Positions 1 through 64,000 of a stretch of DNA of 64,000 nt are shown here, piece after piece. The first letter of the stretch is position 1. Every line of letters starts with the position of its first letter. This DNA is from Lentisphaerae bacterium GWF2_45_14 (lineage in GTDB: Bacteria; Verrucomicrobiota; Lentisphaeria; Victivallales; GWF2-45-14), in contig MHBG01000048.1 of NCBI GenBank assembly GCA_001804785.1, forward strand, positions 25,401-89,400. Reading direction: 5' to 3'. A program made the position numbers and the translations under genes. Below the pieces are notes generated by a model. It was given only the letters and a program-made list of their open reading frames with translations. It was not told the DNA's origin and did no database searches.

Positions 1-3000
1 GGGCTTTATGCGTTATATGAAGCAATGGGACATGATCGGTCTTTGAAAGACTATTCTATAGGCATGCATTATTATGAGCTTTATAATGGGATAAAGCAGA
101 ACGTAAATAAATGGGCTATATCGGATACCAATACCCATAGAGATATTATACATGCCGACACCGCAGAAGACGCTATTGAGAAATTCAAGAAATATCTTGA
201 CGGTCTTTCCGAATCAGGCAAGAACAAGAAAATTGAATTCGTTATTTATTCAAAAAGCAACGAAAAGGGGAAGTATTACATCAGCAAAAAAACAGGGTCA
301 AATTACATCGATCTAAAGAGTTTTGATAATGTTGAAGATGCGAAAAAATATCGTATCGATAATTACAGTGACCTTGTAAATCTTCTCGAAAAAAGTAAAT
401 ACATTCCTGAAACAAGAACGGATACAAACCGCGAACGAGTCGGCAAAGACTATCGGCAAGGGAAAGATGTTACTCCTGAAATGTTTACTTCCGCATTCGG
501 TTTTCGTGGTATCGAATTCGGGAATTGGGTTGCAAAAACAGAAGAACGGCAGGCGTCTCTTAACCGGGCGTTTGATGCTCTTCATGATCTCGCTGATATC
601 CTTGGAGTTGCGACACAAGCACTATCCCTCAATGGACAACTCGGGCTTGCATTTGGAGCGCGAGGAGCCGGAGGTCGGAATTCCGCAGCGGCTCATTACG
701 AACTGGACAAAGTTGTAATTAACCTGACAAGAAAGAATGGCGCCGGATCGCTTGCTCATGAATGGTGGCATGCCTTGGATAATTATTTTCCCAGGATGAG
801 GGACAAGCCGGCCGGACATCTTACTACGATGCCTTTCGCGTTACGAAATAAAGACGGCAGTGTCAATGATTCTGTTCGTTCTGAAATGATAAATGCTTTC
901 GATGATGTCATGAAAGCCATATATCGCAGTGAAATGAAAACAAGATCAAAACGGCTTGATTCAACAAGGACAAAAGAATATTGGGCAAAAGATGTTGAAA
1001 TGTCTGCGAGGGCTTTCGAAAGCTATATTCTCAACAAAATAGAAGGAAAAGAATTCAGCAATGATTATCTTGTGAATATAGTCAATGAAGAAGCGTTTCA
1101 AAAAGATGCAGAAGAGCATGGCGGAAACTCTTCTTATCCGTATCCACTCAAGGCCGAACAGCAGGAAATAGATGCAGTTTTTGATAAATTCTTTGATACA
1201 ATCGAAGAAAAGGAAGAAAACGGCAAGCATGTTCTTTACCGCAGCTCTGAATACGGGAATATTCGCGGCGGCGACAAAATCAGGGCGCGGCGGATCATCC
1301 GGGAAATGACAGGTTCAATCGACAATGTCCGGTTTGCGGAAAAACTGTTCAGTAATGATGGTCAAGAGGTATTAGGCAAATACGAAGACGCCTATATCGA
1401 CATTGCAGAAAACAAAGGAAATATCGAGGACACGGCCAGGCATGAAGCCTTGCACTATGCCTATGATTTACTTTTAACCGAACGCGAAGCGCAAATATTC
1501 AATGAAGCCGCATCTGCCCAGGAACTTAATCACGAACAAGCGATCGAGGGCATCAATAAATTTGCTCATGATCATTCCGGACTCAGAGGCAAAGCCCGTT
1601 TGATTGCCGGGCGCATAATCAGACGCATACGGCAGCTTTTCGGAGCCGAGCGCATGATTGACCGGATCAATGAGATTTATGACCGGGCATTGTCCAGAAA
1701 ATATGCAGAGCGTGAACTGACCGGCAAAAGTAATTATGGCGGCGAAGTTCAGTACATGTCGCAGAACGAACGGAAAAACCTTACCGGACTGATAGAGCAG
1801 TTCAAAAAAGAACTTGACAATGTCGAAATGAATAAAGAGCAAAAGGGTATTTACGATGTTATAACCGGCAATAAACGAATTACTCAAATCAGAAAAAATG
1901 ATTTAGACAACCTGGCAGGATTTGTAAATCTTGAAAAAGGGTCGGGAGAATTTGGTGCAACTCATATCATGGCAAAACATTTTGACGGTACATCGGGAAA
2001 AGTAACAGCCAGAGAAATTATCAATATCGGTGAAGTTATCAGACATGGCAAGATAAGGGGGAATGGTGACAGGCATATTTATACATTATGGGAAAATAAT
2101 CAAAGATACCGAGCTATTGTTCTCACTGATGGAAAGAAGCAAAGTGTAATCACATTCTATTCAAATAAAACGGCATATTCACCCGGGGATCATACTGTCC
2201 CCGATGGCACTAAGACCAATGATGAATATGCCTTTAGCAACTCAGGCGGGAGTCATAATGCTCCGCTAGCACAAAAGGCCGTAACCCAAGCTCCTAAAAC
2301 TATTATACATGAAAATAATGAAAATGTCAAGGAATTGAATCAGAATGAAAAAAATGAGCCGGACGACAACTTTTATTCCAACCGCAAGGCAGAAACGCGG
2401 GGCAATATGGCCTCGCCGCGTGTTGAATCCGACTCAAAGGATTTTCCCCACACTCGAATATCCGAATCGGATAATCTAAGGTCAGACTCCACGCAGGAGC
2501 AAAAGACCGTGGCGGAGGAAATCCCAGACAGTATAAATGACAAAACCGATAAAAGCAAATACCGGACGCTCGAAGTCGCGGAAATGACTCATGAAAGCGA
2601 AATGAAACAGAATGCCCAGCATATAAGTTTTGCCCGTGAATGGCTCAATACTCTTTTTGAAAAGGATACGAATGCCAAAACGGACGTTCGCTTCCTGAGT
2701 CCGTTGCTTCAAACGATTTTCTACTACAGTAAGAAAGTTCCAGCGCTCGGACGGGTATTTGATTCTGCAATGCGTCTGCGCGACAATAAATATTTCTATG
2801 AAAACATGATTTTTAATGCCGATAGCGGCATGGGCGAATCGGAGCTTGAGCCGATAGTCAAATTCAGCAAGGCAAACAAAGCGGAGTGGACACGGCTTTC
2901 AAAAGATTATCTTTGGAAACGCGATATAGATGCAGTCGGATACAAAGTCAGGCAGAGCGATGATGGCACAGTTTTCCGGATATACACGCCTGAAAATATA

Positions 3001-5745
3001 CTCATAGATCAATTTTCCAATGAAAACGCCGCATGGGAAGCCGCGTGGCGTGCCGAAGTCCAAGACATGAAAAAAGCCGGGTGGAGTAACGGGGCTTGTG
3101 AAACCGTCCTCAAACTTCGCCGGATCATGGGGCGGCAATATGAAATTCTCAAAAACGGCGTTGAACAGCAGAAAAAGGCATTGAAAGAACTCGGCGCCGA
3201 AATGCCCGAAATCAGCGGCATTGACATTTTCGAAGAATTAAAAAAGATGGGCGACCGGAGGGGATATTATATGCCCAGAATGCGACACGGGAATCATATG
3301 CTATGGGCGCATAAAACCGGAGAGAATCCTCGACTCGAAATATTCGATACAAAACTCATGAGAGCCAAACGCGCATCGGAATTGCGGCGTAATGGTTATA
3401 CCGCGGAAATGTCGCAAAGCAATACTCCGTCCGAGGATGTTTTTGCCGGAAGCGATATTACCGCGATGAATGACCTTATCAATAATGCGATGGATCGGAT
3501 TCGCAAAAGCGATGAACTGACATTTGAACGGTTCGGGCTTACGGGAGAATGGATTGATTACCCATTGAAAAACAGCAAAACGGAGCGGCATTTCGTTATT
3601 TCCGGAGGCAATACCAGTATTCACCATAATCTATTCAAGGAATTCGGCGGCAATTATTACGGGGATATGTGGCATTTTAAGGATCGTAAAAAGAGCTTTG
3701 AAAAAACGATCCTGAAAGCGATTGCCCATGTTGAAGGCGCCGCTATTGTTCAGACTGACGCAATAGGCCGTGCGCTGGCTGAACAGATCGCTGCCATAAT
3801 TCATAGCCATGGTTCGAGATCGCACAAGATCAAACGCGATGATCGGACGGGAAAAGATGTTTATCTCGGCTTTGAAGAGGATATTATCCAAGCTGCGACA
3901 CTCACGGGCAGAGCTATTGCCGGGGGAAGCGCAAAACGAATTATGGCTAAAGAAATGCTGGAAGCTTTCACAGGTCATGACTTGAAATGGAAAGATTATA
4001 AAGCTGAACACATGCCGAAAGACGTTAAGCTTGGCTCTCCTGAATATTATCAGGCGATGGAAGATACCTGGAATGGTTATCAGGATACCGTCAGAGCGCG
4101 CGGTATAGAATCTTCCAAGCAGAAAATAGCTTACCGTGAAGGTAAGAGCTTCATGAATGATATGCTCCGCAATGAAGAACCTATGGAGCGCGTTTTCGGC
4201 ATTATCAAAGGAATAGCCGCATTTAAATTCCTTTCCGGAGTTTCTTCAGGGGTAATAAACCTTACCGCACTGGCAACCAGCGTTCCGGCCGCAATGAAAT
4301 CATTCGGAAATATCGGATTCGTACGCTCTGGTTTTCTTCTCATCGCGGCCTCAAACAGATATACCCGCTATATGATGCGGAAAAAATTTGGGATAGGAAA
4401 GACTATGTCCGATAATGAAGAATGGCTTTTTGGCGAAATTACACGCCGGGGCTGGGATGCCGACTTGCAGAATCAGGAATTGACCGGAGCAACTATGACA
4501 TGGGGCGATAAAACTTGGAGAAGTATTGTCGATTTGTCAATGATTGTTTTCAGTACGACTGAACGATTAAACCGCGCTTCAACCATTGCCGCAGCGTATA
4601 ACGGAATGGCTGAAAAATTTGACGGTGAACTACCCGAAAGGCAAAGGGACAATCTTCTGCTTAAAGCAAAAGAAATTTCCGATAAAGCGCATGGTGTATA
4701 TGGAAAAGAAAATTTGCCGTCCTGGGCGCGTGGAGCATCTGCCGGGGCTCATGTGGCGCGGTCATTTTACATGTACAAGACATTTACTCATAATTATCTT
4801 CAGTTAATGGGGGAAATGTTCAAGGGCAAGAAAGTCTCATCATTTGCCTGGATGACGATTGCGCCGGCAATAGTCGGAGGATATTCGGCAAATGCATTAG
4901 AACCCATATTGAAAGCGCTGGCGTCCCTGATTCCCGGACTCCCCGATGATCCGGAAGAAGCCCTTTATAAATGGCTCCAAAAAACATTTGGTAAAACGGC
5001 GGAACGTTTCGGGCGTTCAGGGCTGGCCGGACTTTTAGGATTGAACCTCAAGGGTTCTATGGCAATCGGTTCATTTGAACTTCCGACAACAATAGATGAA
5101 GTGCTTGGCGCTCCTTATGCAATGGGGACAAGCGTCTTCAATGGAGGGAAGAACATTCTACGTGGCGATTGGATTAAGGGAGCCGAAGAGCTTTCTCCGC
5201 GTTTTGCAACCGGCCCTATTAAAGCATATAGGGAATATACCGAAGGTGTTACCAGCAAGAGCAATCAGCCGCTTTACTGGGGCAATGAGCGTTTAAAAGC
5301 AGATTATTATGATGCCTTATTGCGCTTTGCCGGATTCAACCCGGCTGAGATATCGGAAAAAAGAGAAGCACAGTGGAGTGAAAAACAAGTTGAAGCAAAA
5401 TACGGCGAAGAGCGCAAGATTATCTATGTAAAAGTGCGCCGTTTCCTGCTCGATGGCGGCGCAACTGCGGAATGGACAGATATTCTCAGGGAAATAATGG
5501 AGTATAATGCCAGAGTCAGAAGCCGCGAGCTTCATAATGTACCCCTGATTACGTCCAGCTCATTAAGAATCCTTCAGCGGAAAATGAATACGCCTGAAAA
5601 ACGTGAACAATTAAGAGGCGCAGAACCGGAAGAAGACAGAAAGAGGGAAGATTTATCGACGTTCTCGTTTGAGGATGAACCTGATTCGGAAAACGCTGGA
5701 AGGTCAAGATCGAGGCGCGCAAACAGGCGACAGACGAGAAGGTAA
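1..5745 (+). CDS. Giant phage polyvalent protein, 5'-truncated by window edge
   Basis: The reading frame is open to base 1, so the ATG at 25 is internal and at least 1,914 residues are present. Numbering from that ATG, residues 140-270 hold a conserved block (FGFRGIEFGNW, SLNGQLGLAFGARG) ending in a zinc-peptidase HEWWH at 245, resembling the LPD1-type region of polyvalent proteins. A second zinc-peptidase motif, HEALH, is at 473. Residues about 585-735 (ATHIMAKHF, RHGKI, GNGDRHIY) resemble the PBECR toxin-like nucleases found in phage polyproteins. The C-terminal third is helical and resembles LPD38, and the last 60 residues are Arg/Glu-rich. Proteins of this class are thought to be packaged and injected with phage DNA, acting early against the host. 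Domain names are from memory of family patterns; the class is confident, exact boundaries are not. It converges on the leftward operon. Confidence 0.8.
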   Translation, partial: GLYALYEAMGHDRSLKDYSIGMHYYELYNGIKQNVNKWAISDTNTHRDIIHADTAEDAIEKFKKYLDGLSESGKNKKIEFVIYSKSNEKGKYYISKKTGSNYIDLKSFDNVEDAKKYRIDNYSDLVNLLEKSKYIPETRTDTNRERVGKDYRQGKDVTPEMFTSAFGFRGIEFGNWVAKTEERQASLNRAFDALHDLADILGVATQALSLNGQLGLAFGARGAGGRNSAAAHYELDKVVINLTRKNGAGSLAHEWWHALDNYFPRMRDKPAGHLTTMPFALRNKDGSVNDSVRSEMINAFDDVMKAIYRSEMKTRSKRLDSTRTKEYWAKDVEMSARAFESYILNKIEGKEFSNDYLVNIVNEEAFQKDAEEHGGNSSYPYPLKAEQQEIDAVFDKFFDTIEEKEENGKHVLYRSSEYGNIRGGDKIRARRIIREMTGSIDNVRFAEKLFSNDGQEVLGKYEDAYIDIAENKGNIEDTARHEALHYAYDLLLTEREAQIFNEAASAQELNHEQAIEGINKFAHDHSGLRGKARLIAGRIIRRIRQLFGAERMIDRINEIYDRALSRKYAERELTGKSNYGGEVQYMSQNERKNLTGLIEQFKKELDNVEMNKEQKGIYDVITGNKRITQIRKNDLDNLAGFVNLEKGSGEFGATHIMAKHFDGTSGKVTAREIINIGEVIRHGKIRGNGDRHIYTLWENNQRYRAIVLTDGKKQSVITFYSNKTAYSPGDHTVPDGTKTNDEYAFSNSGGSHNAPLAQKAVTQAPKTIIHENNENVKELNQNEKNEPDDNFYSNRKAETRGNMASPRVESDSKDFPHTRISESDNLRSDSTQEQKTVAEEIPDSINDKTDKSKYRTLEVAEMTHESEMKQNAQHISFAREWLNTLFEKDTNAKTDVRFLSPLLQTIFYYSKKVPALGRVFDSAMRLRDNKYFYENMIFNADSGMGESELEPIVKFSKANKAEWTRLSKDYLWKRDIDAVGYKVRQSDDGTVFRIYTPENILIDQFSNENAAWEAAWRAEVQDMKKAGWSNGACETVLKLRRIMGRQYEILKNGVEQQKKALKELGAEMPEISGIDIFEELKKMGDRRGYYMPRMRHGNHMLWAHKTGENPRLEIFDTKLMRAKRASELRRNGYTAEMSQSNTPSEDVFAGSDITAMNDLINNAMDRIRKSDELTFERFGLTGEWIDYPLKNSKTERHFVISGGNTSIHHNLFKEFGGNYYGDMWHFKDRKKSFEKTILKAIAHVEGAAIVQTDAIGRALAEQIAAIIHSHGSRSHKIKRDDRTGKDVYLGFEEDIIQAATLTGRAIAGGSAKRIMAKEMLEAFTGHDLKWKDYKAEHMPKDVKLGSPEYYQAMEDTWNGYQDTVRARGIESSKQKIAYREGKSFMNDMLRNEEPMERVFGIIKGIAAFKFLSGVSSGVINLTALATSVPAAMKSFGNIGFVRSGFLLIAASNRYTRYMMRKKFGIGKTMSDNEEWLFGEITRRGWDADLQNQELTGATMTWGDKTWRSIVDLSMIVFSTTERLNRASTIAAAYNGMAEKFDGELPERQRDNLLLKAKEISDKAHGVYGKENLPSWARGASAGAHVARSFYMYKTFTHNYLQLMGEMFKGKKVSSFAWMTIAPAIVGGYSANALEPILKALASLIPGLPDDPEEALYKWLQKTFGKTAERFGRSGLAGLLGLNLKGSMAIGSFELPTTIDEVLGAPYAMGTSVFNGGKNILRGDWIKGAEELSPRFATGPIKAYREYTEGVTSKSNQPLYWGNERLKADYYDALLRFAGFNPAEISEKREAQWSEKQVEAKYGEERKIIYVKVRRFLLDGGATAEWTDILREIMEYNARVRSRELHNVPLITSSSLRILQRKMNTPEKREQLRGAEPEEDRKREDLSTFSFEDEPDSENAGRSRSRRANRRQTRR

Positions 5746-5751
5746 AACTAT

Positions 5752-5773
5752 GGGGGATATGATTATATCCCTC
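5752..5773. terminator. Hairpin between convergent genes, possible bidirectional terminator
   Basis: GGGATAT and ATATCCC pair around a GATT loop, with two more outer pairs if one G-T is allowed. It lies between the stop of the polyvalent gene and the stop of the leftward secreted-protein gene, overlapping the latter. There is no clear T-tract on either side, so a terminator role is only suggested by position. Confidence 0.3.
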
Positions 5774-6692
5774 CTCTTTCTGTCCATACACGTTCACGCC
5801 AAGCAAATTTAGAATCTTCAACCATTTCAGATATAAACCCTGCTTTGGTTTTCTTTAGTTTTTCTCTGGCAACCTTGAACTCCCAAGCGGTTTTTTCCAT
5901 TCCTTTTAACTTATCTGACAGTTCGGCGGTCTGTTGTTGTAACTGTTGGATTTTAATATTGAGACCTTTTATTATAGCCCAAGCTCCAGTATTTCTTGTC
6001 TGTGAAGTTGTCGTAGCATGAGCATCTATATCTCCAGTAATTTTAGTAGTGGTAGTTGTGGTTTTTTCATTTAGTTTCATTTGTTCGAAAACCGTAGTCC
6101 GCTTTTGTTCTAATTGCGAAATCTCTTGAAGTTTTGAATCTATCAATGTTTTGCCATGTTGAATAACATCTTCTATTCTGCGAACTTCACAATTGGGGAT
6201 AATAAACTCACTAGAAAATAAATTATCATCACCCCCTAATCTAAGATATTTATCACCTTGAACCACAATAAGAGATAAATCACTTGAAAGGAAAAGCTCA
6301 CCAGTCATAAAAATATTCAACATGTCTTGTTTTTGTTTTATATTTTTTAAATGGTTTTGTTTTCGCTCAAGGTCTAATTTTTTCTCGTATTCTGCAATTT
6401 TTTCTTTATTCGCTTGCTCTTTTTTTGCAAGTTGTTGCTGTGCATCAAGCACCTCTTTTTGGTGAGCTAGTTCTTTTTTAAACGAATATCCCAATTGTTT
6501 TTGCGAATCCTCAGACATTTCAATGAACTTCAAGAAGGCAACGCCTTCGGCATGCTGAATATCAACACCGGACGGAGTTTTATTCAGTACTGTTACATCT
6601 TTGAATTCGCGGCCATCAAGCATTTTTATATCGACAGCTGAGAGCTGGCAAGTTATTCCAATGGCAAGCAGTAGCAAGAAAAGCTTTTTCAT
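5763..6692 (-). CDS. Secreted coiled-coil protein at the end of the prophage operon
   Basis: It is 309 residues. A classical signal peptide (MKKLFLLLLAIG..., cleavage likely after residue 19) precedes a short domain (residues 20-65: DGREFKDVTVLNKTPSGVDI, then FLKFIEMSED) that resembles a module seen in exported proteins of Verrucomicrobia and Lentisphaerae. Residues about 75-125 are a Lys/Glu/Gln coiled coil, and a Thr-rich stretch follows near residue 215. The start is supported by GGGGGA upstream. It lies between the terminase module and the polyvalent gene. The host-like signal and domain suggest a cargo gene carried by the prophage rather than a virion part; function unknown. Confidence 0.6.
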   Translation of the reverse strand: MKKLFLLLLAIGITCQLSAVDIKMLDGREFKDVTVLNKTPSGVDIQHAEGVAFLKFIEMSEDSQKQLGYSFKKELAHQKEVLDAQQQLAKKEQANKEKIAEYEKKLDLERKQNHLKNIKQKQDMLNIFMTGELFLSSDLSLIVVQGDKYLRLGGDDNLFSSEFIIPNCEVRRIEDVIQHGKTLIDSKLQEISQLEQKRTTVFEQMKLNEKTTTTTTKITGDIDAHATTTSQTRNTGAWAIIKGLNIKIQQLQQQTAELSDKLKGMEKTAWEFKVAREKLKKTKAGFISEMVEDSKFAWRERVWTERGGI

Positions 6693-6766
6693 TATAAATC
6701 CCCCGTGTTATTATTGAATGCAAACACAATAATATTACACAAGTTGGGAAAAGTCAAATTTTACGC

Positions 6767-7402
6767 TCAATTCATTATCCTTGCAGGGTAACGGTCATAT
6801 CCGGAAAGGGCGCATTTCAGGGAATGAAGGGCGGGGTAAACACCGTCCTGATCGGCATTGTATTCCTGGAGCTGCTGATAGACTTTGCCGTCTTTACTGT
6901 ATTTGAGCTGCTGAAGAATATCTTTTTCAAATACCGTGTGCATAGCCTGATTGTCATCGCTCCATTTAATTTCGACAAAATGAGGTTTATTGGCAATCAT
7001 CGGAGACCGCACGACCTGAAGACGGTATTTCTGACACGTCTCATGATCCTGGTGAAAATAGAAAGTATCGGCATAGTAGCGAGTCCAGCAATCATTGAAC
7101 CAGGTAGAGAGACCCTTGAGCTTTATTCCTCCTTTTTCTCCATCGATCACATGGTCTATAGTGAAGAATTCCCGTTCTTCGAATACGTAAATTACATTGC
7201 TGACAAGATTGCGTCCGCACATAACCGCATATCCGGAAATACTGCCGTCAACCGGCACGGGAAAGCATATACCGCCGCGCATGTAATAATGGCCTTCAGG
7301 AATGGGCGATCCCTCGTTAAAGTAAAGCGCGGAAGTTTGCCTTTCGGTATTGAAGTGCGCTAGGAACGGTCTGTATAAACTGGTTTCTTCATTCGAATTC
7401 AT
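6767..7402 (-). CDS. Uncharacterised phage protein after terminase
   Basis: It is 211 residues from the ATG at 7402, chosen over an in-frame ATG at 7465. The 7402 start has GGGAG nine bases upstream and sits one base after the terminase stop, whereas the 7465 start has no ribosome site and would overlap terminase by 60 bases. The protein is rich in aromatic residues and charged loops with no transmembrane segment. No family recognised. Its position right after the large terminase, where portal genes often lie, is notable, but it is too short for a portal protein. Confidence 0.6.
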   Translation of the reverse strand: MNSNEETSLYRPFLAHFNTERQTSALYFNEGSPIPEGHYYMRGGICFPVPVDGSISGYAVMCGRNLVSNVIYVFEEREFFTIDHVIDGEKGGIKLKGLSTWFNDCWTRYYADTFYFHQDHETCQKYRLQVVRSPMIANKPHFVEIKWSDDNQAMHTVFEKDILQQLKYSKDGKVYQQLQEYNADQDGVYPALHSLKCALSGYDRYPARIMN

Positions 7403-7403
7403 A

Positions 7404-8861
7404 TTATATTGCTCCCTGTCCAAGTTGTCCGCCGCCGAGACGGCCAAGTTTATTATATCGTTCAATAGCCAGCTGGTAGCCGCCCGTTATTGCATCAACA
7501 ATGTCATCGTGAATTGCTGCCGGAAATTCTCCAAGCTGCTCCAGTGCCGCATTGTTCCAATAGGCTTTTCGCATATACACATGCCCGGCATCGAAAAGAG
7601 GCTCTACTTCTCCGGCGCGGACAACCTTATCAGAGTTGACCTTGCATTTATATACGATTGATTTTCCTTTGAGCAGCTTTTTCAGTGTCGTATATGCGTC
7701 CTTGTATCCTGCGACGGCTTCAACCCCCTGCCAGACTGCCTGCCCGTCAGATTCAGCGGCGGAAGTAATCAGCTTATCGCGTTCCGGGGCTTCGGACTGG
7801 CATACTCGAATATCGTCAATGAAAAGGTGATAGAGTCCATCAATATTGAGGACGCCGACTTTTGCTCCTGCAGTGTAATCCGGATCGTCTTTGGCACGTT
7901 CTTTTTCCGTGCTGGCCAAATCCCAGAAGCGCACCCATGCAATATTGTCCGGCATGGTATCCACTATTTTGACATTCTCGACGTTAAGCATATTGCCGCC
8001 GCGCAGTGTCGGTTCTCCCTGAAGCAGTGCGGACGCTCCGTAATCGCCCAGGGTAGCAAATTGCCGCCTATACCATGACTCATCAAAGCGTTCAGTGAAT
8101 AGATAAGAGCCATCATCTTGACGGGCTTTATAATGGAATTTTTTAAATATCGGGAATTCGGGATTATAATCGGCATGTTCAGGATTGTTTCGATTATGGA
8201 TATTCCCTGAAATATCATCGACATGCCAGCGGGTATTAAGAACGAGGCAGATATGAACCGGGGCAAGACGGCTGAAAAAGTCCTGTGAAAAGCTTTCCCA
8301 TCGAGTTTCGCGTATGGTTTTTGCTTCTGCCTCCTTGCGGTTCTTTAAAAAGTCGTCGATTATGAGGAGATTTGCTCCTTTGCCGGTTGCGCCGCCGTCT
8401 GCTCCGACTGCAAAATATTTACCGGTATGCCCCTTGATATGACGCTCGGCAGTGTTATTACTCTGCCCGTCCAATTCCGCGTCGAATATCTCCAGATAAG
8501 CATGAGACATCATAATTGTTTTGACATCTTTAGAAAATCCTTCTGAAAGAGTAGCTCCATAAGAAGCCTGGATTATTTCATCGTCCGGGAAATGGCCGAG
8601 GAAGTAGGCCGGAAGGTAGCGGCTGGAAATATCGCTTTTTCCATGTCTGAAGGGTACAACAATATCAAGATAGCTGCTGATCCCCTGCCTGTATAACTCA
8701 ATAGCTTCATCAATGGCCGCACATATTTCCGCAGTGTGTTTTCCGACAATCAAAGGACTTGACTTCCGCATCCAGCAGTGCCGCATGAATTCAAGGAGAC
8801 AATCTTTTGCCAGCGACGCCCGGCAAAGCTGTATCATTTCTGAGAATGAGATTTCAGCCAT
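7404..8861 (-). CDS. terL: Phage terminase large subunit
   Basis: DNA-packaging ATPase and nuclease, 485 residues. The N-terminal motor has a variant Walker A, PFRHGKSD, with GKS at 74-76, and Walker B LLIIDD at 165-170. The C-terminal RNase H-like nuclease starts with FWDLAST at 312-318 and ends with the acidic HDDIVDAITGG motif near residue 458, as in the family of large terminases with that C-terminal domain. Family length is usual. It overlaps the small-subunit gene by 28 bases, the normal terS-terL order. It works with TerS and the portal at the procapsid. Confidence 0.92.
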   Translation of the reverse strand: MAEISFSEMIQLCRASLAKDCLLEFMRHCWMRKSSPLIVGKHTAEICAAIDEAIELYRQGISSYLDIVVPFRHGKSDISSRYLPAYFLGHFPDDEIIQASYGATLSEGFSKDVKTIMMSHAYLEIFDAELDGQSNNTAERHIKGHTGKYFAVGADGGATGKGANLLIIDDFLKNRKEAEAKTIRETRWESFSQDFFSRLAPVHICLVLNTRWHVDDISGNIHNRNNPEHADYNPEFPIFKKFHYKARQDDGSYLFTERFDESWYRRQFATLGDYGASALLQGEPTLRGGNMLNVENVKIVDTMPDNIAWVRFWDLASTEKERAKDDPDYTAGAKVGVLNIDGLYHLFIDDIRVCQSEAPERDKLITSAAESDGQAVWQGVEAVAGYKDAYTTLKKLLKGKSIVYKCKVNSDKVVRAGEVEPLFDAGHVYMRKAYWNNAALEQLGEFPAAIHDDIVDAITGGYQLAIERYNKLGRLGGGQLGQGAI

Positions 8862-9430
8862 TGTAATTTTTCCCCGGGGGTCATTGTTGCGAACAGCGCT
8901 TTGGCTTTTTCGAGTTCGGTCTTGTCAGTGATTTGAGTTTCTGTTTTGTCGATAAACATTCCAAGATGCTTGGCGATGCTGTCGAGCGCATGTATTTTGT
9001 CATGGAGTTCAACCTCGACTTTGTCAACCGGAATCGGTTTTCTATCTTCGCCAAGCTTCATGACCGTTGTAACCTTGAATTTTTTGATGCAGGCGCGTTG
9101 TTCCTGAGTAAGCTTTTCAAAATCCTTCAGCGACATTGTCCCCTTGCGAAAGTTTACTATTCCCGGCAGATTGGTAAATGCTATTTTTGCATATTCACAT
9201 AGAACTTTGTCAACCGTGATCCCTGTTCGCATCTGGGCTTTCCTGCTGTTCTGATCAATAAACTCAGCGACAAGCGGCGTATGAAGAACATCGTGCGCCC
9301 GGCGCCGGATTGTGGCGTTATTGGACTTGTTTACGCTGTAGGCGTAACGGTATGCATCTGCCGCATTTCCGCATTCGAGAAAGCGCAGCGCGAAATTTCT
9401 CTGTTTTTGTGTAAGTGATTTTTGACGCAT
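8834..9430 (-). CDS. terS: Phage terminase small subunit
   Basis: It is 198 residues. The N-terminus (LTQKQRNFALRFLECGNAADAYRYAY) is the helix-turn-helix typical of the Terminase_2/XtmA family, which binds the packaging site and oligomerises. The middle has the family's usual EYAKIAFTNL and HDKIHALDSIAKHLGMF segments. It lies directly upstream of terL and overlaps it. Confidence 0.9.
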   Translation of the reverse strand: MRQKSLTQKQRNFALRFLECGNAADAYRYAYSVNKSNNATIRRRAHDVLHTPLVAEFIDQNSRKAQMRTGITVDKVLCEYAKIAFTNLPGIVNFRKGTMSLKDFEKLTQEQRACIKKFKVTTVMKLGEDRKPIPVDKVEVELHDKIHALDSIAKHLGMFIDKTETQITDKTELEKAKALFATMTPGEKLQWLKSHSQK

Positions 9431-9494
9431 AATATATAAAACTCCTGAGTCTCAAATAAGCCCGAATGCAGCAAAAAGCAAAAAAACAAAACCT

Positions 9495-9896
9495 CTAAAT
9501 CAACTCTTGAAATTGAGAAGTATAAAGATTCATGCCGAAAATTTGTTTCAGCTCTCTTAATGCCGCAACTTGAGCATTAACGCGCCTTGACGCCGATTGC
9601 TCGCTTGAAGAAATAACTTGTCTGTCTTTCGATATGCTCCACTGCCACGAAAAACGCATGTCGTAGCTTACATTAATAGAGTAATCGCCCCTGCATTCGA
9701 GAGAACACGAACTTCCAAAATATTCCCACGGAAGCGCATCGGCACTTAATTGAATTTTATTCATTTTCCGGGGAATAGGGATTTTTGCTTTCTTCATTTC
9801 GGCCTTGCGTTGGCATCCGGGGCATAGTCCGTCTTCTTCGACTTTGGCATAGTTGATTCCGCAGTCTTTGCATTTGCAATAGAAAATTACTTGCAT
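9495..9896 (-). CDS. Small zinc-ribbon phage protein
   Basis: It is 133 residues. The N-terminal 30 residues hold two Cys pairs (CKCKDCG and CPGC), likely one zinc site. The rest shows alternating strands and no known motif. An AAGGAG ribosome site precedes the ATG. Function unknown; it lies in a run of small zinc proteins upstream of the terminase. Confidence 0.6.
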   Translation of the reverse strand: MQVIFYCKCKDCGINYAKVEEDGLCPGCQRKAEMKKAKIPIPRKMNKIQLSADALPWEYFGSSCSLECRGDYSINVSYDMRFSWQWSISKDRQVISSSEQSASRRVNAQVAALRELKQIFGMNLYTSQFQELI

Positions 9897-9949
9897 GTAT
9901 TATAGCTCCTTAAAGTTCTTTTGTTGTAATTGTGAAATTTTTTCATAGT

Positions 9950-10207
9950 TCAAAGTCCATGTATTTCCGCGAATTCCACGCGGCCTTTCAGTATCTTTTC
10001 TTCAAGTATATTCGCGCTATCGCCATCGCAATCTTCATCGAGTCTGCGCTCTTCGAGGTCATTCGGCGTCGATTCCGCAAAATCATTGACAACATCGACT
10101 TTCATATTCAATTCTTCTCGGCAGAACTGACAAATCCAACCTTTTGAAGGAGCTTGTTCATATTCCCATTCAACACTGAATCCGCAGCGGGGGCAAGCAA
10201 CCTTCAT
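9950..10207 (-). CDS. Small zinc-ribbon phage protein
   Basis: It is 85 residues from the ATG at 10207, which has GGAGGGGG four bases upstream and starts right after the previous gene's stop; the longer frame from 10231 lacks this support. CPRCG at the start and CQFC about 20 residues later form a four-cysteine zinc ribbon. The remainder is acidic. Function unknown. Confidence 0.6.
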   Translation of the reverse strand: MKVACPRCGFSVEWEYEQAPSKGWICQFCREELNMKVDVVNDFAESTPNDLEERRLDEDCDGDSANILEEKILKGRVEFAEIHGL

Positions 10208-10208
10208 T

Positions 10209-10592
10209 TTACCCCCTCCAGCCTTTAACAACCAATACCCAGGTAATGAACATCGCTACAATTGCCCATATTGCGTGTATAAGCACCGCCGTGCCGCAAA
10301 CCCTTGCGAGTCCAAGGAAAACCTCCATCGGCAACGTTTTGAGAAATGGCATCTGTGTGCGGAGTTCCAGTTCTTTTATTTTGTTCTCTAAAGCATGAGC
10401 TTCTGCCTCTGCCCGTGTGGTATCGAGCTGGCTTTTGATTAATACTCCGTCTCCGATTCCGAGTTTTGCAAGTTCAAGTTCGTGTTCTCGTTTGCGTTCA
10501 GCTTGAACTGCCTCTTTGGCATGGTAATCGTCTGGCTTAAGCCCGTATTTCAAAATAAAATCAGCTTCCTGCTGTGGTGTAATCGTGGACAT
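10209..10592 (-). CDS. Small membrane protein with coiled coil
   Basis: It is 127 residues from the ATG at 10592, chosen for the AAGGAG eight bases upstream; the frame extends to 10652 without such a site. The N-terminal 85 residues are charged and helical (AEAEAHALENKIKELELR). One hydrophobic helix spans about residues 98-120, near the C-terminus. A holin or an inner-membrane anchor is possible, but nothing specific supports either. Confidence 0.55.
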   Translation of the reverse strand: MSTITPQQEADFILKYGLKPDDYHAKEAVQAERKREHELELAKLGIGDGVLIKSQLDTTRAEAEAHALENKIKELELRTQMPFLKTLPMEVFLGLARVCGTAVLIHAIWAIVAMFITWVLVVKGWRG

Positions 10593-10611
10593 TTTAAATC
10601 TCCTTTTTAAA

Positions 10612-10770
10612 TTATGCGATCTTTTGTTTAAGTGATTCTTTGGTAGGAACATTGTAATTTTTGCGGTCTCGGAACTCCTGTAATTTGCCCCGGTTCCAAT
10701 TCTCTAAAGGCCGAAAATATCCGCAAACACGACTGTAAACTTCCGTTTTTGCGCCGCACCTCTTAATCAT
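10612..10770 (-). CDS. Stand-alone glycyl-radical-like domain of anaerobic ribonucleotide reductase (NrdD C-terminus)
   Basis: It is 52 residues, below usual ORF cut-offs. The sequence YSRVCGYFRPLENWNRGK followed by EFRDRKNY matches the C-terminal end of class III reductase NrdD, where the Gly before Tyr carries the radical. Here that Gly is residue 17. Only one Cys (residue 5) of the usual zinc-binding Cys set remains, plus the Cys before the Gly. A perfect AAAGGAGG lies upstream, and the gene overlaps its upstream neighbour by eight bases. By analogy with GrcA/YfiD, which replaces the damaged radical domain of pyruvate formate-lyase, it may restore or modify host NrdD; this is inference. 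Confidence 0.75.
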   Translation of the reverse strand: MIKRCGAKTEVYSRVCGYFRPLENWNRGKLQEFRDRKNYNVPTKESLKQKIA

Positions 10771-10981
10771 GATGAACCTCCTTTAATTCAAATTCAGGGT
10801 ATTTTGAAATGACTTTTCCCGTTTCCGAATCGGTTTTAATTATCTGAATCCCGTATTTTTTTTTACCGCAGTAATTATTCAGGGCATGGAGATTTTCCAA
10901 TGCTATTGTCCTTTGGTGATAAATTTCACTTACCGCATTACGGGTTTTCTTGCTATAAATCCGCCAATGTCTGCGCTTCAT
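10763..10981 (-). CDS. Small uncharacterised phage protein
   Basis: It is 72 residues, basic at the N-terminus (MKRRHWRIYSKKTRN). AAGGAGG lies five bases before the ATG. It is translationally coupled to the downstream NrdD-like gene by an eight-base overlap. No domain recognised. Confidence 0.6.
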   Translation of the reverse strand: MKRRHWRIYSKKTRNAVSEIYHQRTIALENLHALNNYCGKKKYGIQIIKTDSETGKVISKYPEFELKEVHHD

Positions 10982-10996
10982 AAAACCTCCTTATTT

Positions 10997-11278
10997 TTAT
11001 ATAGTTACATAACCTTTTGTGCTGTATATTCGCTCAACATACTTTTCTGGTGTTTCGCTCAGTTGCCGGCATAATCGCGGGGGCGCTGTTTTGCTCGGAC
11101 GGGACTGATAATGCCGAATTGCGTCTGACAGTTTTTTTGTCAGTTCCTCGACTTCGAAAGGGCGTTCCTCAATTTCCTCGAGATACGATTTACAGCAGTG
11201 ATCGAAATTAGAAAGATTACACGGCAAAACTTTCTGCCGCTCCCGCAAAATAACTTTTTTAATTTTTTCGATATTCAT
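10997..11278 (-). CDS. Small uncharacterised phage protein coupled to primase
   Basis: It is 93 residues, charged and helical, with Cys at 20, 28 and 29. The start overlaps the primase stop by four bases (ATGA), so it is translated with the primase-helicase and may be an accessory replication factor. No family recognised. Confidence 0.55.
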   Translation of the reverse strand: MNIEKIKKVILRERQKVLPCNLSNFDHCCKSYLEEIEERPFEVEELTKKLSDAIRHYQSRPSKTAPPRLCRQLSETPEKYVERIYSTKGYVTI

Positions 11279-13659
11279 TTGATCAATACCTCTTTGACTT
11301 CGTTGTGAACGAAGCCGATTACTTTTATTCCGCCGTCAAGCTGAGGATTCAGAATAAATCCCCGCCGCGTATCATTCCTGCACGTAAAGCTTTTTCCGAA
11401 AATATTTGCAAACCCCTGCTTGATAAGGTTCTTTAAATAGCCGAGTTTATTTCCCCTGAACGTTGTAGGAACGGCCTTTTCAAGCCATACTTCCATAACC
11501 TCGGAGCGGATGAAATATTTTTCGTCCGTGCATAAGTTATGGGCAATTAGCTGCTGCTTGATATAATCCTGAATCCTAGCCGCCATTTCCGGATCAACAT
11601 TGGATTCCTCGCGGGCGACTGCCAGCTTTGCAAGTACATTCTGATAGTTCTCTTCCGTTTGGCAAAACGGCTGAAGAAGCTTTGTTTCAAACTCAGGAAA
11701 GCGCGTCTGCGGTTTGAGATTGAAGGCCTTCCAGTTTTGAACCGCGTCAAGAATTTCCGCAATGATTTTATAGCGGAACTCTTCGACATATTTGATAACT
11801 TCGGTTTTCCAGGACGCGGAATAACCGGATGCTGCCTTGACGTAGATAAAGTATGAACGCTGCGCCGTGTCGTTATCGATCGTGGCACTGTTGGCTGTAA
11901 TAATGAACGTAAGATTGTTCGGGCGCGTTTCCTCTCCTCTACCGTATGGTGGCCTTCCACTGATCGAACTTGATGTAACCATGTCGGCGAACTGCGAACA
12001 ATGAAAAAGCCCCGTAACGTTGTCCAGGAGCAGGATTTTCTTCTGCCGCCCCGTGACGGAGACAATGCGCTTCGTGATTTCGTCGAATTTGGTTTTTATC
12101 TGGTCAACGTTTGTCCGGATTTCTTTTCCTCCGTGAAGAATGGCGTTGACTTCGGCAAGCGTGGTTTTCCCGGTTCCGGCGCCATCCTCCGAGTCGATGA
12201 TCCAGCTGGGACGCGGAATTTCAGGCTCATAATAAAGCGGCGCGGCGAAAAACGAATAGAGCAGGATTTTGTATTCGGGACTTGCAGGATTGAAGAAATC
12301 AATCAGCTGGTGAAGATGGGGATGTCCTGAATCGGGATTGGGAAGAGCCGGAAACGCCGGATAAGCGTCTTTTCGTTCCGGCCAGCTTGGGGCATAGCTT
12401 ATTTCTTCATAGCGCAGAGCCGATTGTTCGATGGCGGCGAAAAATTCTTTTTTCGTCACGTAACCCGTTCCGGCTTTCCAGTTGACCAGCCGTTTGCTTT
12501 TGGATTGTATCCAGGAAAAGAATTCATTCTCGTTGCGGATGATATTTATGCGGTTCGTTTTTCTGTCATGGTCGAAGAGTGTTTCGCCGACTTTGCGAGG
12601 AAAACCCAGAAAGCGGATATGGACTTCATCGACAAGATCGTTTATCTGGCGCGGCTTCATGCTCTCTTCGCCGGATTCAGTCTTATATTTGATGTAGTTG
12701 CAAAAATCCGCACGATTGGCCTGTTTTGCCTCCTGAATCGCATGATAATCATCCTGAGGACGCTTTATATCGGATTTGTTGATAACGGGCTGCTTTTTGA
12801 TGTACTGAAGGAGCGCCTTTTCTCCATACTTGTTGAAATAGTCAGTAACGTCAAAGCCCGATACTTCATTATTGAAACGGACAACCTTTATCATGCCGAC
12901 GGTCTCGCGGAGTTCCCAGAGCAGAAATCCTTCACGCGCCCGGCCAGGTATATCATTATCGGTAAAAATAATGACGTCTTTTCCTTTGAGCGCGGTACTG
13001 TAGCTGACGTTCCATGTTCCGCAACCACTTGAATTCGTTGTTGCCAGAACCTTCATATTGCGTAAGGTATCCGCGTCTTTTTCCCCCTCGCAAATGCAGA
13101 CATTGTTCTGATCCTTCCACTCCGGCCAGCGGTAAAGGACTTTTTTAACGTGCTTCACGCTCTCATTGCCGAAAGCGTCGCATTGAACGAATTCTTTCTG
13201 CTTTTCCGTGTGTTCCCATCGTTGGACAACCATAATCAAGCTGCCGTCCTCGTCATGATACGGGTAATCCATTGTTTTTATATATCCGTGTTTCTTGAGG
13301 AATTCCGAGCGGCCTTGACGGGCTTCTTTCCGCGTAAATTCTTTTGCTTTCAAACTCAGGAGATCACCGAGGAACTGTTGGGCGTCCTGTTTTTTGTCGT
13401 AAATATCATCGGCAGCGCCGCCGAACTTCACGCGGCGGACGAGTTCTATAACGCCGCCTTTTTCCTGTGTTACGTGATCCGTCCATCCGCTTTCGTTCAT
13501 AGAAAGGGCGCCGGAATCCGAACCCGGTCTCCACGGGATATTGAAGCGGTCGCCTTGTCCGCCGACGGGTTCCAATCCAAGCTGAGACTTGGCGATTTCC
13601 AAGCAGTTTGCGTGCGCGTATATGTCTTTGTATTCGTAGAAACGTTCAATTGTTGACAT
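11275..13659 (-). CDS. Phage primase-helicase (TOPRIM plus P-loop ATPase)
   Basis: It is 794 residues. Residues 30-80 resemble a DnaG-like N-terminal region (GRF-type fold, W...GWTDHV...KGGVIELV) but without the cysteines of a CHC2 zinc finger. TOPRIM spans about 186-265, with Glu191 in CICEGEKDAD and the Asp pair in FTDND at 234 and 236. The C-terminal ATPase has Walker A GAGTGKTT at 493-500, Walker B ILLLDNVTG near 546 and an ITANSATIDND sensor-like motif. It should prime and unwind phage DNA. It is the replication core of the operon. A DNA polymerase is not seen in the window. Confidence 0.85.
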   Translation of the reverse strand: MSTIERFYEYKDIYAHANCLEIAKSQLGLEPVGGQGDRFNIPWRPGSDSGALSMNESGWTDHVTQEKGGVIELVRRVKFGGAADDIYDKKQDAQQFLGDLLSLKAKEFTRKEARQGRSEFLKKHGYIKTMDYPYHDEDGSLIMVVQRWEHTEKQKEFVQCDAFGNESVKHVKKVLYRWPEWKDQNNVCICEGEKDADTLRNMKVLATTNSSGCGTWNVSYSTALKGKDVIIFTDNDIPGRAREGFLLWELRETVGMIKVVRFNNEVSGFDVTDYFNKYGEKALLQYIKKQPVINKSDIKRPQDDYHAIQEAKQANRADFCNYIKYKTESGEESMKPRQINDLVDEVHIRFLGFPRKVGETLFDHDRKTNRINIIRNENEFFSWIQSKSKRLVNWKAGTGYVTKKEFFAAIEQSALRYEEISYAPSWPERKDAYPAFPALPNPDSGHPHLHQLIDFFNPASPEYKILLYSFFAAPLYYEPEIPRPSWIIDSEDGAGTGKTTLAEVNAILHGGKEIRTNVDQIKTKFDEITKRIVSVTGRQKKILLLDNVTGLFHCSQFADMVTSSSISGRPPYGRGEETRPNNLTFIITANSATIDNDTAQRSYFIYVKAASGYSASWKTEVIKYVEEFRYKIIAEILDAVQNWKAFNLKPQTRFPEFETKLLQPFCQTEENYQNVLAKLAVAREESNVDPEMAARIQDYIKQQLIAHNLCTDEKYFIRSEVMEVWLEKAVPTTFRGNKLGYLKNLIKQGFANIFGKSFTCRNDTRRGFILNPQLDGGIKVIGFVHNEVKEVLIK

Positions 13660-13714
13660 GATTTTTTATTCCATTTCTCTGAGTTTAAAATCCTTCATTT
13701 TCTAACCATTCTTT

Positions 13715-14146
13715 TTATTCAAACGAAACATGATGTTTCACAAATTTATCCGCCCGTCTTTTAGTTACGCATTTATATTTTGGATAGGAATTGACCAAGC
13801 TATATTTTGCTTGCTCTTTAGTGAATATTTCAGCTTTGCAAATATCCAAAGTGTAGCCGCGTCCGTGTTTTGCGTAAAACAAAAGGCAATTTCCGACATA
13901 TCCAGTATAAAGGTAATATTTTAATTCATTGTCTTTTTGTTCGATGGGCAAGCTGTAGTTCGTGTATTCCTGTTCAAAAATGGCTTCATTTTCGAAAATT
14001 GCATCTCGAAGCACCAGTGCCGTATCTCCGATATAAGAACGAGAATCGAATTGACCCTGTTCTACCTTGTGCCACATATCAAAAAGAATGCGTTTGCAGG
14101 AAGCTAGTTTACTACTCAGAATGAGTGTTTCTTTTCGGAGATTCAT
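13715..14146 (-). CDS. Uncharacterised phage protein
   Basis: It is 143 residues. AAAGAGG lies upstream of the ATG, and the gene overlaps the preceding small gene by four bases (ATGA). The central part is acidic and aromatic. The C-terminal half (GYTLDICKAEIFTKEQAK) looks like a short alpha/beta module seen in operon mates of phage replication genes. Function unknown. Confidence 0.55.
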   Translation of the reverse strand: MNLRKETLILSSKLASCKRILFDMWHKVEQGQFDSRSYIGDTALVLRDAIFENEAIFEQEYTNYSLPIEQKDNELKYYLYTGYVGNCLLFYAKHGRGYTLDICKAEIFTKEQAKYSLVNSYPKYKCVTKRRADKFVKHHVSFE

Positions 14147-14340
14147 AATTTTACCTCTTTAAACGTTTCTAAGCACTGTTTCAGCCTCTTTTGTAGCAAT
14201 TTTTGTCCGGGTAATAGATTCAGTCTGTGAGAACCATTTTGAAACAAGACGCACCAGCCGTCTTTTCCGGCATGATGACATCTTCCACAAAACTTTTTCT
14301 CAGCGTCAATTTCCAGTTGTATTGTTCCTGTGAGTTTCAT
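14143..14340 (-). CDS. Small cysteine-containing phage protein
   Basis: It is 65 residues from the ATG at 14340, preceded by AAGGGA; the longer frame from 14385 would overlap the Dam-like gene and lacks a ribosome site. FCGRCHHAGKDGWCVLF is a compact possible metal-binding or redox motif of three Cys and two His. Overlaps the next gene by four bases. Confidence 0.55.
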   Translation of the reverse strand: MKLTGTIQLEIDAEKKFCGRCHHAGKDGWCVLFQNGSHRLNLLPGQKLLQKRLKQCLETFKEVKL

Positions 14341-14342
14341 CT

Positions 14343-15164
14343 TCAAATCCCTTCTTTTAAGCATTCCTGATTGATCCATATACATTCAGTCCGCGCTCCG
14401 GATTGATATGTATTGTTCCTGTAAGTTCTTGATTCCTTTTTCCAACCGGATTTTTCGAGTTCGGTGTAAATCGGATTATCATAGCTCGATATTATGACCA
14501 TGCCGCGAATTTGCTGAAGAAGGTCAATAAGAAGACGATGCTGTTCGTCCGTCAGCTCGTAAGCGTATTTATGTTTATTGGCCTGAGTTCTGGTATCATG
14601 CGGATACGGCGGATCAAGATACCAAAGTATGTTCGAATCATCCTTGTGCTTTTCAATTAGCGCGAATGCGTCCATATTTTCAATGATTACCCCGGCAAGG
14701 CGATCCGCGAATATGTCGATATATCCGGGATAAGATGCCCAGTTATGAGCAGGTAATGAATGCTTGCGCCTGAAGTCAGTCCTGAACCCGGATTTATAAT
14801 TTTTAGCAATTACACTGTCCGCATGATACCCCATTCCTGCGCGAATCAAGAAGCGGCGGGCATTCTCTATTTCGTCATCGGACGGAATGAACGCGTTATC
14901 ATATTCCATTCTCGCAAATGGCGTGAGGCTTAATTTCTCCTGAAGGTTTTTCTTTTTTACATCGTCTTGCAGGATACGAAAAAGATTCACAATCTCATGA
15001 TTCAAATCATTGAAAAGTTCCGCATAACTTTTGGGTTTCCTAAACAAAACACTTCCGGCGCCGCCGAATGGCTCGATGTAAATCCGGTGTTCCGGAAAGT
15101 GCGACACGATCCAGGGTGCAACACGCCATTTGCCGCCGTAGTAACGAAATAGTGAGCGGGTCAT
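14343..15164 (-). CDS. DNA N6-adenine methyltransferase (Dam / D12 class)
   Basis: It is 273 residues, the normal length for the family. FRYYGGKW at 6-13 and IEPFGGAGSVLF at 30-41 form the S-adenosylmethionine motifs, and LDPPYP near residue 180 is the catalytic DPPY. The target is probably a short palindrome such as GATC, but the recognition residues cannot be read reliably. No restriction enzyme is linked, so it is an orphan phage methylase, likely for protection from host restriction or for regulation. Neighbour to a C5-methyltransferase. Confidence 0.9.
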   Translation of the reverse strand: MTRSLFRYYGGKWRVAPWIVSHFPEHRIYIEPFGGAGSVLFRKPKSYAELFNDLNHEIVNLFRILQDDVKKKNLQEKLSLTPFARMEYDNAFIPSDDEIENARRFLIRAGMGYHADSVIAKNYKSGFRTDFRRKHSLPAHNWASYPGYIDIFADRLAGVIIENMDAFALIEKHKDDSNILWYLDPPYPHDTRTQANKHKYAYELTDEQHRLLIDLLQQIRGMVIISSYDNPIYTELEKSGWKKESRTYRNNTYQSGARTECIWINQECLKEGI

Positions 15165-15179
15165 AGTAAAATTATCTCC

Positions 15180-17003
15180 TTATGCCACAATTGCGGCTTT
15201 TATTAATGCCTCTGCCAATACTGGCGGAACGGCATTGCCTATCTGCTTGACTTGATTCGATTTATTTCCGGCAAATTTATAGTTTTTGGGGAAGCTCATC
15301 GCGGCAGCAAGTTCGGATGGTTGGAACATTCTGAAAAGAATATCCAGTTTGAATATGCTTCCTTTCGCATCAATGAAACACCGTCCAGCACAAAGCCCGA
15401 ATCGTTCTTTGCATGTCACGGTGTCCAGGGGCTCGTTAATAGATTCAGCAGTACCGTTTCCATAGTATGTAGATATGAACGGTTCAATTTGAGAAATTGC
15501 TCCTTCCGTGGCAATAGTCGGAAGCGGATTGCTGACAGGTTTTACGCTTCCGCCTCCATGCTGAGGAATAAACATTGCCTCCACAATGGCAATATTGTTT
15601 CTGGTTGTAATCGTATTAACTGGATCGTTTGCACTTCTAATACGTCCCTTACTGTCGGCTGTATGAGTCATATCGACAACCATTGGAGAAACAAGGCAAT
15701 GCTCAGCTTTTGTTACAATTGTTGATATGGGGTCATTCATTCCCGATGCCCTATGTCCTCCAGACGTGTGCCCTGTCGCAAATACGCATGGTTCCACAAC
15801 TCCTATATGCGTCCCATTTGCTGTAACGGTTGGGCAAGGATCAGAGGACGGACGGCATGAACTGTTGATATTCGATTTATTTGTTCCCCTTAGTGTAACT
15901 ATGACAGGCTGAACAACCCCATAGCGATTCGAACAATCCTGCACCGGAACGGGATCAGCAATTTGGCTGTGTCTGTTATCGCCGCCATTGTATCGGCTAA
16001 CGAACGGTTCAATGATTGCAACATGATTTCGCGTACTGATCGCCGGAACAGCGTCCGAGATTGCCTTGCATGATGGAGTATCCTGTTTTGCGGCGGTTCC
16101 GCGCATTATTAGCATGAAAGGGGCTTCGATGCCTTGTGTTTTGAGTTTGGGTAAAGAATATAAATACATCAATGGACATTTACGGTGACACTGACAACTT
16201 CTGATAATCTCCTGTCTTACAAGTGGCGTATACAGATTTGCAGCAGCCCCCCAATATTTGACAATGCCGCTGTAAATTCTGCGTAAGGTATTCGGGACAA
16301 GTGGTTTTTTGCGGTCAAAGATTGATTTCCCCGGAATATCCCAATCGATAATATCACGGGCAGGAACCCAAGATTTATAAAGCCCTTCTAATAATCCTGG
16401 GTCTTTTACGTGAGTCGGTTCAGGCCAGCAGATTTTTTCTTTTCCTCGGGCGGCCTGAATAATGAGGCGTTTCCTGCATGTCGGAGCACCAAAATCAGCG
16501 GCATTGAGAATCCGATATTCTACACGGTACCCGAATGCTTTAATCATGCCGATAAATTTTTTAAAAATTTCGCCTTTCTTCGACTTTATGATATTTCCTT
16601 TATCATCGACCGGCCCCCATGCAAGAAATTCCTCAACATTCTCAATATAAACACGGTCAATAATAAGCTCCTGAATCCATTTCAATACATGCCATGCGGT
16701 TGACCTGCTCTGATCATCGCGGGGACGGCCTCCTTTTGCCCTTGAGTGGTTGGTGCATTCCGGGGATGCCCATAAAAAATTTAAACGTCCTCCCGGGACA
16801 AGATCGCGCGGCGATATATTTTCAACCGAGTCACGATAATACCGGGCTTTTTCATGATTAAGCTTATTTGTGTCAATGGCGATTTGCCAATGATTGACTC
16901 CAACCAATTCATATTCAATGCCCTGCTTCACAAAGGCGTTGATCATTCCGGTCGAAGTTCCCCCGCCGCCGCAAAACAAATCTGCCGCATAGAATGTTTT
17001 CAT
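15180..17003 (-). CDS. DNA C5-cytosine methyltransferase with repeat-filled recognition region
   Basis: It is 607 residues from the ATG at 17003 (AGGTGA upstream; overlaps the previous stop by four bases). Motif I is DLFCGGGGTS (8-17). The catalytic Cys83 lies in SPECTNHS instead of the usual PPCQ. ENVEEF at 121-126 is motif VI and RKRLIIQA near 177 is motif VIII; QIGNAVPP near 587-594 is the C-terminal motif. Between VIII and the last motif, residues about 294-540 consist of seven repeats of 32-40 residues, each ending in a pattern like DPxPTxTxxxxxxIVEP. Typical enzymes are 350-450 residues, so the repeats account for the extra length. Likely methylates phage DNA. Confidence 0.88.
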   Translation of the reverse strand: MKTFYAADLFCGGGGTSTGMINAFVKQGIEYELVGVNHWQIAIDTNKLNHEKARYYRDSVENISPRDLVPGGRLNFLWASPECTNHSRAKGGRPRDDQSRSTAWHVLKWIQELIIDRVYIENVEEFLAWGPVDDKGNIIKSKKGEIFKKFIGMIKAFGYRVEYRILNAADFGAPTCRKRLIIQAARGKEKICWPEPTHVKDPGLLEGLYKSWVPARDIIDWDIPGKSIFDRKKPLVPNTLRRIYSGIVKYWGAAANLYTPLVRQEIIRSCQCHRKCPLMYLYSLPKLKTQGIEAPFMLIMRGTAAKQDTPSCKAISDAVPAISTRNHVAIIEPFVSRYNGGDNRHSQIADPVPVQDCSNRYGVVQPVIVTLRGTNKSNINSSCRPSSDPCPTVTANGTHIGVVEPCVFATGHTSGGHRASGMNDPISTIVTKAEHCLVSPMVVDMTHTADSKGRIRSANDPVNTITTRNNIAIVEAMFIPQHGGGSVKPVSNPLPTIATEGAISQIEPFISTYYGNGTAESINEPLDTVTCKERFGLCAGRCFIDAKGSIFKLDILFRMFQPSELAAAMSFPKNYKFAGNKSNQVKQIGNAVPPVLAEALIKAAIVA

Positions 17004-17431
17004 TTTGTCACCTGGGTGATGTCCCCTTCTACAAAACTTTTGATTATATTTCCCTGCTTGTCGTAGTAAATGGTTTTCCAATAAGGATGGCAATTTTCGC
17101 TATAGGGATTTCCGTCAAAACAGACTGCCAAATTTAGGCCGCACGTACCACAGATTGTTCCCATTTTTCCACAGACTGAAACGCGCATGCCTTGATAAGC
17201 AAACTCAATGCCGCGTTGAGTAATCATATGTGTAAAACGTTCTGGATCGCCGAACAAATCCGCAACGCGGAATTTATGAAGGAGGTGAACAGAATCAACT
17301 CCATGTAGATAGTTTTGAAATGTGTCAACTACTTCGCGCAACTCGCAAAAATGACGATATTTTGCCTGTCCGGGACTCTTTGCGACAATTTGTTCTGGAT
17401 TACTTGCCCATATAATTTCGTATGTATTCAT
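17000..17431 (-). CDS. Uncharacterised cysteine-rich phage protein
   Basis: It is 143 residues. The N-terminal part (YEIIWASNPEQIVAKSPGQAKYRHF) is followed by a helical segment. A Cys-rich part follows (CGKMGTICGTCGLNLAVC and a later NCHPYWK), probably one zinc site. It is coupled to the C5-methyltransferase by a four-base overlap. Function unknown. Confidence 0.6.
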   Translation of the reverse strand: MNTYEIIWASNPEQIVAKSPGQAKYRHFCELREVVDTFQNYLHGVDSVHLLHKFRVADLFGDPERFTHMITQRGIEFAYQGMRVSVCGKMGTICGTCGLNLAVCFDGNPYSENCHPYWKTIYYDKQGNIIKSFVEGDITQVTK

Positions 17432-17435
17432 GGCC

Positions 17436-17915
17436 TTAAAACTCCCTTGGAATAATCGGATGAGAGCTTGTTGATAATTTAGGAAATTCAGCTTCTTTCA
17501 ACGCTTCAATAACCTCATCCATCGAGCAGCAAATATGGTCAAACATTTTAACCATAAGCTCAGGCTCCATATGCTCAATCAAATAAAAGATAGTCAACTT
17601 TTTGTTTCCTGCCGCCCATCCCATTTCCATTGATGCGGATCGTCCGAACGGCATAACGCCGACAAAAGCGTCAGCCCATTGCATGGCGGCAAAATCTGAA
17701 TCATACCCGGCTTGGGCAATGTCATGATTGAGGGCGGCTTTGTATTGTTTGTTATTCCATTTCTGCCAATCAGGATCGATTTCAGACCATTTGAAGCCAT
17801 AATTCCCAAGAGCCGGATGTCGGAAGTCATAGACCTCGTGTCCGGCCTTGCGCAATGCACCTACAGCTATTGGCTGCAGTGCGTTTCTCCATGATGATGC
17901 GACGTATATTTTCAT
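17436..17915 (-). CDS. Nucleoside 2-deoxyribosyltransferase-like protein
   Basis: It is 159 residues. YVASSWRN at 4-11 and the SASMEMGWAAG segment with Glu97 match the nucleotide-binding start and the catalytic Glu region of the nucleoside 2-deoxyribosyltransferase superfamily (Rossmann-like). WADAFVGVMP precedes it as in these enzymes. The family exchanges bases on deoxyribonucleosides, or hydrolyses nucleotides. Here it may act with DUF5664 in nucleotide metabolism; substrate unknown. Confidence 0.65.
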   Translation of the reverse strand: MKIYVASSWRNALQPIAVGALRKAGHEVYDFRHPALGNYGFKWSEIDPDWQKWNNKQYKAALNHDIAQAGYDSDFAAMQWADAFVGVMPFGRSASMEMGWAAGNKKLTIFYLIEHMEPELMVKMFDHICCSMDEVIEALKEAEFPKLSTSSHPIIPREF

Positions 17916-17917
17916 GA

Positions 17918-18232
17918 TTAGTTTCCTTCCACTTTATTGATAAGTTTTAAAATAGCCTGTGCCTCTTTTGCGCAGATTGTAATTTCGAGAGGATAGTCCT
18001 CGCTAAGGCCGTCAAGGTTCTTTCCGTTATGCAATTCGGGATAATTGCGCCGGTTTAAAATTTCTTTTCCAATAGACACAAGAGCCTCAAGCATTTTTCT
18101 GTTTTCCTCGGAAATTTCGGCAATGAGTTCATCCCGTTTGTATAAATGCCGGAATGCGGCCTTTAGACTTCTCTCGTCTATATTGGGATTAAATGATGCA
18201 AGTTCTTCAAGACTGATTAATTTGCGCTCCAT
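17918..18232 (-). CDS. Small helical phage protein
   Basis: It is 104 residues, almost entirely charged helix (LEELASFNPNIDERSLKAAF...), without Cys clusters or membrane segments. It is separated by only two bases from the deoxyribosyltransferase-like gene. No family recognised. Confidence 0.55.
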   Translation of the reverse strand: MERKLISLEELASFNPNIDERSLKAAFRHLYKRDELIAEISEENRKMLEALVSIGKEILNRRNYPELHNGKNLDGLSEDYPLEITICAKEAQAILKLINKVEGN

Positions 18233-18329
18233 CTTATTTTTCTTCCGCTTTCATTTCTTGTTCATTTGCTGACATTTTGATTTTCCCCTTGTTTTAAAGC
18301 TGTTTTAGACTCAAATTTTCATTTGACGG

Positions 18330-18752
18330 CTATTTGATTATTTCATTGTACAGGGGGTCAATCCATTTCCCTTTAGCGGTCAAGGGATCACCTTTTATGA
18401 TTTCGCCTTCGGAAAGTATAAACATAAATGATTTAGGTTTTTCAGTTACCCTCAATCCTTCTAGAAAATACGCATTTGCAAGAATAAGGTTTGTGCAAGG
18501 AAGTCCCGAATCTTTATCAATGGCATTGAGATCAATTGTTCCATCATTACGTTGAAGATCATCATAGTGCCTTTTGAGAGCTGAGAAATACCGCTCTGGC
18601 GCATTCGGAACTGTTTGCCATGAGTGAGGCGCATACTTAGCGGCTCCGTGTTCCAAAGCCCGTACAAGCCCCGTTAAGAACCGTTGAATTACCAAGCTCC
18701 ATTTTGGTTTCCCTGCGTCAAACTTCATACCAAGCTTGTCATTATTATCCAT
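18330..18752 (-). CDS. DUF5664 protein, dATP/dGTP diphosphohydrolase-like
   Basis: It is 140 residues from the ATG at 18752 (AGGCGGTGA upstream; overlaps the previous stop by eight bases). MKFDAGKPKWSLV, LVRALEHGAAKYAPHSWQ and YFSALKRHYDDLQ are the conserved blocks of DUF5664, a family that includes the MazZ-like phage nucleotide diphosphohydrolases. The usual DSGLPHL motif reads DSGLPCTNL here, replacing one conserved His by Cys. The likely role is shaping the deoxynucleotide pool. No PurZ or Z-genome polymerase is visible, so base replacement cannot be claimed. Confidence 0.7.
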   Translation of the reverse strand: MDNNDKLGMKFDAGKPKWSLVIQRFLTGLVRALEHGAAKYAPHSWQTVPNAPERYFSALKRHYDDLQRNDGTIDLNAIDKDSGLPCTNLILANAYFLEGLRVTEKPKSFMFILSEGEIIKGDPLTAKGKWIDPLYNEIIK

Positions 18753-19284
18753 TCTGTTCACCGCCTTTTCCGTCTTTAAGCGCCATAAATTCAGAAGCAA
18801 GTATTTCCTGCGCAAATTGAGGCGGCGTCCACATAGGGCGTGTGTCGGTCAGGTATTGGTCAGGGAACTTGAATATGAGAGCTGTATCGTTGTCCACAAG
18901 CTTCCAGAAAAGGCCGTAAAGGTAACCCCGTTCACTGGCTATAAACGTGATTTTACGGATGCCGCTTTCAGGAAAATTCAGCATTTCCATAAGCTTATTA
19001 TGGGAAACCCTGGTGTCGTTGATTTTGTGCCAGTCTTCACGATTCCCGAACTTTGGAAGAGCAAGGCCGTCTTTGTTCTTTTTCCAGCCTTTGGGTGCGG
19101 CGTCTTTGAATTTGACCCCGGCAAAACCGAGAAGTTCGCCCCTGAAATCGATCCCCGGATAAGTGTGAACTTCGCCTTTGAGCTCTTTGCCAAGTTCATT
19201 CAATGCGGCGTGGCGGATTTTTACTTTTTCATTGATTGATTTTGCTTCATCGAGAACTGCTTTTTCCGTTACTTTGAAATACAT
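18745..19284 (-). CDS. Uncharacterised phage protein
   Basis: It is 179 residues, mixed alpha/beta, with many aromatic residues. No Cys clusters, P-loop or membrane segments are seen. It lies in the operon between a coiled-coil protein and DUF5664. No family recognised. Confidence 0.6.
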   Translation of the reverse strand: MYFKVTEKAVLDEAKSINEKVKIRHAALNELGKELKGEVHTYPGIDFRGELLGFAGVKFKDAAPKGWKKNKDGLALPKFGNREDWHKINDTRVSHNKLMEMLNFPESGIRKITFIASERGYLYGLFWKLVDNDTALIFKFPDQYLTDTRPMWTPPQFAQEILASEFMALKDGKGGEQNG

Positions 19285-19297
19285 TTTTGAAGGCTCC

Positions 19298-19798
19298 TTA
19301 TTTTATTTGTCTGTTAAATCGATCAATTGCACCAATGAGAAAATTGGCATATACATCGTCTGCCATTTCGCCCAGGTGCTGAACATTGTAGCATTCATAT
19401 TTTTCCAGCTCAGACGCTCTTTCCTGTCCGAGACTTTCAATTCTTGCCGCTTCCAGCCGCTCAAAATGAGTTTCTATTTCCTGGAGCTTTGTTTCTTTTT
19501 CGACAACGGCGAACTTGAGAATATTTGCCACTCCGTCAATGGCTTTCCCTGCTCGGAGATATTCCTCTTTCTGGGCGATACGAAGCTTTTCAGTAGCGAA
19601 CCTTACTTTTGCAATATCAAGCCTGAGTCTTTTTGCCCTTGCGCTGGTTTCCTTTGATGGTTCGAGCTGTGTTACTTCGTTGTATTGAGTTTCGAACTCT
19701 TCCAGCATATTAGCCATTGGAATAAAGATTGCTCTTATCTGCTCCGCTCTTGAAGGTTCGATGTTATATTCTTCGACTTTTAAAACTAATTCATTCAT
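19298..19798 (-). CDS. Coiled-coil phage protein
   Basis: It is 166 residues from the ATG at 19798, which has AAAGGGAT upstream; the frame could start seven codons earlier without a ribosome site. It is helical throughout, with heptad-like Glu/Lys/Leu patterns at about residues 30-125. Proteins of this sort accompany recombination genes in many phages, but no biochemical role is known. Confidence 0.6.
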   Translation of the reverse strand: MNELVLKVEEYNIEPSRAEQIRAIFIPMANMLEEFETQYNEVTQLEPSKETSARAKRLRLDIAKVRFATEKLRIAQKEEYLRAGKAIDGVANILKFAVVEKETKLQEIETHFERLEAARIESLGQERASELEKYECYNVQHLGEMADDVYANFLIGAIDRFNRQIK

Positions 19799-19855
19799 TT
19801 TCTCTATATCCCTTTTCATTTTTGACTTAAATTTTTCATTTCAGGCGGTTATTTT

Positions 19856-21040
19856 TCATTTTGAACTAATTTTCTGCCGTCTCGCAAGCTCCTGAAGCAC
19901 TGTCCATTTACTGGCGACTTTATTAATTCCATTCCTGAACGCCGCGATATTCCCGATTACATGGCATTCCTTCTTTGCGCGAGTAATCGCCGTGTAGACC
20001 AGAGCGCGATGAACAAAGGGACCGCCCTGAATCGCCGCGAAGAAAACCTTGCGATACTGGCTCCCTTGCGACTTATGAACAGTCAAAGAGTAGGCATGTT
20101 GAGATTCCTGAAGGATTGCTTTTCCCCAGACTGCTTCCTGAACATATTCGCCTTTTTCCGCATCCCAGAACGGGATATCACCTTTCACCCATGCGCGGCC
20201 TTGCGTATCGATTGCGGAGATGGTTCCAGTTGTACCATTCCAAATATCAGAAGAGGCAAAATTCTTCAGGCAGATAATCCGATCCCCGATTGCCCATTTC
20301 GCATCATCGGCAGTACGTCCGAACTTGGCGACCATCCGCTTGTTGATTTCCTGAACATGGTCATTTTTACAGCAGACAACAATATCTTTCTGAAAATCGA
20401 TTTCCCCGGCATCAATAAGAGTCTCGAGGTATTTCCAAGTTGCGTCCATGTCGCCAGTACCGCGCATTTCGAACCATTCGTTTTCCGACTGTGCGGTTTC
20501 TGGCTGAAGCCCCTCGCGGACTGCGGCTCCAGCTTTGTAGATTGCTTCCGAAGCTCGATAACAGATTGTGAGTTTTGCTGTCAGATCGGGACGAAGGTTG
20601 ACCATATCATGAAAAGGCTGACCGTTCCCAACCGGCGGCAGCTGCGCGGCGTCTCCGATCAACGTAAGCCGATCCGGATTCCTGCGAATGATTTCGGCCA
20701 TCAATGAGCTATCGACCATCGAGGCCTCGTCTATAATGAGATGGAGACCTGAAAGGGATTTTACGCTGAAACTTCTGCCATTATAGCCAAGAAGCCTGTG
20801 TATTGTCGATGTGTCGCGTTCAGTAGCTTCACGGAGCCGCGCAGCAGCTTTTCCAGTCGGACAACATAGTGCAAGCTGGCTTTTACCGTTTTTTGTCTGC
20901 TCGATAATCTCCTTGACGAGTGTCGTTTTTCCAGTTCCGGCGCCGCCTGTTACGATACTCAAAGATTTGTTGACGGAATAATCGACGGCCTTTGTCTGGT
21001 CAGGATTAAGCTTTATTTCCGTATTGCTTTCATTATTCAT
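19856..21040 (-). CDS. RecD2-type DNA helicase, C-terminal motor part
   Basis: It is 394 residues, superfamily 1B. Walker A is GGAGTGKTT at about 32-40 and Walker B LIIDEASMVD near 100. LIGDAAQLPPVGNGQPF is motif III. TVHKSQGSQYRKVF and YTAITRAKK near the C-terminus are motifs V and VI. It equals the second half of RecD2 (normally about 750 residues in one chain). The upstream gene holds the first half, and the two overlap by ATGA, so they are co-translated and probably form one two-subunit helicase. Confidence 0.88.
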   Translation of the reverse strand: MNNESNTEIKLNPDQTKAVDYSVNKSLSIVTGGAGTGKTTLVKEIIEQTKNGKSQLALCCPTGKAAARLREATERDTSTIHRLLGYNGRSFSVKSLSGLHLIIDEASMVDSSLMAEIIRRNPDRLTLIGDAAQLPPVGNGQPFHDMVNLRPDLTAKLTICYRASEAIYKAGAAVREGLQPETAQSENEWFEMRGTGDMDATWKYLETLIDAGEIDFQKDIVVCCKNDHVQEINKRMVAKFGRTADDAKWAIGDRIICLKNFASSDIWNGTTGTISAIDTQGRAWVKGDIPFWDAEKGEYVQEAVWGKAILQESQHAYSLTVHKSQGSQYRKVFFAAIQGGPFVHRALVYTAITRAKKECHVIGNIAAFRNGINKVASKWTVLQELARRQKISSK

Positions 21041-21936
21041 GATGCAACCGCCGTTTCCGCCAATCCATCAGACGCAAAATCCCAAATAACTTTTTCAGCA
21101 TTATAATCAGAGGTCAAGGCCAGTACGTTTTTGTTTTCTACTGCAAAAAATATCAAGCGGTTATCACCAATCAGTCTAGTGATTATATCACAGACCAAGT
21201 CGGAATTACCTACACCTAAAAGCTGTACGGCCTTGCAGATTACCGGGGGAACGTCTATCAATGTACTACCGTCATCCTGCGCCTGGCGGACTGCGTATTC
21301 AACGCCGGCAAGCAGACGCCGCCGATCATCAACTGCGACATTGAATGCTTCCCGATGCCGGTCAACAGCGGCAAAGCCGTATCCATAAAGTTCTGTCATG
21401 CGGTAGGGATTTTCTTGAACGACTCCAAGCGTTTCAGTTTCCCACTTTTCCCATGCGGCTTCGGCCATTTTCTGGCTGCATCCTTTTCCGATCAGCCATG
21501 CAATAGCCTGATACTGCTCGTCATGGAGTTTGATTTCTGCATATTGCTTATGGAATTCAGCAACAATATCGTTATTCATTCGCGGAACGTCGCCGGGTTT
21601 GAGTTCCGTCCACTTTTCGCCGACCGTTTCCCAAATCTTCTCTTCCAGCTTCGGGCCGATGCCGGGAGTACGTGAGCAAACATAGTGGAGGAGTGTTTTC
21701 GCTTCCTGGGGAATATCGGGACGCGCATTTGTAAACTTGAACTGCTTTTCTCCCCGGTATTCGCTCCAAGTACCGGAAAGGATGAGTTTTTCACCGGGAA
21801 CAGGCTGCCATGACAGGACACCAGATAAATTGCCCTGATTTGACGCCAGAACATACCAGGCGGACTTGCCATCATCGTTAAGCTTCCGTCTCGCCACAAA
21901 GCGGACTTCCGCCGTTATCGTTGCTATTTCTTTCAT
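21037..21936 (-). CDS. RecD2-type helicase, N-terminal OB and helix-hairpin-helix part
   Basis: It is 299 residues. Residues 1-75 form an OB-like domain (KLILSGTWSEYRGEKQF). RTPGIGPKLEEKIWE near 88-102 is a helix-hairpin-helix. ENPYRMTELYGYGFAAVDRH near 175-194 is the RecD2 signature segment preceding the motor domain. It has no P-loop of its own, as expected for the first half of RecD2. Its 5' end overlaps the ERCC4 nuclease gene by 59 bases. With the next gene it would make a complete enzyme. Confidence 0.82.
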   Translation of the reverse strand: MKEIATITAEVRFVARRKLNDDGKSAWYVLASNQGNLSGVLSWQPVPGEKLILSGTWSEYRGEKQFKFTNARPDIPQEAKTLLHYVCSRTPGIGPKLEEKIWETVGEKWTELKPGDVPRMNNDIVAEFHKQYAEIKLHDEQYQAIAWLIGKGCSQKMAEAAWEKWETETLGVVQENPYRMTELYGYGFAAVDRHREAFNVAVDDRRRLLAGVEYAVRQAQDDGSTLIDVPPVICKAVQLLGVGNSDLVCDIITRLIGDNRLIFFAVENKNVLALTSDYNAEKVIWDFASDGLAETAVAS

Positions 21937-22414
21937 TTTGATTTATCGCCTTTTCAATTTCGAGTTGTCTTTGCCGATGTCGGAAGATCGTTATTGCCAT
22001 GCCGGACGCGAGAATGTGATTATTGGCAAACAAGACCGATACGCCGCGCAATGTCAGATCTGCTATTCTGGCCACTACGAACGAGGGTTTGATACCAGGG
22101 TGATTGTGTTGAGGACTGATTAATTTGCCATCTTTTTCCTGAAAACAGCATTCGATAAAATCAGCCTCGATAATCATTACTTTTGCGATATGCCCGGCTT
22201 CGTCCATCCTGTCAAGTTCGCGGTTAAAACGCTCCCATCCCGTGGAAATTGTGCCAAGAAAGTCATCAAGAGATTTGCGCTCGATTGCAAACTTGTCATC
22301 CCCAGCCAGCGCGTAATCACCGGCGGAGAGGGTTCCCCGGACAGCGGTAACTTCGTCATCCGGGAAACCCCAGGGGGTCTGTTCTCGCGTATCAATTATG
22401 ATTTGCAAGGGCAT
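21878..22414 (-). CDS. ERCC4-type structure-specific nuclease
   Basis: It is 178 residues. IDTREQTPW near 6-14, GTLSAGDYAL and IERKSLDDFLGTI form the ERCC4 (XPF-like) active site, with the Asp of IDTREQ and the ERK-x3-D motif. VARIADLTLRGVSVLFANN matches the following strand-helix. It is likely to cut branched or 5'-flap DNA during phage recombination or replication. It is encoded between the SSB-like gene and split RecD2. Confidence 0.85.
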   Translation of the reverse strand: MPLQIIIDTREQTPWGFPDDEVTAVRGTLSAGDYALAGDDKFAIERKSLDDFLGTISTGWERFNRELDRMDEAGHIAKVMIIEADFIECCFQEKDGKLISPQHNHPGIKPSFVVARIADLTLRGVSVLFANNHILASGMAITIFRHRQRQLEIEKAINQNERNSNDNGGSPLCGETEA

Positions 22415-22416
22415 GT

Positions 22417-22935
22417 TCAGAACGGAATATCTTCGCCGTGGACATCATCGGCATCGTTATTCTGAAACAAATTCGTCGCGGCTGACTGCAATGGCGGTTG
22501 CGACTGCGGCATTGACGTTCCGCCGAGCAGAGCGGCAAGTCGCTGTTGGGCATCGTTGAGATTTACTTTTTTCTCGAAGCTGAAGCGATAGTAGACAATA
22601 TCTTTTTTGCCAGCTTTTTTACCGTAAATCTGGACATGCTTGCCCTTGAGTGTTCCGATTTTTGCAATTTCGGAGCCGATTCCGAGACTTTTAAGAGTGT
22701 CCAGAGACATGTCAATGCTTCTTTTTCCGGTGTCGCCGACATATTCCGTGGACATATCCAGATAAATATCGGCGATTTTATTGTCGGCAGTGAGAAGTTC
22801 AAATTTAATTTTCAACTTCGGCTCTTCTCCGGCTTTCGCGCCGAATTCCACGGGATATGCGTCTGTTATCACTGCGCCGAAATTTCCTTCATCTGTCAGT
22901 CTGACAACTTCGTTCTGGGTCGTAGCTTCTGTCAT
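22417..22935 (-). CDS. Phage single-stranded DNA-binding-like protein
   Basis: It is 172 residues. A beta-rich N-terminal domain (residues 5-125) resembles the DUF669-type phage protein. A Gln/Pro-rich linker follows, ending in the acidic-hydrophobic tail DDVHGEDIPF. Such a tail is the partner-docking tip of bacterial SSB proteins. The position next to RecT and nuclease genes fits a ssDNA-binding role. The tail is directly visible; the fold assignment is inference. Confidence 0.7.
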   Translation of the reverse strand: MTEATTQNEVVRLTDEGNFGAVITDAYPVEFGAKAGEEPKLKIKFELLTADNKIADIYLDMSTEYVGDTGKRSIDMSLDTLKSLGIGSEIAKIGTLKGKHVQIYGKKAGKKDIVYYRFSFEKKVNLNDAQQRLAALLGGTSMPQSQPPLQSAATNLFQNNDADDVHGEDIPF

Positions 22936-22966
22936 GATATAATTCCTTATTATTTATTGGATTGGA

Positions 22967-23929
22967 TTACTGGTTATTGGTTTCTGTATTATTTGCGGCG
23001 GCGGCTCTTTCATTCAATATTACCTGAATGACTTCACCGTGTTTCGGCGTCAATTCGGGATATTTTCCGGCCATGATTGCGGACATCGCGCTTTGCAATG
23101 TTTTGTCGTTGGCTTCAGACCACAATTTCCCCCGCAATTTTTCCGGGAGATTGAGAGAATCCGGGCAATGGTTATAGTCCGGTTCTGCGGCTGGCTGAAC
23201 CGCTGGCGGTTGAGTTGGCGGGGTAACCGGGGTATCCTGAGCTGGAACATCGGGAACAATCTCAGCATCCTTTATTTTCGGCTCAGGCTTGCCAGCCGCC
23301 TGATTCATGCGTTCCTGGGCGGCTGTAATATCGATTGCCGTTTCAACGGGCTTTTCCTGGCGCGGGGAGTCCGAAAAATCGGATATTTCTTCGGGCGTGT
23401 ATGTCCCTTTTACAACCTGGGGGCAGAATGCGCGAACTGAATCCGAAACAAGACGAGCCCAGAGCATCTGCATCCGGCGCCGGGGCGTACTCCAGTTGTT
23501 TTTGAGAGTTTTGCCATCCTTGCCATAGCAGTATTCTTCGTCCTGAGCCTCTTTCCACGTAAAAGCTGCTGAAAACTCTTTTCCTGCACAAATGAGTTTA
23601 ATTTCAACTCGTTCCGGAGTTCGTTCGATAATGTCATATTCACCATCGTATTTACTGCAAAAATCAGCGAGTATTGCGTCCGCCCTCATTGAAGGGCTTC
23701 CCTCTATAATGTGATAAGTTTTTTTGAATTCCAAAAAACTCATTTTCTCCTGAATGCATGTAGCGGCCAGAACTATTCCGGCGCCTTCGGTCTTTACTCC
23801 AAACATCCCTGATTGAGCTATTGCTAGTCCGAGGACTCTTAGATCATCCATTGACACAACCGGAAGATCGGCGGTTGCTACTCGTTTTGCCACTGCGGTT
23901 GTTGTTGAAGTTTTTGCTGTTGGAGGCAT
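22967..23929 (-). CDS. RecT-like single-strand annealing protein
   Basis: It is 320 residues. Residues 30-110 (FLEFKKTYHIIEGSPSMRAD) and 145-185 (RRRMQMLWARLVSDSVRAF, then GTYTPEEISD) match RecT-family phage annealing proteins. The C-terminal 130 residues are a Pro-rich linker with a small helical end. It pairs with the exonuclease upstream in the operon and with the SSB-like protein downstream to form a recombination system. Confidence 0.72.
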   Translation of the reverse strand: MPPTAKTSTTTAVAKRVATADLPVVSMDDLRVLGLAIAQSGMFGVKTEGAGIVLAATCIQEKMSFLEFKKTYHIIEGSPSMRADAILADFCSKYDGEYDIIERTPERVEIKLICAGKEFSAAFTWKEAQDEEYCYGKDGKTLKNNWSTPRRRMQMLWARLVSDSVRAFCPQVVKGTYTPEEISDFSDSPRQEKPVETAIDITAAQERMNQAAGKPEPKIKDAEIVPDVPAQDTPVTPPTQPPAVQPAAEPDYNHCPDSLNLPEKLRGKLWSEANDKTLQSAMSAIMAGKYPELTPKHGEVIQVILNERAAAANNTETNNQ

Positions 23930-23960
23930 AATGATTTTCCTTATATTATTGGTGTTGAAT

Positions 23961-24614
23961 TTATTCGAACAGAACGCCCTTGAAGCGTTTATATAATTCG
24001 AAAGTGAGCCGGACGTCCTTCTCGCAGTATTCGAGAAGCTTGATGCGGCCGGCTTCGGACTTGATAAGTTCAGGGAATTTGGTTACATCAATCTCTATTT
24101 TTTTGTTATCGAGAACGGCATCGGAAACATCATCGAGTTTTGCGTACTGCCCGTATCCTGCCCAGGACTGCATCAGATCGATATGATAGGTGTCATCATA
24201 ACGGGAAGTCATGAGCGAAAGAGGAAGTGTAATCTTTGAAGTCAATCCGAGCATAATCGCCCGCTTATATATAAACGGAAGGTCAAATTCCTTTCCGTTC
24301 CATGTTACAAGCTGAACGCCTTTTTCAATGATGTTGAAAACTTCCAGGATTATGCCTGCTTCGTCAAGGTCGGAATCGGAAACTATCACTTTTTTATTTG
24401 TGATGTTTTCGCCGATCAGGACAGCGGCGCAAATTCTTCCGTAAAGCGGACTCAACGCCATTTTGCTGATCTGCTCTGACTTTGCCTCGGTTTTTTTTGC
24501 GGCAATTTTTACCGGATCAACGAGATTTCCAAACTTGACTTCCGGTTCCGGGAGCCGGTCGATCATTTCGGAATTCGGCATTGTTTCAATATCGAAGGCA
24601 AGTACTGTACTCAT
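23961..24614 (-). CDS. DEDD-type 3'-5' exonuclease (PolB exonuclease-related)
   Basis: It is 217 residues from the ATG at 24614 (AAAGGAA upstream), eight codons inside the longest frame. LAFDIET is the first exonuclease motif, TWNGKEFDLPFI the second, and YCEKDVRLTFELYKRF the third (DEDDy type). It lacks a polymerase domain and resembles stand-alone proteins related to the PolB proofreading domain. Likely trims ends in recombination or replication. Confidence 0.85.
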   Translation of the reverse strand: MSTVLAFDIETMPNSEMIDRLPEPEVKFGNLVDPVKIAAKKTEAKSEQISKMALSPLYGRICAAVLIGENITNKKVIVSDSDLDEAGIILEVFNIIEKGVQLVTWNGKEFDLPFIYKRAIMLGLTSKITLPLSLMTSRYDDTYHIDLMQSWAGYGQYAKLDDVSDAVLDNKKIEIDVTKFPELIKSEAGRIKLLEYCEKDVRLTFELYKRFKGVLFE

Positions 24615-24616
24615 GA

Positions 24617-25039
24617 TTATTTGATTCCTTTCGCGCAAAACTGTTTGAATCCTTCGATCATCTGGATTGCATCGCCCTTGCCGAGGTAAAGCGCATCCAT
24701 GATCCGGCGAATTTCAGAGAGAAATTTTTCTCTGATTACAGCAGTTCTTTTCTTTATGGCTTGGGTCGATTTTTCTGCGGTCGCAATTTTGGCTTGATAC
24801 TCAGGCATATTCAGCAATGCGGTTTCTATGGATGCCGAATCGTAGGAGCGTTTGCCTTCGGAGTATGCCTCCATTGCTTTCTGTGTGAAAATTGCTGGTT
24901 TTCTTTTTGCCTCTTTAATGGCATCTTCTATTTCAGGCTTGGGAATGGCGGTTGCTTCGATTTTTTTAAGACTTTCCACCATTATTTCAGCGAGGGAGCT
25001 TTCAACACGGTTCAGTTGCATTTTATCAAGTTTGCTCAT
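24617..25039 (-). CDS. Helical phage protein
   Basis: It is 140 residues, all charged helix, with no Cys or membrane segments. It is two bases from the exonuclease gene. Possibly a DNA-associated accessory factor in the recombination set, but no family recognised. Confidence 0.55.
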   Translation of the reverse strand: MSKLDKMQLNRVESSLAEIMVESLKKIEATAIPKPEIEDAIKEAKRKPAIFTQKAMEAYSEGKRSYDSASIETALLNMPEYQAKIATAEKSTQAIKKRTAVIREKFLSEIRRIMDALYLGKGDAIQMIEGFKQFCAKGIK

Positions 25040-25041
25040 GA

Positions 25042-26088
25042 TTAAAACCTTACATCGTTATCGTCATTGTTTTTGTCGGCGGCGGGTGCGGCAGATTTTT
25101 TGCCGTTCTTCTTGGGGGATTTGGGGGGAGTGGGCGGTTTTGCGTCCGGAACTGACGGTGGGATTGGCGCAGAATTGGGATTTTCTTTGTCGCGGAAAAA
25201 CATCTGCCATGTTTTGTCCTTGAGGAACAATGTTATATATTTTTCGTTTTCGAAACAGTTCTCTTCTATAAAGTCTTTAACTTCATCTTTCCCATCTTGC
25301 CCCGTTGCTTCCGGAATTTTATCCCATCCCGTCGCGAGCAATTCTTCAATGCGGTCGTTGAATTCTCCTTCTATTCTGCAGTATTCGCAGTTTGTGAAAA
25401 TTACTCCGCTGTTCGTGAACATTATGCTTCCGTCTTCGGCGGTTTTGGAAGCCGGCTCTTTTTTCGGCGCCGCGTCCTTTTCTTTCTTCCCTGATTTTTT
25501 GACCGGGCGCTTGTAGATGCTGAACTTGCCGCCAGACTTGTACAGCTTGTAATCAAAGCTGTCAGTGAGCGTGTACGTGACCATATCTCGGTCATTGCCT
25601 TCGTAAGCCAGACTCCAGCCTTGGAACTCAGCTTCTTTTCTGTCTGTTTCCGAAATTGCTTCGTAGTTGATTGAGAGTTCTTTGCGATCGAGGAAAACGA
25701 ACATGTTATCCTGTTCGCCGAGGGCATTGATGAAAAGATTCTGTTTTTCATCTGTGGTCATGGCTTCAACCCTGATTGTTTCGCCAGTATCAAAGCGATA
25801 CGTAGTTTTGATACCGTCAGTCGGATTGTTATAGTGAAGCTCACATTCGACTTCGCGGTATTCCTTGCCCGTTTGTATTGCCAATGCCAACACTCCGATG
25901 CTGGAATCACAGGCATCTATTTTGGCCTTAAAATCTGAAGAAATTGCTTTCTTTTGTTCATCAATACTCTGTTTGCGCTGATTTGTTTCGGCCAGCTGCT
26001 GACCTTTTTTCTGTTTTTCCTCTGCGGAAAGAACGCATTCTAAACGCTCCTTAAACTTCTTTGATCTTTCATTTGTGGTTTCACTCAT
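25042..26088 (-). CDS. Uncharacterised phage protein with SSB-like acidic tail
   Basis: It is 348 residues. A coiled coil occupies residues 5-60 (KEEKQKKGQQLAETNQRKQ type), then a beta-rich middle, a Lys/Glu-rich linker near 205-225, a CEYC pair near 242, and a Pro-rich end closing with DKNNDDNDVRF. That acidic-hydrophobic tail resembles SSB tails (compare the DIPF tail of the gene three positions downstream). A role in organising replication proteins is possible. No family recognised. Confidence 0.5.
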   Translation of the reverse strand: MSETTNERSKKFKERLECVLSAEEKQKKGQQLAETNQRKQSIDEQKKAISSDFKAKIDACDSSIGVLALAIQTGKEYREVECELHYNNPTDGIKTTYRFDTGETIRVEAMTTDEKQNLFINALGEQDNMFVFLDRKELSINYEAISETDRKEAEFQGWSLAYEGNDRDMVTYTLTDSFDYKLYKSGGKFSIYKRPVKKSGKKEKDAAPKKEPASKTAEDGSIMFTNSGVIFTNCEYCRIEGEFNDRIEELLATGWDKIPEATGQDGKDEVKDFIEENCFENEKYITLFLKDKTWQMFFRDKENPNSAPIPPSVPDAKPPTPPKSPKKNGKKSAAPAADKNNDDNDVRF

Positions 26089-26212
26089 TTGACATTTCCT
26101 TTGAATTGGTTTATTCTATAGACATTCATTCATTTTGATTTGTGGCTGGCCAGTGTTTCGGCATTGGTCAGCCGTTTTTATTCCCGAATATTGTTTTCCC
26201 TCCTGTTGTTTT

Positions 26213-26305
26213 TTATTTCCCCATTATCTCGAACGCCGCCCAGACTGCCATGAGCGCGATTGCGATCCCGGAAACAAACCCCAATTCGAAGTACTGCTTT
26301 TTCAT
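26213..26305 (-). CDS. 30-residue single-helix membrane peptide
   Basis: The peptide reads MKKQYFELGFVSGIAIALMA and continues for ten more residues; it is one transmembrane helix with a basic start. An AGAGGTGACAG ribosome site lies upstream and the start overlaps the end of the HTH gene by four bases (ATGA). Similar short peptides occur in many phages (DUF3789-like). Function unknown. Confidence 0.5.
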   Translation of the reverse strand: MKKQYFELGFVSGIAIALMAVWAAFEIMGK

Positions 26306-26562
26306 TCTGTCACCTCTTTCGGCTGCTGAAATTCGGTTGCAAACCGTGCGTACCTTCGATTCCCCGGCTCCTTGTCGATAAATGCCGCAATGTCTTTGCG
26401 ATTGAAGCGGCCCCGGCAGACCATCCGGGGAAATCCAAATCGGCATCCGCTGGCCATACACTGAATAGTCGTTTTTTTTACCGTGAGGACTTTTTCGAGA
26501 TCGATATATCCCGGAAGCTCGGGACAACCCCATTCCATGAGTTTGCGCTCGGTAGTCGTCAT
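26302..26562 (-). CDS. Small helix-turn-helix protein
   Basis: It is 86 residues. EKVLTVKKTTIQCMASGC, then FPRMVCRGRFNRKDIAAFID, resembles the AlpA/excisionase-type winged HTH, with the recognition turn followed by an RFN-x-x-D-AFI segment. It overlaps the Rha gene stop by four bases. Likely an early regulator, or an excisionase. Confidence 0.6.
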   Translation of the reverse strand: MTTTERKLMEWGCPELPGYIDLEKVLTVKKTTIQCMASGCRFGFPRMVCRGRFNRKDIAAFIDKEPGNRRYARFATEFQQPKEVTE

Positions 26563-27212
26563 GAATGCTTCTCCATCATGATTGGTTTTCCGTATCTGCG
26601 CTCTATTGCCGCTTTCCTGCGGACGTCCTGTTCTTTTGTCATCAGGACAGGCGGCGAAGGTTGGTAATCAGGATTATGGACAATGTGTGTATCGGTTTTG
26701 CGTGAAAATTCGCTGGCGATGTTAATCCACATGCCGCGTTCGGATTTGTACAAATCCACTCTTTCTTCGAATTCGAGTTCCGCGTCTCCGAGTTCATTGT
26801 CTTTTTTCTGAATCACAGCGTGGAGATCGGCGGCAAGGTTTGCGAGGTGTTCGTTTCGTTTGATTATAATCTGGCGAAGGGTTTCTTCGATGCGGTTAAA
26901 GGCGGTGATGTAAGTTTCTTTAAATTGCGCGGCAGTTTTCCCTTTGAATCCCATGGCAAGAAAAACAAAGCCATCTTTCGTTAGGTTGTACATCGACGAC
27001 TTTACTTCTTTGCCGAGATTGTTCTTCCACAAATATTCGGTCAGCTGAAAATTCAGCCAACCGAAATTTTGACTGCATTCCAGCTTTTCAATTGCCTGGA
27101 TTACATTCTTGTGTTGCTTCCCAAAAATCTCAGCAATTTTCAAGCTTGTTGTCATGGGCTTGCTGTCAATGACCGTTACGGCATCGGCGGGGATAATGGT
27201 GATTTCATTCAT
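26559..27212 (-). CDS. Rha-family phage regulatory protein
   Basis: It is 217 residues. TTSLKIAEIFGKQHKNVIQAIEKLE, at residues 20-44, and YNLTKDGFVFLAMGFKGKTAAQFKETYITAFNRIE are the Rha domain, found in antirepressor-like proteins of lambdoid phages and plasmid-like elements. The C-terminal half is helical, including a QKKDNELGDAELEFEERVD segment. It is the second gene of the early operon. The second operator copy lies 39-54 bases upstream of its start. Confidence 0.85.
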   Translation of the reverse strand: MNEITIIPADAVTVIDSKPMTTSLKIAEIFGKQHKNVIQAIEKLECSQNFGWLNFQLTEYLWKNNLGKEVKSSMYNLTKDGFVFLAMGFKGKTAAQFKETYITAFNRIEETLRQIIIKRNEHLANLAADLHAVIQKKDNELGDAELEFEERVDLYKSERGMWINIASEFSRKTDTHIVHNPDYQPSPPVLMTKEQDVRRKAAIERRYGKPIMMEKHS

Positions 27213-27232
27213 TTTTGATTTACCTTAATCTA

Positions 27233-27433
27233 TTATTTGCCTTGATTTTGTTGTGTATTTACACAATTGCGGGCAAAAAAATTGCCTGTTATTTCCTCCC
27301 CATCAAAAAACCAAGATTTTCCGCCTTTAAGCTTCTTACCCGGGAGTAGTCCTTTTCTACATTTATCCCTTACAGTAAAGGGAGTTATGCGCAAATATTC
27401 AGCTACATCATTAACTGTCCACATCTTGCTCAC
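27233..27433 (-). CDS. Excisionase-type HTH protein, first gene of the early operon
   Basis: It is 66 residues. WTVNDVAEYLRITPFTVRDK, then KGLLPGKKLKGGKSWFFDG, is the MerR/excisionase fold (HTH_17), with the small winged end. Its 3' end contains a perfect palindromic operator copy (27251-27266) that encodes the C-terminal CVNTQQ. The start codon is GTG-free ATG with AAGGAGG seven bases upstream. It could be an excisionase or a lysis-lysogeny regulator. Confidence 0.7.
   Translation of the reverse strand: MSKMWTVNDVAEYLRITPFTVRDKCRKGLLPGKKLKGGKSWFFDGEEITGNFFARNCVNTQQNQGK
27251..27266. promoter_or_regulatory. Perfect palindromic operator copy (O2)
   Basis: TTGTGTAAATACACAA (16 bp) is a perfect inverted repeat. 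The same 19-base sequence TGTGTATTTACACAATTGC occurs here at 27252-27270 and in the promoter spacer at 27473-27491. It sits inside the 3' end of the first HTH gene, just upstream of the Rha gene. No good -35/-10 pair surrounds this copy. Confidence 0.65.
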
Positions 27434-27464
27434 GTTATACCTCCTTTCTGCTTTATTTCTCTAT

Positions 27465-27493
27465 ATTATAGCTGTGTATTTACACAATTGCAA
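27465..27493 (-). promoter_or_regulatory. Early leftward promoter with operator in its spacer (O1)
   Basis: On the minus strand, -35 TTGCAA (27488-27493) and a perfect -10 TATAAT (27465-27470) are separated by exactly 17 bases. That spacer contains the 14-bp palindrome TGTGTAAATACACA (27473-27486). A protein bound there would block RNA polymerase. It drives the whole leftward operon. Confidence 0.75.
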
Positions 27494-27523
27494 ACAAAAA
27501 ACAACAAATTCTTATGTTTTTTA

Positions 27524-27552
27524 TTGAAAACCTCTGTAAATCAACGTAATAT
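27524..27552 (+). promoter_or_regulatory. Probable repressor promoter
   Basis: TTGAAA (27524-27529) and TAATAT (27547-27552) are 17 bases apart, about 37 bases before the repressor-like ATG. Divergent from the early promoter; the two promoters' -35 boxes are about 30 bp apart. Confidence 0.5.
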
Positions 27553-27588
27553 ATCTATTATAGACCATTGGGGGATCGAAGGATTGTT

Positions 27589-28239
27589 ATGCAAATAGAT
27601 TCAAAAATTCGGAATGCGCTACAAAAAGCCGTTGATTCAACCGGAAGTATCTTGCAATTCAGCAAGAAAATTCGGGTTGCACACACAACCGTCAGGGATT
27701 GGCTACGTGGGAAAACACAAAAAATAACCCCAAACACATGGGTACAAGTCGAACCTTTCCTGCGTCCGTACCTGCAAGAAGCAAAGCAAGCTTTTCGCTA
27801 CGGCAAGGAAGATGAAAACAACGATCGTGAATTCAATAGGACTGAATATTGTGGGGCTGAGGTAAAAACTATTGATGACGAAATCAATCGCTTGCATTCA
27901 CAAATCAAGCGGGAATTCAAGGGAAAACATGTTGATTTGCAATACCTTGAAGAACAATTGTTTGATAAGCTTGTAGATCAATTCGACGCCCGTAAAAAAG
28001 CTTTCCTGCGCCGCCTTGCCGAACTAGAAACAGGCCAACCATCATCTTTTGTGGGGGCGGAGGGTACGGGGAAAGAGCCGAGGACGGCGGCAGAGGGGAT
28101 AGAGAACGATCCATCCCTCACTCCCAGAGAAAAGAAAGCAATGCTTTTGAGATTGAGAGAACTTGAGCTTGACCGTCAATTCGGAATAGACGGCGATTCG
28201 AACGAAAATAACCCCACGTCCGGGGCGGTTGCAGGATAA
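27589..28239 (+). CDS. Divergent phage repressor-like protein
   Basis: It is 216 residues from the ATG at 27589 (GAAGGA six bases upstream); the frame opens seven codons earlier without such a site. Residues 5-50 (ALQKAVDSTGSILQFSKKIRVAH and VRDWLRGK) form an HTH resembling those of phage repressors. The rest is charged coiled coil, and no S24 self-cleavage peptidase is present. By position, divergent from the early operon, it probably binds the palindromic operators. Without a peptidase domain, induction may be by an antirepressor such as Rha; this is inference. Confidence 0.65.
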   Translation: MQIDSKIRNALQKAVDSTGSILQFSKKIRVAHTTVRDWLRGKTQKITPNTWVQVEPFLRPYLQEAKQAFRYGKEDENNDREFNRTEYCGAEVKTIDDEINRLHSQIKREFKGKHVDLQYLEEQLFDKLVDQFDARKKAFLRRLAELETGQPSSFVGAEGTGKEPRTAAEGIENDPSLTPREKKAMLLRLRELELDRQFGIDGDSNENNPTSGAVAG

Positions 28240-28241
28240 TT

Positions 28242-28331
28242 GTGTTTGAAAATCAGCAGGAATCCGAGCAATCCGAACAATTGGAACTCTTTGAATTCGA
28301 ATACGATAAGGATTTTTTTAGGCTCGTTTGA
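28242..28331 (+). CDS. Possible 29-residue acidic peptide
   Basis: A GTG start lies three bases after the repressor stop, with AGGAT upstream. The peptide (FENQQESEQSEQLELFEFEY, then DKDFFRLV) is very acidic. It is tightly linked to the repressor gene, but its length makes it uncertain. Confidence 0.3.
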   Translation: MFENQQESEQSEQLELFEFEYDKDFFRLV

Positions 28332-28383
28332 GCATAAGAAATATTAAAGATTAAGATGTAAAAAAGGCACACAGGAAAAAGGA

Positions 28384-28596
28384 ATGAGCAAAGAAGATGA
28401 TGAGAATAAAACAGTAGCTTTGGAAAATAACAGAGGATGCCGTGAGAAAATTATAGGAGCATTCGCTATCCTTTTCGTATTTTCAATTATTTATAACTGT
28501 CTCAAAAATTCTTCACACAATGATTTATTTATGGGGGCGTGGGTTATTATAGCAACATTTGCCGGCATTGTTTTGGTGCAGTATTTATTTAGATGA
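28384..28596 (+). CDS. Small two-helix membrane protein
   Basis: It is 70 residues with GGAAAAAGGA upstream. A charged N-terminus precedes two hydrophobic helices (IIGAFAILFVFSIIYNCL and GAWVIIATFAGIVLVQYLF). Next to the repressor, it may be a lysogeny gene such as a superinfection-exclusion protein, but no homology is recognised. Confidence 0.5.
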   Translation: MSKEDDENKTVALENNRGCREKIIGAFAILFVFSIIYNCLKNSSHNDLFMGAWVIIATFAGIVLVQYLFR

Positions 28597-28672
28597 ATCA
28601 CATTGTTTTTACCCCTTTAAAAATCATCTAAAAAAGACCATCAAAAACCTCTCTAAAAAACACTCTAAATTG

Positions 28673-28966
28673 ACCCGTCAACCCACCCGTCAACGCATTT
28701 TCCTCTTTTCTCCATTTTTCGACACTGTTTAAAAAATGTTCCCGGATTACATGTCAACGGTGTCAACGCTTTTTCCGGCAGGTGTCAACATATACGCCCT
28801 GTTAACGTCTTCTTAAAATCATAACTCCTTAATTATCAACCTTGTTGACATGTTAACATGTAATTACTATAAATTTATTTTATTTTATATTTTATATATT
28901 TATATATATTATATAGAGAGCAGACGTCTACGGCGTCTACAAGCTCAAAGTCGTTAAATATTTAAC
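28673..28966. repeat. GTCAAC repeats, AT-rich block and palindromes (origin- or attachment-arm-like)
   Basis: GTCAAC occurs at 28677, 28689, 28753, 28762 and 28784 on the plus strand, and inverted (GTTGAC) at 28844. GTTAAC occurs at 28801 and 28852. The first pair is a direct repeat ACCCGTCAAC 12 bp apart. Positions 28848-28861 are a perfect palindrome ACATGTTAACATGT, and 28953-28966 another, GTTAAATATTTAAC. Between them 28866-28917 is almost pure A/T. Repeats beside an AT-rich block are the layout of an origin; integrase arm sites at an attachment region are the other option. The rest of 28597-29298 holds no convincing gene (a 76-codon frame at 29030 lacks support). Confidence 0.5.
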
Positions 28967-29298
28967 AAGTAGTGCCGGATAGTAAAATGACTCTTTTTGA
29001 GACCCTGTTTTTCATATCATTCCTGAACCATGAAAAACGATAAAATTTGCTCTTCTTTTTTGAGACGTAAAACCCGACCTGTTTTCAAAGCTTGTCTTTC
29101 ACTTTTTGCGATTCATGCAAGACAACGAACCTTGTCGATGTTTTTTGAAAATCAAATCCCGAAAACGATCCCGGCAGTCTTTAAACTCTTACCCTCGGCA
29201 TTATTTTTAAGTTTTTTCTGGATAAAGTTACTCAAAAGTTACCCAATGCTATATTTTTAGGGTATCTTGAGTTATGCGTAAGTCGTTAATCATCAAGC

Positions 29299-29376
29299 TG
29301 GGGTGGATGAGGGGACTCGAACCCCCGGCCTTCTGGGCCACAACCAGACGCTCTAACCAACTGAGCTACAACCACC
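29299..29376 (-). tRNA. tRNA-His (anticodon GTG), prophage border
   Basis: A cloverleaf with the anticodon stem TCTGG/CCAGA and loop TTGTGGC gives anticodon GTG. The extra 5' G (G-1, at 29376) opposite C73, characteristic of histidine tRNA, is present, and CCA is encoded (29299-29301). The T loop GTTCGAGTC is standard. The acceptor stem has one T-T mismatch (fifth pair). The 3' end faces the prophage, the usual orientation when an integrase uses a tRNA as attachment site. Confidence 0.9.
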
Positions 29377-29467
29377 ATAAAAAGGAGCCAATAAACTAGC
29401 CTTGATTCGGAATATTTCAATCAGCAAATCGAAAAGCTTCTTAAAAAAGTTTTCAGCCTTGTTGTGA

Positions 29468-31381
29468 TTATCCTACGGAAGAGCCGCTGTCGATTTCGCC
29501 GTCTACGGTGATGAGTTTGAGTCCCTTGCCCTTTTTTGCGGCAAGAAGCATTCCCTGCGAGTCAATGCCGCGTATTTTTGCGGATTTCAGATTTGCCACG
29601 ACGACTATGGTCTTGCCTATTATCTCTTCCGGAGTGTAATACTGTGCCACGCCTGCGACTATCTGGCGTTTTTCGCCGCCGATGTCTATCTGGAGTTTTA
29701 GCAGTTTGTCGGCGCCATCTATTTTTTCAGCATGGACGACTTTTGCCGTTTTAAGCTGCGTTTTGAAGAAGTCGTCGATGCTTACAAGCCCGGCATCGGA
29801 ATCAGGTGTCTGCGCTTGACTCTGCGGAGCGGTCTCCGGCGCTTTTTCTGTTATGCATATCCTTTGGAAGAGGGAGCCGGAGTCATTCATCTTGGAGCCA
29901 GGGACGAGTCCGCCCCATTTTTCAAGTTCTTTCATATTTACCTCCGGAGTGTTTATCCCGAGTGCTTTCCTAAGTTCCGTCATTTTTGACGGCATAATCG
30001 GGTACAGGAGTACGGAAACAAATCTGAGTGCTTCTGCGGCGGTGTACATCACTGTTCCGAGTCGTTCGGTATCGCCTGATTTAGCGAGGGTCCAGGGTGC
30101 GGTTTTTTCGATGTAGCGGTTTCCTGCTCTTACCGCGTTCATGACTTCTTCTATTCCGCTGTTGAGTTTCATTCCCGGAACGGCCGACTTCATTACTTCT
30201 ACGGCCTTGATTGCGGCACTTTTCAATTCTTTATCGTCATCATTCTCTTCTGTGGGGGAGGGGATTATTCCGCCGAACTGTTTGACGGTCATTTTGACTA
30301 TGCGACTGAGGAGGTTGCCGAGGTCGTTGGCAAGATTGCTGTTGTATTTTTCGATGAATGCGTCTTCGGAAAACGAAGCGTCCTGTCCGAGTGACATTTC
30401 GGCGAGCAGGAAGAATCTGAACGCATCTACACCGTATCTTTCAGCCATTTCCATCGGATTGACGACATTGCCGAGGGACTTGCTCATCTTATTCTGTCCG
30501 GTCAGCCACCAGCCGTGGGCAAAAATAGACTCCGGCATTTCGACTCCGATAGCCTTGAGCATTGTGGGCCAGTAAACGGTGTGTGTGGTAAGTATGTCTT
30601 TGCCTATGAGATGAAATGAGGCGGGCCACCACTTTTTGAATTCTGCGTCGTTGCTGCCGTAGCCTGCCCCGGATATGTAGTTTACGAGCGCGTCGAACCA
30701 GACGTAGCACACGTAATCTTTATCGAATGGCAGTTCAATGCCCCAGGCGAGGCGTGATTTAGGTCTTGATATGCAGAGGTCGGCGAGAGGTTTTTTTAGG
30801 AAGCCCAGGGTTTCATTGGCTCTATAGTCGGGCAGTATGAATTTCGGGTGTTCCTTGATGTAGTCGATGAGCCATTGCTGGTACTGTCCCATTTTGAAGA
30901 AGTAGTTGGACTCCACTATTTCGTTTGTTGGTCGTCCGCATTCAGGGCATGTTTTTTCTTCATTGAGGTCTTTATCTGTAAAGAACCTTTCGCATGGCAC
31001 GCAATAGCAGCCTTTATATTCGGCCTTGTATATGAGGTCTCTGTCATAGAGATCCTGAAGGATTTTGCGGACAACGTTTTTGTGGCGAGCTTCGGTCGTT
31101 CTGATGAAGTCGTCGTTGCTTATGCCGAGTTTTTCCCAGAGTTCCTGAAAGCGGACGACGGTTGTATCGCACTGTTCCTGCTCGGTCATTCCGTGTTCGA
31201 CCGCGGCCTTCTGTACTTTCTGTCCATGCTCGTCTGTTCCGGTGAGGAAGAATGTTGCGTCGCCGTTCATCCTGTGGTATCTGGAGAGAACGTCGGCGAG
31301 TATTGTTGTATAGGCGTGGCCTATGTGTGGTTTATCGTTGACATAGTATATCGGAGTGGTTACGTAAAATTTTTCTGACAT
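29468..31381 (-). CDS. metG: Methionine-tRNA ligase
   Basis: It is 637 residues, class I. PHIGHAYTT at 18-26 contains the HIGH motif and KMSKSLGN the KMSKS loop. CYCVPCERFF and CPECGRP form a zinc knuckle in the connective domain. The last 110 residues are an OB-fold tRNA-binding domain (IDDFFKTQLKTAKVVHAEKI, then VVVANLKSAKIRGI), so it is the dimeric form. It attaches methionine to tRNA in the cytosol. It is the first chromosomal gene beyond the tRNA. Confidence 0.96.
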   Translation of the reverse strand: MSEKFYVTTPIYYVNDKPHIGHAYTTILADVLSRYHRMNGDATFFLTGTDEHGQKVQKAAVEHGMTEQEQCDTTVVRFQELWEKLGISNDDFIRTTEARHKNVVRKILQDLYDRDLIYKAEYKGCYCVPCERFFTDKDLNEEKTCPECGRPTNEIVESNYFFKMGQYQQWLIDYIKEHPKFILPDYRANETLGFLKKPLADLCISRPKSRLAWGIELPFDKDYVCYVWFDALVNYISGAGYGSNDAEFKKWWPASFHLIGKDILTTHTVYWPTMLKAIGVEMPESIFAHGWWLTGQNKMSKSLGNVVNPMEMAERYGVDAFRFFLLAEMSLGQDASFSEDAFIEKYNSNLANDLGNLLSRIVKMTVKQFGGIIPSPTEENDDDKELKSAAIKAVEVMKSAVPGMKLNSGIEEVMNAVRAGNRYIEKTAPWTLAKSGDTERLGTVMYTAAEALRFVSVLLYPIMPSKMTELRKALGINTPEVNMKELEKWGGLVPGSKMNDSGSLFQRICITEKAPETAPQSQAQTPDSDAGLVSIDDFFKTQLKTAKVVHAEKIDGADKLLKLQIDIGGEKRQIVAGVAQYYTPEEIIGKTIVVVANLKSAKIRGIDSQGMLLAAKKGKGLKLITVDGEIDSGSSVG

Positions 31382-31441
31382 GAAGAATTCCTTTGTTCTG
31401 AATAAAAATACCTTTTTAAAGTAAACTCTTTCAGCGATAAA

Positions 31442-32644
31442 TCAATCGTATTTTCTGAGCTTTGGCGGTTTGATATATATCGAAAGTCCCGTCAGTACAA
31501 GTGTTACGGCGAGAGCCGTGACCAGGATGGTAAATGCGTCGGACGCCCTGACGTATTTGAGCAGCAGTCCGCCTATTGCCGCAGTGGCGGCGGCGCCTCC
31601 CATCTGCATGGTGCCAAGCATTGAGGAGGCGGCCCCTGATATGTGTCTGAACTGGTCGAGCCCTATTTTGGTTGAGATTGGGATTGACAGTCCGAACGCA
31701 AAGCTGAAGATTGCCGCGGCTGCAAGTATGGTTGCGGCATTGTTCGTTCCACAGATGATTCGGGTTCCTATCAGCAGAGTGCCTGCCGTGGCTGATATCA
31801 GTGTTATGATCAGCACCGTGTTTTTTCTGCTGCTTATCCTATAAATAGGGCTTGATACTGCCCGTCCGGCTATAAGTGTGGATACTAGCGGTATATACGT
31901 CAGTCCGAACTCAACAGGGCTGTAATTGAACTCCCCCATAAATATAAAGGGACCTAGTGTGAGATAAATGCCCTGTATTCCAAAAAATATCATATTAGGG
32001 ATGGCTGCCGACATAAAGGTCCTGTCAAGGAGCATCTTAAAATAATTTTTGATGGTCTGCGCTATTTCCAGTGAGTATCTTTTTTCGGGGGGATTTGTTT
32101 CTTTGAGCCTTAAATACGCGTAAAAGAAGGAGACGATACAGCAGGCGGACGATATTATGAATGTAATTTTCCAGTTAAAATACTGGGTTATTAGTCCGCC
32201 TGCAAAAGGTGCGGCAATCGGGACAAGTGCGGAGATTATTCCCGTGATTCCGAGGATTGACACAATTTTGTCTTCAGGGTAGGCATCTCTTATCACTGCG
32301 CGGCTCGTAACGGGGATGGTGCTTGTGCCTATTGCCTGGACAATTCTGCCTGCGATGAGTATGGAAATCCCGTTCGCAAACATGCATATTGTCGAACCTG
32401 CGGCCACTGTTATCAGTCCGGCGAGTATCAGCGGGCGCCTCCCGAAACTGTCAGAAAGAGGCCCCATGAAAATATTGGAGATGGCGAGGCCCAGGAAGTA
32501 TACGGTCATTGTTGCGCTTATAGCGGCCTCCGACGCTCCGAAGTCCGCAGCGATTGCGGGCATTGCGGGCTGATATAGACTACCCGCCAGTCTTACAGCC
32601 GATGTTGCAAGGATTAGTGCTATTGTGAGATATCTGAGTTCCAA
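31442..32644 (-). CDS. Bcr/CflA-type multidrug exporter (MFS)
   Basis: It is 400 residues with about 12 membrane helices. The loop after helix 2 reads FMGPLSDSFGRRPLILAG, the MFS signature in the Bcr/CflA form. PVTSRAVIRDAYPEDK is the family's characteristic segment in helix 4-5. It is probably a proton-driven drug exporter. It ends two bases from the ATP-grasp gene, suggesting one leftward operon with it; the specific substrate cannot be told. Confidence 0.85.
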   Translation of the reverse strand: MELRYLTIALILATSAVRLAGSLYQPAMPAIAADFGASEAAISATMTVYFLGLAISNIFMGPLSDSFGRRPLILAGLITVAAGSTICMFANGISILIAGRIVQAIGTSTIPVTSRAVIRDAYPEDKIVSILGITGIISALVPIAAPFAGGLITQYFNWKITFIISSACCIVSFFYAYLRLKETNPPEKRYSLEIAQTIKNYFKMLLDRTFMSAAIPNMIFFGIQGIYLTLGPFIFMGEFNYSPVEFGLTYIPLVSTLIAGRAVSSPIYRISSRKNTVLIITLISATAGTLLIGTRIICGTNNAATILAAAAIFSFAFGLSIPISTKIGLDQFRHISGAASSMLGTMQMGGAAATAAIGGLLLKYVRASDAFTILVTALAVTLVLTGLSIYIKPPKLRKYD

Positions 32645-32646
32645 AA

Positions 32647-33546
32647 TTATCGGGCTTTCTTTTCTCTTACGAGTATTACCGCCAGCTTGAATATTTCGGC
32701 GGAGACATTTACAGGACAGCAGCTTTCAATTCCTGCAAAGCCTGGGGAGGCGTTTATTTCGCAGATGGTAAAACCCTTTGCAGTGAAAAGGAGATCGACC
32801 CCGGCAACCCTGAGACCGAGCGCCTCGGCGGCTTTTATCCCGAGCGTTTTTATCTCTTCCGTCATGGGATAGTCCTCTACCGAGCCTCCCAGCGAAAAGT
32901 TTGCTCTGAAATCGCTGCTGTGGGCCTTTCTGCACATACACGCGATAGCCTTGCCGTCAACGACAATCACGCGCAGGTCTTTCCCACTGCTTTCCTTTAT
33001 GAATTCCTGTGCTATCATGTTAGTTCCCGGAGCCGTTGCATGCAGGAGCTGAAGAATGCTGCGGCATTCCTCTTCCGTTTTTACCATTATAACGCCGGAG
33101 CCTTTGGCCCCTGTCAGGATTTTAAGTACGGCCGGGAAGCCGATGGTATCTTTTATTGCGGGGATGGATTCTTCGCCGTTGACAAGGATTGTCTTGGGAA
33201 AGGGCAGTTTGGCCCGTGACAGTATCTGACAGGAGAGAAATTTATCATTTGCGGCAAGAACTGCGTTTTGCGGATTTACGCATGGGATATTGAGCTTTTC
33301 CATTTCCAACATGAGGGCCAGGGCATTGTAGTGATGATCCTTCATTATGCTAAGGTAGAGGAAATCCGGAAAGGCTGCTTTTGAGCCATCGTAATATATT
33401 GAGCTTGTTCTACTGTCATCCACGCATATTTCCGTCAGTGCCGGGTCAATCATCTTAAGTTCTATTCCGGCAGCGGCGGCATTTTGCTGTCCTCGTTCCC
33501 ATTCCAATGGTACTTTTCCGCTGTAAATAACCCACCCGGTCAACAT
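32647..33546 (-). CDS. RimK-like ATP-grasp ligase
   Basis: It is 299 residues. FPAVLKILTGAKGSGV near 155 is the ATP-binding lysine and Gly-rich loop. GKDLRVIVVDGKAIACM and ICEINASPGFAGIE carry the metal-binding Glu/Asn of the ATP-grasp fold. It is closest in pattern to RimK-type alpha-L-glutamate ligases, so it likely joins an amino acid to a carboxylate of a protein or cofactor. Its downstream partner is an exporter and its upstream partner an ATPase-acetyltransferase, so it may tailor a small molecule that is exported; this is inference. Confidence 0.8.
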   Translation of the reverse strand: MLTGWVIYSGKVPLEWERGQQNAAAAGIELKMIDPALTEICVDDSRTSSIYYDGSKAAFPDFLYLSIMKDHHYNALALMLEMEKLNIPCVNPQNAVLAANDKFLSCQILSRAKLPFPKTILVNGEESIPAIKDTIGFPAVLKILTGAKGSGVIMVKTEEECRSILQLLHATAPGTNMIAQEFIKESSGKDLRVIVVDGKAIACMCRKAHSSDFRANFSLGGSVEDYPMTEEIKTLGIKAAEALGLRVAGVDLLFTAKGFTICEINASPGFAGIESCCPVNVSAEIFKLAVILVREKKAR

Positions 33547-33565
33547 TTTCTACCCGTCCTTGTCT

Positions 33566-35032
33566 TTAATATGGGATTACCATGTCATTGCATTTTTTTA
33601 CATAATCTCTAAGCTCTATGGCCGAGGTGCTGTCGAGCATAATTTTATCATATTCTATTATTTTCGGAGTTACGTAGGTGTAGGCGGCATACCAGCGGCT
33701 CTGGCTGTGTGGGTAAATCCCTGAAAAGAAGAAGCCTTGGTCTGCGAGTCCCTCCGCGGTATCTGCGAATGCCGCATCCCACAAAGGTAAATAGAGATAG
33801 AACGACTGTATTCCGCGGGCGGCAAGATCGAAGCGTTCTTTTTTTATGTTGGCATAAAAGTTTCTGCCCTTACGTTGGACTCTGATAAAAACAACCTTGT
33901 AGAGGTCATTGCACGAGGATGTCATTTCTGTTTCCTGTATCAATTGCGGGATAGAGGATGGCTGTTTCTCTTCGATGTCGTATCCGGCTGCCGACAGGAT
34001 TTTTAATATGATTTCGCTGTGTTCGGGCGGGGGGAATATTTCGGTCTGGATTTTTTCTTTGAAACTTACGCAGGAGATCAGAAGGCTTTCGCGTTCACGT
34101 GCCGCGACGTTCATTGAACTGAATGCGGCTTGGTCATGGTAGGCGAGTTGAAGAGCTGTGGGGGTTACTTTAAACAGTTCTCCGATTTTCTGTGACTGCG
34201 TATGCGCCGTCACAAACTTGAATATGTAAAGATTCTCTTTGTTTTTATCGGCATATTTGCGTGCCGCTCTTAACAGCTTCAGCAGGCAGAGACTCTGTCT
34301 GTAGCGCGGGTCTATCATTACGACCCCGAACTCTATTACGCCCGGATCGTCTTTTTCCGTCAGCGCACCAACGTGCCCTACGAGTTCTTCGTTATGATTG
34401 AATGCACCGATGGAGGTCATTTTCCCTGACTGGATGTAGTTTTCCACGGCATCGGGATAATAAAAATCGTCTTTGGAATAGGTGTACCTGTAAGTTCTGT
34501 ACGACAGTTGGACTATCTGGTAGGCCTCCTCCGGCTCCAGTTGTCGTACAGTGAAAGAAGGATGGCTCTTTGACGTATCGTCATGCTTTTCTTCATTTTG
34601 CAGGCTGAAGTCATTAGGGTTAACAGGACTTGAAAGCTTTTTGAAGAGGATTGTTTCCCATCCGCCGGAACCTTTATTTTTGAATTCAAAACGGTCGGAG
34701 AGTTTCCTCATAAGGTAGAGTCTGAGGCCGAATATGGACTCCTCCGGATGTTCCGTGTCATAATCGGGGAGCTTTTTGAGATCAATTGGCATTCCTTTGT
34801 CCTGCAGGGTTATTTCGATGCCATTGTCACTGAACGCGCAGCTTATTTCAATGAACCCTCCGGCATCGAAGCCGGAAAATCTTTCTATGGTGCCTGCCGC
34901 CGCTTCTTCTACGGCCAGCATCATTTCCTGGGATTCTTTCTCATTGGCTCCGTAGTATTGCATCGTATTTTTTACGAATGGCAGCAATATCTCAAGTACG
35001 CTCAGGTTGCATGGTATACTAATTGTAATCAT
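33566..35032 (-). CDS. RsbW-like ATPase domain fused to a GNAT acetyltransferase
   Basis: It is 488 residues. Residues 1-135 are an anti-sigma-type HATPase (EMMLAVEEAAAGTIERF, then ITLQDKGMPIDL and SIFGLRLYLMRKLSD). Residues about 165-300 are a GNAT domain (TFVRQLEPEEAYQIVQLSYRT-like entry, GVVMIDPRYRQSLCLLKLL). Residues 300-488 are unassigned alpha/beta with a DVLYKVVFIRVQRKG-like segment. The ATPase may phosphorylate a partner or sense a signal and control acetylation; both are inference. It opens the leftward gene set with the ligase and exporter. Confidence 0.8.
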   Translation of the reverse strand: MITISIPCNLSVLEILLPFVKNTMQYYGANEKESQEMMLAVEEAAAGTIERFSGFDAGGFIEISCAFSDNGIEITLQDKGMPIDLKKLPDYDTEHPEESIFGLRLYLMRKLSDRFEFKNKGSGGWETILFKKLSSPVNPNDFSLQNEEKHDDTSKSHPSFTVRQLEPEEAYQIVQLSYRTYRYTYSKDDFYYPDAVENYIQSGKMTSIGAFNHNEELVGHVGALTEKDDPGVIEFGVVMIDPRYRQSLCLLKLLRAARKYADKNKENLYIFKFVTAHTQSQKIGELFKVTPTALQLAYHDQAAFSSMNVAARERESLLISCVSFKEKIQTEIFPPPEHSEIILKILSAAGYDIEEKQPSSIPQLIQETEMTSSCNDLYKVVFIRVQRKGRNFYANIKKERFDLAARGIQSFYLYLPLWDAAFADTAEGLADQGFFFSGIYPHSQSRWYAAYTYVTPKIIEYDKIMLDSTSAIELRDYVKKCNDMVIPY

Positions 35033-35446
35033 AAAGACCTTATATTCTTTGAATTTGTGTAAGCTATGAAAATAGTCAGGGTTTAACTTCGTTCAAGTCT
35101 CTCTTTAAAAAATGATTCATTGATGGCTTTTAAAATATTTATTCTCATAAGGTTTTAATTTTTTTATGGTATTTGCTTTTTATTTTAAATAACACTCGGC
35201 TCTGGGTATGCTTTTCTTGCTTTAAGAATGATTCAAAAAATCAATAGAGCAATGTCCATTTTCTTAAGCGAATCCAAATCTACTTTGGAATTGAGGACAA
35301 GGCAACAGCGTAAAGTTATCAGGATGAATAACAAAGCTTCGTCTATAATTTTACGACATTTTACTACACTTCTTTACATGTTCGGCAAGGTACACTAGAA
35401 TATCCGCATATATAATAGGGGATGAATTTTATTCGGGGGAGTTCTA
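35033..35446. other. Intergenic region between divergent genes
   Basis: AT-rich, without a credible coding frame. A good -10 TATAAT is at 35411-35416, 31 bases before the kinase start, but no strong -35 matches it. No hairpin or repeat was seen. Confidence 0.5.
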
Positions 35447-36709
35447 ATGAAAGGATTTGACTGGCAGAATCTTGTCGGCAAAATTCTTGAAGATTTTCTT
35501 CTGTCGCAGAGCGAACTTGCTGAACTCTGCCGTGTTTCTCAACAGGCCGTTTCCAGCTGGAAAAATGGCAGACGCGTACCCGGTATTTATGCGAGAAGAA
35601 AACTCCTTGAGATTATAAAGGATTCGGCCGGGAAATCCATCGAAAGTCATCGAGAACGCCCAAGTGATGACAGAATAGCGGATTGCGAGGAGAGGAATAA
35701 AGCCCTTATTTCCGCGCTTCCCGACCTTCTTTTTATCCATACAGCGGATGGAATATTCCTTGATTTTGTGATGAACAGTCCGAATGCTTTTCCTATAGAC
35801 CCTTCATACTACATAGGCAGAAGCATGAAGGCCTACCTGCCGCCTCAGATCTTCGAGGAGCTTCTTTCCGCTTTCCGCAGAATACTCTCAAGCGGCGAGA
35901 TGGAGGTCCGTGAATATTCTCTTTCCCTGGGTGGCTCCAAATATTGCTTCGAGGCCAGAATGGTCAAGTACGGTCATGGCAAAGTCCTCACCGTGGCACG
36001 GGACATTACCGAGAAAAAAAATATAGAAGACATCAAAAATGACCTTAATATGATAATGCATCATGACCTTAAGGCTCCCCTTTGCTCGATTGTCGGGATT
36101 CCCGGCATTCTTGAACAGGAGCTTTCGCATCTGATGGACTCACGCCATTTGGGGCTTCTTCACAGTATCCGGGAGGCAGGCAGCCATATGGCGGACACGG
36201 TGAATAATGCCATTAATATATTCCGTATGGAACAAGGTGTTTTCGAGTTAGTTCCAGAGAATATAAATGTGATTCCTGTCATAAAGCGCATCAATGAGCA
36301 CCTCTCTTTACTCCTTAAAATACATAAGACGGGCATAGTCCTTGCCATTGACGGCGAGATTGTTCCATTCAGTTCATCATTTATTGTTCGGACTGAGGAA
36401 TTGCTTTTCTACTCGCTTGCTTCAAATCTTATTAAAAATGCTGTTGAGAATTCCACGCAGGGTTGTGATGTTGTGATAGCCTTTTCACGTACAGACAGGG
36501 GCATTGTTATGGAGGTCATTAACAGAGGCCTTGTTTCTGAAAAGATTAAGGACCGTTTTTTTGAGAAATTCGTCTCTTCCAGAGGGAAAAAAGGCTCGGG
36601 AATAGGTACTTACAGTGCTAAGCTTATCGCCGAGGCGCATGGTGGTTCCATTTCAATGGAAAGTACCGAAAAGGACGGAACGGTCCTTCGAATCATCCTT
36701 CCAGCCTGA
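35447..36709 (+). CDS. HTH-PAS-histidine kinase fusion
   Basis: It is 420 residues. Residues 12-62 are an XRE-type HTH (LSQSELAELCRVSQQAVSSW). Residues 85-190 form a PAS domain (ALPDLLFIHTADGIFLDF, ending in VARDITEKK). MHHDLKAPLCSIVGI contains the phospho-acceptor His206 in the H box. LFYSLASNLIKNAVENS is the N box, and GSGIGTYSAKLIAEAHGG the G2 box; the G1 box reads INRG where DxG is usual. No receiver domain is present and no response regulator is adjacent. It could sense a ligand and bind DNA itself. RBS GGGGGAG precedes the start. Confidence 0.82.
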   Translation: MKGFDWQNLVGKILEDFLLSQSELAELCRVSQQAVSSWKNGRRVPGIYARRKLLEIIKDSAGKSIESHRERPSDDRIADCEERNKALISALPDLLFIHTADGIFLDFVMNSPNAFPIDPSYYIGRSMKAYLPPQIFEELLSAFRRILSSGEMEVREYSLSLGGSKYCFEARMVKYGHGKVLTVARDITEKKNIEDIKNDLNMIMHHDLKAPLCSIVGIPGILEQELSHLMDSRHLGLLHSIREAGSHMADTVNNAINIFRMEQGVFELVPENINVIPVIKRINEHLSLLLKIHKTGIVLAIDGEIVPFSSSFIVRTEELLFYSLASNLIKNAVENSTQGCDVVIAFSRTDRGIVMEVINRGLVSEKIKDRFFEKFVSSRGKKGSGIGTYSAKLIAEAHGGSISMESTEKDGTVLRIILPA

Positions 36710-36727
36710 GTTTTTTTTAACCGCCCA

Positions 36728-36774
36728 TTGACAAAAGGTGGAATCTATATTATGTTATATGTAATGTTGCATAT
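36728..36774 (+). promoter_or_regulatory. Promoter and operator of the LacI gene
   Basis: TTGACA at 36728-36733 is a consensus -35; TATGTT 17 bases later is the best-spaced -10. Positions 36757-36774, ATATGTAATGTTGCATAT, form an 18-bp palindrome with one mismatched pair, placed between the -10 and the start codon. It resembles a LacI-family operator, suggesting autoregulation. Confidence 0.55.
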
Positions 36775-36795
36775 GTATTTTTTGAGGATTCATTT

Positions 36796-37797
36796 ATGGT
36801 AAAGCTTAAGGAAATAGCGGAAAGGCTGGAATTGGGTGTTTCGACCGTTTCGGCTGTACTGAACGGCAAGGACTACTGCTATGTTTCCGCGTTGAAAAAG
36901 AAGCTTATAAGGGATACCGCCGAGGAAATGGGCTATATTCCCAACCGCATGTCCAGAGGGATGAAGGGGCTTCCTACGCAGACCATCGGAATAATAGCTT
37001 CACTTTTTACTGTTCCAATTCAAGGCCGCCTAATCTATTCCCTTAATATGGAGCTTGCCAAGGCGGGTTATTCGGCATTGCTCGGTGACTCAAAATCGCA
37101 AATGAAAGATGAGAAGGCTATAATCGGCGAGTTTCTTTCCAGGGGTATTGACGGGATTTTAATCCAGACGACTTATTCCAGGACTGAACTCGAAGCTCTT
37201 TTTCACGACCATATTCCATATGTGGTAATAAACAGGGAATTCGATGGTACTTCGGTTACCGTCGACAGAGCGCAAGGGGTTTTTATGGCTGTTGAACATC
37301 TTGCGACCGTCCATAAGCGCCGGAAGATTGGTTTTGTGTCCGACGGTTCACTGACAAATCAGCGGAAAACCGAGGGCTACAGGTCCGCCGTCAAAAAAAT
37401 TGGCATGCAATATGGCGGCGATTATATCATAGAGATTCCTGACTATATTGAAAATGCCCGCGGGATGGCTGAAAGAGTGGCGGAACTTGGACTTGATGCT
37501 GTTTCTGCCTCAAATGATGTAGTTGCGGGGCTTCTAATCAAAAATCTCCGGCGTATGGGCAAGCGTATTCCTGAGGACGTGGCGGTAATCGGCTTTGACG
37601 GTATTGATTATCTTTGCGAAATGACTGAACCTTCTCTTACCTCGGTGAGGCAGCCGATGGAGCAGGTGGCTGAAAAGGCTGTCGAACTATTGTTGGCCCA
37701 GATAAAGGGAGAGAAAGTCCCGGAAAAAATGTCCTGTATAAAACCAGTTCTTAAAATAGGCGAATCATGCGGATGCGGAAAAGGAGCCACGAAATGA
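36796..37797 (+). CDS. LacI-family transcription regulator
   Basis: It is 333 residues. Residues 3-50 are the HTH ([20 protein letters not shown]). A periplasmic-binding-protein-like sensor follows ([36 protein letters not shown], then [20 protein letters not shown] near the end). The last eight residues carry CGCG. It probably regulates the prepilin-like and DUF4091 genes that follow and are coupled to it (ATGA overlap). The inducer is likely a sugar. This gene order is recurrent in Lentisphaerota. Confidence 0.92.
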
Positions 37798-38534
37798 GGG
37801 AAAAGGCCGATTTTACACTTTTGGAACTCTTGATAGTTATAGCCATAATAGCGATGCTTGCGGCAATGCTTCTGCCCGCGCTCTCAAGAGCCAAGGAAGC
37901 ATCCAGAGCGACTGCCTGCCAGGGAAGTTTGAGGCAATTTGCATACGGCGCAATCCAATATTCAGGCGACTACAACGATTATACTTTGACTTATACAAAT
38001 TCCACAAGCACGTCTTCTTCTGATAATTATTCGTGGTATCATTCAATCGGCCTTTACCTGGGACTTGGAAATAACTTTGCCGAAGTCAATAAAAAATTTA
38101 CCACGCACAACACTCTTTATGTATGTCCCAGCCATCGCTGGCGTGAAGGATCTTATCCTAACGTACGGGGATACTATGGACGCGGATATGGAATCAACTA
38201 TCACTTTGCTTCTACGTGTATAACCGATTACTTTTTGGACGGGGGGATGCTTCCAAAAACATCAATGGTTAAATATCCGTCTGAGCTGATTTATTTCCTC
38301 GAATCAGACAATCCTTCGGTATTAAATTCCCATCAGTACAAAATCTATGGGGATACCGCTACGACCTGGAAAATGAATGACGATGGCTATTACATTGAAA
38401 AAGCCTGGCACAACGGTTATCCTAACCAGCTCTATTTTGACGGTCATATAGCTAAAGCCAAATGGTACTCGATTCCCGGGTCAATAGAAGGCGGTTTGAG
38501 AATATGGTATCTTGACGGAGTCGGCGGACGTTGA
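37794..38534 (+). CDS. Prepilin-like protein with N-terminal methylation motif
   Basis: It is 246 residues from the ATG at 37794 (AAGGAG upstream, ATGA overlap with LacI); the 37767 start lies inside Lac[21 protein letters not shown] is the type IV prepilin N-terminal helix. [17 protein letters not shown] then leads into a globular part ending in [16 protein letters not shown]. Such proteins are extremely numerous in Lentisphaerota and are thought to be secreted or pseudopilin-like surface proteins. Its role beside a glycoside hydrolase-like protein may be to hold or export it. Confidence 0.9.
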
Positions 38535-38568
38535 ATTTAAAAATAAAAAACCAGAGAAAGGAAATAAT

Positions 38569-41331
38569 ATGCGGTTAACGATGAGCGGATCCACTGGCCT
38601 CCTGATAATGGCGGCCGCGTTCGGAATGGTGTCGTGCAGTCAGAGTATACCCGAAATGAAGATAACTACAGCGCCGCGGGAGGCACTTAAGCTTGTAAAA
38701 TACCCGTCAAAGGATGCTCCTGTTCCTGAGGGATTTAAGGAGAATCCCTTTGTCGAGACAAACCCTGAAATTGTTCCGACCGCACAGGAAAATGAGCTTG
38801 GCTTTATCATCTTCAGCCGACCAGTTACCGAGACGGTTTATCCCCAGTCGATTCCGCTTCCGGATGAACGGATTTCCTCGCTTTCAGCATTCGGGACTCC
38901 GGGTGAGTTCGAGCCCGTGACGTTTACGCTTTATCCTCTTAAAGAGCTCCAGGACATAAGGGTCGAAGCGTCTGCTTTAAGCTCCGGGAAAAATGTAATC
39001 GCGCCCGAAAATATTGATACGAGGCTCGTTGTTTACAGGAACATCAATTATCCTCATTATACGACTAACGGTGTTTATCGCCGTATGCCGGAACTTCTTG
39101 AGAAAGTGACGCTTAACAATGCTCAGGCGAAAGAGTGTCAGCGCTACTGGCTGAAGATAAAAGTGCCTGAAAGCGCGGCTCCCGGCCTTTACAGCGGCAC
39201 GGTAAACATTTCATACAAGGGATCAGAAAAGGCTCTTTCGGTCCCCGTGAGTTTTAGAGTGCTCTCCTTCAAGCTTCTGAAAGACCCGGATAAGCACTAT
39301 ACCGCCTACAATTATGATGTTTTCAGGGCTTATAAAAAGAAGCCTTTGAAATGGCAGGAAAATGCGGCCCGGAACGATTACAAGGCCATGGTCGAGTATG
39401 GATTCGATACCTTTCCCACCATCTATCTGTCCTATGACGGAAAGACCAATTCCTTTTTCGTGGATAACGGCGACTTCATGATTAAACAGATAATGGATGC
39501 GGGAATGAAAGGCCCTGTGCCGGCTCCGGGTATTGGCGGATTTTACTATGCACAAACGAAAAAGACAATGGGTCCCCACCATAAAATTGATGAAATGCCG
39601 CCAGCGGATTTCTATGTCAAGCTTACGGAGGCCGTTAAGAATTTCGAAAAGGTAAGGAAGGAAAAAGGCTGGCCTGAATTCATCTATGTGCCGCTCGATG
39701 AAGTCGATGCAAACTCGAAGGAATTCGGGGAAAAAGTATATAAGGCATTTAAGGATGCCGGGGTCAGAACCTATGCTACGAAAGACCCCATATCTCCAGA
39801 TGCAGGTGATTATGCGGCGAATGTCGATTTCTGGTGCAGTCAGCCTTTTTCAATTCCTTATGAAAAGGCAGCTTTTGATAAAACACACGGTTACTGGTGT
39901 TATCCGAATCACAACAGCTATGAGATAAAGATTCCTGACGTCATGTGTCGCGGGGGCCGTATGACTTACGGATTCGGCCTCTGGCGCTCCGGCTATACTC
40001 TGCTGATTCCATGGATATGGAGAAGTTATGTCCAGGACTATCTGCGTGTCGCTTCTTCCGGAGGGAATTTCGCGGATGAGGATGGTAATATCGTCCCGAC
40101 ACCGTACTGGGAATGTTTCCGCGAGGGCTATGACGATCTGAGATACCTCTATACGCTTCAGACCGCGATTGTACAGCGGGAAAATTCGAAGGACGCCGCC
40201 TGTCTCAAGCTCGTAAAAGAGGGCAGGGCGCTTCTTCAGAAAATATGGGACGCTATAAACGTTCAGCCTAAATATCTGGGAAATAATGTATGGAACCCCG
40301 AGGAATTCAATATATACAGATGGCAGATGGCGGAAATGACGGAAAATCTCCTCAAATATCCAGCATCTAATAAATCTCCCGCGCCCTCTGTAATAGTCGA
40401 TACAGGCAAAGGCGCCGCTGCTTCCGGGGACTTTCTGGAAGAGCAGGCCCGTAAAGGCAATACCATCATAAAAGACCTTGGAGATGAAGACTTTACCTCG
40501 TGGAATAATTCTGGTACTGAAGGCGCCCTTTCCGTAACTGAGAAGTTCAAGCATTCCGGCAACAAGTCATTGCTCTTTGACGTGACAGTAGATCACAAGA
40601 AAGACGGCGGCGGCGAAAACGGCAAGTACCCTATAGGCTGGCCACGCTTTCTCATCTCTTTTCCCGGAAAAGGTCTTGACCTGACAGAGTATAACTATAT
40701 ATCGATGTGGGTACTGGTGGATTCCGAAAGAGACGAGGTCGCTGACGATTTTTCACCGTTTTATATTTCAATAACATCTTCAGTCAGACGTAATTTTTTC
40801 GGAAAGGATATTATCTCGCAGGTGGAACAGCGCGAATGGACACATATACTCCTTCCGATAAATGAGCAGATAAGTTCAAAGGAAGATCTGGACGGCTGGA
40901 AGCACGTAAGCGCCATCCAATTCGGGATATCCGAAGGCAAATATGCGGACGGGACAAACATCCGATTCTATGTTGATGGTATTTCTTTGATAAAATTAAA
41001 GAATCCGACAATATTTTCGATTGACGCGCCGTCCGCTGTCCTTCTTCCGGCCAAGACTCTTGCCCTGCCGTGTTCTTTAATGGGAGTCGATAGGGAAAAG
41101 GCAAAGGAATACTTGCTTGATATAAATCTCCTTGATTCCAAGGGAAAAAGCATCTGCAACGTATCCTCGGGAGTGGCAAGAAGCCTGCGCGCGGTGATGG
41201 ATGTTTCGGCCCTTAAAACTCCTGGATATTATACACTTCAGGCTGATTTGAAAGAGAAGAAAAGCGGTAAAATCTTTTCTTCCTATAAAAAAGAGCTGGA
41301 TGTTATTAATTCCCCCGTTGTCGCTGAATAG
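38569..41331 (+). CDS. Lipoprotein with DUF4091 (GH123-like) domain
   Basis: It is 920 residues from the ATG at 38569 (AAAGGAAATAAT upstream); the longer frame from 38512 lies within the previous gene. A lipobox GMVSC follows an export signal, so it is probably anchored in the outer or inner membrane. Residues about 90-230 are a beta domain. Residues 240-600 match DUF4091, a relative of GH123 hydrolases (YVPLDEVDANSKEFGEKVY, then WPWIWRSYVQDYLR-like segment LIPWIWRSYVQDYL and FREGYDDLRYLYTLQ). Residues 640-920 include beta-sandwich parts. It likely acts on a polysaccharide; the substrate is unknown. Confidence 0.85.
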   Translation: MRLTMSGSTGLLIMAAAFGMVSCSQSIPEMKITTAPREALKLVKYPSKDAPVPEGFKENPFVETNPEIVPTAQENELGFIIFSRPVTETVYPQSIPLPDERISSLSAFGTPGEFEPVTFTLYPLKELQDIRVEASALSSGKNVIAPENIDTRLVVYRNINYPHYTTNGVYRRMPELLEKVTLNNAQAKECQRYWLKIKVPESAAPGLYSGTVNISYKGSEKALSVPVSFRVLSFKLLKDPDKHYTAYNYDVFRAYKKKPLKWQENAARNDYKAMVEYGFDTFPTIYLSYDGKTNSFFVDNGDFMIKQIMDAGMKGPVPAPGIGGFYYAQTKKTMGPHHKIDEMPPADFYVKLTEAVKNFEKVRKEKGWPEFIYVPLDEVDANSKEFGEKVYKAFKDAGVRTYATKDPISPDAGDYAANVDFWCSQPFSIPYEKAAFDKTHGYWCYPNHNSYEIKIPDVMCRGGRMTYGFGLWRSGYTLLIPWIWRSYVQDYLRVASSGGNFADEDGNIVPTPYWECFREGYDDLRYLYTLQTAIVQRENSKDAACLKLVKEGRALLQKIWDAINVQPKYLGNNVWNPEEFNIYRWQMAEMTENLLKYPASNKSPAPSVIVDTGKGAAASGDFLEEQARKGNTIIKDLGDEDFTSWNNSGTEGALSVTEKFKHSGNKSLLFDVTVDHKKDGGGENGKYPIGWPRFLISFPGKGLDLTEYNYISMWVLVDSERDEVADDFSPFYISITSSVRRNFFGKDIISQVEQREWTHILLPINEQISSKEDLDGWKHVSAIQFGISEGKYADGTNIRFYVDGISLIKLKNPTIFSIDAPSAVLLPAKTLALPCSLMGVDREKAKEYLLDINLLDSKGKSICNVSSGVARSLRAVMDVSALKTPGYYTLQADLKEKKSGKIFSSYKKELDVINSPVVAE

Positions 41332-41410
41332 CCTTTTAAAACTTTTTCCATAGCTTGCCGAATGCATGAGTCTATGTTAGATTGTAGATTCAATAAACCC
41401 CGGTGGAGTT

Positions 41411-41758
41411 ATGGAAAAAGTTACTTCAAATATCTGCAAGACCAAAGACATCGGAACCTATGGAAACCTCTTCGGCGGCGTGATGCTGGCGTGGGTTGAC
41501 GAGGCTGCTGGTATATATGCCATGAAAAAGACCGGCGAAAAGCATATGGTTACATTGCGTTTCGGAGAAGTCCTTTTCAGAAAACCCGTAAAAGTCGGCG
41601 ATATTGTCGAATTCTATTGCGGGAATGGAAAAGTCGGAAACAGCAGTTTTTCTTTCGATATAAAGGCGGTGGTTGACGGGATCGATGTTTTTTCAACGGA
41701 CTGTACCCTCGTGGCTCTTGATTCTGAGGGCAGGCCTAAAACGATAGACCAAAAATGA
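41411..41758 (+). CDS. Acyl-CoA thioesterase of hotdog fold
   Basis: It is 115 residues. NLFGGVMLAWVDEAAGIYAM contains the conserved Asp of YciA-type thioesterases, and LFRKPVKVGDIVEFY the core strand. It is the usual length for a single hotdog domain that hydrolyses acyl-CoA. The spacing to aroF is 50 bases. Confidence 0.88.
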   Translation: MEKVTSNICKTKDIGTYGNLFGGVMLAWVDEAAGIYAMKKTGEKHMVTLRFGEVLFRKPVKVGDIVEFYCGNGKVGNSSFSFDIKAVVDGIDVFSTDCTLVALDSEGRPKTIDQK

Positions 41759-41807
41759 AAAAAAATGCCGCGCGGAATTATCCTTGCATTTTGAGAAAGG
41801 TGGCAAA

Positions 41808-42821
41808 GTGATTATAATACTCAAGCCCGGCGCGCTAAAGGAAGATGCCGATACCATACTCAAGAAGATAAAGTCCGAGGGGTTGAAACCCTTGTACATG
41901 CCCGGTACGGAGCGTACCGTGATCGGAGCTATCGGCGATGAGCGCAAGCTGGGAAAGTGTCATTTCGAGAATTATCCATGCGTAGAGAAGATTACGCAGG
42001 TGCTTTCACCGTATAAACTTGTCAGTCGTGAGGTACATTCAGGGAACACCGTTGTAAAAATAGGCAAGGCAAAGATTGGCGGCAAAAAGATTGTCGTGAT
42101 GGCCGGGCCTTGCGCTATTGAATCTTTCGATCAGATGCTTGCCACGGCTAATATCGTCAAGTCTGCCGGAGCGGAAGTACTCAGGGGAGGGGCGTTTAAG
42201 CCGAGGACAAGTCCTTACGCCTTTCAAGGGTTAGGTCTCGAGGGACTAAAGATACTTAAGGATGTTTCTCGGGAGACGGGGCTTCCTACTATAACCGAAG
42301 TGGTTGAAGTCGCTGATGTTGAAACTGTTTCCAATTATGCTGACGCCTTCCAGGTAGGCGCGCGGAACATGCAGAACTTCAGGCTTCTCAAGGAGCTTGG
42401 CCAAGCGCGTAAGCCGGTTGTGCTCAAGAGGGGGATGGCGGCAACACTCGAAGATCTTCTGCTTGCGGCTGAGTATATTGTAGCAGAAGGAAATCCGAAT
42501 GTCATTTTCTGTGAGCGCGGAATAAGGACTTTCGAGACGGCGACAAGGAATACGCTCGATCTTGCGGCCGTCCCGCACCTGAAGAAAAAAAGCCATCTTC
42601 CGGTAATTGTCGACCCGTCGCACGGCACGGGCGTAAGGGACTATGTCGCTCCGATGTCTGCGGCCGCGATAGCTTGCGGAGCCGACGGAGTGATAGTGGA
42701 AGTTCATGTACATCCAGAAGCCGCTCTTTCGGATGGTCAGCAGTCGCTGAACGCGGAAGAATTTTCAGAACTGATGAAAAAGTTGAGACTCTTCGCCGCT
42801 GCCGCGGGAAGAGAATTGTGA
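41808..42821 (+). CDS. aroF: 3-deoxy-7-phosphoheptulonate synthase, copy 1
   Basis: It is 337 residues from the GTG at 41808, chosen because AAAGGTGG lies upstream and because this gives the same N-terminus (IIILKPG) as copy 2 at 55836 (IIVFKQH). The 75-residue N-terminal ferredoxin-like domain ([13 protein letters not shown]) precedes the barrel. [41 protein letters not shown] and DPSHGTG are the type Ib DAHP synthase motifs. It makes the first compound of the shikimate route. Downstream are aryl-acid genes, so it may serve aromatic amino acid metabolism there. Confidence 0.93.
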
Positions 42822-42853
42822 GAGGCATATTGCAACGAAAGGCTTAGTTCGTA

Positions 42854-43550
42854 ATGACAAAATCCATAATGTCGGGCAATGAGGCGATAGCGCTCGGCGC
42901 TTTCGAGGCAGGGGTGAAGGTTGCCGTCGGTTATCCAGGAACGCCTTCTACGGAGATTCTGGAGAACCTCTGCAGGTACCAAAGGCGTCAACAGCGAATG
43001 GTCTGTAAATGAGAAGGTAGCGCTGGAAGTCGGGATTGGCGCCGCGCTCGCGGGAGCGAGGACGCTTGTTACGATGAAGCATGTCGGAGTCAATGTCGCG
43101 GCCGACCCTCTTTTCACCGTGGCGTATACGGGAATCAAGGGAGGGCTCGTGATTATCACTGCCGACAATCCCGAGATGCATTCTTCCCAGAATGAGCAGG
43201 ATAACCGTCATTATGCGAGAGCGGCGAAAATTCCCATGCTTGAACCGGCTGATTCCGCCGAAGCTAAAGAATTTACGAAGATTGCTTTTGAGATGAGCGA
43301 AAAATATGATACGCCTGTTTTTATCAGGACGACTACAAGAATAGCTCATTCGATGTCGCTTCTCGAAAAGGGTAAGCGCAAGGAGCTGCCGGTCGATGGT
43401 TTCGTTCGCAATCTGAGAAAATATGTGATGGTTCCAGCCAACGCTCGGGCGCGTCATAAATTCGTCGAGGACCGCATGGAAAGGCTTTCGAAGGATGCGG
43501 ACTTGATGAAGATCAGTCAATCACCTCCGGCTGAAGCCGGAGGTAATTGA
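42854..43550 (+). pseudogene. iorA: Indolepyruvate ferredoxin oxidoreductase alpha, frameshifted and 3'-truncated
   Basis: The frame starts [20 protein letters not shown] with ATG at 42854. After [16 protein letters not shown] it continues only in the next frame ([18 protein letters not shown]), so one extra C at 42980 breaks it. The rest (MKHVGVNVAADPLF, SSQNEQDNRHYAR, DTPVFIRTTTRI) is strong family sequence. It then runs into a hairpin and stops at 43548. A normal IorA is about 580-640 residues; the TPP-binding part and the ferredoxin domain are absent. The downstream iorB lacks its start at the same point. A sequencing or assembly error is also possible. Confidence 0.85.
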
Positions 43551-43552
43551 CT
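43515..43552. repeat. 38-bp near-perfect palindrome at the iorA-iorB junction
   Basis: AGTCAATCACCTCCGGCT and AGCCGGAGGTAATTGACT flank a GA loop, with one wobble pair. Intact iorA-like coding ends just before it, and iorB-like coding starts right after it, at 43553, about 14 codons into a typical IorB. No T-tract follows, so it is unlikely to be a simple terminator. It may be a REP/MITE-like element or a deletion scar. Confidence 0.8.
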
Positions 43553-44071
43553 CTTTCCAGCGATATCCTTTCCCGCGCGGCGCTTAACGAGGGATTCGAT
43601 GTCAAGAAAAGCGAAATACACGGGATGAGCCAGCGCGGCGGTTCCGTATTTAGCCACATAAGGTATGGGGGGAAAGTTTTTTCACCCGTAATTCCTGATG
43701 GTGAGGCAGACATACTTCTTTCGCTTGAGGAAATGGAAACTTTAAGGTGGACTTCCTTTGCCTCGCCGGATACTCAGGTCATATGTATGAACGACCAGAT
43801 ACTTCCACTGGGATTGGAGACTTATCCTGAAGGTATCGGCAAGGCGCTGAAGAAGTCCTTTAAGAAACTATCTATTATTGACGCGGCGAGTTTCAGAAAG
43901 TCATTGGAAAACCCAAAGATCATGAATGTCGCCCTTCTTGGAATAGTTTCGAACTATCTTGAAATATCTGCCTCAGCGTGGAAGCGCGCCATAGAATCTT
44001 CTGTTCCTAAAGGTACGGAAAAGCTTAACCTGAGAGCATTTGAAACAGGGAAAAAATATCCTTTGGAGTAA
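43553..44071 (+). pseudogene. iorB: Indolepyruvate ferredoxin oxidoreductase beta, 5'-truncated
   Basis: The frame opens right after the palindrome; the apparent TTG start at 43547 lies in the palindrome, next to an in-frame stop. LSSDILSRAALNEGFDVKKS and EIHGMSQRGGSVFSHIRYG match IorB from its 15th residue or so; the initial nucleotide-like GVGGQG motif is absent. The remainder is intact to residue 173. With iorA it would convert aryl pyruvates to aryl-acetyl-CoA; as present it cannot be made normally. Confidence 0.82.
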
Positions 44072-44078
44072 TGTTGAA

Positions 44079-45380
44079 ATGATCTGGAACAAAGAAATGG
44101 AAACCATGTCCCAGGGTGAGCTTAGGTGCCGCCAGGGAGAAAATCTTGTAAAACTGGTCAACACTCTTTACGGGAAGGTCCCATTTTACCGGAGGAAAAT
44201 GGAGGAGAAAGGCATCAGCCCTTCTGACGTGAGCAGCATTGACGATATAAGTCTTCTTCCGTTTACGACAAAAGACGAGATGCGCGAGGTTTATCCGTAT
44301 GGATTGCTTTCGGTGGAAAAACGCGAGATCGTGGAAGTGCATATGTCGTCCGGCACTACCGGCAAATCGGTAGTCGATGCGTACACAAAAAATGATATTG
44401 ATATATGGGGCGAAGTCATGGCCCGCACACTTTCCATGGGTGGCACCACATCCGACGATATCGTTCAGAACGCCTTCGGCTACGGGCTTTTTACGGGCGG
44501 GTTCGGGGTTCATTATGGAGCGGGGAAAATCGGTGCGACGGTATTGCCAATTTCCGGCGGCAACACGAAGCGGCAGATTGATGTTATGCTCGACTTCGGT
44601 TCGACCGTGATAACATGTACTCCGTCCTACAGTCTTTATCTTGCAGAATTCGGAAAGGAAGAAGGCGTAGATTTTTCGAAACTCAAGCTCAGGGCGGGAT
44701 TTTTCGGTGCGGAGCCGTGGAGCGAGAGCATGAGAGAAGAAATAGAATCGAAACTTCATCTTAAAGCCTTTGATATATATGGGCTTACGGAAATTATCGG
44801 GCCAGGCGTGGCCGCCGAGTGCGAATTCCATAACGGACTCCATATCTTTGAAGATCATTTCTACCCTGAGATAATAAGTCAGGAAACCGGCGAACCCGTT
44901 AAAGAAGGCGAAAAAGGCGAGCTTGTCATAACTACGCTTACAAAAACGGGGACGCCTATACTCCGTTATCGCACGAGGGACATTACATATTTTATCAATG
45001 AAAAATGTCCATGCGGACGCACCCTGAGAAAAATGCACCGTCTGCTCGGAAGAACTGACGATATGCTCATAATAAGGGGCGTAAATATCTTCCCGTCACA
45101 GATAGAGCAGGTACTTTTCCGTATCGAAGGTGTTGAGCCGCATTATCAGCTGATTGTCGAGAGGAAAGGCCATCTGGATACACTCGAAGTCCAGGTTGAA
45201 ATGAACGAGGCTATTTTCTCCGATGAAATAAGGAGGCTTGAATCGCTCGAACGCAATATGGAAAAAGAGCTTCACTCCAATCTCGGGATACATGCCAAAG
45301 TCAAACTTGTCGAACCCAAGTCCATATCGAGAAGTGAAGGCAAGGCTAAGCGAATAATTGACAAGAGAAACTTGAGATAA
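44079..45380 (+). CDS. Phenylacetate-CoA ligase
   Basis: It is 433 residues from the ATG at 44079 (GGAG ten bases upstream). The longer frame starts inside ior[18 protein letters not shown] is the AMP-binding loop of the PaaK branch, [15 protein letters not shown] the adenylate-forming core, and [20 protein letters not shown] the hinge region. It activates phenylacetate or an aryl-acetate as CoA ester, matching the neighbouring indolepyruvate oxidoreductase. The gene order iorA-iorB-ligase-ACT is common in anaerobes. Confidence 0.92.
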
Positions 45381-45399
45381 AAAGGGGAGGATTTCCGCG

Positions 45400-45831
45400 A
45401 TGATAATAAAACAGCTTTCAATATTTCTGGAAAATAAAACGGGCAGGGTCTGTGACATAGCGTCGATACTCGGAGACAATAATATAAACATACGGGCTCT
45501 TTCGCTGGCGGATACTTCCGACTTCGGAATAATGCGTCTTATCGTTGACAAGCCGGATGCCGCACTGGCAAGGCTCAAGGAAAGGGGATTTTCCGTGGGG
45601 ATAACGTCCGTCGCGGCGGTAGAAATCCCCGATGTTCCGGGCGGGCTTGCCTCTGTCATGAAGACCATTGAGAGCGGTGGTTTCAATATCGAATACATGT
45701 ACGCATTTGTAGAAAAATCGCACGACAACGCGATTCTTATTATGCGCTTTGAAAATGTCGAGAATGTAGTCGACAAGCTTTATGAAAAAGGCGTCAGGGT
45801 ATTGAAGGAAAAAGAAGTGCTTTCACTCTGA
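45400..45831 (+). CDS. Tandem ACT-domain protein
   Basis: It is 143 residues. Residues 1-70 (IKQLSIFLENKTGRVCDIA) and 70-143 (VVEIPDVPGGLASVMKTIESG) are two ACT domains that bind amino acids. It is the common last partner of phenylacetate-CoA ligase operons and is probably a regulator by aromatic amino acids. Its TGA overlaps the next ATG (45831) by one base. Confidence 0.9.
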   Translation: MIIKQLSIFLENKTGRVCDIASILGDNNINIRALSLADTSDFGIMRLIVDKPDAALARLKERGFSVGITSVAAVEIPDVPGGLASVMKTIESGGFNIEYMYAFVEKSHDNAILIMRFENVENVVDKLYEKGVRVLKEKEVLSL

Positions 45832-45983
45832 TGGAAACAATACCGGAAGTCATACTCAAGCGTGGACGCGAACACAATATTCTGAAGCGTCATCCGTGGA
45901 TATTTGTCAGGGTGCGATTGCGGAACTGAAAGCGGAGCAACCGCCCGTTTCCGGCGAATGGCGGCGACACCCCGGGCTTTCAG
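45831..45983 (+). pseudogene. Remnant of an RlmI-type rRNA methyltransferase
   Basis: The ATG at 45831 overlaps the ACT stop. EVILKRGREHNILKRHPWIF matches the N-terminal PUA region of class I rRNA methyltransferases (RlmI). It then shifts frame: removal of two bases near 45907-45912 would give SGAIAELKAEQPPVSGE. The catalytic domain, about 300 residues, is not present. A nested inverted repeat, CTGAAAGC (45926-45933) with GCTTTCAG (45976-45983), lies at the break. The stretch to 46127 holds no assignable gene; a minus-strand frame there (LLGAVQLEDKGLLEMIRGQD) looks coding but was not identified. Confidence 0.6.
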
Positions 45984-46127
45984 TGTGTATGCCCTTGCCG
46001 CCGGCGCCGGACAGAATGCAAGAATAGTTCAGCGTCTTTTTCAGGCACCAGATTATCCTGTCCCCGTATCATTTCCAGAAGACCTTTGTCCTCAAGCTGT
46101 ACGGCACCGAGTAAACGGTGTTTGTCC

Positions 46128-47201
46128 TCAAAAAGCACCGAGGGCCATGCTTCCGAAGGTGGCGGCGGGCGCCTGGTTCCTAAAGTCTTCCACGGATGCT
46201 CTGATCTGTTTGACGGTCCTCAGTACCTCGTCATAAAGTTCACGGTCTTTAAGGAGCATGCCGAGAGAGCCGTTGCTGTTATTCAATTGTGTCGCGAGTT
46301 CTCTGACGGTTTTTAGGGAGCCGTAGAGCTCGCCGTAAAGTTTGCCGTCATCGTTCATTATCTTTCCGAGTGAACCGTTGCCTGAAGATATTTTAGACGA
46401 GGCATCGGCCACGGAATCCAGCATCTTGATAAGCTTTTCATAGGCAGAATCGTCGGCGAGGAAGCGTGAGAAGTTATTGTTTCCATCCTTTAGCTTTCTT
46501 ATTTCGGTAACGAGGGCATTCATATTTATGGAAGTTTCTTTCATCGAAGAAAAAAGAGAGAGAGTTTGGTCATATAGATAGTTGTCGTTGATGAATTTTG
46601 AAGCCGTACCTTTTCCGTTGATAAGGCTTTCTGCAAGCTTATTGATCTTTCCCGCGCCCTCGTTGAATTCCCGCGCCGCCGACTTGAGATCATTGAAAAA
46701 GCTCTCGTTATCGGTCATTTTTCTAAGGATGGCCTCATCTTCCTTGAGCGTTCTTATAAGAGAGGCGGCCTCACTCATAATGTCCACGGGCGGAATGCCT
46801 TTCAATAGCAGTTCAGGCGCAATCCTCTTTCCAGGCCTTGCCCCGGGATTTATTTGAATGAATTCTCCACCGAAGACGGAGGAGCTTCTTACTGTTATCT
46901 GGTATCCTTCATAGACGGGTATTTCCTTCGCAATGGCCAGAACTGCGATGACTTTCTCATAATCCTCCGAAAGTATAAGCGATTTAACCTTACCTACTTC
47001 CATGCCCAGTACGGTAACCTTGTCGTTTTCTTTCAGCGCGCCAACGCCTTGGAATTCTACCTTCATAGTGAATTCTTTTCCGCCGAAGATGACGCTTCGT
47101 CCATTTATAACCGCCGTAAAGTAGAAGAGTATGGCCATTGCCCCGAGGAAGAAAATACCTATGGAAAATTCCAGCATCAGCTGTCTTGTATTGCTTTTCA
47201 T
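46128..47201 (-). CDS. MCE/MlaD-type lipid transport protein
   Basis: It is 357 residues. A single N-terminal helix (FSIGIFFLGAMAILFYF) anchors the protein. Residues 40-120 are the MCE domain (FTMKVEFQGVGALKENDKVTV, then EYEKVIAVLAIAKEI-like strand). Coiled-coil repeats with KMLDSVADASSKISSGNGSL and SNGSLGMLLKD follow, as in MCE proteins that form tubes. It works with the ATPase and permease downstream in map order (upstream in transcription) to move lipids between membranes. The end ATFGSMALGAF matches the family end. Confidence 0.88.
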   Translation of the reverse strand: MKSNTRQLMLEFSIGIFFLGAMAILFYFTAVINGRSVIFGGKEFTMKVEFQGVGALKENDKVTVLGMEVGKVKSLILSEDYEKVIAVLAIAKEIPVYEGYQITVRSSSVFGGEFIQINPGARPGKRIAPELLLKGIPPVDIMSEAASLIRTLKEDEAILRKMTDNESFFNDLKSAAREFNEGAGKINKLAESLINGKGTASKFINDNYLYDQTLSLFSSMKETSINMNALVTEIRKLKDGNNNFSRFLADDSAYEKLIKMLDSVADASSKISSGNGSLGKIMNDDGKLYGELYGSLKTVRELATQLNNSNGSLGMLLKDRELYDEVLRTVKQIRASVEDFRNQAPAATFGSMALGAF

Positions 47202-47210
47202 TTTTTCAGT

Positions 47211-47948
47211 TCAACTCCCGGCAGTCTGTGCGGCTATAAACTCGCGCACATATTTATTTTCACTCTTTTTAAATTCCTCGACCGAACAACATTCTTCAAC
47301 CCTTCCATCGTTGAGAAGGGCAATCCTGTCGGCTATATTAAAAGCGCTTATCAGGTCATGAGTAACCACAACAGAGGTAATATGTAACCTATTCTTGAGG
47401 GAAACAATCAATTCATCTATTTTTCTTGACATAATCGGGTCAAGTCCTGATGTTGGTTCGTCATAAAGTATCAGTTCGGGATCTGTCACGATGGCTCTCG
47501 CGAGTCCGGCTCGTTTTTTCATGCCTCCGGAAATTTCTCCAGGCATTTTGAACCAATGTTCCCGTAAGCCGAGAGTAGAAAGTACGTTTTCAACCTTTTC
47601 TTCAACCAAGTCTTCTTTGAGGCGTTTTGCCTCCCGGAGCGGGAGCGCTACATTGTCCTTTATGTTCATCCAGTTGAGAAGTGCCCCGGACTGAAAGAGC
47701 ACCCCGAAGCGGGAGCGGAGTTTTTCAAGCCTGCGCCCCCTGAGACGTCCGACATCCATTCCGTCGACAAATACTTCTCCTGAGTCCGGCACGTGAAGCC
47801 CGACAATATGCCGGAGCGTAACAGATTTCCCCGTCCCCGTCGGACCGAGGATGACGAATGTCTCGCCGCTTTTTATCTCAAGGTCGATGCCTTTAAGGAT
47901 ATGCTGCCCGAATAGATATTTATGTACGCCTTTGAATTGAATCATCAT
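47211..47948 (-). CDS. ABC transporter ATPase of MlaF type
   Basis: It is 245 residues. GPTGTGKS near 33-40 is Walker A, ISGGMKKRAGLARAI the signature, and LILYDEPTSGLDP the Walker B and D-loop. The C-terminal HDLISAFNIADRIALL carries the switch His. It drives the permease MlaE-like protein and the MCE protein encoded on either side, at 2 and 9 bases. Confidence 0.94.
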   Translation of the reverse strand: MMIQFKGVHKYLFGQHILKGIDLEIKSGETFVILGPTGTGKSVTLRHIVGLHVPDSGEVFVDGMDVGRLRGRRLEKLRSRFGVLFQSGALLNWMNIKDNVALPLREAKRLKEDLVEEKVENVLSTLGLREHWFKMPGEISGGMKKRAGLARAIVTDPELILYDEPTSGLDPIMSRKIDELIVSLKNRLHITSVVVTHDLISAFNIADRIALLNDGRVEECCSVEEFKKSENKYVREFIAAQTAGS

Positions 47949-47949
47949 T

Positions 47950-48756
47950 TCAGTAAAAAAGCCTTGTAAGAAAGTAACCGCTTATAAGTACGAGAAGAAA
48001 GGAAATAACAACAGAGCTTCGAGTCGCAATCCCTACGCCGATGGCTCCTTTTGTGGCGCTGAGGCCCTCATAACAGCTTATCCCAACTATTATTATAGCA
48101 AATACCCATGACTTGAGTATCCCAATCCATATCTCTTTCAAGCCCAGCATGAAGAGAACATTTTCATAGTAAAGACCCCACGAGACGTTAAGCTGACTCG
48201 ACGCGACAGCGCCGCCGCCGACTATCCCAATAAAGTCGGTATATATCGTGAGTACCGGACACATTACCATCATAGCGGCCAGGCGCGGCATCACAAGAAA
48301 ACGCACCGGATTTATCGACATTACCTCGAGCGCGGCAATTTCCTCCGAAACCGCCATTGTCCCAAGTTGAGCCGCAATTGCCGAACCAACACTCGCGGAA
48401 AGAATAAGCGCCGTCATAATGGGCCCCATTTCACGGCACATGGCCTCAGTAACAAGGGTGCCGACCCGCATCTCCTGGCCGTAGTCACGGAGTATAAGGC
48501 CCGACTGAAGTGCAAGAATCATACCTGTAAAAAGGGCGACAACGGTGGTTACCCCGAAACTTTTTATTCCGGCGAGGAACATCTGGCGCGCGACTTCGTC
48601 TCTGCTCCTCAGTATAAGGGGAAGAAACAAAAAAGCCTCGAAGACCATAAGAAGACCACGCCCTGCATGGCGGACGACCTTAAGAAAACTTCTTCCGACA
48701 TATATGACAGGATTATTAGATGGCGGGTAATAGTCCTGCTCGTACGGTATTATCAT
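47950..48756 (-). CDS. MlaE-type ABC permease
   Basis: It is 268 residues with about five membrane helices. GMILALQSGLILRDYGQEMRVG and EEIAALEVMSINPVRFLVMPR are MlaE signature segments. It forms the inner-membrane channel of a phospholipid transporter with MlaF and MCE proteins. The first gene of the leftward operon. Confidence 0.92.
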   Translation of the reverse strand: MIIPYEQDYYPPSNNPVIYVGRSFLKVVRHAGRGLLMVFEAFLFLPLILRSRDEVARQMFLAGIKSFGVTTVVALFTGMILALQSGLILRDYGQEMRVGTLVTEAMCREMGPIMTALILSASVGSAIAAQLGTMAVSEEIAALEVMSINPVRFLVMPRLAAMMVMCPVLTIYTDFIGIVGGGAVASSQLNVSWGLYYENVLFMLGLKEIWIGILKSWVFAIIIVGISCYEGLSATKGAIGVGIATRSSVVISFLLVLISGYFLTRLFY

Positions 48757-48806
48757 GATGATCCTTTTTCCAATCTGGATATCTTTCTATTCTAACTCAA
48801 AATGAC

Positions 48807-50171
48807 CTAAAATTCAAGGAGCTTGAAAAGTTTAAGATGAAAACCGTCTTCAGCACCCGTGCGCAATGAGAAAAGCCCGCCAAGGAAATCATGTTCCGTG
48901 AGTGACGAGGTGTCTTCCCAGTGCACAGAATAAAATGGTGAGATTGAAAACTCATTCCGTCCATCCGATCCGTTTCTGTACGAAAAAAGTCCCCATAGAA
49001 TCTCCATTCGGCCCGCGTGTGAAGATTGCTCAAAATCGAAGATCGTCCACAGCGGCTTCCAGTTTCTTTCCACGGCCGAAAAACTGTCAAGAAGCCAGAG
49101 GTCGGGACACGAGATCCTTATCCTGTCTGCATTGGATTCGTAGGACAGGAAGGGCCATGCCTTCAGAATTTCCTCTTTAATCTTGCCGTCGCGGGAAGAT
49201 GTGGTTCTTGTTCTTGCGAAGGGCCAGAGATAAAAGCTTTTCTCCTGCCCGCTCCGCTCAGTATTTCCATAAAATGGCCAGAAATAAAGCCTCGATTCTC
49301 CGGCGTAAGGAAAGTCATCGCGATACTGAAAAAATGGCCAGAGCATATCCAGCCTGCAGAGGGAGGAATCGTTTGACTTTAGAGAAACCTCAAACAGAGG
49401 CCATATTGAGCTCCATGAAACAGTGTTTTTATCATAACAACGACCGAGGAATGGCCAGAGCATCCAACCTCCCGAAAAGTTACCGGCTCGGTTTCTGAAT
49501 AGCGAATAAGTATAAAAAGGCCACATGATAAAGCCGGAGTGGGAACCGCCTTCTTCAATATTTACCCCGTAAAAGGGCATTATCCTATACTTGCGGCCGG
49601 CCTCTCCTTCCGCAAATGAAACAAAAGGCCATAGTATGGAATGTTCAGTTACCTGTCCGCGTTTAGTTTTTACATAGAGAGGGAAAACTATAAAATATAT
49701 ACTGTCATAGAGGAATATTTTACGAAGTTCTCCATAAAGCGGGAAAAAGGTCAGAGACTTTCCTTCATCTGATCCGGAGTCATAAGAGAAAAAAGGGAAA
49801 ACGGCGAAAGATCCGCTGTCTGCTATCTTATCATGAAAGTGTGAGTAGAACAGTGCGCGCCCGCGGCTTTCGTACCAGTATTCTTTGAATTCGCAGAATG
49901 GCCAGAGAATGTCAAGTTGCGAACTTTTCTTTTCGTTAAGTGTGCTGAACAGCGGGCATACGGCCCATACCGTTTTCTCAGGAATTGCTGTGCGCCTGGA
50001 GTAGATTAAAGGGCCGAGCGCTCTGAGGTAATAGGCATCGGCATTATCTACAGGAGAATACTCTTCGTATTTGATGAGGGGAGCCAAATTTAAGTCGGCA
50101 AAAACTGATTGCCCGGCACTGATGAAAAGTAGGACGGTCAATATAATATTTTTTCTCAGGAGAAGCGGCAT
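48807..50171 (-). CDS. Exported WPF-repeat protein
   Basis: It is 454 residues with a signal peptide (IILTVLLFISAGQSVFA). At least eight copies of a (L/M/F/A)WPF motif recur: ILWPFCEF, ILWPFVSF, IMWPFYTY, MLWPFLGR, IWPLFEV, MLWPFFQY, FWPFYG, LWPFART, AWPFLSY. Spacing is roughly 20-35 residues, with strand-like flanks. This suggests a repeated beta-unit, perhaps a barrel or solenoid at the outer membrane. No characterised family is recalled. It lies between the lipid-transport genes and a response regulator. Confidence 0.75.
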   Translation of the reverse strand: MPLLLRKNIILTVLLFISAGQSVFADLNLAPLIKYEEYSPVDNADAYYLRALGPLIYSRRTAIPEKTVWAVCPLFSTLNEKKSSQLDILWPFCEFKEYWYESRGRALFYSHFHDKIADSGSFAVFPFFSYDSGSDEGKSLTFFPLYGELRKIFLYDSIYFIVFPLYVKTKRGQVTEHSILWPFVSFAEGEAGRKYRIMPFYGVNIEEGGSHSGFIMWPFYTYSLFRNRAGNFSGGWMLWPFLGRCYDKNTVSWSSIWPLFEVSLKSNDSSLCRLDMLWPFFQYRDDFPYAGESRLYFWPFYGNTERSGQEKSFYLWPFARTRTTSSRDGKIKEEILKAWPFLSYESNADRIRISCPDLWLLDSFSAVERNWKPLWTIFDFEQSSHAGRMEILWGLFSYRNGSDGRNEFSISPFYSVHWEDTSSLTEHDFLGGLFSLRTGAEDGFHLKLFKLLEF

Positions 50172-50176
50172 ACGCC

Positions 50177-50566
50177 TTATTTCCTGACCTCAGCGAGAAC
50201 CGATTCGACCTCGCGCACTAACATATCGGTAAACTGCACGCCTTTCTGCATTATTCTGACAGTATTTTCGTCAAGGAACTTTTTTTCATCATCATTGAGA
50301 TTTTTTGCGGTATTCACGATAACCGGCACTTTTCTGATATTTTCAGGCTGTTCTTTTTTCCATTTAAGAAAGTCAAAACCGTTTTCATCCGGCATCATCA
50401 GGTCAAGAACGATGAGTTCGGCAATTCCACCCTGCACCAGGTAGTTACGGGCGTCTTTCGCCGCAAGAGCTGTTTTGACCTCAAATCCTCTCCTCTGAAG
50501 AAGAATTTGGCTCAACCTAAGCAGTGTCGCTTCATCATCTACTATAAGGACGGTACCGATACTCAT
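50177..50566 (-). CDS. Single-domain response regulator
   Basis: It is 129 residues. VDDEA (9-13) holds the acidic pocket, LIVLDLMMPD (51-60) the phospho-acceptor Asp55, and VPVIVNTAKNL the switch Thr and Lys. No output domain is present, so it acts through protein interaction. It is six bases before the WPF-repeat gene in transcription order. A cognate kinase is not adjacent; the HTH-PAS kinase at 35447 lacks a receiver partner and is a possible match, by inference only. Confidence 0.9.
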   Translation of the reverse strand: MSIGTVLIVDDEATLLRLSQILLQRRGFEVKTALAAKDARNYLVQGGIAELIVLDLMMPDENGFDFLKWKKEQPENIRKVPVIVNTAKNLNDDEKKFLDENTVRIMQKGVQFTDMLVREVESVLAEVRK

Positions 50567-50729
50567 TTTTGAACTCCATGTATACAGGGGGTAATATATC
50601 TGTTATTCCGGACGAAGCTAGAGTGGCATGCAAGTTTTTCACATTGTTTTTCAACATGGGCGGCGCGGAAAGAACACAATAGCACCGCCGTTCGGAAAAA
50701 TGTTATAGTTCTGTTTGACACTGCGGTAT

Positions 50730-51722
50730 TTAGTTTTGGCTTGAACGACTTTGCGAATAGTCTTTCCGATAAAAACGTTCCGGCGCTACGGTAGCATAGG
50801 CAGGATAGCGTTTTATCAATGATTCCGGGGCCTCTTTGGGTATATAGCGGAAACGCTGGTAAAACCATAAATATTGTTCAGGATGCTGCCGGACGAGTTC
50901 TTCGGTAAGTTTCATCAGCTCCTGTGTCATTTCGGTATCGTCGGCATATTCCGAGGTCGGTTTCGAAAGATATCTTACAAATGACGTGTAATAACCATTT
51001 TCCCTTGAGCAGCCTCCTATGCATACCGGCACGTTAAATTTTCTCGCAAAAAAGGCTGGCACTGTCGCGGTCGGAACGGGAAGCCCGAAAAAATCAACGA
51101 AAACCCCGCCGTCCCGCGCTCTTGTGTTTTGATCTACTAATGTCGCCATTATGCATCCGTCCTTGAGGGCTTTTACCATCCCTTTGACTGCACCCTTGGC
51201 AGGTATGACTTTTGTGCTTGTAAAGCGCCTCCCTGAGTTGACCAGGTTGTTCAAATAGGGATTGTTCATTGTCCTGGCCACCACGGCAAACGGCAGTCCG
51301 CTGTAATGGGAGACCATAAGCCCCGCAAGCTCCCAGTTTCCGAGATGCGGAGAAACAAAAATAAGGCCTTTCTTATCTTCTCTGGCACGCTGGATGCAAG
51401 CCAAGAAATCCTCGCAGCAACGAACATGTTTTTCAATCCTCTCCGGACTGTCCGAAAACCATATAAACTCCAGCGCTGTCATTACCAGGCTTGACAGGTT
51501 CAGCATTCCCAGTTTCTTGATTTCTGATTTGCTTTTTTCGGGAAAAGCGGCGGCAAGGTTTTCATTAACAACTTTTCGGAAATATGGTACCTGATACATT
51601 CCCCAGCCCACGACTGTCGCAAAAAAGCGAAGGCCGCAGAGCGGAAGATTTTTTACAATCAGATAGAGAGGATAAAACAGCGCGAACTCTATAAGATATC
51701 TAAGTTTTTTGAAAAAAGTCAT
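50730..51722 (-). CDS. Lipid A acyltransferase (LpxL/HtrB family)
   Basis: It is 330 residues. An N-terminal membrane helix is followed by SPHLGNWELAG (H-x4-E motif) near 124, the catalytic site. The later FFGLPVPTATVPAFFARKFNVP segment is typical of the family, as is WFYQRFRYIPKE near 290. It transfers an acyl chain to the sugar core of lipid A at the inner membrane, which supports a lipopolysaccharide-bearing host. It ends 164 bases before a response regulator gene in the same direction; the gap has no gene. Confidence 0.9.
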   Translation of the reverse strand: MTFFKKLRYLIEFALFYPLYLIVKNLPLCGLRFFATVVGWGMYQVPYFRKVVNENLAAAFPEKSKSEIKKLGMLNLSSLVMTALEFIWFSDSPERIEKHVRCCEDFLACIQRAREDKKGLIFVSPHLGNWELAGLMVSHYSGLPFAVVARTMNNPYLNNLVNSGRRFTSTKVIPAKGAVKGMVKALKDGCIMATLVDQNTRARDGGVFVDFFGLPVPTATVPAFFARKFNVPVCIGGCSRENGYYTSFVRYLSKPTSEYADDTEMTQELMKLTEELVRQHPEQYLWFYQRFRYIPKEAPESLIKRYPAYATVAPERFYRKDYSQSRSSQN

Positions 51723-52546
51723 CAGAAACTTCTCCTTCTCCTTTTCGGTGCGGCGCTGAAAGATATCAGGCCTTTTTCCGAAAGATTAACTCCCTGTGTG
51801 AAAAGTATCTTGTGGACGGAAGATACTGCCATATTCTGGATAAGATGGTACCTGTTGTCGGACGAACTGTTCCAGTTGAACGCGCTTGCCGCGATCTCCA
51901 CCGAAAGGTCATCCTTTATATATAGAAGTCCCCATCCGTCCGCAAGTTCGGAGGGCTTTACCGTACCATCCGGGACCGCGAGATAAAGGTAATCCGCAAC
52001 ACGGGCCGTGCGTATCTTTTCAAAAACACTTCCTTTGTAAACAGCATGTTCAAGTTTCTCTATTTTGCGGACGCATTTATGGTACTCCTTGTTCTCTGAT
52101 TTTTCGAATCTCCAGATATCGATATCATCGAAAAGTGAATCATTTTCTCTCAAAAATGGCTCCTCTTTTTTGACAATCTCCCGGAGCCTTTCCAGCTTTG
52201 ATTTTTCCATGGCGAGAATTGGCAGAAGCTTATCCTTTTCGCCGCAGTCGGGCCAGCATTCCTCGCGCCCGGTTTTTATTTCTACGATAAGTGTTTTTTC
52301 CGGTTTGAGAATTTTTCTGACCGGAATGGACCAGAATGCGGCGATAGATGCCTTGTAGCGGGAAATCCTGGTGGGAACGTCAACTGCTATTCCTGAAGGA
52401 GTCTGAATCGCGAGCCATCCCAGCACTGATTTTTTCAACCTTAGGGGAAGTTTTTCCTTACGAGAAGTTTTTTTCTCTTCCGCGAGAGCATTGTCTCCGG
52501 CGGGTTGTTCCTGGAATTCAAAAGACATCTGTGAATCACTATCCAT
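51722..52546 (-). CDS. Possible restriction-endonuclease-fold protein (MmcB-like)
   Basis: It is 274 residues from the ATG at 52546 (AGGCAG upstream), preferred to a TTG at 52579. TLIVEIKTGREECWPDC at 85-101 contains the E-x-K of a PD-(D/E)XK site, and VADYLYLAVPDGTVKPSELA, then GWGLLYI, the later strand-helix, as in MmcB-like repair proteins. Residues 150-180 are a charged insert. The function, a DNA nuclease, is inference. Its start is at the edge of the rpsA terminator region, and it overlaps the acyltransferase ATG by one base. Confidence 0.5.
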   Translation of the reverse strand: MDSDSQMSFEFQEQPAGDNALAEEKKTSRKEKLPLRLKKSVLGWLAIQTPSGIAVDVPTRISRYKASIAAFWSIPVRKILKPEKTLIVEIKTGREECWPDCGEKDKLLPILAMEKSKLERLREIVKKEEPFLRENDSLFDDIDIWRFEKSENKEYHKCVRKIEKLEHAVYKGSVFEKIRTARVADYLYLAVPDGTVKPSELADGWGLLYIKDDLSVEIAASAFNWNSSSDNRYHLIQNMAVSSVHKILFTQGVNLSEKGLISFSAAPKRRRRSF

Positions 52547-52633
52547 AATTCTGCCTATATTCTGTTTCCTTTGTAACAAGTAACTACAAACTGTGAATTA
52601 TCCAGAGGCGGTGGGTGTTTTTTAATAAAAAAA

Positions 52634-52657
52634 GCCGGTCTCCCCGAGGAGACCGGC
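52634..52657 (-). terminator. Rho-independent terminator of rpsA
   Basis: On the minus strand, GCCGGTCTCC and GGAGACCGGC pair with a four-base loop (TCGG), followed by seven T (52627-52633). It lies 35 bases after the rpsA stop. A textbook terminator. Confidence 0.92.
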
Positions 52658-52692
52658 CATGTTTTCACTATTATGAGTCTGACCGGGAGGAA

Positions 52693-54462
52693 TTACTCTC
52701 TTCCATCAGATTCCTGTCTGCTTGCGTGTTCTGCGATCGAACTGTCGAGGAGCTCGCCCATGTCAACCATATCCTCTCCGGGACGGAGGGCAGCGGTGAC
52801 TTCCTCTGCCGCCGCTCTTAGATCAGCTTCTGAGAAGGTTTCGCTGACAGCCTTGATGCTGAGGCCAATCCTTCTTTCTTCCTGATCGATCTTGATGACC
52901 CGGGCTTCGACTTCATCGCCGAGCTTAAGGATATCTTTGACCTTTTCAATATGGTCTTTGCTAATCTGGGATATGTGGATGAGTCCGTCTATTTTGTGAG
53001 TGAGCTCTATAAACGCGCCGAACGCGGTTATCTTGGTGACTTTGCCTTTGACAAGGTCGCCTATTTTGTAGAGCTGATCAATGTTTGACCACGGATCATC
53101 TTCCGCCTGTTTGAGGCCGAGGGATATTCTCTGCTGTTCCGGATCAATGTCGAGGATTATTGCTTCGACTTCATCGCCGGCTTTTAATATCTCGCTTGGG
53201 TTGTTTATCTTACGTGTCCAAGACATATCGGATACATGGATCATTCCGTCTATGTCGTTTTCAATTTCCACGAATGCTCCATAGCTGGTCATATTCCTGA
53301 CTTTGCCTTTAATCTTGGTTCCGGCAGGATATTTTTCGGCGAGGACTTCCCATGGATTACGGGATTTCTGACGGAGTCCGAGGGAAATCTTCTTCTCGTC
53401 CTTGTCAATGTCGAGCACTACCGCTTCGACTTCTTCGCCTACGCTTACAACTTCACCGGCCTTGGTTATTCTCTTGGTCCAAGACATTTCGGATACGTGG
53501 ATGAGGCCTTCAATACCGTCTTCGATTTCAACAAATGCGCCATAGGGCATTATATTTACTATGCGGCCCTTAATCTTGGTGCCGACGGGATATTTTGCTT
53601 CGACATTTTCCCACGGATTTTCTGATTTCTGCTTGAGTCCGAGTGAAACGCGTTCCTTGTCATAGTCTATATCAAGTATCATCACTTCGACTTCATGCCC
53701 TATTTCCAGCATTTCTGAAGGATGTGCAATCCTGCCCCATGACATATCGGTGATATGAAGGAGCCCGTCCACTCCGCCGAGGTCGATGAACGCACCGAAG
53801 TCGGTGATGTTCTTGACAAGACCCTTGCGGACCTGGCCGACTTCCATATCCTTGAGTAGGCTCGCTCTCTTGTCCTTGCGGGATTCTTCGAGGAGTTCTC
53901 TCCGGGAAACAACGATGTTTTTTCTTTCCTGATTGATCTTGAGTATCTTGAAGTCGTATTCCTGACCCAGGTAATCGTCCATGTTGCGTACGGGGCCGAT
54001 ATCAAGCTGTGAACCGGGCAGGAATGCCTCAACTCCGTTAAGGTCAACGATGATTCCGCCTTTGACGCGGTGCTTCATGATACCTTTGATGATGCTTCCT
54101 TCGCCGTATTCTGAAGTGACTCTTTCCCAAGCTCTTACGAAATAAGCTTTCTGGAGGCTGATACAGGGCATGTTTTCTTCGTTTTCTATTTCTTCGAGGA
54201 AAACGTCAACCTTGTCGCCGCTTTTTACATCCGGCCAGTTTCTGAATTCGGCCATTGGGATGAAGCCTTCGGCCTTGTAGCCGATGTCCACCAACGCGCC
54301 GTCGTTTCTTTTTTCGACGACTATGCCGTCTATTATAGAACCTTCCACGAATTCGCTTTTCGACTCTTGTGCGGTAAGGAGCTCTTCCATGGATGGCATG
54401 TTTTCAAGTTCGATGAATGCCAGGCCTGCGCCTGCGGTTTGTTCGGTTTGTTCAGATGACAT
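52693..54462 (-). CDS. rpsA: Ribosomal protein S1
   Basis: It is 589 residues with six S1 domains. Domains 3-6 are the closest to each other and contain GAFIDLGGVDGLLHITDMSW, GAFVEIEDGIEGLIHVSEMSW-like repeats. The last 40 residues are an acidic tail with an AAAEEVTAALRPGEDM segment. It binds mRNA on the small ribosomal subunit. A strong terminator follows it. The four near-identical repeats also make the DNA repetitive here. Confidence 0.95.
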   Translation of the reverse strand: MSSEQTEQTAGAGLAFIELENMPSMEELLTAQESKSEFVEGSIIDGIVVEKRNDGALVDIGYKAEGFIPMAEFRNWPDVKSGDKVDVFLEEIENEENMPCISLQKAYFVRAWERVTSEYGEGSIIKGIMKHRVKGGIIVDLNGVEAFLPGSQLDIGPVRNMDDYLGQEYDFKILKINQERKNIVVSRRELLEESRKDKRASLLKDMEVGQVRKGLVKNITDFGAFIDLGGVDGLLHITDMSWGRIAHPSEMLEIGHEVEVMILDIDYDKERVSLGLKQKSENPWENVEAKYPVGTKIKGRIVNIMPYGAFVEIEDGIEGLIHVSEMSWTKRITKAGEVVSVGEEVEAVVLDIDKDEKKISLGLRQKSRNPWEVLAEKYPAGTKIKGKVRNMTSYGAFVEIENDIDGMIHVSDMSWTRKINNPSEILKAGDEVEAIILDIDPEQQRISLGLKQAEDDPWSNIDQLYKIGDLVKGKVTKITAFGAFIELTHKIDGLIHISQISKDHIEKVKDILKLGDEVEARVIKIDQEERRIGLSIKAVSETFSEADLRAAAEEVTAALRPGEDMVDMGELLDSSIAEHASRQESDGRE

Positions 54463-54648
54463 TTTTAGGTTTTTTCTTTGGTTTCGATTTAAGTTTCAAT
54501 ACTTATCGGCCTCCCCGCGTCAGGAAAGCCGAACAACAAGCCCCTAACATAACTCTCTCTCCGGCAAATGCAAACAGGCTCTTTAGTTTTTTTAATTCAA
54601 TTGCTGAGGCGGCGGCAGCTCATTTTTGGGGGGCGTGGCTGTTGAACA

Positions 54649-55608
54649 TCACCGTTGCATGAAATATTTAAGGATACCCAGTCTTATTCCTTTGTCGGTA
54701 ATACTGAAGTCTTCAAAATTGTAAAAGCTCAGTATTGTCAGGAGGATAAGTAATCCGGCGGGCATTGAAGAAATCCTGTTAGGATCCATTCCAGGTATTT
54801 GGCGACGGCCTTCATCATTCATTTTTGAAATTGTTTTGTATATTTCTACAAGTTCTTTTCTTGAACTCTCGGTGAAATTAATCAATGCCCTGTCGTAGAT
54901 AAACTGTTTTTTTATTATGGCGGCGTATGTCACTGCGACCCCGCCGCATGCGAGGACTATCGGTTTACGGTCGGAAAGCCATGAATATATTTCGCTGCCT
55001 ACTTTTGTCTCAAGTTCCTTTACTACTGTGCTTCTGGCCTGCCTCGTGGGCGAGTATCCTGGAAGGAATGACATTGTGGGGACATTTAGTTTGAACGTTT
55101 CATTTATGTTCATTGTTCCCGAGGCAAGGCAAGATATTGATTTTATGTCATTTCGGGTTCCATAGGCAATTTCAGTTCCGCCTGCTCCTACATTTATCAT
55201 TATGATTGGAATGGACGAATCCATGTTCTCTGTAGCGCCGAGGAAGGTGAATCGGGCTTCTTCCTTACTGCTAAGTACCTGAGGGTATATGTTGAGTGCC
55301 TGGTTGCATTTGAGGAGGAATAAACTTCTGTTTTTTGTGGTTCGGATTATACTGGAGGCCGTTACTATAAGGTTCTGCGCTCCTTCTTTCATTGCTATAG
55401 CCTGCATTTCGGAGGCAGCCTTTATTGTGTTCTCTATGGCTGATTCGGAAAGCGTTCCGTCTGGAAAAATATTCTCCGCGAGCTTTGTGGCTGCGACATA
55501 TTCGTTGATAGGCTCAAGGACTCCGTCAGGGAGGCACTTTGCCACCAGCAGCATAACGGCTGTGGGCCCTATGTCGAGGGCTGCCGCGATTCGTTCTTTA
55601 GTAGACAT
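54649..55608 (-). CDS. Ppx/GppA-like phosphatase family protein
   Basis: It is 319 residues. ALDIGPTAVMLLVA near 9-22 is the first phosphate loop of the actin-like fold, in which the usual DIGSNS reads DIGPTA. IMINVGAGGTEIAYG near 135 replaces the usual DIGGGSTEL, keeping Gly-rich but losing the Asp. ISSMPAGLLILLTIL near the end matches the family. So it is a member of the group that cleaves polyphosphate or pppGpp, but catalytic motifs have diverged. It may be a regulator or have a different substrate. Confidence 0.8.
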   Translation of the reverse strand: MSTKERIAAALDIGPTAVMLLVAKCLPDGVLEPINEYVAATKLAENIFPDGTLSESAIENTIKAASEMQAIAMKEGAQNLIVTASSIIRTTKNRSLFLLKCNQALNIYPQVLSSKEEARFTFLGATENMDSSIPIIMINVGAGGTEIAYGTRNDIKSISCLASGTMNINETFKLNVPTMSFLPGYSPTRQARSTVVKELETKVGSEIYSWLSDRKPIVLACGGVAVTYAAIIKKQFIYDRALINFTESSRKELVEIYKTISKMNDEGRRQIPGMDPNRISSMPAGLLILLTILSFYNFEDFSITDKGIRLGILKYFMQR

Positions 55609-55835
55609 TTTATATTATGATATTTTTAGTATTCTTCTAAGTGCAATTACGACAATTTTTCTGGTGATACTCTAATCTTTAAAGGAAATCTTTTAAAGGA
55701 GTTTTATTTATTTATTTTGATTTTCCGCGAAATGAATGTAAATGTTAGGGATTATCTGAATCCATGAAGTATATAAACTATGATTGTCTCGTTTTGTCAT
55801 GGACTTAAAGATCACAAAAAAGGAGCGCTTGTTCA

Positions 55836-56855
55836 ATGATTATCGTTTTTAAACAGCACACGAAGGAATCTGACATAGAAGATGTCTGCAAGAAGATAGA
55901 AAAGCTCGGATATGAGCCGCGCATAATTAAGGGGGTTGAGCGCACGGTCATCGGGGCCGTAGGCGATGAACAGATGCACAAATCGCTTGAGGCCTTCAAG
56001 GCATTTGACTGCGTCGAGGATGTTCTGCCTATTCAGAAAAGGTACAAGATTGCAAGCCGCGAGTACCACAAGGAGAGCAGTATCGTAAAAATCGGGGACA
56101 GGCGGCTGGGGAATGGCCATTTTCAGGTCATAGCCGGACCCTGTGCAATAGAAAGCTATGAGCAGCTGAAGACAACGGCGGAGGCCGTGATAAAAGCAGG
56201 GGCAGGCATAATCCGCGGCGGAGCGTACAAGCCGAGGACCTCGCCTTATGATTTTCAAGGGCTTGGCGAGGAAGGGCTTGAGCTTCTACAGAGGATCAAG
56301 GATGAATACAACGTGCCTGTCGTGACGGAAGTTGTCGGGGTAACCCATATTGATAAGGTCGCTAAGGTCGCGGACTGTCTTCAAATCGGGGCCAGAAATA
56401 GCCAGAACTACCACTTACTTGAGGCTGTCGCCGGGGCAGGGCGGCCTGTACTTCTGAAGCGCGGAATGTCATCGACAATCGAAGAATGGCTTTCTGCCGC
56501 GGAATACCTCATTGTGAACGGTTGCCATGATGTGATTCTTTGCGAAAGAGGAATAAGGACATTTGAGCACGCCACACGAAATACGCTCGACCTGAGCGCG
56601 GTGGCCATAGCCAAGCGCGAGACGCATCTGCCCGTAATCGTCGATCCCAGCCATGCCGCCGGGCGCTATGACCTTGTTCTGCCACTTTCGAAAGCAGCAA
56701 TCGCTATCGGAGCCGACGGGCTTATAGTTGAAGTGCATTGCGATCCAGTCAATGCCGTAAGCGATGCCGCCCAGCAAATTCCGTCAGGCGAATTCGGACG
56801 CTTTATGAAGGAGCTGGAACCCATCATGAAGGCCGTTAATGTGGCAATAGAATAA
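55836..56855 (+). CDS. aroF: 3-deoxy-7-phosphoheptulonate synthase, copy 2
   Basis: It is 339 residues, of the same type Ib as copy 1 at 41808, with N-terminal ferredoxin-like domain. [40 protein letters not shown] and DPSHAAGRYD are visible. Copy 1 has [10 protein letters not shown] in the last motif, so the two have diverged in the substrate loop. An AAAAAGGAG ribosome site lies upstream. It is coupled to the NUDIX gene by an overlapping stop and start at 56855. Confidence 0.93.
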   Translation: MIIVFKQHTKESDIEDVCKKIEKLGYEPRIIKGVERTVIGAVGDEQMHKSLEAFKAFDCVEDVLPIQKRYKIASREYHKESSIVKIGDRRLGNGHFQVIAGPCAIESYEQLKTTAEAVIKAGAGIIRGGAYKPRTSPYDFQGLGEEGLELLQRIKDEYNVPVVTEVVGVTHIDKVAKVADCLQIGARNSQNYHLLEAVAGAGRPVLLKRGMSSTIEEWLSAAEYLIVNGCHDVILCERGIRTFEHATRNTLDLSAVAIAKRETHLPVIVDPSHAAGRYDLVLPLSKAAIAIGADGLIVEVHCDPVNAVSDAAQQIPSGEFGRFMKELEPIMKAVNVAIE

Positions 56856-57412
56856 TGAGCAGTGAAAAAGTTCGAACAGCCTGGAAGCGAATAGATAAGG
56901 AAATTGTTTTTGAAACTCCCGTCTTTAATCTTTTTCGGGAAAAATCAAGAAGCCTCAGGACCGGTGCCGAAAATGACTTCTATTACTTCGCTTGTGTTGA
57001 CTGGGTGAACGTTGCCGCGATTACCCCCGACAAGCACCTTGTGATGATAAGGCAGTTCCGCCATGGAAGTGAAAGGTGGGAAATGGAAATACCGGGCGGC
57101 GGAATAGACCGCAGCGATTCCAATCCGGTCGAGGGTGGCGTTCGGGAGCTTTTTGAGGAGACTGGCTATCGTGGCTCAAATGCCAGGATTATCGGAAAGG
57201 TGTGTCCAAACCCGGCGCTTCAGGGAAATTTCTGTTATACGGTCATGATTGAAAACGCAGTGAAAGTTTCAGAGCCTGAAATGGAGGCGACTGAAGATAT
57301 TGAAACTACCCTTATTCCTCTTGCCGAACTCCGAAATATGATAAAAGAAGGAATCGTGACGCACGGACTTGTCCTTAATGCCCTTCACTTTCTTGAATTA
57401 TCACTGCATTGA
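56855..57412 (+). CDS. NUDIX hydrolase (ADP-ribose pyrophosphatase-like)
   Basis: It is 185 residues. PGGGIDRSDSNPVEGGVREL and FEETGY form a Nudix box with the REL-x-EETG end; the Glu expected in its first half is displaced by a short insert. RQFRHGSERWEMEIPGG precedes it, the usual ADP-ribose pyrophosphatase segment. The start ATG at 56855 uses the last base of the aroF stop. It would hydrolyse a nucleoside diphosphate linked to a sugar. Confidence 0.88.
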   Translation: MSSEKVRTAWKRIDKEIVFETPVFNLFREKSRSLRTGAENDFYYFACVDWVNVAAITPDKHLVMIRQFRHGSERWEMEIPGGGIDRSDSNPVEGGVRELFEETGYRGSNARIIGKVCPNPALQGNFCYTVMIENAVKVSEPEMEATEDIETTLIPLAELRNMIKEGIVTHGLVLNALHFLELSLH

Positions 57413-57454
57413 CATACGTTAGAATAGAAATCCTTATAAATCAGAGAGGTTCAG

Positions 57455-57718
57455 ATGAAAAGCGCATTGGAACTGGTCATGGAAAAAACGGGCGGAAAAA
57501 TAACCGGACTTTCTTCTTCTAAAAAAAAGAAAATATCCGAGATCGACATGATATATAAATCAAAAATAGCCGAAGAGGAAATCGCGGCCACTGGCAAATG
57601 CAGGAAGGCCGGCGAAAACGAGGAAGAAATTGAAAAAATAAAGACTGAACTGGCATCCAGAATCACTTCACTGAAAGCTAAATGCGAAAAGGAAAAAGCC
57701 TCAGTGCGCAATATCTAA
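57455..57718 (+). CDS. Small Lys/Glu-rich protein
   Basis: It is 87 residues, a basic-acidic helix (SSSKKKKISEIDMIYKSKIA) with a coiled-coil tail and one Cys each side. The RBS is GAGAGG. It lies in a tight set with the DtxR regulator. No family is recognised. Confidence 0.6.
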   Translation: MKSALELVMEKTGGKITGLSSSKKKKISEIDMIYKSKIAEEEIAATGKCRKAGENEEEIEKIKTELASRITSLKAKCEKEKASVRNI

Positions 57719-57735
57719 AAACGGAACAGATTGTG

Positions 57736-58197
57736 ATGGAAAAAGACAAGGAAACCTTATCACTCAATCAGCAGATATACATAGAGACTGTGTATGCCTT
57801 ATGCAATGCCCACCAGCATGCTCATATCAAGGCAATATCTGAAAAGCTCGGAGTGAAAATGGCTTCCGCTACCGAGGCTGTCCGCAATCTCGCCGAAAAG
57901 GGTATCTTCAATTATCAGGCAAGAAAAAATATAACGCTTACCGCGAACGGTATGGAAATAGCCCAGAGACTGGACAGGCGCCATCAAATTCTTTCCGGGT
58001 TTTTCAAGGAAATACTGGGCTGTCCTGATATGCGGTCCGAGAAATTCGCCTGTAGTATAGAACATGTTATAGATGAAGATTTTCTAATGCGGCTTGCGGC
58101 GTTTACCGTTTTTATGAATGGAAATGCCCTGAAAATAATCTCCGAGTTCCAGAAGGAATATAACAACGCGTCTCGTCAAAAAGATTCTTCCCGATGA
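57736..58197 (+). CDS. DtxR/MntR-type metal-dependent regulator
   Basis: It is 153 residues from the ATG at 57736; an earlier in-frame ATG at 57682 lies inside the preceding gene. LSLNQQIYIETVYALCNAHQ and AHIKAISEKLGVKMASATEA form the winged HTH. GMEIAQRLDRRHQILSGFFK and CSIEHVIDEDFLMRLAAF are the dimerisation and metal-binding segments with His and Glu. It probably senses iron or manganese. It overlaps the next gene by four bases. Confidence 0.85.
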   Translation: MEKDKETLSLNQQIYIETVYALCNAHQHAHIKAISEKLGVKMASATEAVRNLAEKGIFNYQARKNITLTANGMEIAQRLDRRHQILSGFFKEILGCPDMRSEKFACSIEHVIDEDFLMRLAAFTVFMNGNALKIISEFQKEYNNASRQKDSSR

Positions 58198-59306
58198 AAT
58201 ATGTCTACTTGGACAATGCCGCTTCTAGTCCTCCCGCACGTCACCTTCTTGACGAGTATTCAAGACTTTTACTGAGATATTACGGCAACAGCGAATCCGT
58301 ACATGCCGCGGGAAAAGAATCGAAAGAACTTCAGGACGAGAGTGCCAGGCTTCTGGCGAGAACTATTACCGGCAATGAAAAAAACGCTTTTGTCCAGTGG
58401 ACCTGTTCAGGAACGGAATCAGCCAATACTGCGTTGTCTCTGCCCCGCTTCAAAAAGGGTGTTATTGTAACAACACAGGCCGAGCATCCCTCAATCCTCG
58501 CAGCAGCCGGAAGAACGGGTGCTGAAATCAGGTTTGCCGCTATTTCAAGCGATGGCGGAATTGACATGGAAAGCCTCGCGGGACTGCTGGATAGTTCGGT
58601 TAATCTTGTCGCCCTCCACCACGTGCAGAGCGAGACGGGGAGATTGCAGGATATTAAAGCAGTTTCGCAGATAATCAGGGAAAAAGCGCCGCGCGCCGTT
58701 TTTCTTCTTGATACAATACAGTCTCTCTGCAAAATTCCTGTGTCAGTGGGAGGGGACGGTCCCGGGATTATCCTGCTTTCCGGTTATAAAATAGGCTCTC
58801 CGGCGGGCGGCGCGGTAATATGTGCGCCAGCCTTTGCCGATGAGTTCAGAAAACTTCGTTCGGAGGCACATCTTGTGCCGCGGGTTCCTGCCGCCATGAC
58901 TGCAATTCTAGCTCGGCAGGTAGAAGAACTTTATGAAGAAAAAGACGCTATTCTGGCAAGAGTGAGCGGAATCGCGGCGCAATTAAGGAATTCTCTCGAA
59001 ACCCTGGACTTTGAATGCACGCCTACTGTCCCCGTCGAAAAGGCGTCGCCATTTATTGTCCACGCCAGATTTCCCGGACACGAAGGCGCGGTACTTGCCA
59101 GGATGCTTTCGGCCAGGGGAGTAATAGTTTCAGCAGGGAGCGCCTGCTCCGCAGAAAGCGGGGGGCCTTCAAGGGCCTTGACTGCAATGGGGCTCTCAGA
59201 AAAAGATGCCTATTCCGCCCTGAGAATAAGTCTTTGGACTCAGAATACTCAGCCCGATATCGACCAATTTATTACAGCTCTTAAAGAATCTTTGAAGGAT
59301 TATTAG
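58194..59306 (+). CDS. Cysteine desulfurase-like aminotransferase class V
   Basis: It is 370 residues. YLDNAASSPPARHLLDEY at 5-22 is the NifS/IscS start, TTQAEHPSIL the cofactor-binding His segment, and LLSGYKIGSPAGGAVI the PLP lysine (SGYK where SGHK is usual). SAGSACSAESG near 320 contains the catalytic Cys. It would take sulfur from cysteine for Fe-S clusters or tRNA thiolation. It forms an operon with the metal regulator. Its stop overlaps the stop of the convergent gene by four bases. Confidence 0.9.
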   Translation: MKYVYLDNAASSPPARHLLDEYSRLLLRYYGNSESVHAAGKESKELQDESARLLARTITGNEKNAFVQWTCSGTESANTALSLPRFKKGVIVTTQAEHPSILAAAGRTGAEIRFAAISSDGGIDMESLAGLLDSSVNLVALHHVQSETGRLQDIKAVSQIIREKAPRAVFLLDTIQSLCKIPVSVGGDGPGIILLSGYKIGSPAGGAVICAPAFADEFRKLRSEAHLVPRVPAAMTAILARQVEELYEEKDAILARVSGIAAQLRNSLETLDFECTPTVPVEKASPFIVHARFPGHEGAVLARMLSARGVIVSAGSACSAESGGPSRALTAMGLSEKDAYSALRISLWTQNTQPDIDQFITALKESLKDY

Positions 59307-60967
59307 CGCCCCGATTTCGCGGGTTTCTTCTTGGGGCCGCGCCGGACGCTTCTGGACTTTGCGCTTGGAACTCTGGCTTTTGGCGAAGAGAATGAACCGC
59401 TCTTTCTAGTTGCAGGGCGCGCGCTTTTTGACTTGGCCCTTGGAGCTTTGGTATTCGCCGACGTAGACGGACTGCTTTTTCTGGTTGCAGGGCGAGCGCT
59501 CTTTGACTTGGCCCTTGGAGCTTTGGTATCTTCAGACGTAGACGGACTGCTTTTCGGGGCTCCGGGCCGGATGCGTTTGGGCCTTTTGTTTTTAGGCGGT
59601 GGCGGCACGAAGGCACGCCGCTCTTTTTCGCGAAGTTCAAGCTTTACCGGAAGTCCGGCAAAAGCGAACTTCTTTCTCATGAAGTTTACCAGATACGGCA
59701 TATAATTATTGGCCGCGTACTTCGGGTTGTTTACGAAAAGAGCGAATGTCGGCGGTTCATTTTTTATCATCGTGGCATAGTATATTTTAAGCTGCTTTGT
59801 CCCGATGCAGGGCGGCGCGTTCGACTGAACGGCATCGGAGATGACCTTGTTCAATACCGATGTTGTGATATGAACGTCCATCTGTCCCATAACCTCGGCG
59901 ATGGAGTCAAGCAGTTTTCCAAAATTGTATCCGCTTAATGCGCAGGTGAATACAACGGGCGCATAGGTCATAAGCGGCAGTGTGTAGTAAACCTCGTCAA
60001 GAATATCCTTCTGCTTGAAACTTCCGCAGACGTCCCACTTGTTCGCAACTACGACGCAAGCCTTCCCACTGTCAACTATCATTCTTGCGATATGTCTATC
60101 CTGGGCAGTAAGCCCATCCGGCCTGGCTTCGACGACGAAAAGCACTAGCCGTGCCTTTTTTATTGAGTCTTCCGCGCGCATGACGCTGAATATTTCCACC
60201 GCAGAATTTACTTTGGCCCTTTTTCTGAGACCTGCCGTATCAATAAGTATCGCCGGGATTTTCTCATTGCGGAATTCAAGGCTGAATGGAATATCGATGG
60301 AGTCGCGGGTAGTTCCCGCTACATCGCTTACGATTACTCTTTTTTCGCCGAGCAGCCGGTTTACGATTGAAGACTTCCCCACATTCGGCCTTCCGATGAC
60401 CGCGATTGAAAACGGTTCACCGTCATCAATATCGCCTGATGATTTTGTTATGCTGGCGATAATCCTGTCCATGAGATTTCCGATACCATGCCTGTGCGTG
60501 CAGGATACAGGATAAAGTTCGCCGAAGCCAAGTACCGAAAACTCAACAGCATTCTTTTCAAGAGCTGGATTGTCGACTTTGTTTACTGCTAAAATGACTT
60601 CCTTACCCGATTCATGAAGCTTCTTTGCGATTGTCGAGTCAAGCGGCAGCAGTCCCGATTGCGCTTCCACTACTAGGACTATGATATCAGCGTCTATCAA
60701 TGCTGCTTCGAGCTGTTCGCGTATCTCAGCATCCCAAGGAGCGGACGCATTCTGATTGTCGTGAAAAAGGCCCAGTCCTCCAGTGTCTACGATTTGAAAA
60801 CGTCGGCCGGAGTATTTTACGGGCGCGACTATTCTGTCTCGGGTAACACCGCATTCTTCATGCACTATCGAAATACGTCTTCCCGCTATCGCGTTAAAAA
60901 GTGAGGACTTTCCCACATTCGGGCGTCCAACTATGGCGACTGTCGGTATCTTGCAAGCTGTTTCCAT
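59303..60967 (-). CDS. der: GTPase Der (EngA) with basic repeat tail
   Basis: It is 554 residues. Two G domains are clear: GRPNVGKSS near 14 and again near 193, VDTGGLG and IDTAGLRKR, NKVDNPAL and ANKWDV. A KH-like domain ends near residue 455. Der normally ends there or within about 20 residues. Here a 95-residue Lys/Arg/Ser/Pro tail follows, with SPSTSEDTKAPRAKSKSARP repeated almost exactly 24 residues later, then a third divergent copy. Der acts in assembly of the 50S subunit; the tail may bind rRNA. Confidence 0.93.
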   Translation of the reverse strand: METACKIPTVAIVGRPNVGKSSLFNAIAGRRISIVHEECGVTRDRIVAPVKYSGRRFQIVDTGGLGLFHDNQNASAPWDAEIREQLEAALIDADIIVLVVEAQSGLLPLDSTIAKKLHESGKEVILAVNKVDNPALEKNAVEFSVLGFGELYPVSCTHRHGIGNLMDRIIASITKSSGDIDDGEPFSIAVIGRPNVGKSSIVNRLLGEKRVIVSDVAGTTRDSIDIPFSLEFRNEKIPAILIDTAGLRKRAKVNSAVEIFSVMRAEDSIKKARLVLFVVEARPDGLTAQDRHIARMIVDSGKACVVVANKWDVCGSFKQKDILDEVYYTLPLMTYAPVVFTCALSGYNFGKLLDSIAEVMGQMDVHITTSVLNKVISDAVQSNAPPCIGTKQLKIYYATMIKNEPPTFALFVNNPKYAANNYMPYLVNFMRKKFAFAGLPVKLELREKERRAFVPPPPKNKRPKRIRPGAPKSSPSTSEDTKAPRAKSKSARPATRKSSPSTSANTKAPRAKSKSARPATRKSGSFSSPKARVPSAKSRSVRRGPKKKPAKSGR

Positions 60968-61036
60968 AAGAATTTCTAAAGACCTGTCTGTATTGTGAAA
61001 AATATAGTCAGTTAATGTAGCTCAAGTTTAGATAAA

Positions 61037-62212
61037 TTAAACACTGTGAAGTGTTTTTCTTTCATCCTTTTGCAAATGAGCAATAATCTGCACAACGACA
61101 GCCACGCTTATCAGTGCCGCCGAAAAGTAGTAAGGCATTCCCAGGCCTACATTGTCCGAAAGTACCCCTCCGAGAAACGGTCCCGCAGTCCCGCCAATCC
61201 CGACAACCATCTCGTTTACCGCGATGTAACGTGCGCTTTTGCTCGGGTGCACCAGCGAATGAAACACCAGATAAAAGAAGAAACCGCCCGAGTATATCCC
61301 GAACAGTACAGCAGCCACGCAATAGGAAAATGTGCCGGAGCCAAATCCGAAAAGAATTGATGACACTATGCCACAGACACCGAACGCTCCAACCGGAAGG
61401 GGCCGGTACATCCATTTTTTGCTGAAACATAGGAAAAGTCCCGTGAATGCCTGCGAAAAACTTAAAAGAGCAAGCGCAAGACCGCTGCCCGAAACGGCAA
61501 CACCATACTCCGTGGCCGTTTTTGGGAAAACACCCCTTATTATCGCAATGACTACACAGCCCGCCCCCGAGCCAATCCAGCCGAGCCACGCAAGATCCGG
61601 CATTCCTGAGTAATTCACGGATTCCTTTTGAACGGATGCGGATGTCTCATCGTGCAGTGCCCGCCTCGTTTTTCTCATTTTTGAAAGAAAGTAAATACCG
61701 AAGAGGCAGAGAAATCCTATTATTATATTAAGCGCGTGACAGTACTTCCATCCGTAATTTTCCCAGACCGGCCCCGACACAAAAGGCCCGCACGCAAGTC
61801 CGAAACTCCATGCAAACGTGTAAAGTCCTGTAGAACGCACTAATCCTGATGAACCGGTTTCAAACTCCTTCATGAACGTCTGGAACGGCGCGAAGAAAAA
61901 AGCCCCGGCTATCCCTGAAAGTATTACCCACAGATACTGTATCATAGGCCCAGGCACCAGAATGAAACAAATCGAAATCACGGCGATTGCGAATGATGAT
62001 CCCAGCAGCATCTTGACGGCATTCCTGGCGTTTATGAAACGGCCTATCAGCTGGTTGGAAATTATATACGGAATGGCCCACGCTATTATTATACCGCTGA
62101 CAAGGGTCGCCCGTGCACCGCTTTCGGCGAGCCGCATCGGACACAGAAAGAAAATCGTCCCGAACGCCATATCCATAAGGGCCGGGAAAAAGTATATCAG
62201 AAATCGTTCCAT
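61037..62212 (-). CDS. MFS transporter
   Basis: It is 391 residues with about 12 hydrophobic helices. GTIFFLCPMRLAESGARATLV and LIGRFINARNAVKMLLG fit the MFS helix 1-2 region, but the usual D-R-x-GR loop is weak. A central loop (KMRKTRRALHDETSASVQKE) separates the halves. The substrate is unknown. It ends two bases from trpS in transcription order. Confidence 0.8.
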   Translation of the reverse strand: MERFLIYFFPALMDMAFGTIFFLCPMRLAESGARATLVSGIIIAWAIPYIISNQLIGRFINARNAVKMLLGSSFAIAVISICFILVPGPMIQYLWVILSGIAGAFFFAPFQTFMKEFETGSSGLVRSTGLYTFAWSFGLACGPFVSGPVWENYGWKYCHALNIIIGFLCLFGIYFLSKMRKTRRALHDETSASVQKESVNYSGMPDLAWLGWIGSGAGCVVIAIIRGVFPKTATEYGVAVSGSGLALALLSFSQAFTGLFLCFSKKWMYRPLPVGAFGVCGIVSSILFGFGSGTFSYCVAAVLFGIYSGGFFFYLVFHSLVHPSKSARYIAVNEMVVGIGGTAGPFLGGVLSDNVGLGMPYYFSAALISVAVVVQIIAHLQKDERKTLHSV

Positions 62213-62213
62213 C

Positions 62214-63176
62214 TCAGCGAATACCTACGGCCTTGCGCACGTCACACATGGTAAGTTCTGCGACTGCTCTTGCCTTTTCTCCGCCTTCACGAATAATTTC
62301 TTGAACATAGCCCAAGTCGTTCTGTAGTTCCTCTCGGCGCCTGCGCAAGGGACCAAAATATTCCCAGGAAAGCTCGAATAGCTCTTTCTTGGCATGACCG
62401 TAGCCATAACCGCCTTTGTGATAGTTTTCTCTCATCTTTTTCTGATGGTGGCTGTCCGCAAAAAGCGAATACAGTGCAAATACGTTACATTTATCGGGAT
62501 CTTTCGGGTCGTTCAGACCTTTTGAGTCGGTAACTATTGACATTATTCGGCTTTTTATGTCTTTTTCCTTTCCGAATATCGGAATGGTATTGTTGTAGCT
62601 TTTTGACATTTTTTGTCCATCAATTCCCGGAATTACCGCCACATTTTCGGTTATCTGCTCATCCGGAACGACAAATATCTCCCCATAGGTGCTGTTGAAG
62701 CGCTGCGCGATGTCTCTCGTTATTTCCAAATGCTGTTTCTGATCCTTGCCGACAGGGACGATATTGGATCTGTAGATCAATATATCCGCAGCCATGAGTA
62801 CTGGATATGAGAAGAGTCCGTTGTTAGGCACGAATCCCTTGGCCACTTTATCTTTGTAACTGTGTGCCCGTTCAAGGAGCCCGACTGATGTGACGCAGTT
62901 CAATATCCAGGTAAGTTCGGTGACCTGCGGGACGTCCGATTGTCTGAAGAAAACGGTGTTCTTCGGGTCAAGGCCGCATGCCAGAAAATCTACCGCCACC
63001 TCCTGAATATACTTTTTAAGGTCTTCCGGGGATGGTGATGTTGTCAGCGAATGATAGTCGGCTATAAAAAGAAATACCTCTCCTTTTTCCTGAAGAGCCA
63101 CTGCTGGCTTCATCATTCCGAAATAGTTGCCAATATGCGGCAACCCCGAGGGTTGTATGCCTGAAAGTATCCTCAT
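62214..63176 (-). CDS. trpS: Tryptophan-tRNA ligase
   Basis: It is 320 residues. GIQPSGLPHIGNYFG at 6-20 is the first class I motif (HIGN), and KMSKSYNN near 204 the second. FLACGLDPKNTVFFRQSDVP and ILNCVTSVGLLERAHSYKDK are family signatures. It attaches tryptophan to tRNA. The MFS gene follows closely. Confidence 0.95.
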   Translation of the reverse strand: MRILSGIQPSGLPHIGNYFGMMKPAVALQEKGEVFLFIADYHSLTTSPSPEDLKKYIQEVAVDFLACGLDPKNTVFFRQSDVPQVTELTWILNCVTSVGLLERAHSYKDKVAKGFVPNNGLFSYPVLMAADILIYRSNIVPVGKDQKQHLEITRDIAQRFNSTYGEIFVVPDEQITENVAVIPGIDGQKMSKSYNNTIPIFGKEKDIKSRIMSIVTDSKGLNDPKDPDKCNVFALYSLFADSHHQKKMRENYHKGGYGYGHAKKELFELSWEYFGPLRRRREELQNDLGYVQEIIREGGEKARAVAELTMCDVRKAVGIR

Positions 63177-63193
63177 TATTACTCCTGCTTCTC

Positions 63194-64000
63194 TTAAAAG
63201 AGGTCTTTTGACGCATTAAGCGCCTGTATCTTTCTCTTCGCCTTTTCTATGTAAGGATCATTTTCGTTGTCTTTGTATTTCTCTATGAATTCCTCCAGTA
63301 GACTGATATCATCATTTATTTCACTGATAGAAGCCGGGTTCTTTCTCAATTTCTTTCCCAGAGCCTTATACGCTTTGTCGGAAGACTCTGAAAGCTCCAC
63401 GGTTGGTGCTGCCGCTGCTGTGTCTTTTTCGCCTGCTGCCAGTTTTTCTTGTGACGGTTCTTCCTGTGGCGGTTGCACGACTGGTTCGGGGGTGGTCGGA
63501 GCCGAAAAGGAAGGGCGTTTTACCTCTGGCACCGCGGATTTTGCGGGACCCATATTTGTGTGAGTGGGCACACGGCGGGATGATTTTTTTTTGTTCAAAA
63601 ACTTATTTCCCGCTATCACGGCGACATAAATTCCGGCGATAATGAGAACCACGCCAATAGCGATTATAATCATTATCTTTTTCTTCTTTGCCACCTGGAG
63701 CCTCATTATATTTGTCTGTGTCAGAAAATCAGGAATATCTTTGGGGGCAATGCCTGTCAGGGTAGCGGCAGACCCGTTTGAGGAGTCTTTTTTCTTTATG
63801 CCGTTTCCGGGACGCTGTCCGGGGGTACCTTTACCATATTTGCCGGGAAGACCTGTTTTTTTTGTTGCTTTTTTATCCTTCTTGTCATCGTCCTTCTTGT
63901 CATTGTCCTTCTTGTCATCGTCCTTCTTGTCATCGTCCTTCTTGTCATCGTCCTTCTTGTCATCGTCCTTCTTGTCATCGTCCTTCTTGTCATCGTCCTT
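63194..64000 (-). CDS. Membrane protein with N-terminal DDDKK repeat, 5'-truncated by window edge
   Basis: The frame stays open from 63194 to the right edge, so the ATG at 63706 is internal. From the C-terminus: a helical end (ISEINDDISLLEEFIEKYKD), a Pro/Glu-rich linker, one transmembrane helix (KIMIIIAIGVVLIIAGIYVAV) just after KKKK, a linker (GIAPKDIPDFLTQTN, KYGKGTPGQRPGNG), and at the edge at least eight DDDKK units. With KKKK before the helix, the repeat side is probably cytoplasmic. The start and total length are outside the window. No function recognised. It is upstream of trpS in the same direction. Confidence 0.7.
   Translation of the reverse strand, partial: KDDDKKDDDKKDDDKKDDDKKDDDKKDDDKKDNDKKDDDKKDKKATKKTGLPGKYGKGTPGQRPGNGIKKKDSSNGSAATLTGIAPKDIPDFLTQTNIMRLQVAKKKKIMIIIAIGVVLIIAGIYVAVIAGNKFLNKKKSSRRVPTHTNMGPAKSAVPEVKRPSFSAPTTPEPVVQPPQEEPSQEKLAAGEKDTAAAAPTVELSESSDKAYKALGKKLRKNPASISEINDDISLLEEFIEKYKDNENDPYIEKAKRKIQALNASKDLF
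63878..64000. repeat. 15-bp tandem repeat, at least 8 units, running off the right edge
   Basis: CTTCTTGTCATCGTC repeats with period 15 from 63878 to the edge (8.2 units). Only the second unit has a change (ATT for ATC, giving Asn for Asp). On the minus strand each unit encodes DDDKK. The near-identity of units suggests recent slippage and variable copy number. Confidence 0.95.

What the first reader, a model, noticed from the sequence alone, without database searches (positions are those of the whole stretch)
10612..10770. 52-residue stand-alone NrdD glycyl-radical domain
The peptide matches the last part of anaerobic ribonucleotide reductase, with the radical Gly in RVCGY, but has no reductase body. 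GrcA/YfiD repairs pyruvate formate-lyase in a similar way. A phage spare part for NrdD would supply deoxynucleotides in anoxic hosts after oxygen damage. It is shorter than ORF cut-offs and therefore easily missed.
Basis: partly seen in the sequence, partly recalled or inferred. Interest (0 to 1): 0.75.

Follow-up and report, generated by a model that had tools for sequence, protein, structure and literature searches.

The report
Phage-borne radical subunit of split reductase
A virus lodged in a bacterial chromosome carries a 52-residue copy of the radical-bearing tail of the enzyme that makes DNA building blocks without oxygen; the bacterium's own version of that enzyme is encoded as two separate genes, body and tail, so the viral tail likely swaps in as the radical piece and would help supply DNA precursors for the virus.

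Summary
In detail: window 10612-10770 (minus strand) is a 52-aa gene matching only the last 37 positions of the NrdD profile, with the radical glycine in RVCGY. It lies in a ~53.5-kb prophage bounded by a 50-bp exact repeat in a tRNA-His gene.

The interpretation changes, because the host's own NrdD is naturally split. A 674-aa body stops where the radical domain should begin; a separate 51-aa gene with its own ribosome-binding site encodes that domain; an nrdG-type activase gene follows. In 67 of the 80 closest genomic loci the radical domain is likewise a separate gene just behind an NrdD body, in isolates too.

So the phage gene duplicates a normal, separable subunit. Free-standing copies without a body in the flank make up 77 of 80 viral loci, and all keep the glycine. 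A second phage-like contig of the same genome carries one as well. The host split falls inside the zinc knuckle, so zinc is probably held between two chains.

Binding, activation and dNTP supply are inferred. A repair role for one-piece NrdD is not excluded: 2 of 60 related genomes combine free copies with only a fused NrdD. Seven literature searches found no account of split NrdD.

The parts
10612..10770 (-). 52-aa free-standing NrdD glycyl-radical domain; predicted radical Gly17 in RVCGY, Cys5 = predicted zinc ligand
10777..10784 (-). Shine-Dalgarno AAAGGAGG of the 52-aa gene, inside the end of the upstream ORF
   Evidence: sequence read directly
10763..10981 (-). 72-aa ORF directly upstream, overlapping the start of the radical-domain gene; homologues in the same place in L118, L132, L133/L134; function unknown
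11275..13659 (-). 794-aa DNA primase/helicase (phrog_239, Toprim), upstream in the same gene run
17436..17915 (-). nucleoside deoxyribosyltransferase (phrog_12607)
18330..18815 (-). dATP/dGTP diphosphohydrolase N-terminal domain (PF18909)
1..29344 (.). part of the prophage that lies in the window (prophage = C48:1153-54744 of the host genome; integrase-like 385-aa ORF beside the left repeat at C48:1357-2514)
29295..29344 (.). right 50-bp exact att repeat, inside tRNA-His 29299-29375; left copy at C48:1153

Best explanation
The 52-aa phage gene encodes a free-standing NrdD glycyl-radical domain that likely works as an exchangeable radical subunit of the host's naturally split class III ribonucleotide reductase and would help supply dNTPs for phage DNA synthesis. 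Shown: the gene, its NrdD-tail homology, the radical glycine, the prophage setting, and the host operon nrdD body / 51-aa radical domain / nrdG-type activase. Inferred: the phage domain docks on the host NrdD body, completing a zinc site of which the body holds Cys-x-x-His...Cys and the small chain the last Cys; the host activase puts the radical on its glycine; the loop enters the barrel and starts ribonucleotide reduction. Because the host part is a separate chain, exchange needs no prior cleavage of a one-piece enzyme. The phage copy would raise the supply of this short, oxygen-labile part, or replace damaged copies.
For: Homology and Gly. The host NrdD is split: body 674 aa matches TIGR02487 positions 1-545, the separate 51-aa ORF 545-581, and the 238-aa third gene is NrdG2 above cut-off. 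The split is natural: 67 of 80 genomic loci show it (66 by script, L066 by reading), including Victivallis vadensis DSM 14823, Malonomonas rubra DSM 5091, Desulfuromusa kysingii DSM 7343 and the complete chromosome of strain zth2. All 66 scripted small ORFs have a Shine-Dalgarno against a shuffled mean of 24.4 and maximum of 35; frames relative to the body are 22/17/27, so no read-through; an NrdG-like gene follows in 53 of 61 testable. Body tails carry CP-x-HGY...C in 64 of 67 by script, and in the three misses plus L066 on reading. Phage copies: 77 of 80 viral loci free, 66 of those 77 with at least 2 kb upstream held; radical Gly in 78 of 78 non-fused viral rows, though the viral search patterns did not contain it. 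The lysogen is certain as host: att repeat. The window core is nearer split (22/27) than fused (19/27) radical domains.
Against: No binding, activation or activity can be shown. The host has another RNR large subunit (PF02867), so class III is not its only source of dNTPs. The AlphaFold read-through model places the radical domain only at pLDDT about 22-67, and the phage domain alone gives no PDB match at E<=0.001. Of 78 non-fused viral rows, 30 have the Cys at another position only and 5 at neither, so the shared-zinc idea does not cover them. Free copies also occur in G029 and G032, which show only fused NrdD. Only 36 of 71 scored viral copies have a Shine-Dalgarno by the simple test (shuffled mean 14.2). 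Viral pairs with low synonymous divergence give a pooled pN/pS of 0.36, moderate rather than strong constraint.
Confidence: 0.7

Rival explanations
1. Spare part in the strict GrcA/YfiD sense: the phage domain is used only after oxygen cuts the radical domain of an NrdD, including one-piece enzymes, and repairs it.
For: T4 Y06I and E. coli YfiD do this for pyruvate formate-lyase, and the authors speculate about other glycyl radical enzymes (PMC8683613, passages). Oxygen cleaves NrdD at the glycyl radical (PMC3019208, passage). Free radical domains occur in G029 and G032, which show only fused NrdD. ANMV-1 virus has a 144-aa form with two CxxC pairs ahead of the radical domain.
Against: The only NrdD body found in this host is already a separate chain, so no cut is needed and a normal subunit copy explains the gene. 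61 of 76 viral cores are nearer the split than the fused set, 7 tie, 8 nearer fused (the fused set is small and mostly from one order).
Confidence: 0.17
2. Regulator or inhibitor: the phage domain competes with the host domain for the body or for NrdG and changes feedback control or slows host DNA synthesis.
For: dATP inhibits P. copri NrdD by loosening the radical domain (PMC11226230, abstract and passages), so a domain of different affinity could shift control. The host body has an N-terminal stretch that aligns with the ATP-cone part of P. copri NrdD (8p23), and the phage carries a dATP/dGTP diphosphohydrolase domain.
Against: A mere blocker would not need the radical glycine, yet 78 of 78 non-fused viral rows keep it.
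Confidence: 0.1
3. A neutral remnant of a degraded NrdD gene carried along by the prophage.
For: It is short and has no body beside it.
Against: Consensus Shine-Dalgarno, intact frame, the same gene on an IMG/VR contig, conserved Gly across diverse viral copies, pN/pS 0.09-0.22 against 14 loci.
Confidence: 0.03

Closest known systems
GrcA/YfiD (E. coli) and Y06I (phage T4), autonomous glycyl radical cofactors for pyruvate formate-lyase
   Same: Small free-standing glycyl-radical domain without the enzyme body; one known example is phage-encoded; would lend its radical to a partner body.
   Different: Those belong to PFL and are about 14 kDa (PMC8683613, passages); this one is 52 aa, matches only the NrdD family in Pfam, and its host enzyme is naturally split, so no cleavage is needed first.
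Class III ribonucleotide reductase NrdD (T4, T. maritima, P. copri)
   Same: The window ORF is the last ~37 positions of it; the host body holds the rest.
   Different: Known NrdDs with structures carry the radical domain on the same chain; here it is a separate gene.
Split class II RNR NrdJa/NrdJb (Pseudomonas aeruginosa)
   Same: An RNR whose zinc-bearing C-terminal part is a separate gene (PMC9669993, passage; PMC4520616, search listing only).
   Different: Class II, adenosylcobalamin radical; no glycyl radical and no phage-borne copies reported in what I saw.
ANMV-1 virus protein AJP62049.1, annotated 'anaerobic ribonucleoside triphosphate reductase'
   Same: 144-aa viral protein ending in an NrdD radical domain, no NrdD body in the 10 kb shown.
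   Different: Longer; carries two CxxC pairs of its own; virus of uncultured archaea; only a name in the record.

Membership tests
NrdD (complete class III RNR large subunit) | Catalytic barrel and active-site cysteines on the same chain | tested here: not met
   52 aa, profile 526-562 of 562 only
NrdD (complete class III RNR large subunit) | C-terminal radical loop R-V-x-G-Y | tested here: met
   RVCGY; aligned with host and relatives
NrdD (complete class III RNR large subunit) | Complete four-ligand zinc site beside the radical loop | tested here: not met
   Only one Cys at the zinc position on the small chain; the host body tail carries the other Cys-x-x-His...Cys. Zinc binding itself not testable.
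GrcA/YfiD autonomous glycyl radical cofactor | Sequence membership in the PFL-type glycine-radical family (PF01228, accession recalled) | tested here: not met
   The only Pfam family at E<=1 is NRDD PF13597
GrcA/YfiD autonomous glycyl radical cofactor | Free-standing domain that restores an oxygen-cut enzyme | not testable with these tools
   Free-standing: yes; rescue needs biochemistry
Split class III RNR radical subunit (proposed here) | Host NrdD body ends before the radical domain and a separate ORF supplies it | tested here: met
   Host operon; 67 of 80 genomic loci
Split class III RNR radical subunit (proposed here) | Two chains assemble into an active reductase | tested here: inconclusive
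   Read-through AlphaFold model superposes on NrdD structures with its last aligned residues in the radical domain, but that part has pLDDT 22-67

The most novel reading that the evidence does not exclude
Class III ribonucleotide reductase exists as a two-chain glycyl radical enzyme whose radical sits on a ~50-aa exchangeable subunit clamped to the body by a zinc ion shared between the chains, and phages broadly carry their own radical subunit to take over host dNTP synthesis, possibly with altered dATP feedback.
Probability: 0.4. Interest if true: 0.9.

Novelty: new variant of a known kind. Interest (0 to 1): 0.77.

Why it matters
If true, the radical of an essential enzyme can be delivered as a tiny plug-in subunit, and phages exploit that. 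It answers, for a second enzyme, the open question whether spare-part proteins exist beyond pyruvate formate-lyase (posed in PMC8683613, passages), and offers a natural two-piece system in which radical installation, docking and feedback could be studied on separate chains. It also flags a class of sub-60-residue viral genes that lie below many ORF cut-offs.

Tried and rejected
Read-through or frameshift joining of body and radical domain: rejected, because the small ORF lies in all three frames relative to the body (22/17/27 of 66), every one has a Shine-Dalgarno, and in the host two stops intervene.

Assembly error as the cause of the split: rejected, because the split is in isolates and one complete chromosome and in 67 of 80 loci. 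Split NrdD as sole RNR of some genome: not established. 17 of 20 genomes given to (18 order members with a body lacking the domain, plus M. rubra and zth2) have a PF02867 RNR; the three without (G009, G022, G026) are 72-80% complete. V. vadensis has no PF02867 match but has two fused NrdDs besides the split one.

Named-phage search: 3 of 50,697 records matched the window protein. Oceanotoga phage (annotated NrdD) and MT835493 (802-aa ORF) are fused; ANMV-1 is free-standing. A second query gave two of the same records.

Neighbour survey: of 137 flanking ORFs at 72 distinct viral loci, 106 are on the same strand and only those 106 were scanned. Of the 25 families listed (of 133), 18 are DNA or nucleotide metabolism (including one DNA methyltransferase), 5 terminase, 2 unknown; the commonest has 4 members, so there is no fixed neighbourhood.

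Literature: searches gave no report of split NrdD or stand-alone NrdD radical domains. The library holds open-licence papers only, so subscription papers are unseen.

Full report
Observation. The ORF at 10612-10770 is on the minus strand: 52 aa with an ATG start. It matches Pfam NRDD at 40.5 bits over profile positions 526-562 of 562 only and TIGR02487 over 545-580 of 581. The radical glycine stands in RVCGY. An AAAGGAGG Shine-Dalgarno precedes the ATG, inside the end of the 72-aa upstream ORF, whose last codons overlap the start. A viral contig in IMG/VR carries the identical protein and matches the window at 99.975% over 12,156 bp.

Setting. The window is C48:25401-89400 of a 3.77-Mb, 123-contig genome, 89% complete. 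A 50-bp exact repeat links window 29295-29344, inside tRNA-His, with C48:1153. A 385-aa integrase-like ORF (judged by its sequence and place, not scanned) lies beside the left copy, and host methionyl-tRNA synthetase begins just past the right one. This delimits a prophage of about 53.5 kb with terminase, primase/helicase, methyltransferases, a nucleoside deoxyribosyltransferase and a dATP/dGTP diphosphohydrolase domain. The host is therefore known. It belongs to the same order as Victivallis vadensis: relative G018 gives the same match coordinates as the V. vadensis genome reached through L053, so this placement is inferred.

The host enzyme is split. The only NrdD body found in the host genome (C10) is a 674-aa ORF that matches TIGR02487 positions 1-545. 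After 120 bases comes a 51-aa ORF matching positions 545-581, and then a 238-aa NrdG2-type activase above its cut-off. In the host, the break falls in the zinc knuckle. Fused relatives read CPxHGY...CPxCGxKTEVYSR. The host body ends CPVHGYIPGVHHECPVD..., and the small protein starts MSKCGSKTEVYSR. So the body keeps Cys-x-x-His...Cys and the small protein has the last Cys. That these four bind one zinc is inferred; the literature confirms only that NrdD radical domains contain a structural zinc site (PMC11226230 and PMC4493059, passages).

How general the split is. The genome scan matched 180 relatives and kept the best 80, so this sample favours close kin. In 66 of 81 rows (80 loci) a script found an NrdD body just upstream in a separate ORF; L066, which the script called fused, is also split on reading, giving 67 loci. 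The other 14 rows (13 loci) show no body in the flank, 4 of them with under 2 kb upstream. Record titles are mainly Lentisphaerota, Desulfuromonadales and Thermoguttaceae, with a few others, and include isolates. Body tails show the CPxHGY...C motif in 64 of 67 by script (66 genomic, 1 viral); the three misses and L066 show it on reading. All 66 small ORFs have a Shine-Dalgarno (shuffled mean 24.4, maximum 35), frames relative to the body are 22/17/27, and an NrdG-like gene follows within 1.5 kb in 53 of the 61 with enough sequence. Among 60 genomes of the order (own included), I count from the table 21 with a full-length body lacking the domain and a separate domain match close downstream. 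One (G009) has such a body without the domain nearby. G011, G021 and G047, bridged by that search, read as split.

Unlinked copies. By my count, 17 of the 60 genomes have a radical-domain match away from any body; a few of these lie near contig ends. The host itself has three: the window; contig C39, a phage-like contig with terminase, portal, head protease and integrase families, its terminase (phrog_15) differing from the window phage's best match (phrog_38); and C122, beside an MraZ-like gene with no phage gene seen there. I fetched 20 unlinked loci of relatives, and a strict motif re-found the ORF in 18. Ten of their neighbour proteins were scanned (from L203, L205, L206, L211, L216, L217): eight matched PHROGs families, among them Sak4-like, ERCC4-type nuclease, processivity factor and tail fibre, and two matched none. 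G029 and G032 have free copies but only a fused NrdD.

Viral copies. The viral scan gave 85 relatives and kept 80. 77 are free-standing, 66 of them with at least 2 kb upstream held; two are fused (L148, L168) and one is split (L149). All 78 non-fused rows keep the radical Gly, which was not part of the viral search patterns; some other conserved positions were. Cys patterns: at the window position only 32, at a position four residues closer to the radical loop only 30, both 11, neither 5. Core identity is nearer the split set in 61, tied in 7 and nearer the fused set in 8 of 76 (small fused set). No NrdG-like gene was found in the 77 free loci. Same-strand neighbours include primases, helicases, SSB, Sak4, exonucleases and dUTPase, but also terminases, with no fixed partner. 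A profile search with 12 viral copies of the second type returned 7,976 proteins of similar size (a capped list that must include fragments), some named 'anaerobic ribonucleoside-triphosphate reductase'.

Mechanism. Most likely the phage protein docks on the host body in place of the host's own small protein, is activated by the host NrdG, and starts ribonucleotide reduction. Docking, activation and dNTP supply are inferred. Oxygen cleaves NrdD at the glycyl radical (PMC3019208, passage), so the small chain is the part most easily lost, and replacing 52 residues is cheap. Whether the phage needs this for repair, for more enzyme, or for altered feedback is open. P. copri work ties dATP inhibition to loosening of the radical domain (PMC11226230, abstract and passages), which makes the last idea testable.

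Against. The host has another RNR. The structural models do not settle the docking. The zinc idea covers only copies with the matching Cys. Viral pN/pS among low-divergence pairs is moderate, pooled 0.36. The phage protein is 61% identical to the host one, so exchange is plausible but not assured.

Known and new. Phage T4 Y06I and E. coli YfiD are the only validated spare parts according to PMC8683613 (passages), both for pyruvate formate-lyase. Split RNR is known for class II (PMC9669993, passage). I found nothing in print on a split class III enzyme or on phage-borne NrdD radical domains, although database names and the ANMV-1 record show that such small proteins have been annotated.

Noticed in passing
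window 10763-10981 (-): 72-aa ORF overlapping the start of the radical-domain gene; 46-58% identical homologues sit directly upstream of free radical domains in L118, L132 and L133/L134. Possible partner protein.
   Followed up: partly
window 18330-18815 (-): dATP/dGTP diphosphohydrolase N-terminal domain (PF18909) in the same prophage as the radical domain; may adjust dATP pools.
   Followed up: no
L149, 2948-6111: 175.8-kb viral contig with an NrdD body in two matched pieces about 1 kb apart (intervening sequence not identified), then a separate radical-domain ORF.
   Followed up: no
L157, L174, L180, L184, L186, L191, L193; L196:4677-5111 (ANMV-1): Viral radical domains with CxxC-type pairs of their own in an N-terminal extension, perhaps carrying a complete zinc ribbon.
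   Followed up: no
window 19856-21936 (-): RecD2-like helicase encoded by two abutting ORFs: HHH domain on the first, AAA/UvrD_C on the second.
   Followed up: no
L198:3042-5450: Fused NrdD of 802 aa with an extra C-terminal tail containing a CPNC motif, glutaredoxin/thioredoxin-like by eye, followed by a thioredoxin-reductase-like ORF.
   Followed up: no
L201 (host C122), radical-domain ORF at L003:1498-1650: A third unlinked copy in the host, beside an MraZ-like gene and near a contig end, with no phage gene seen in the part scanned.
   Followed up: partly
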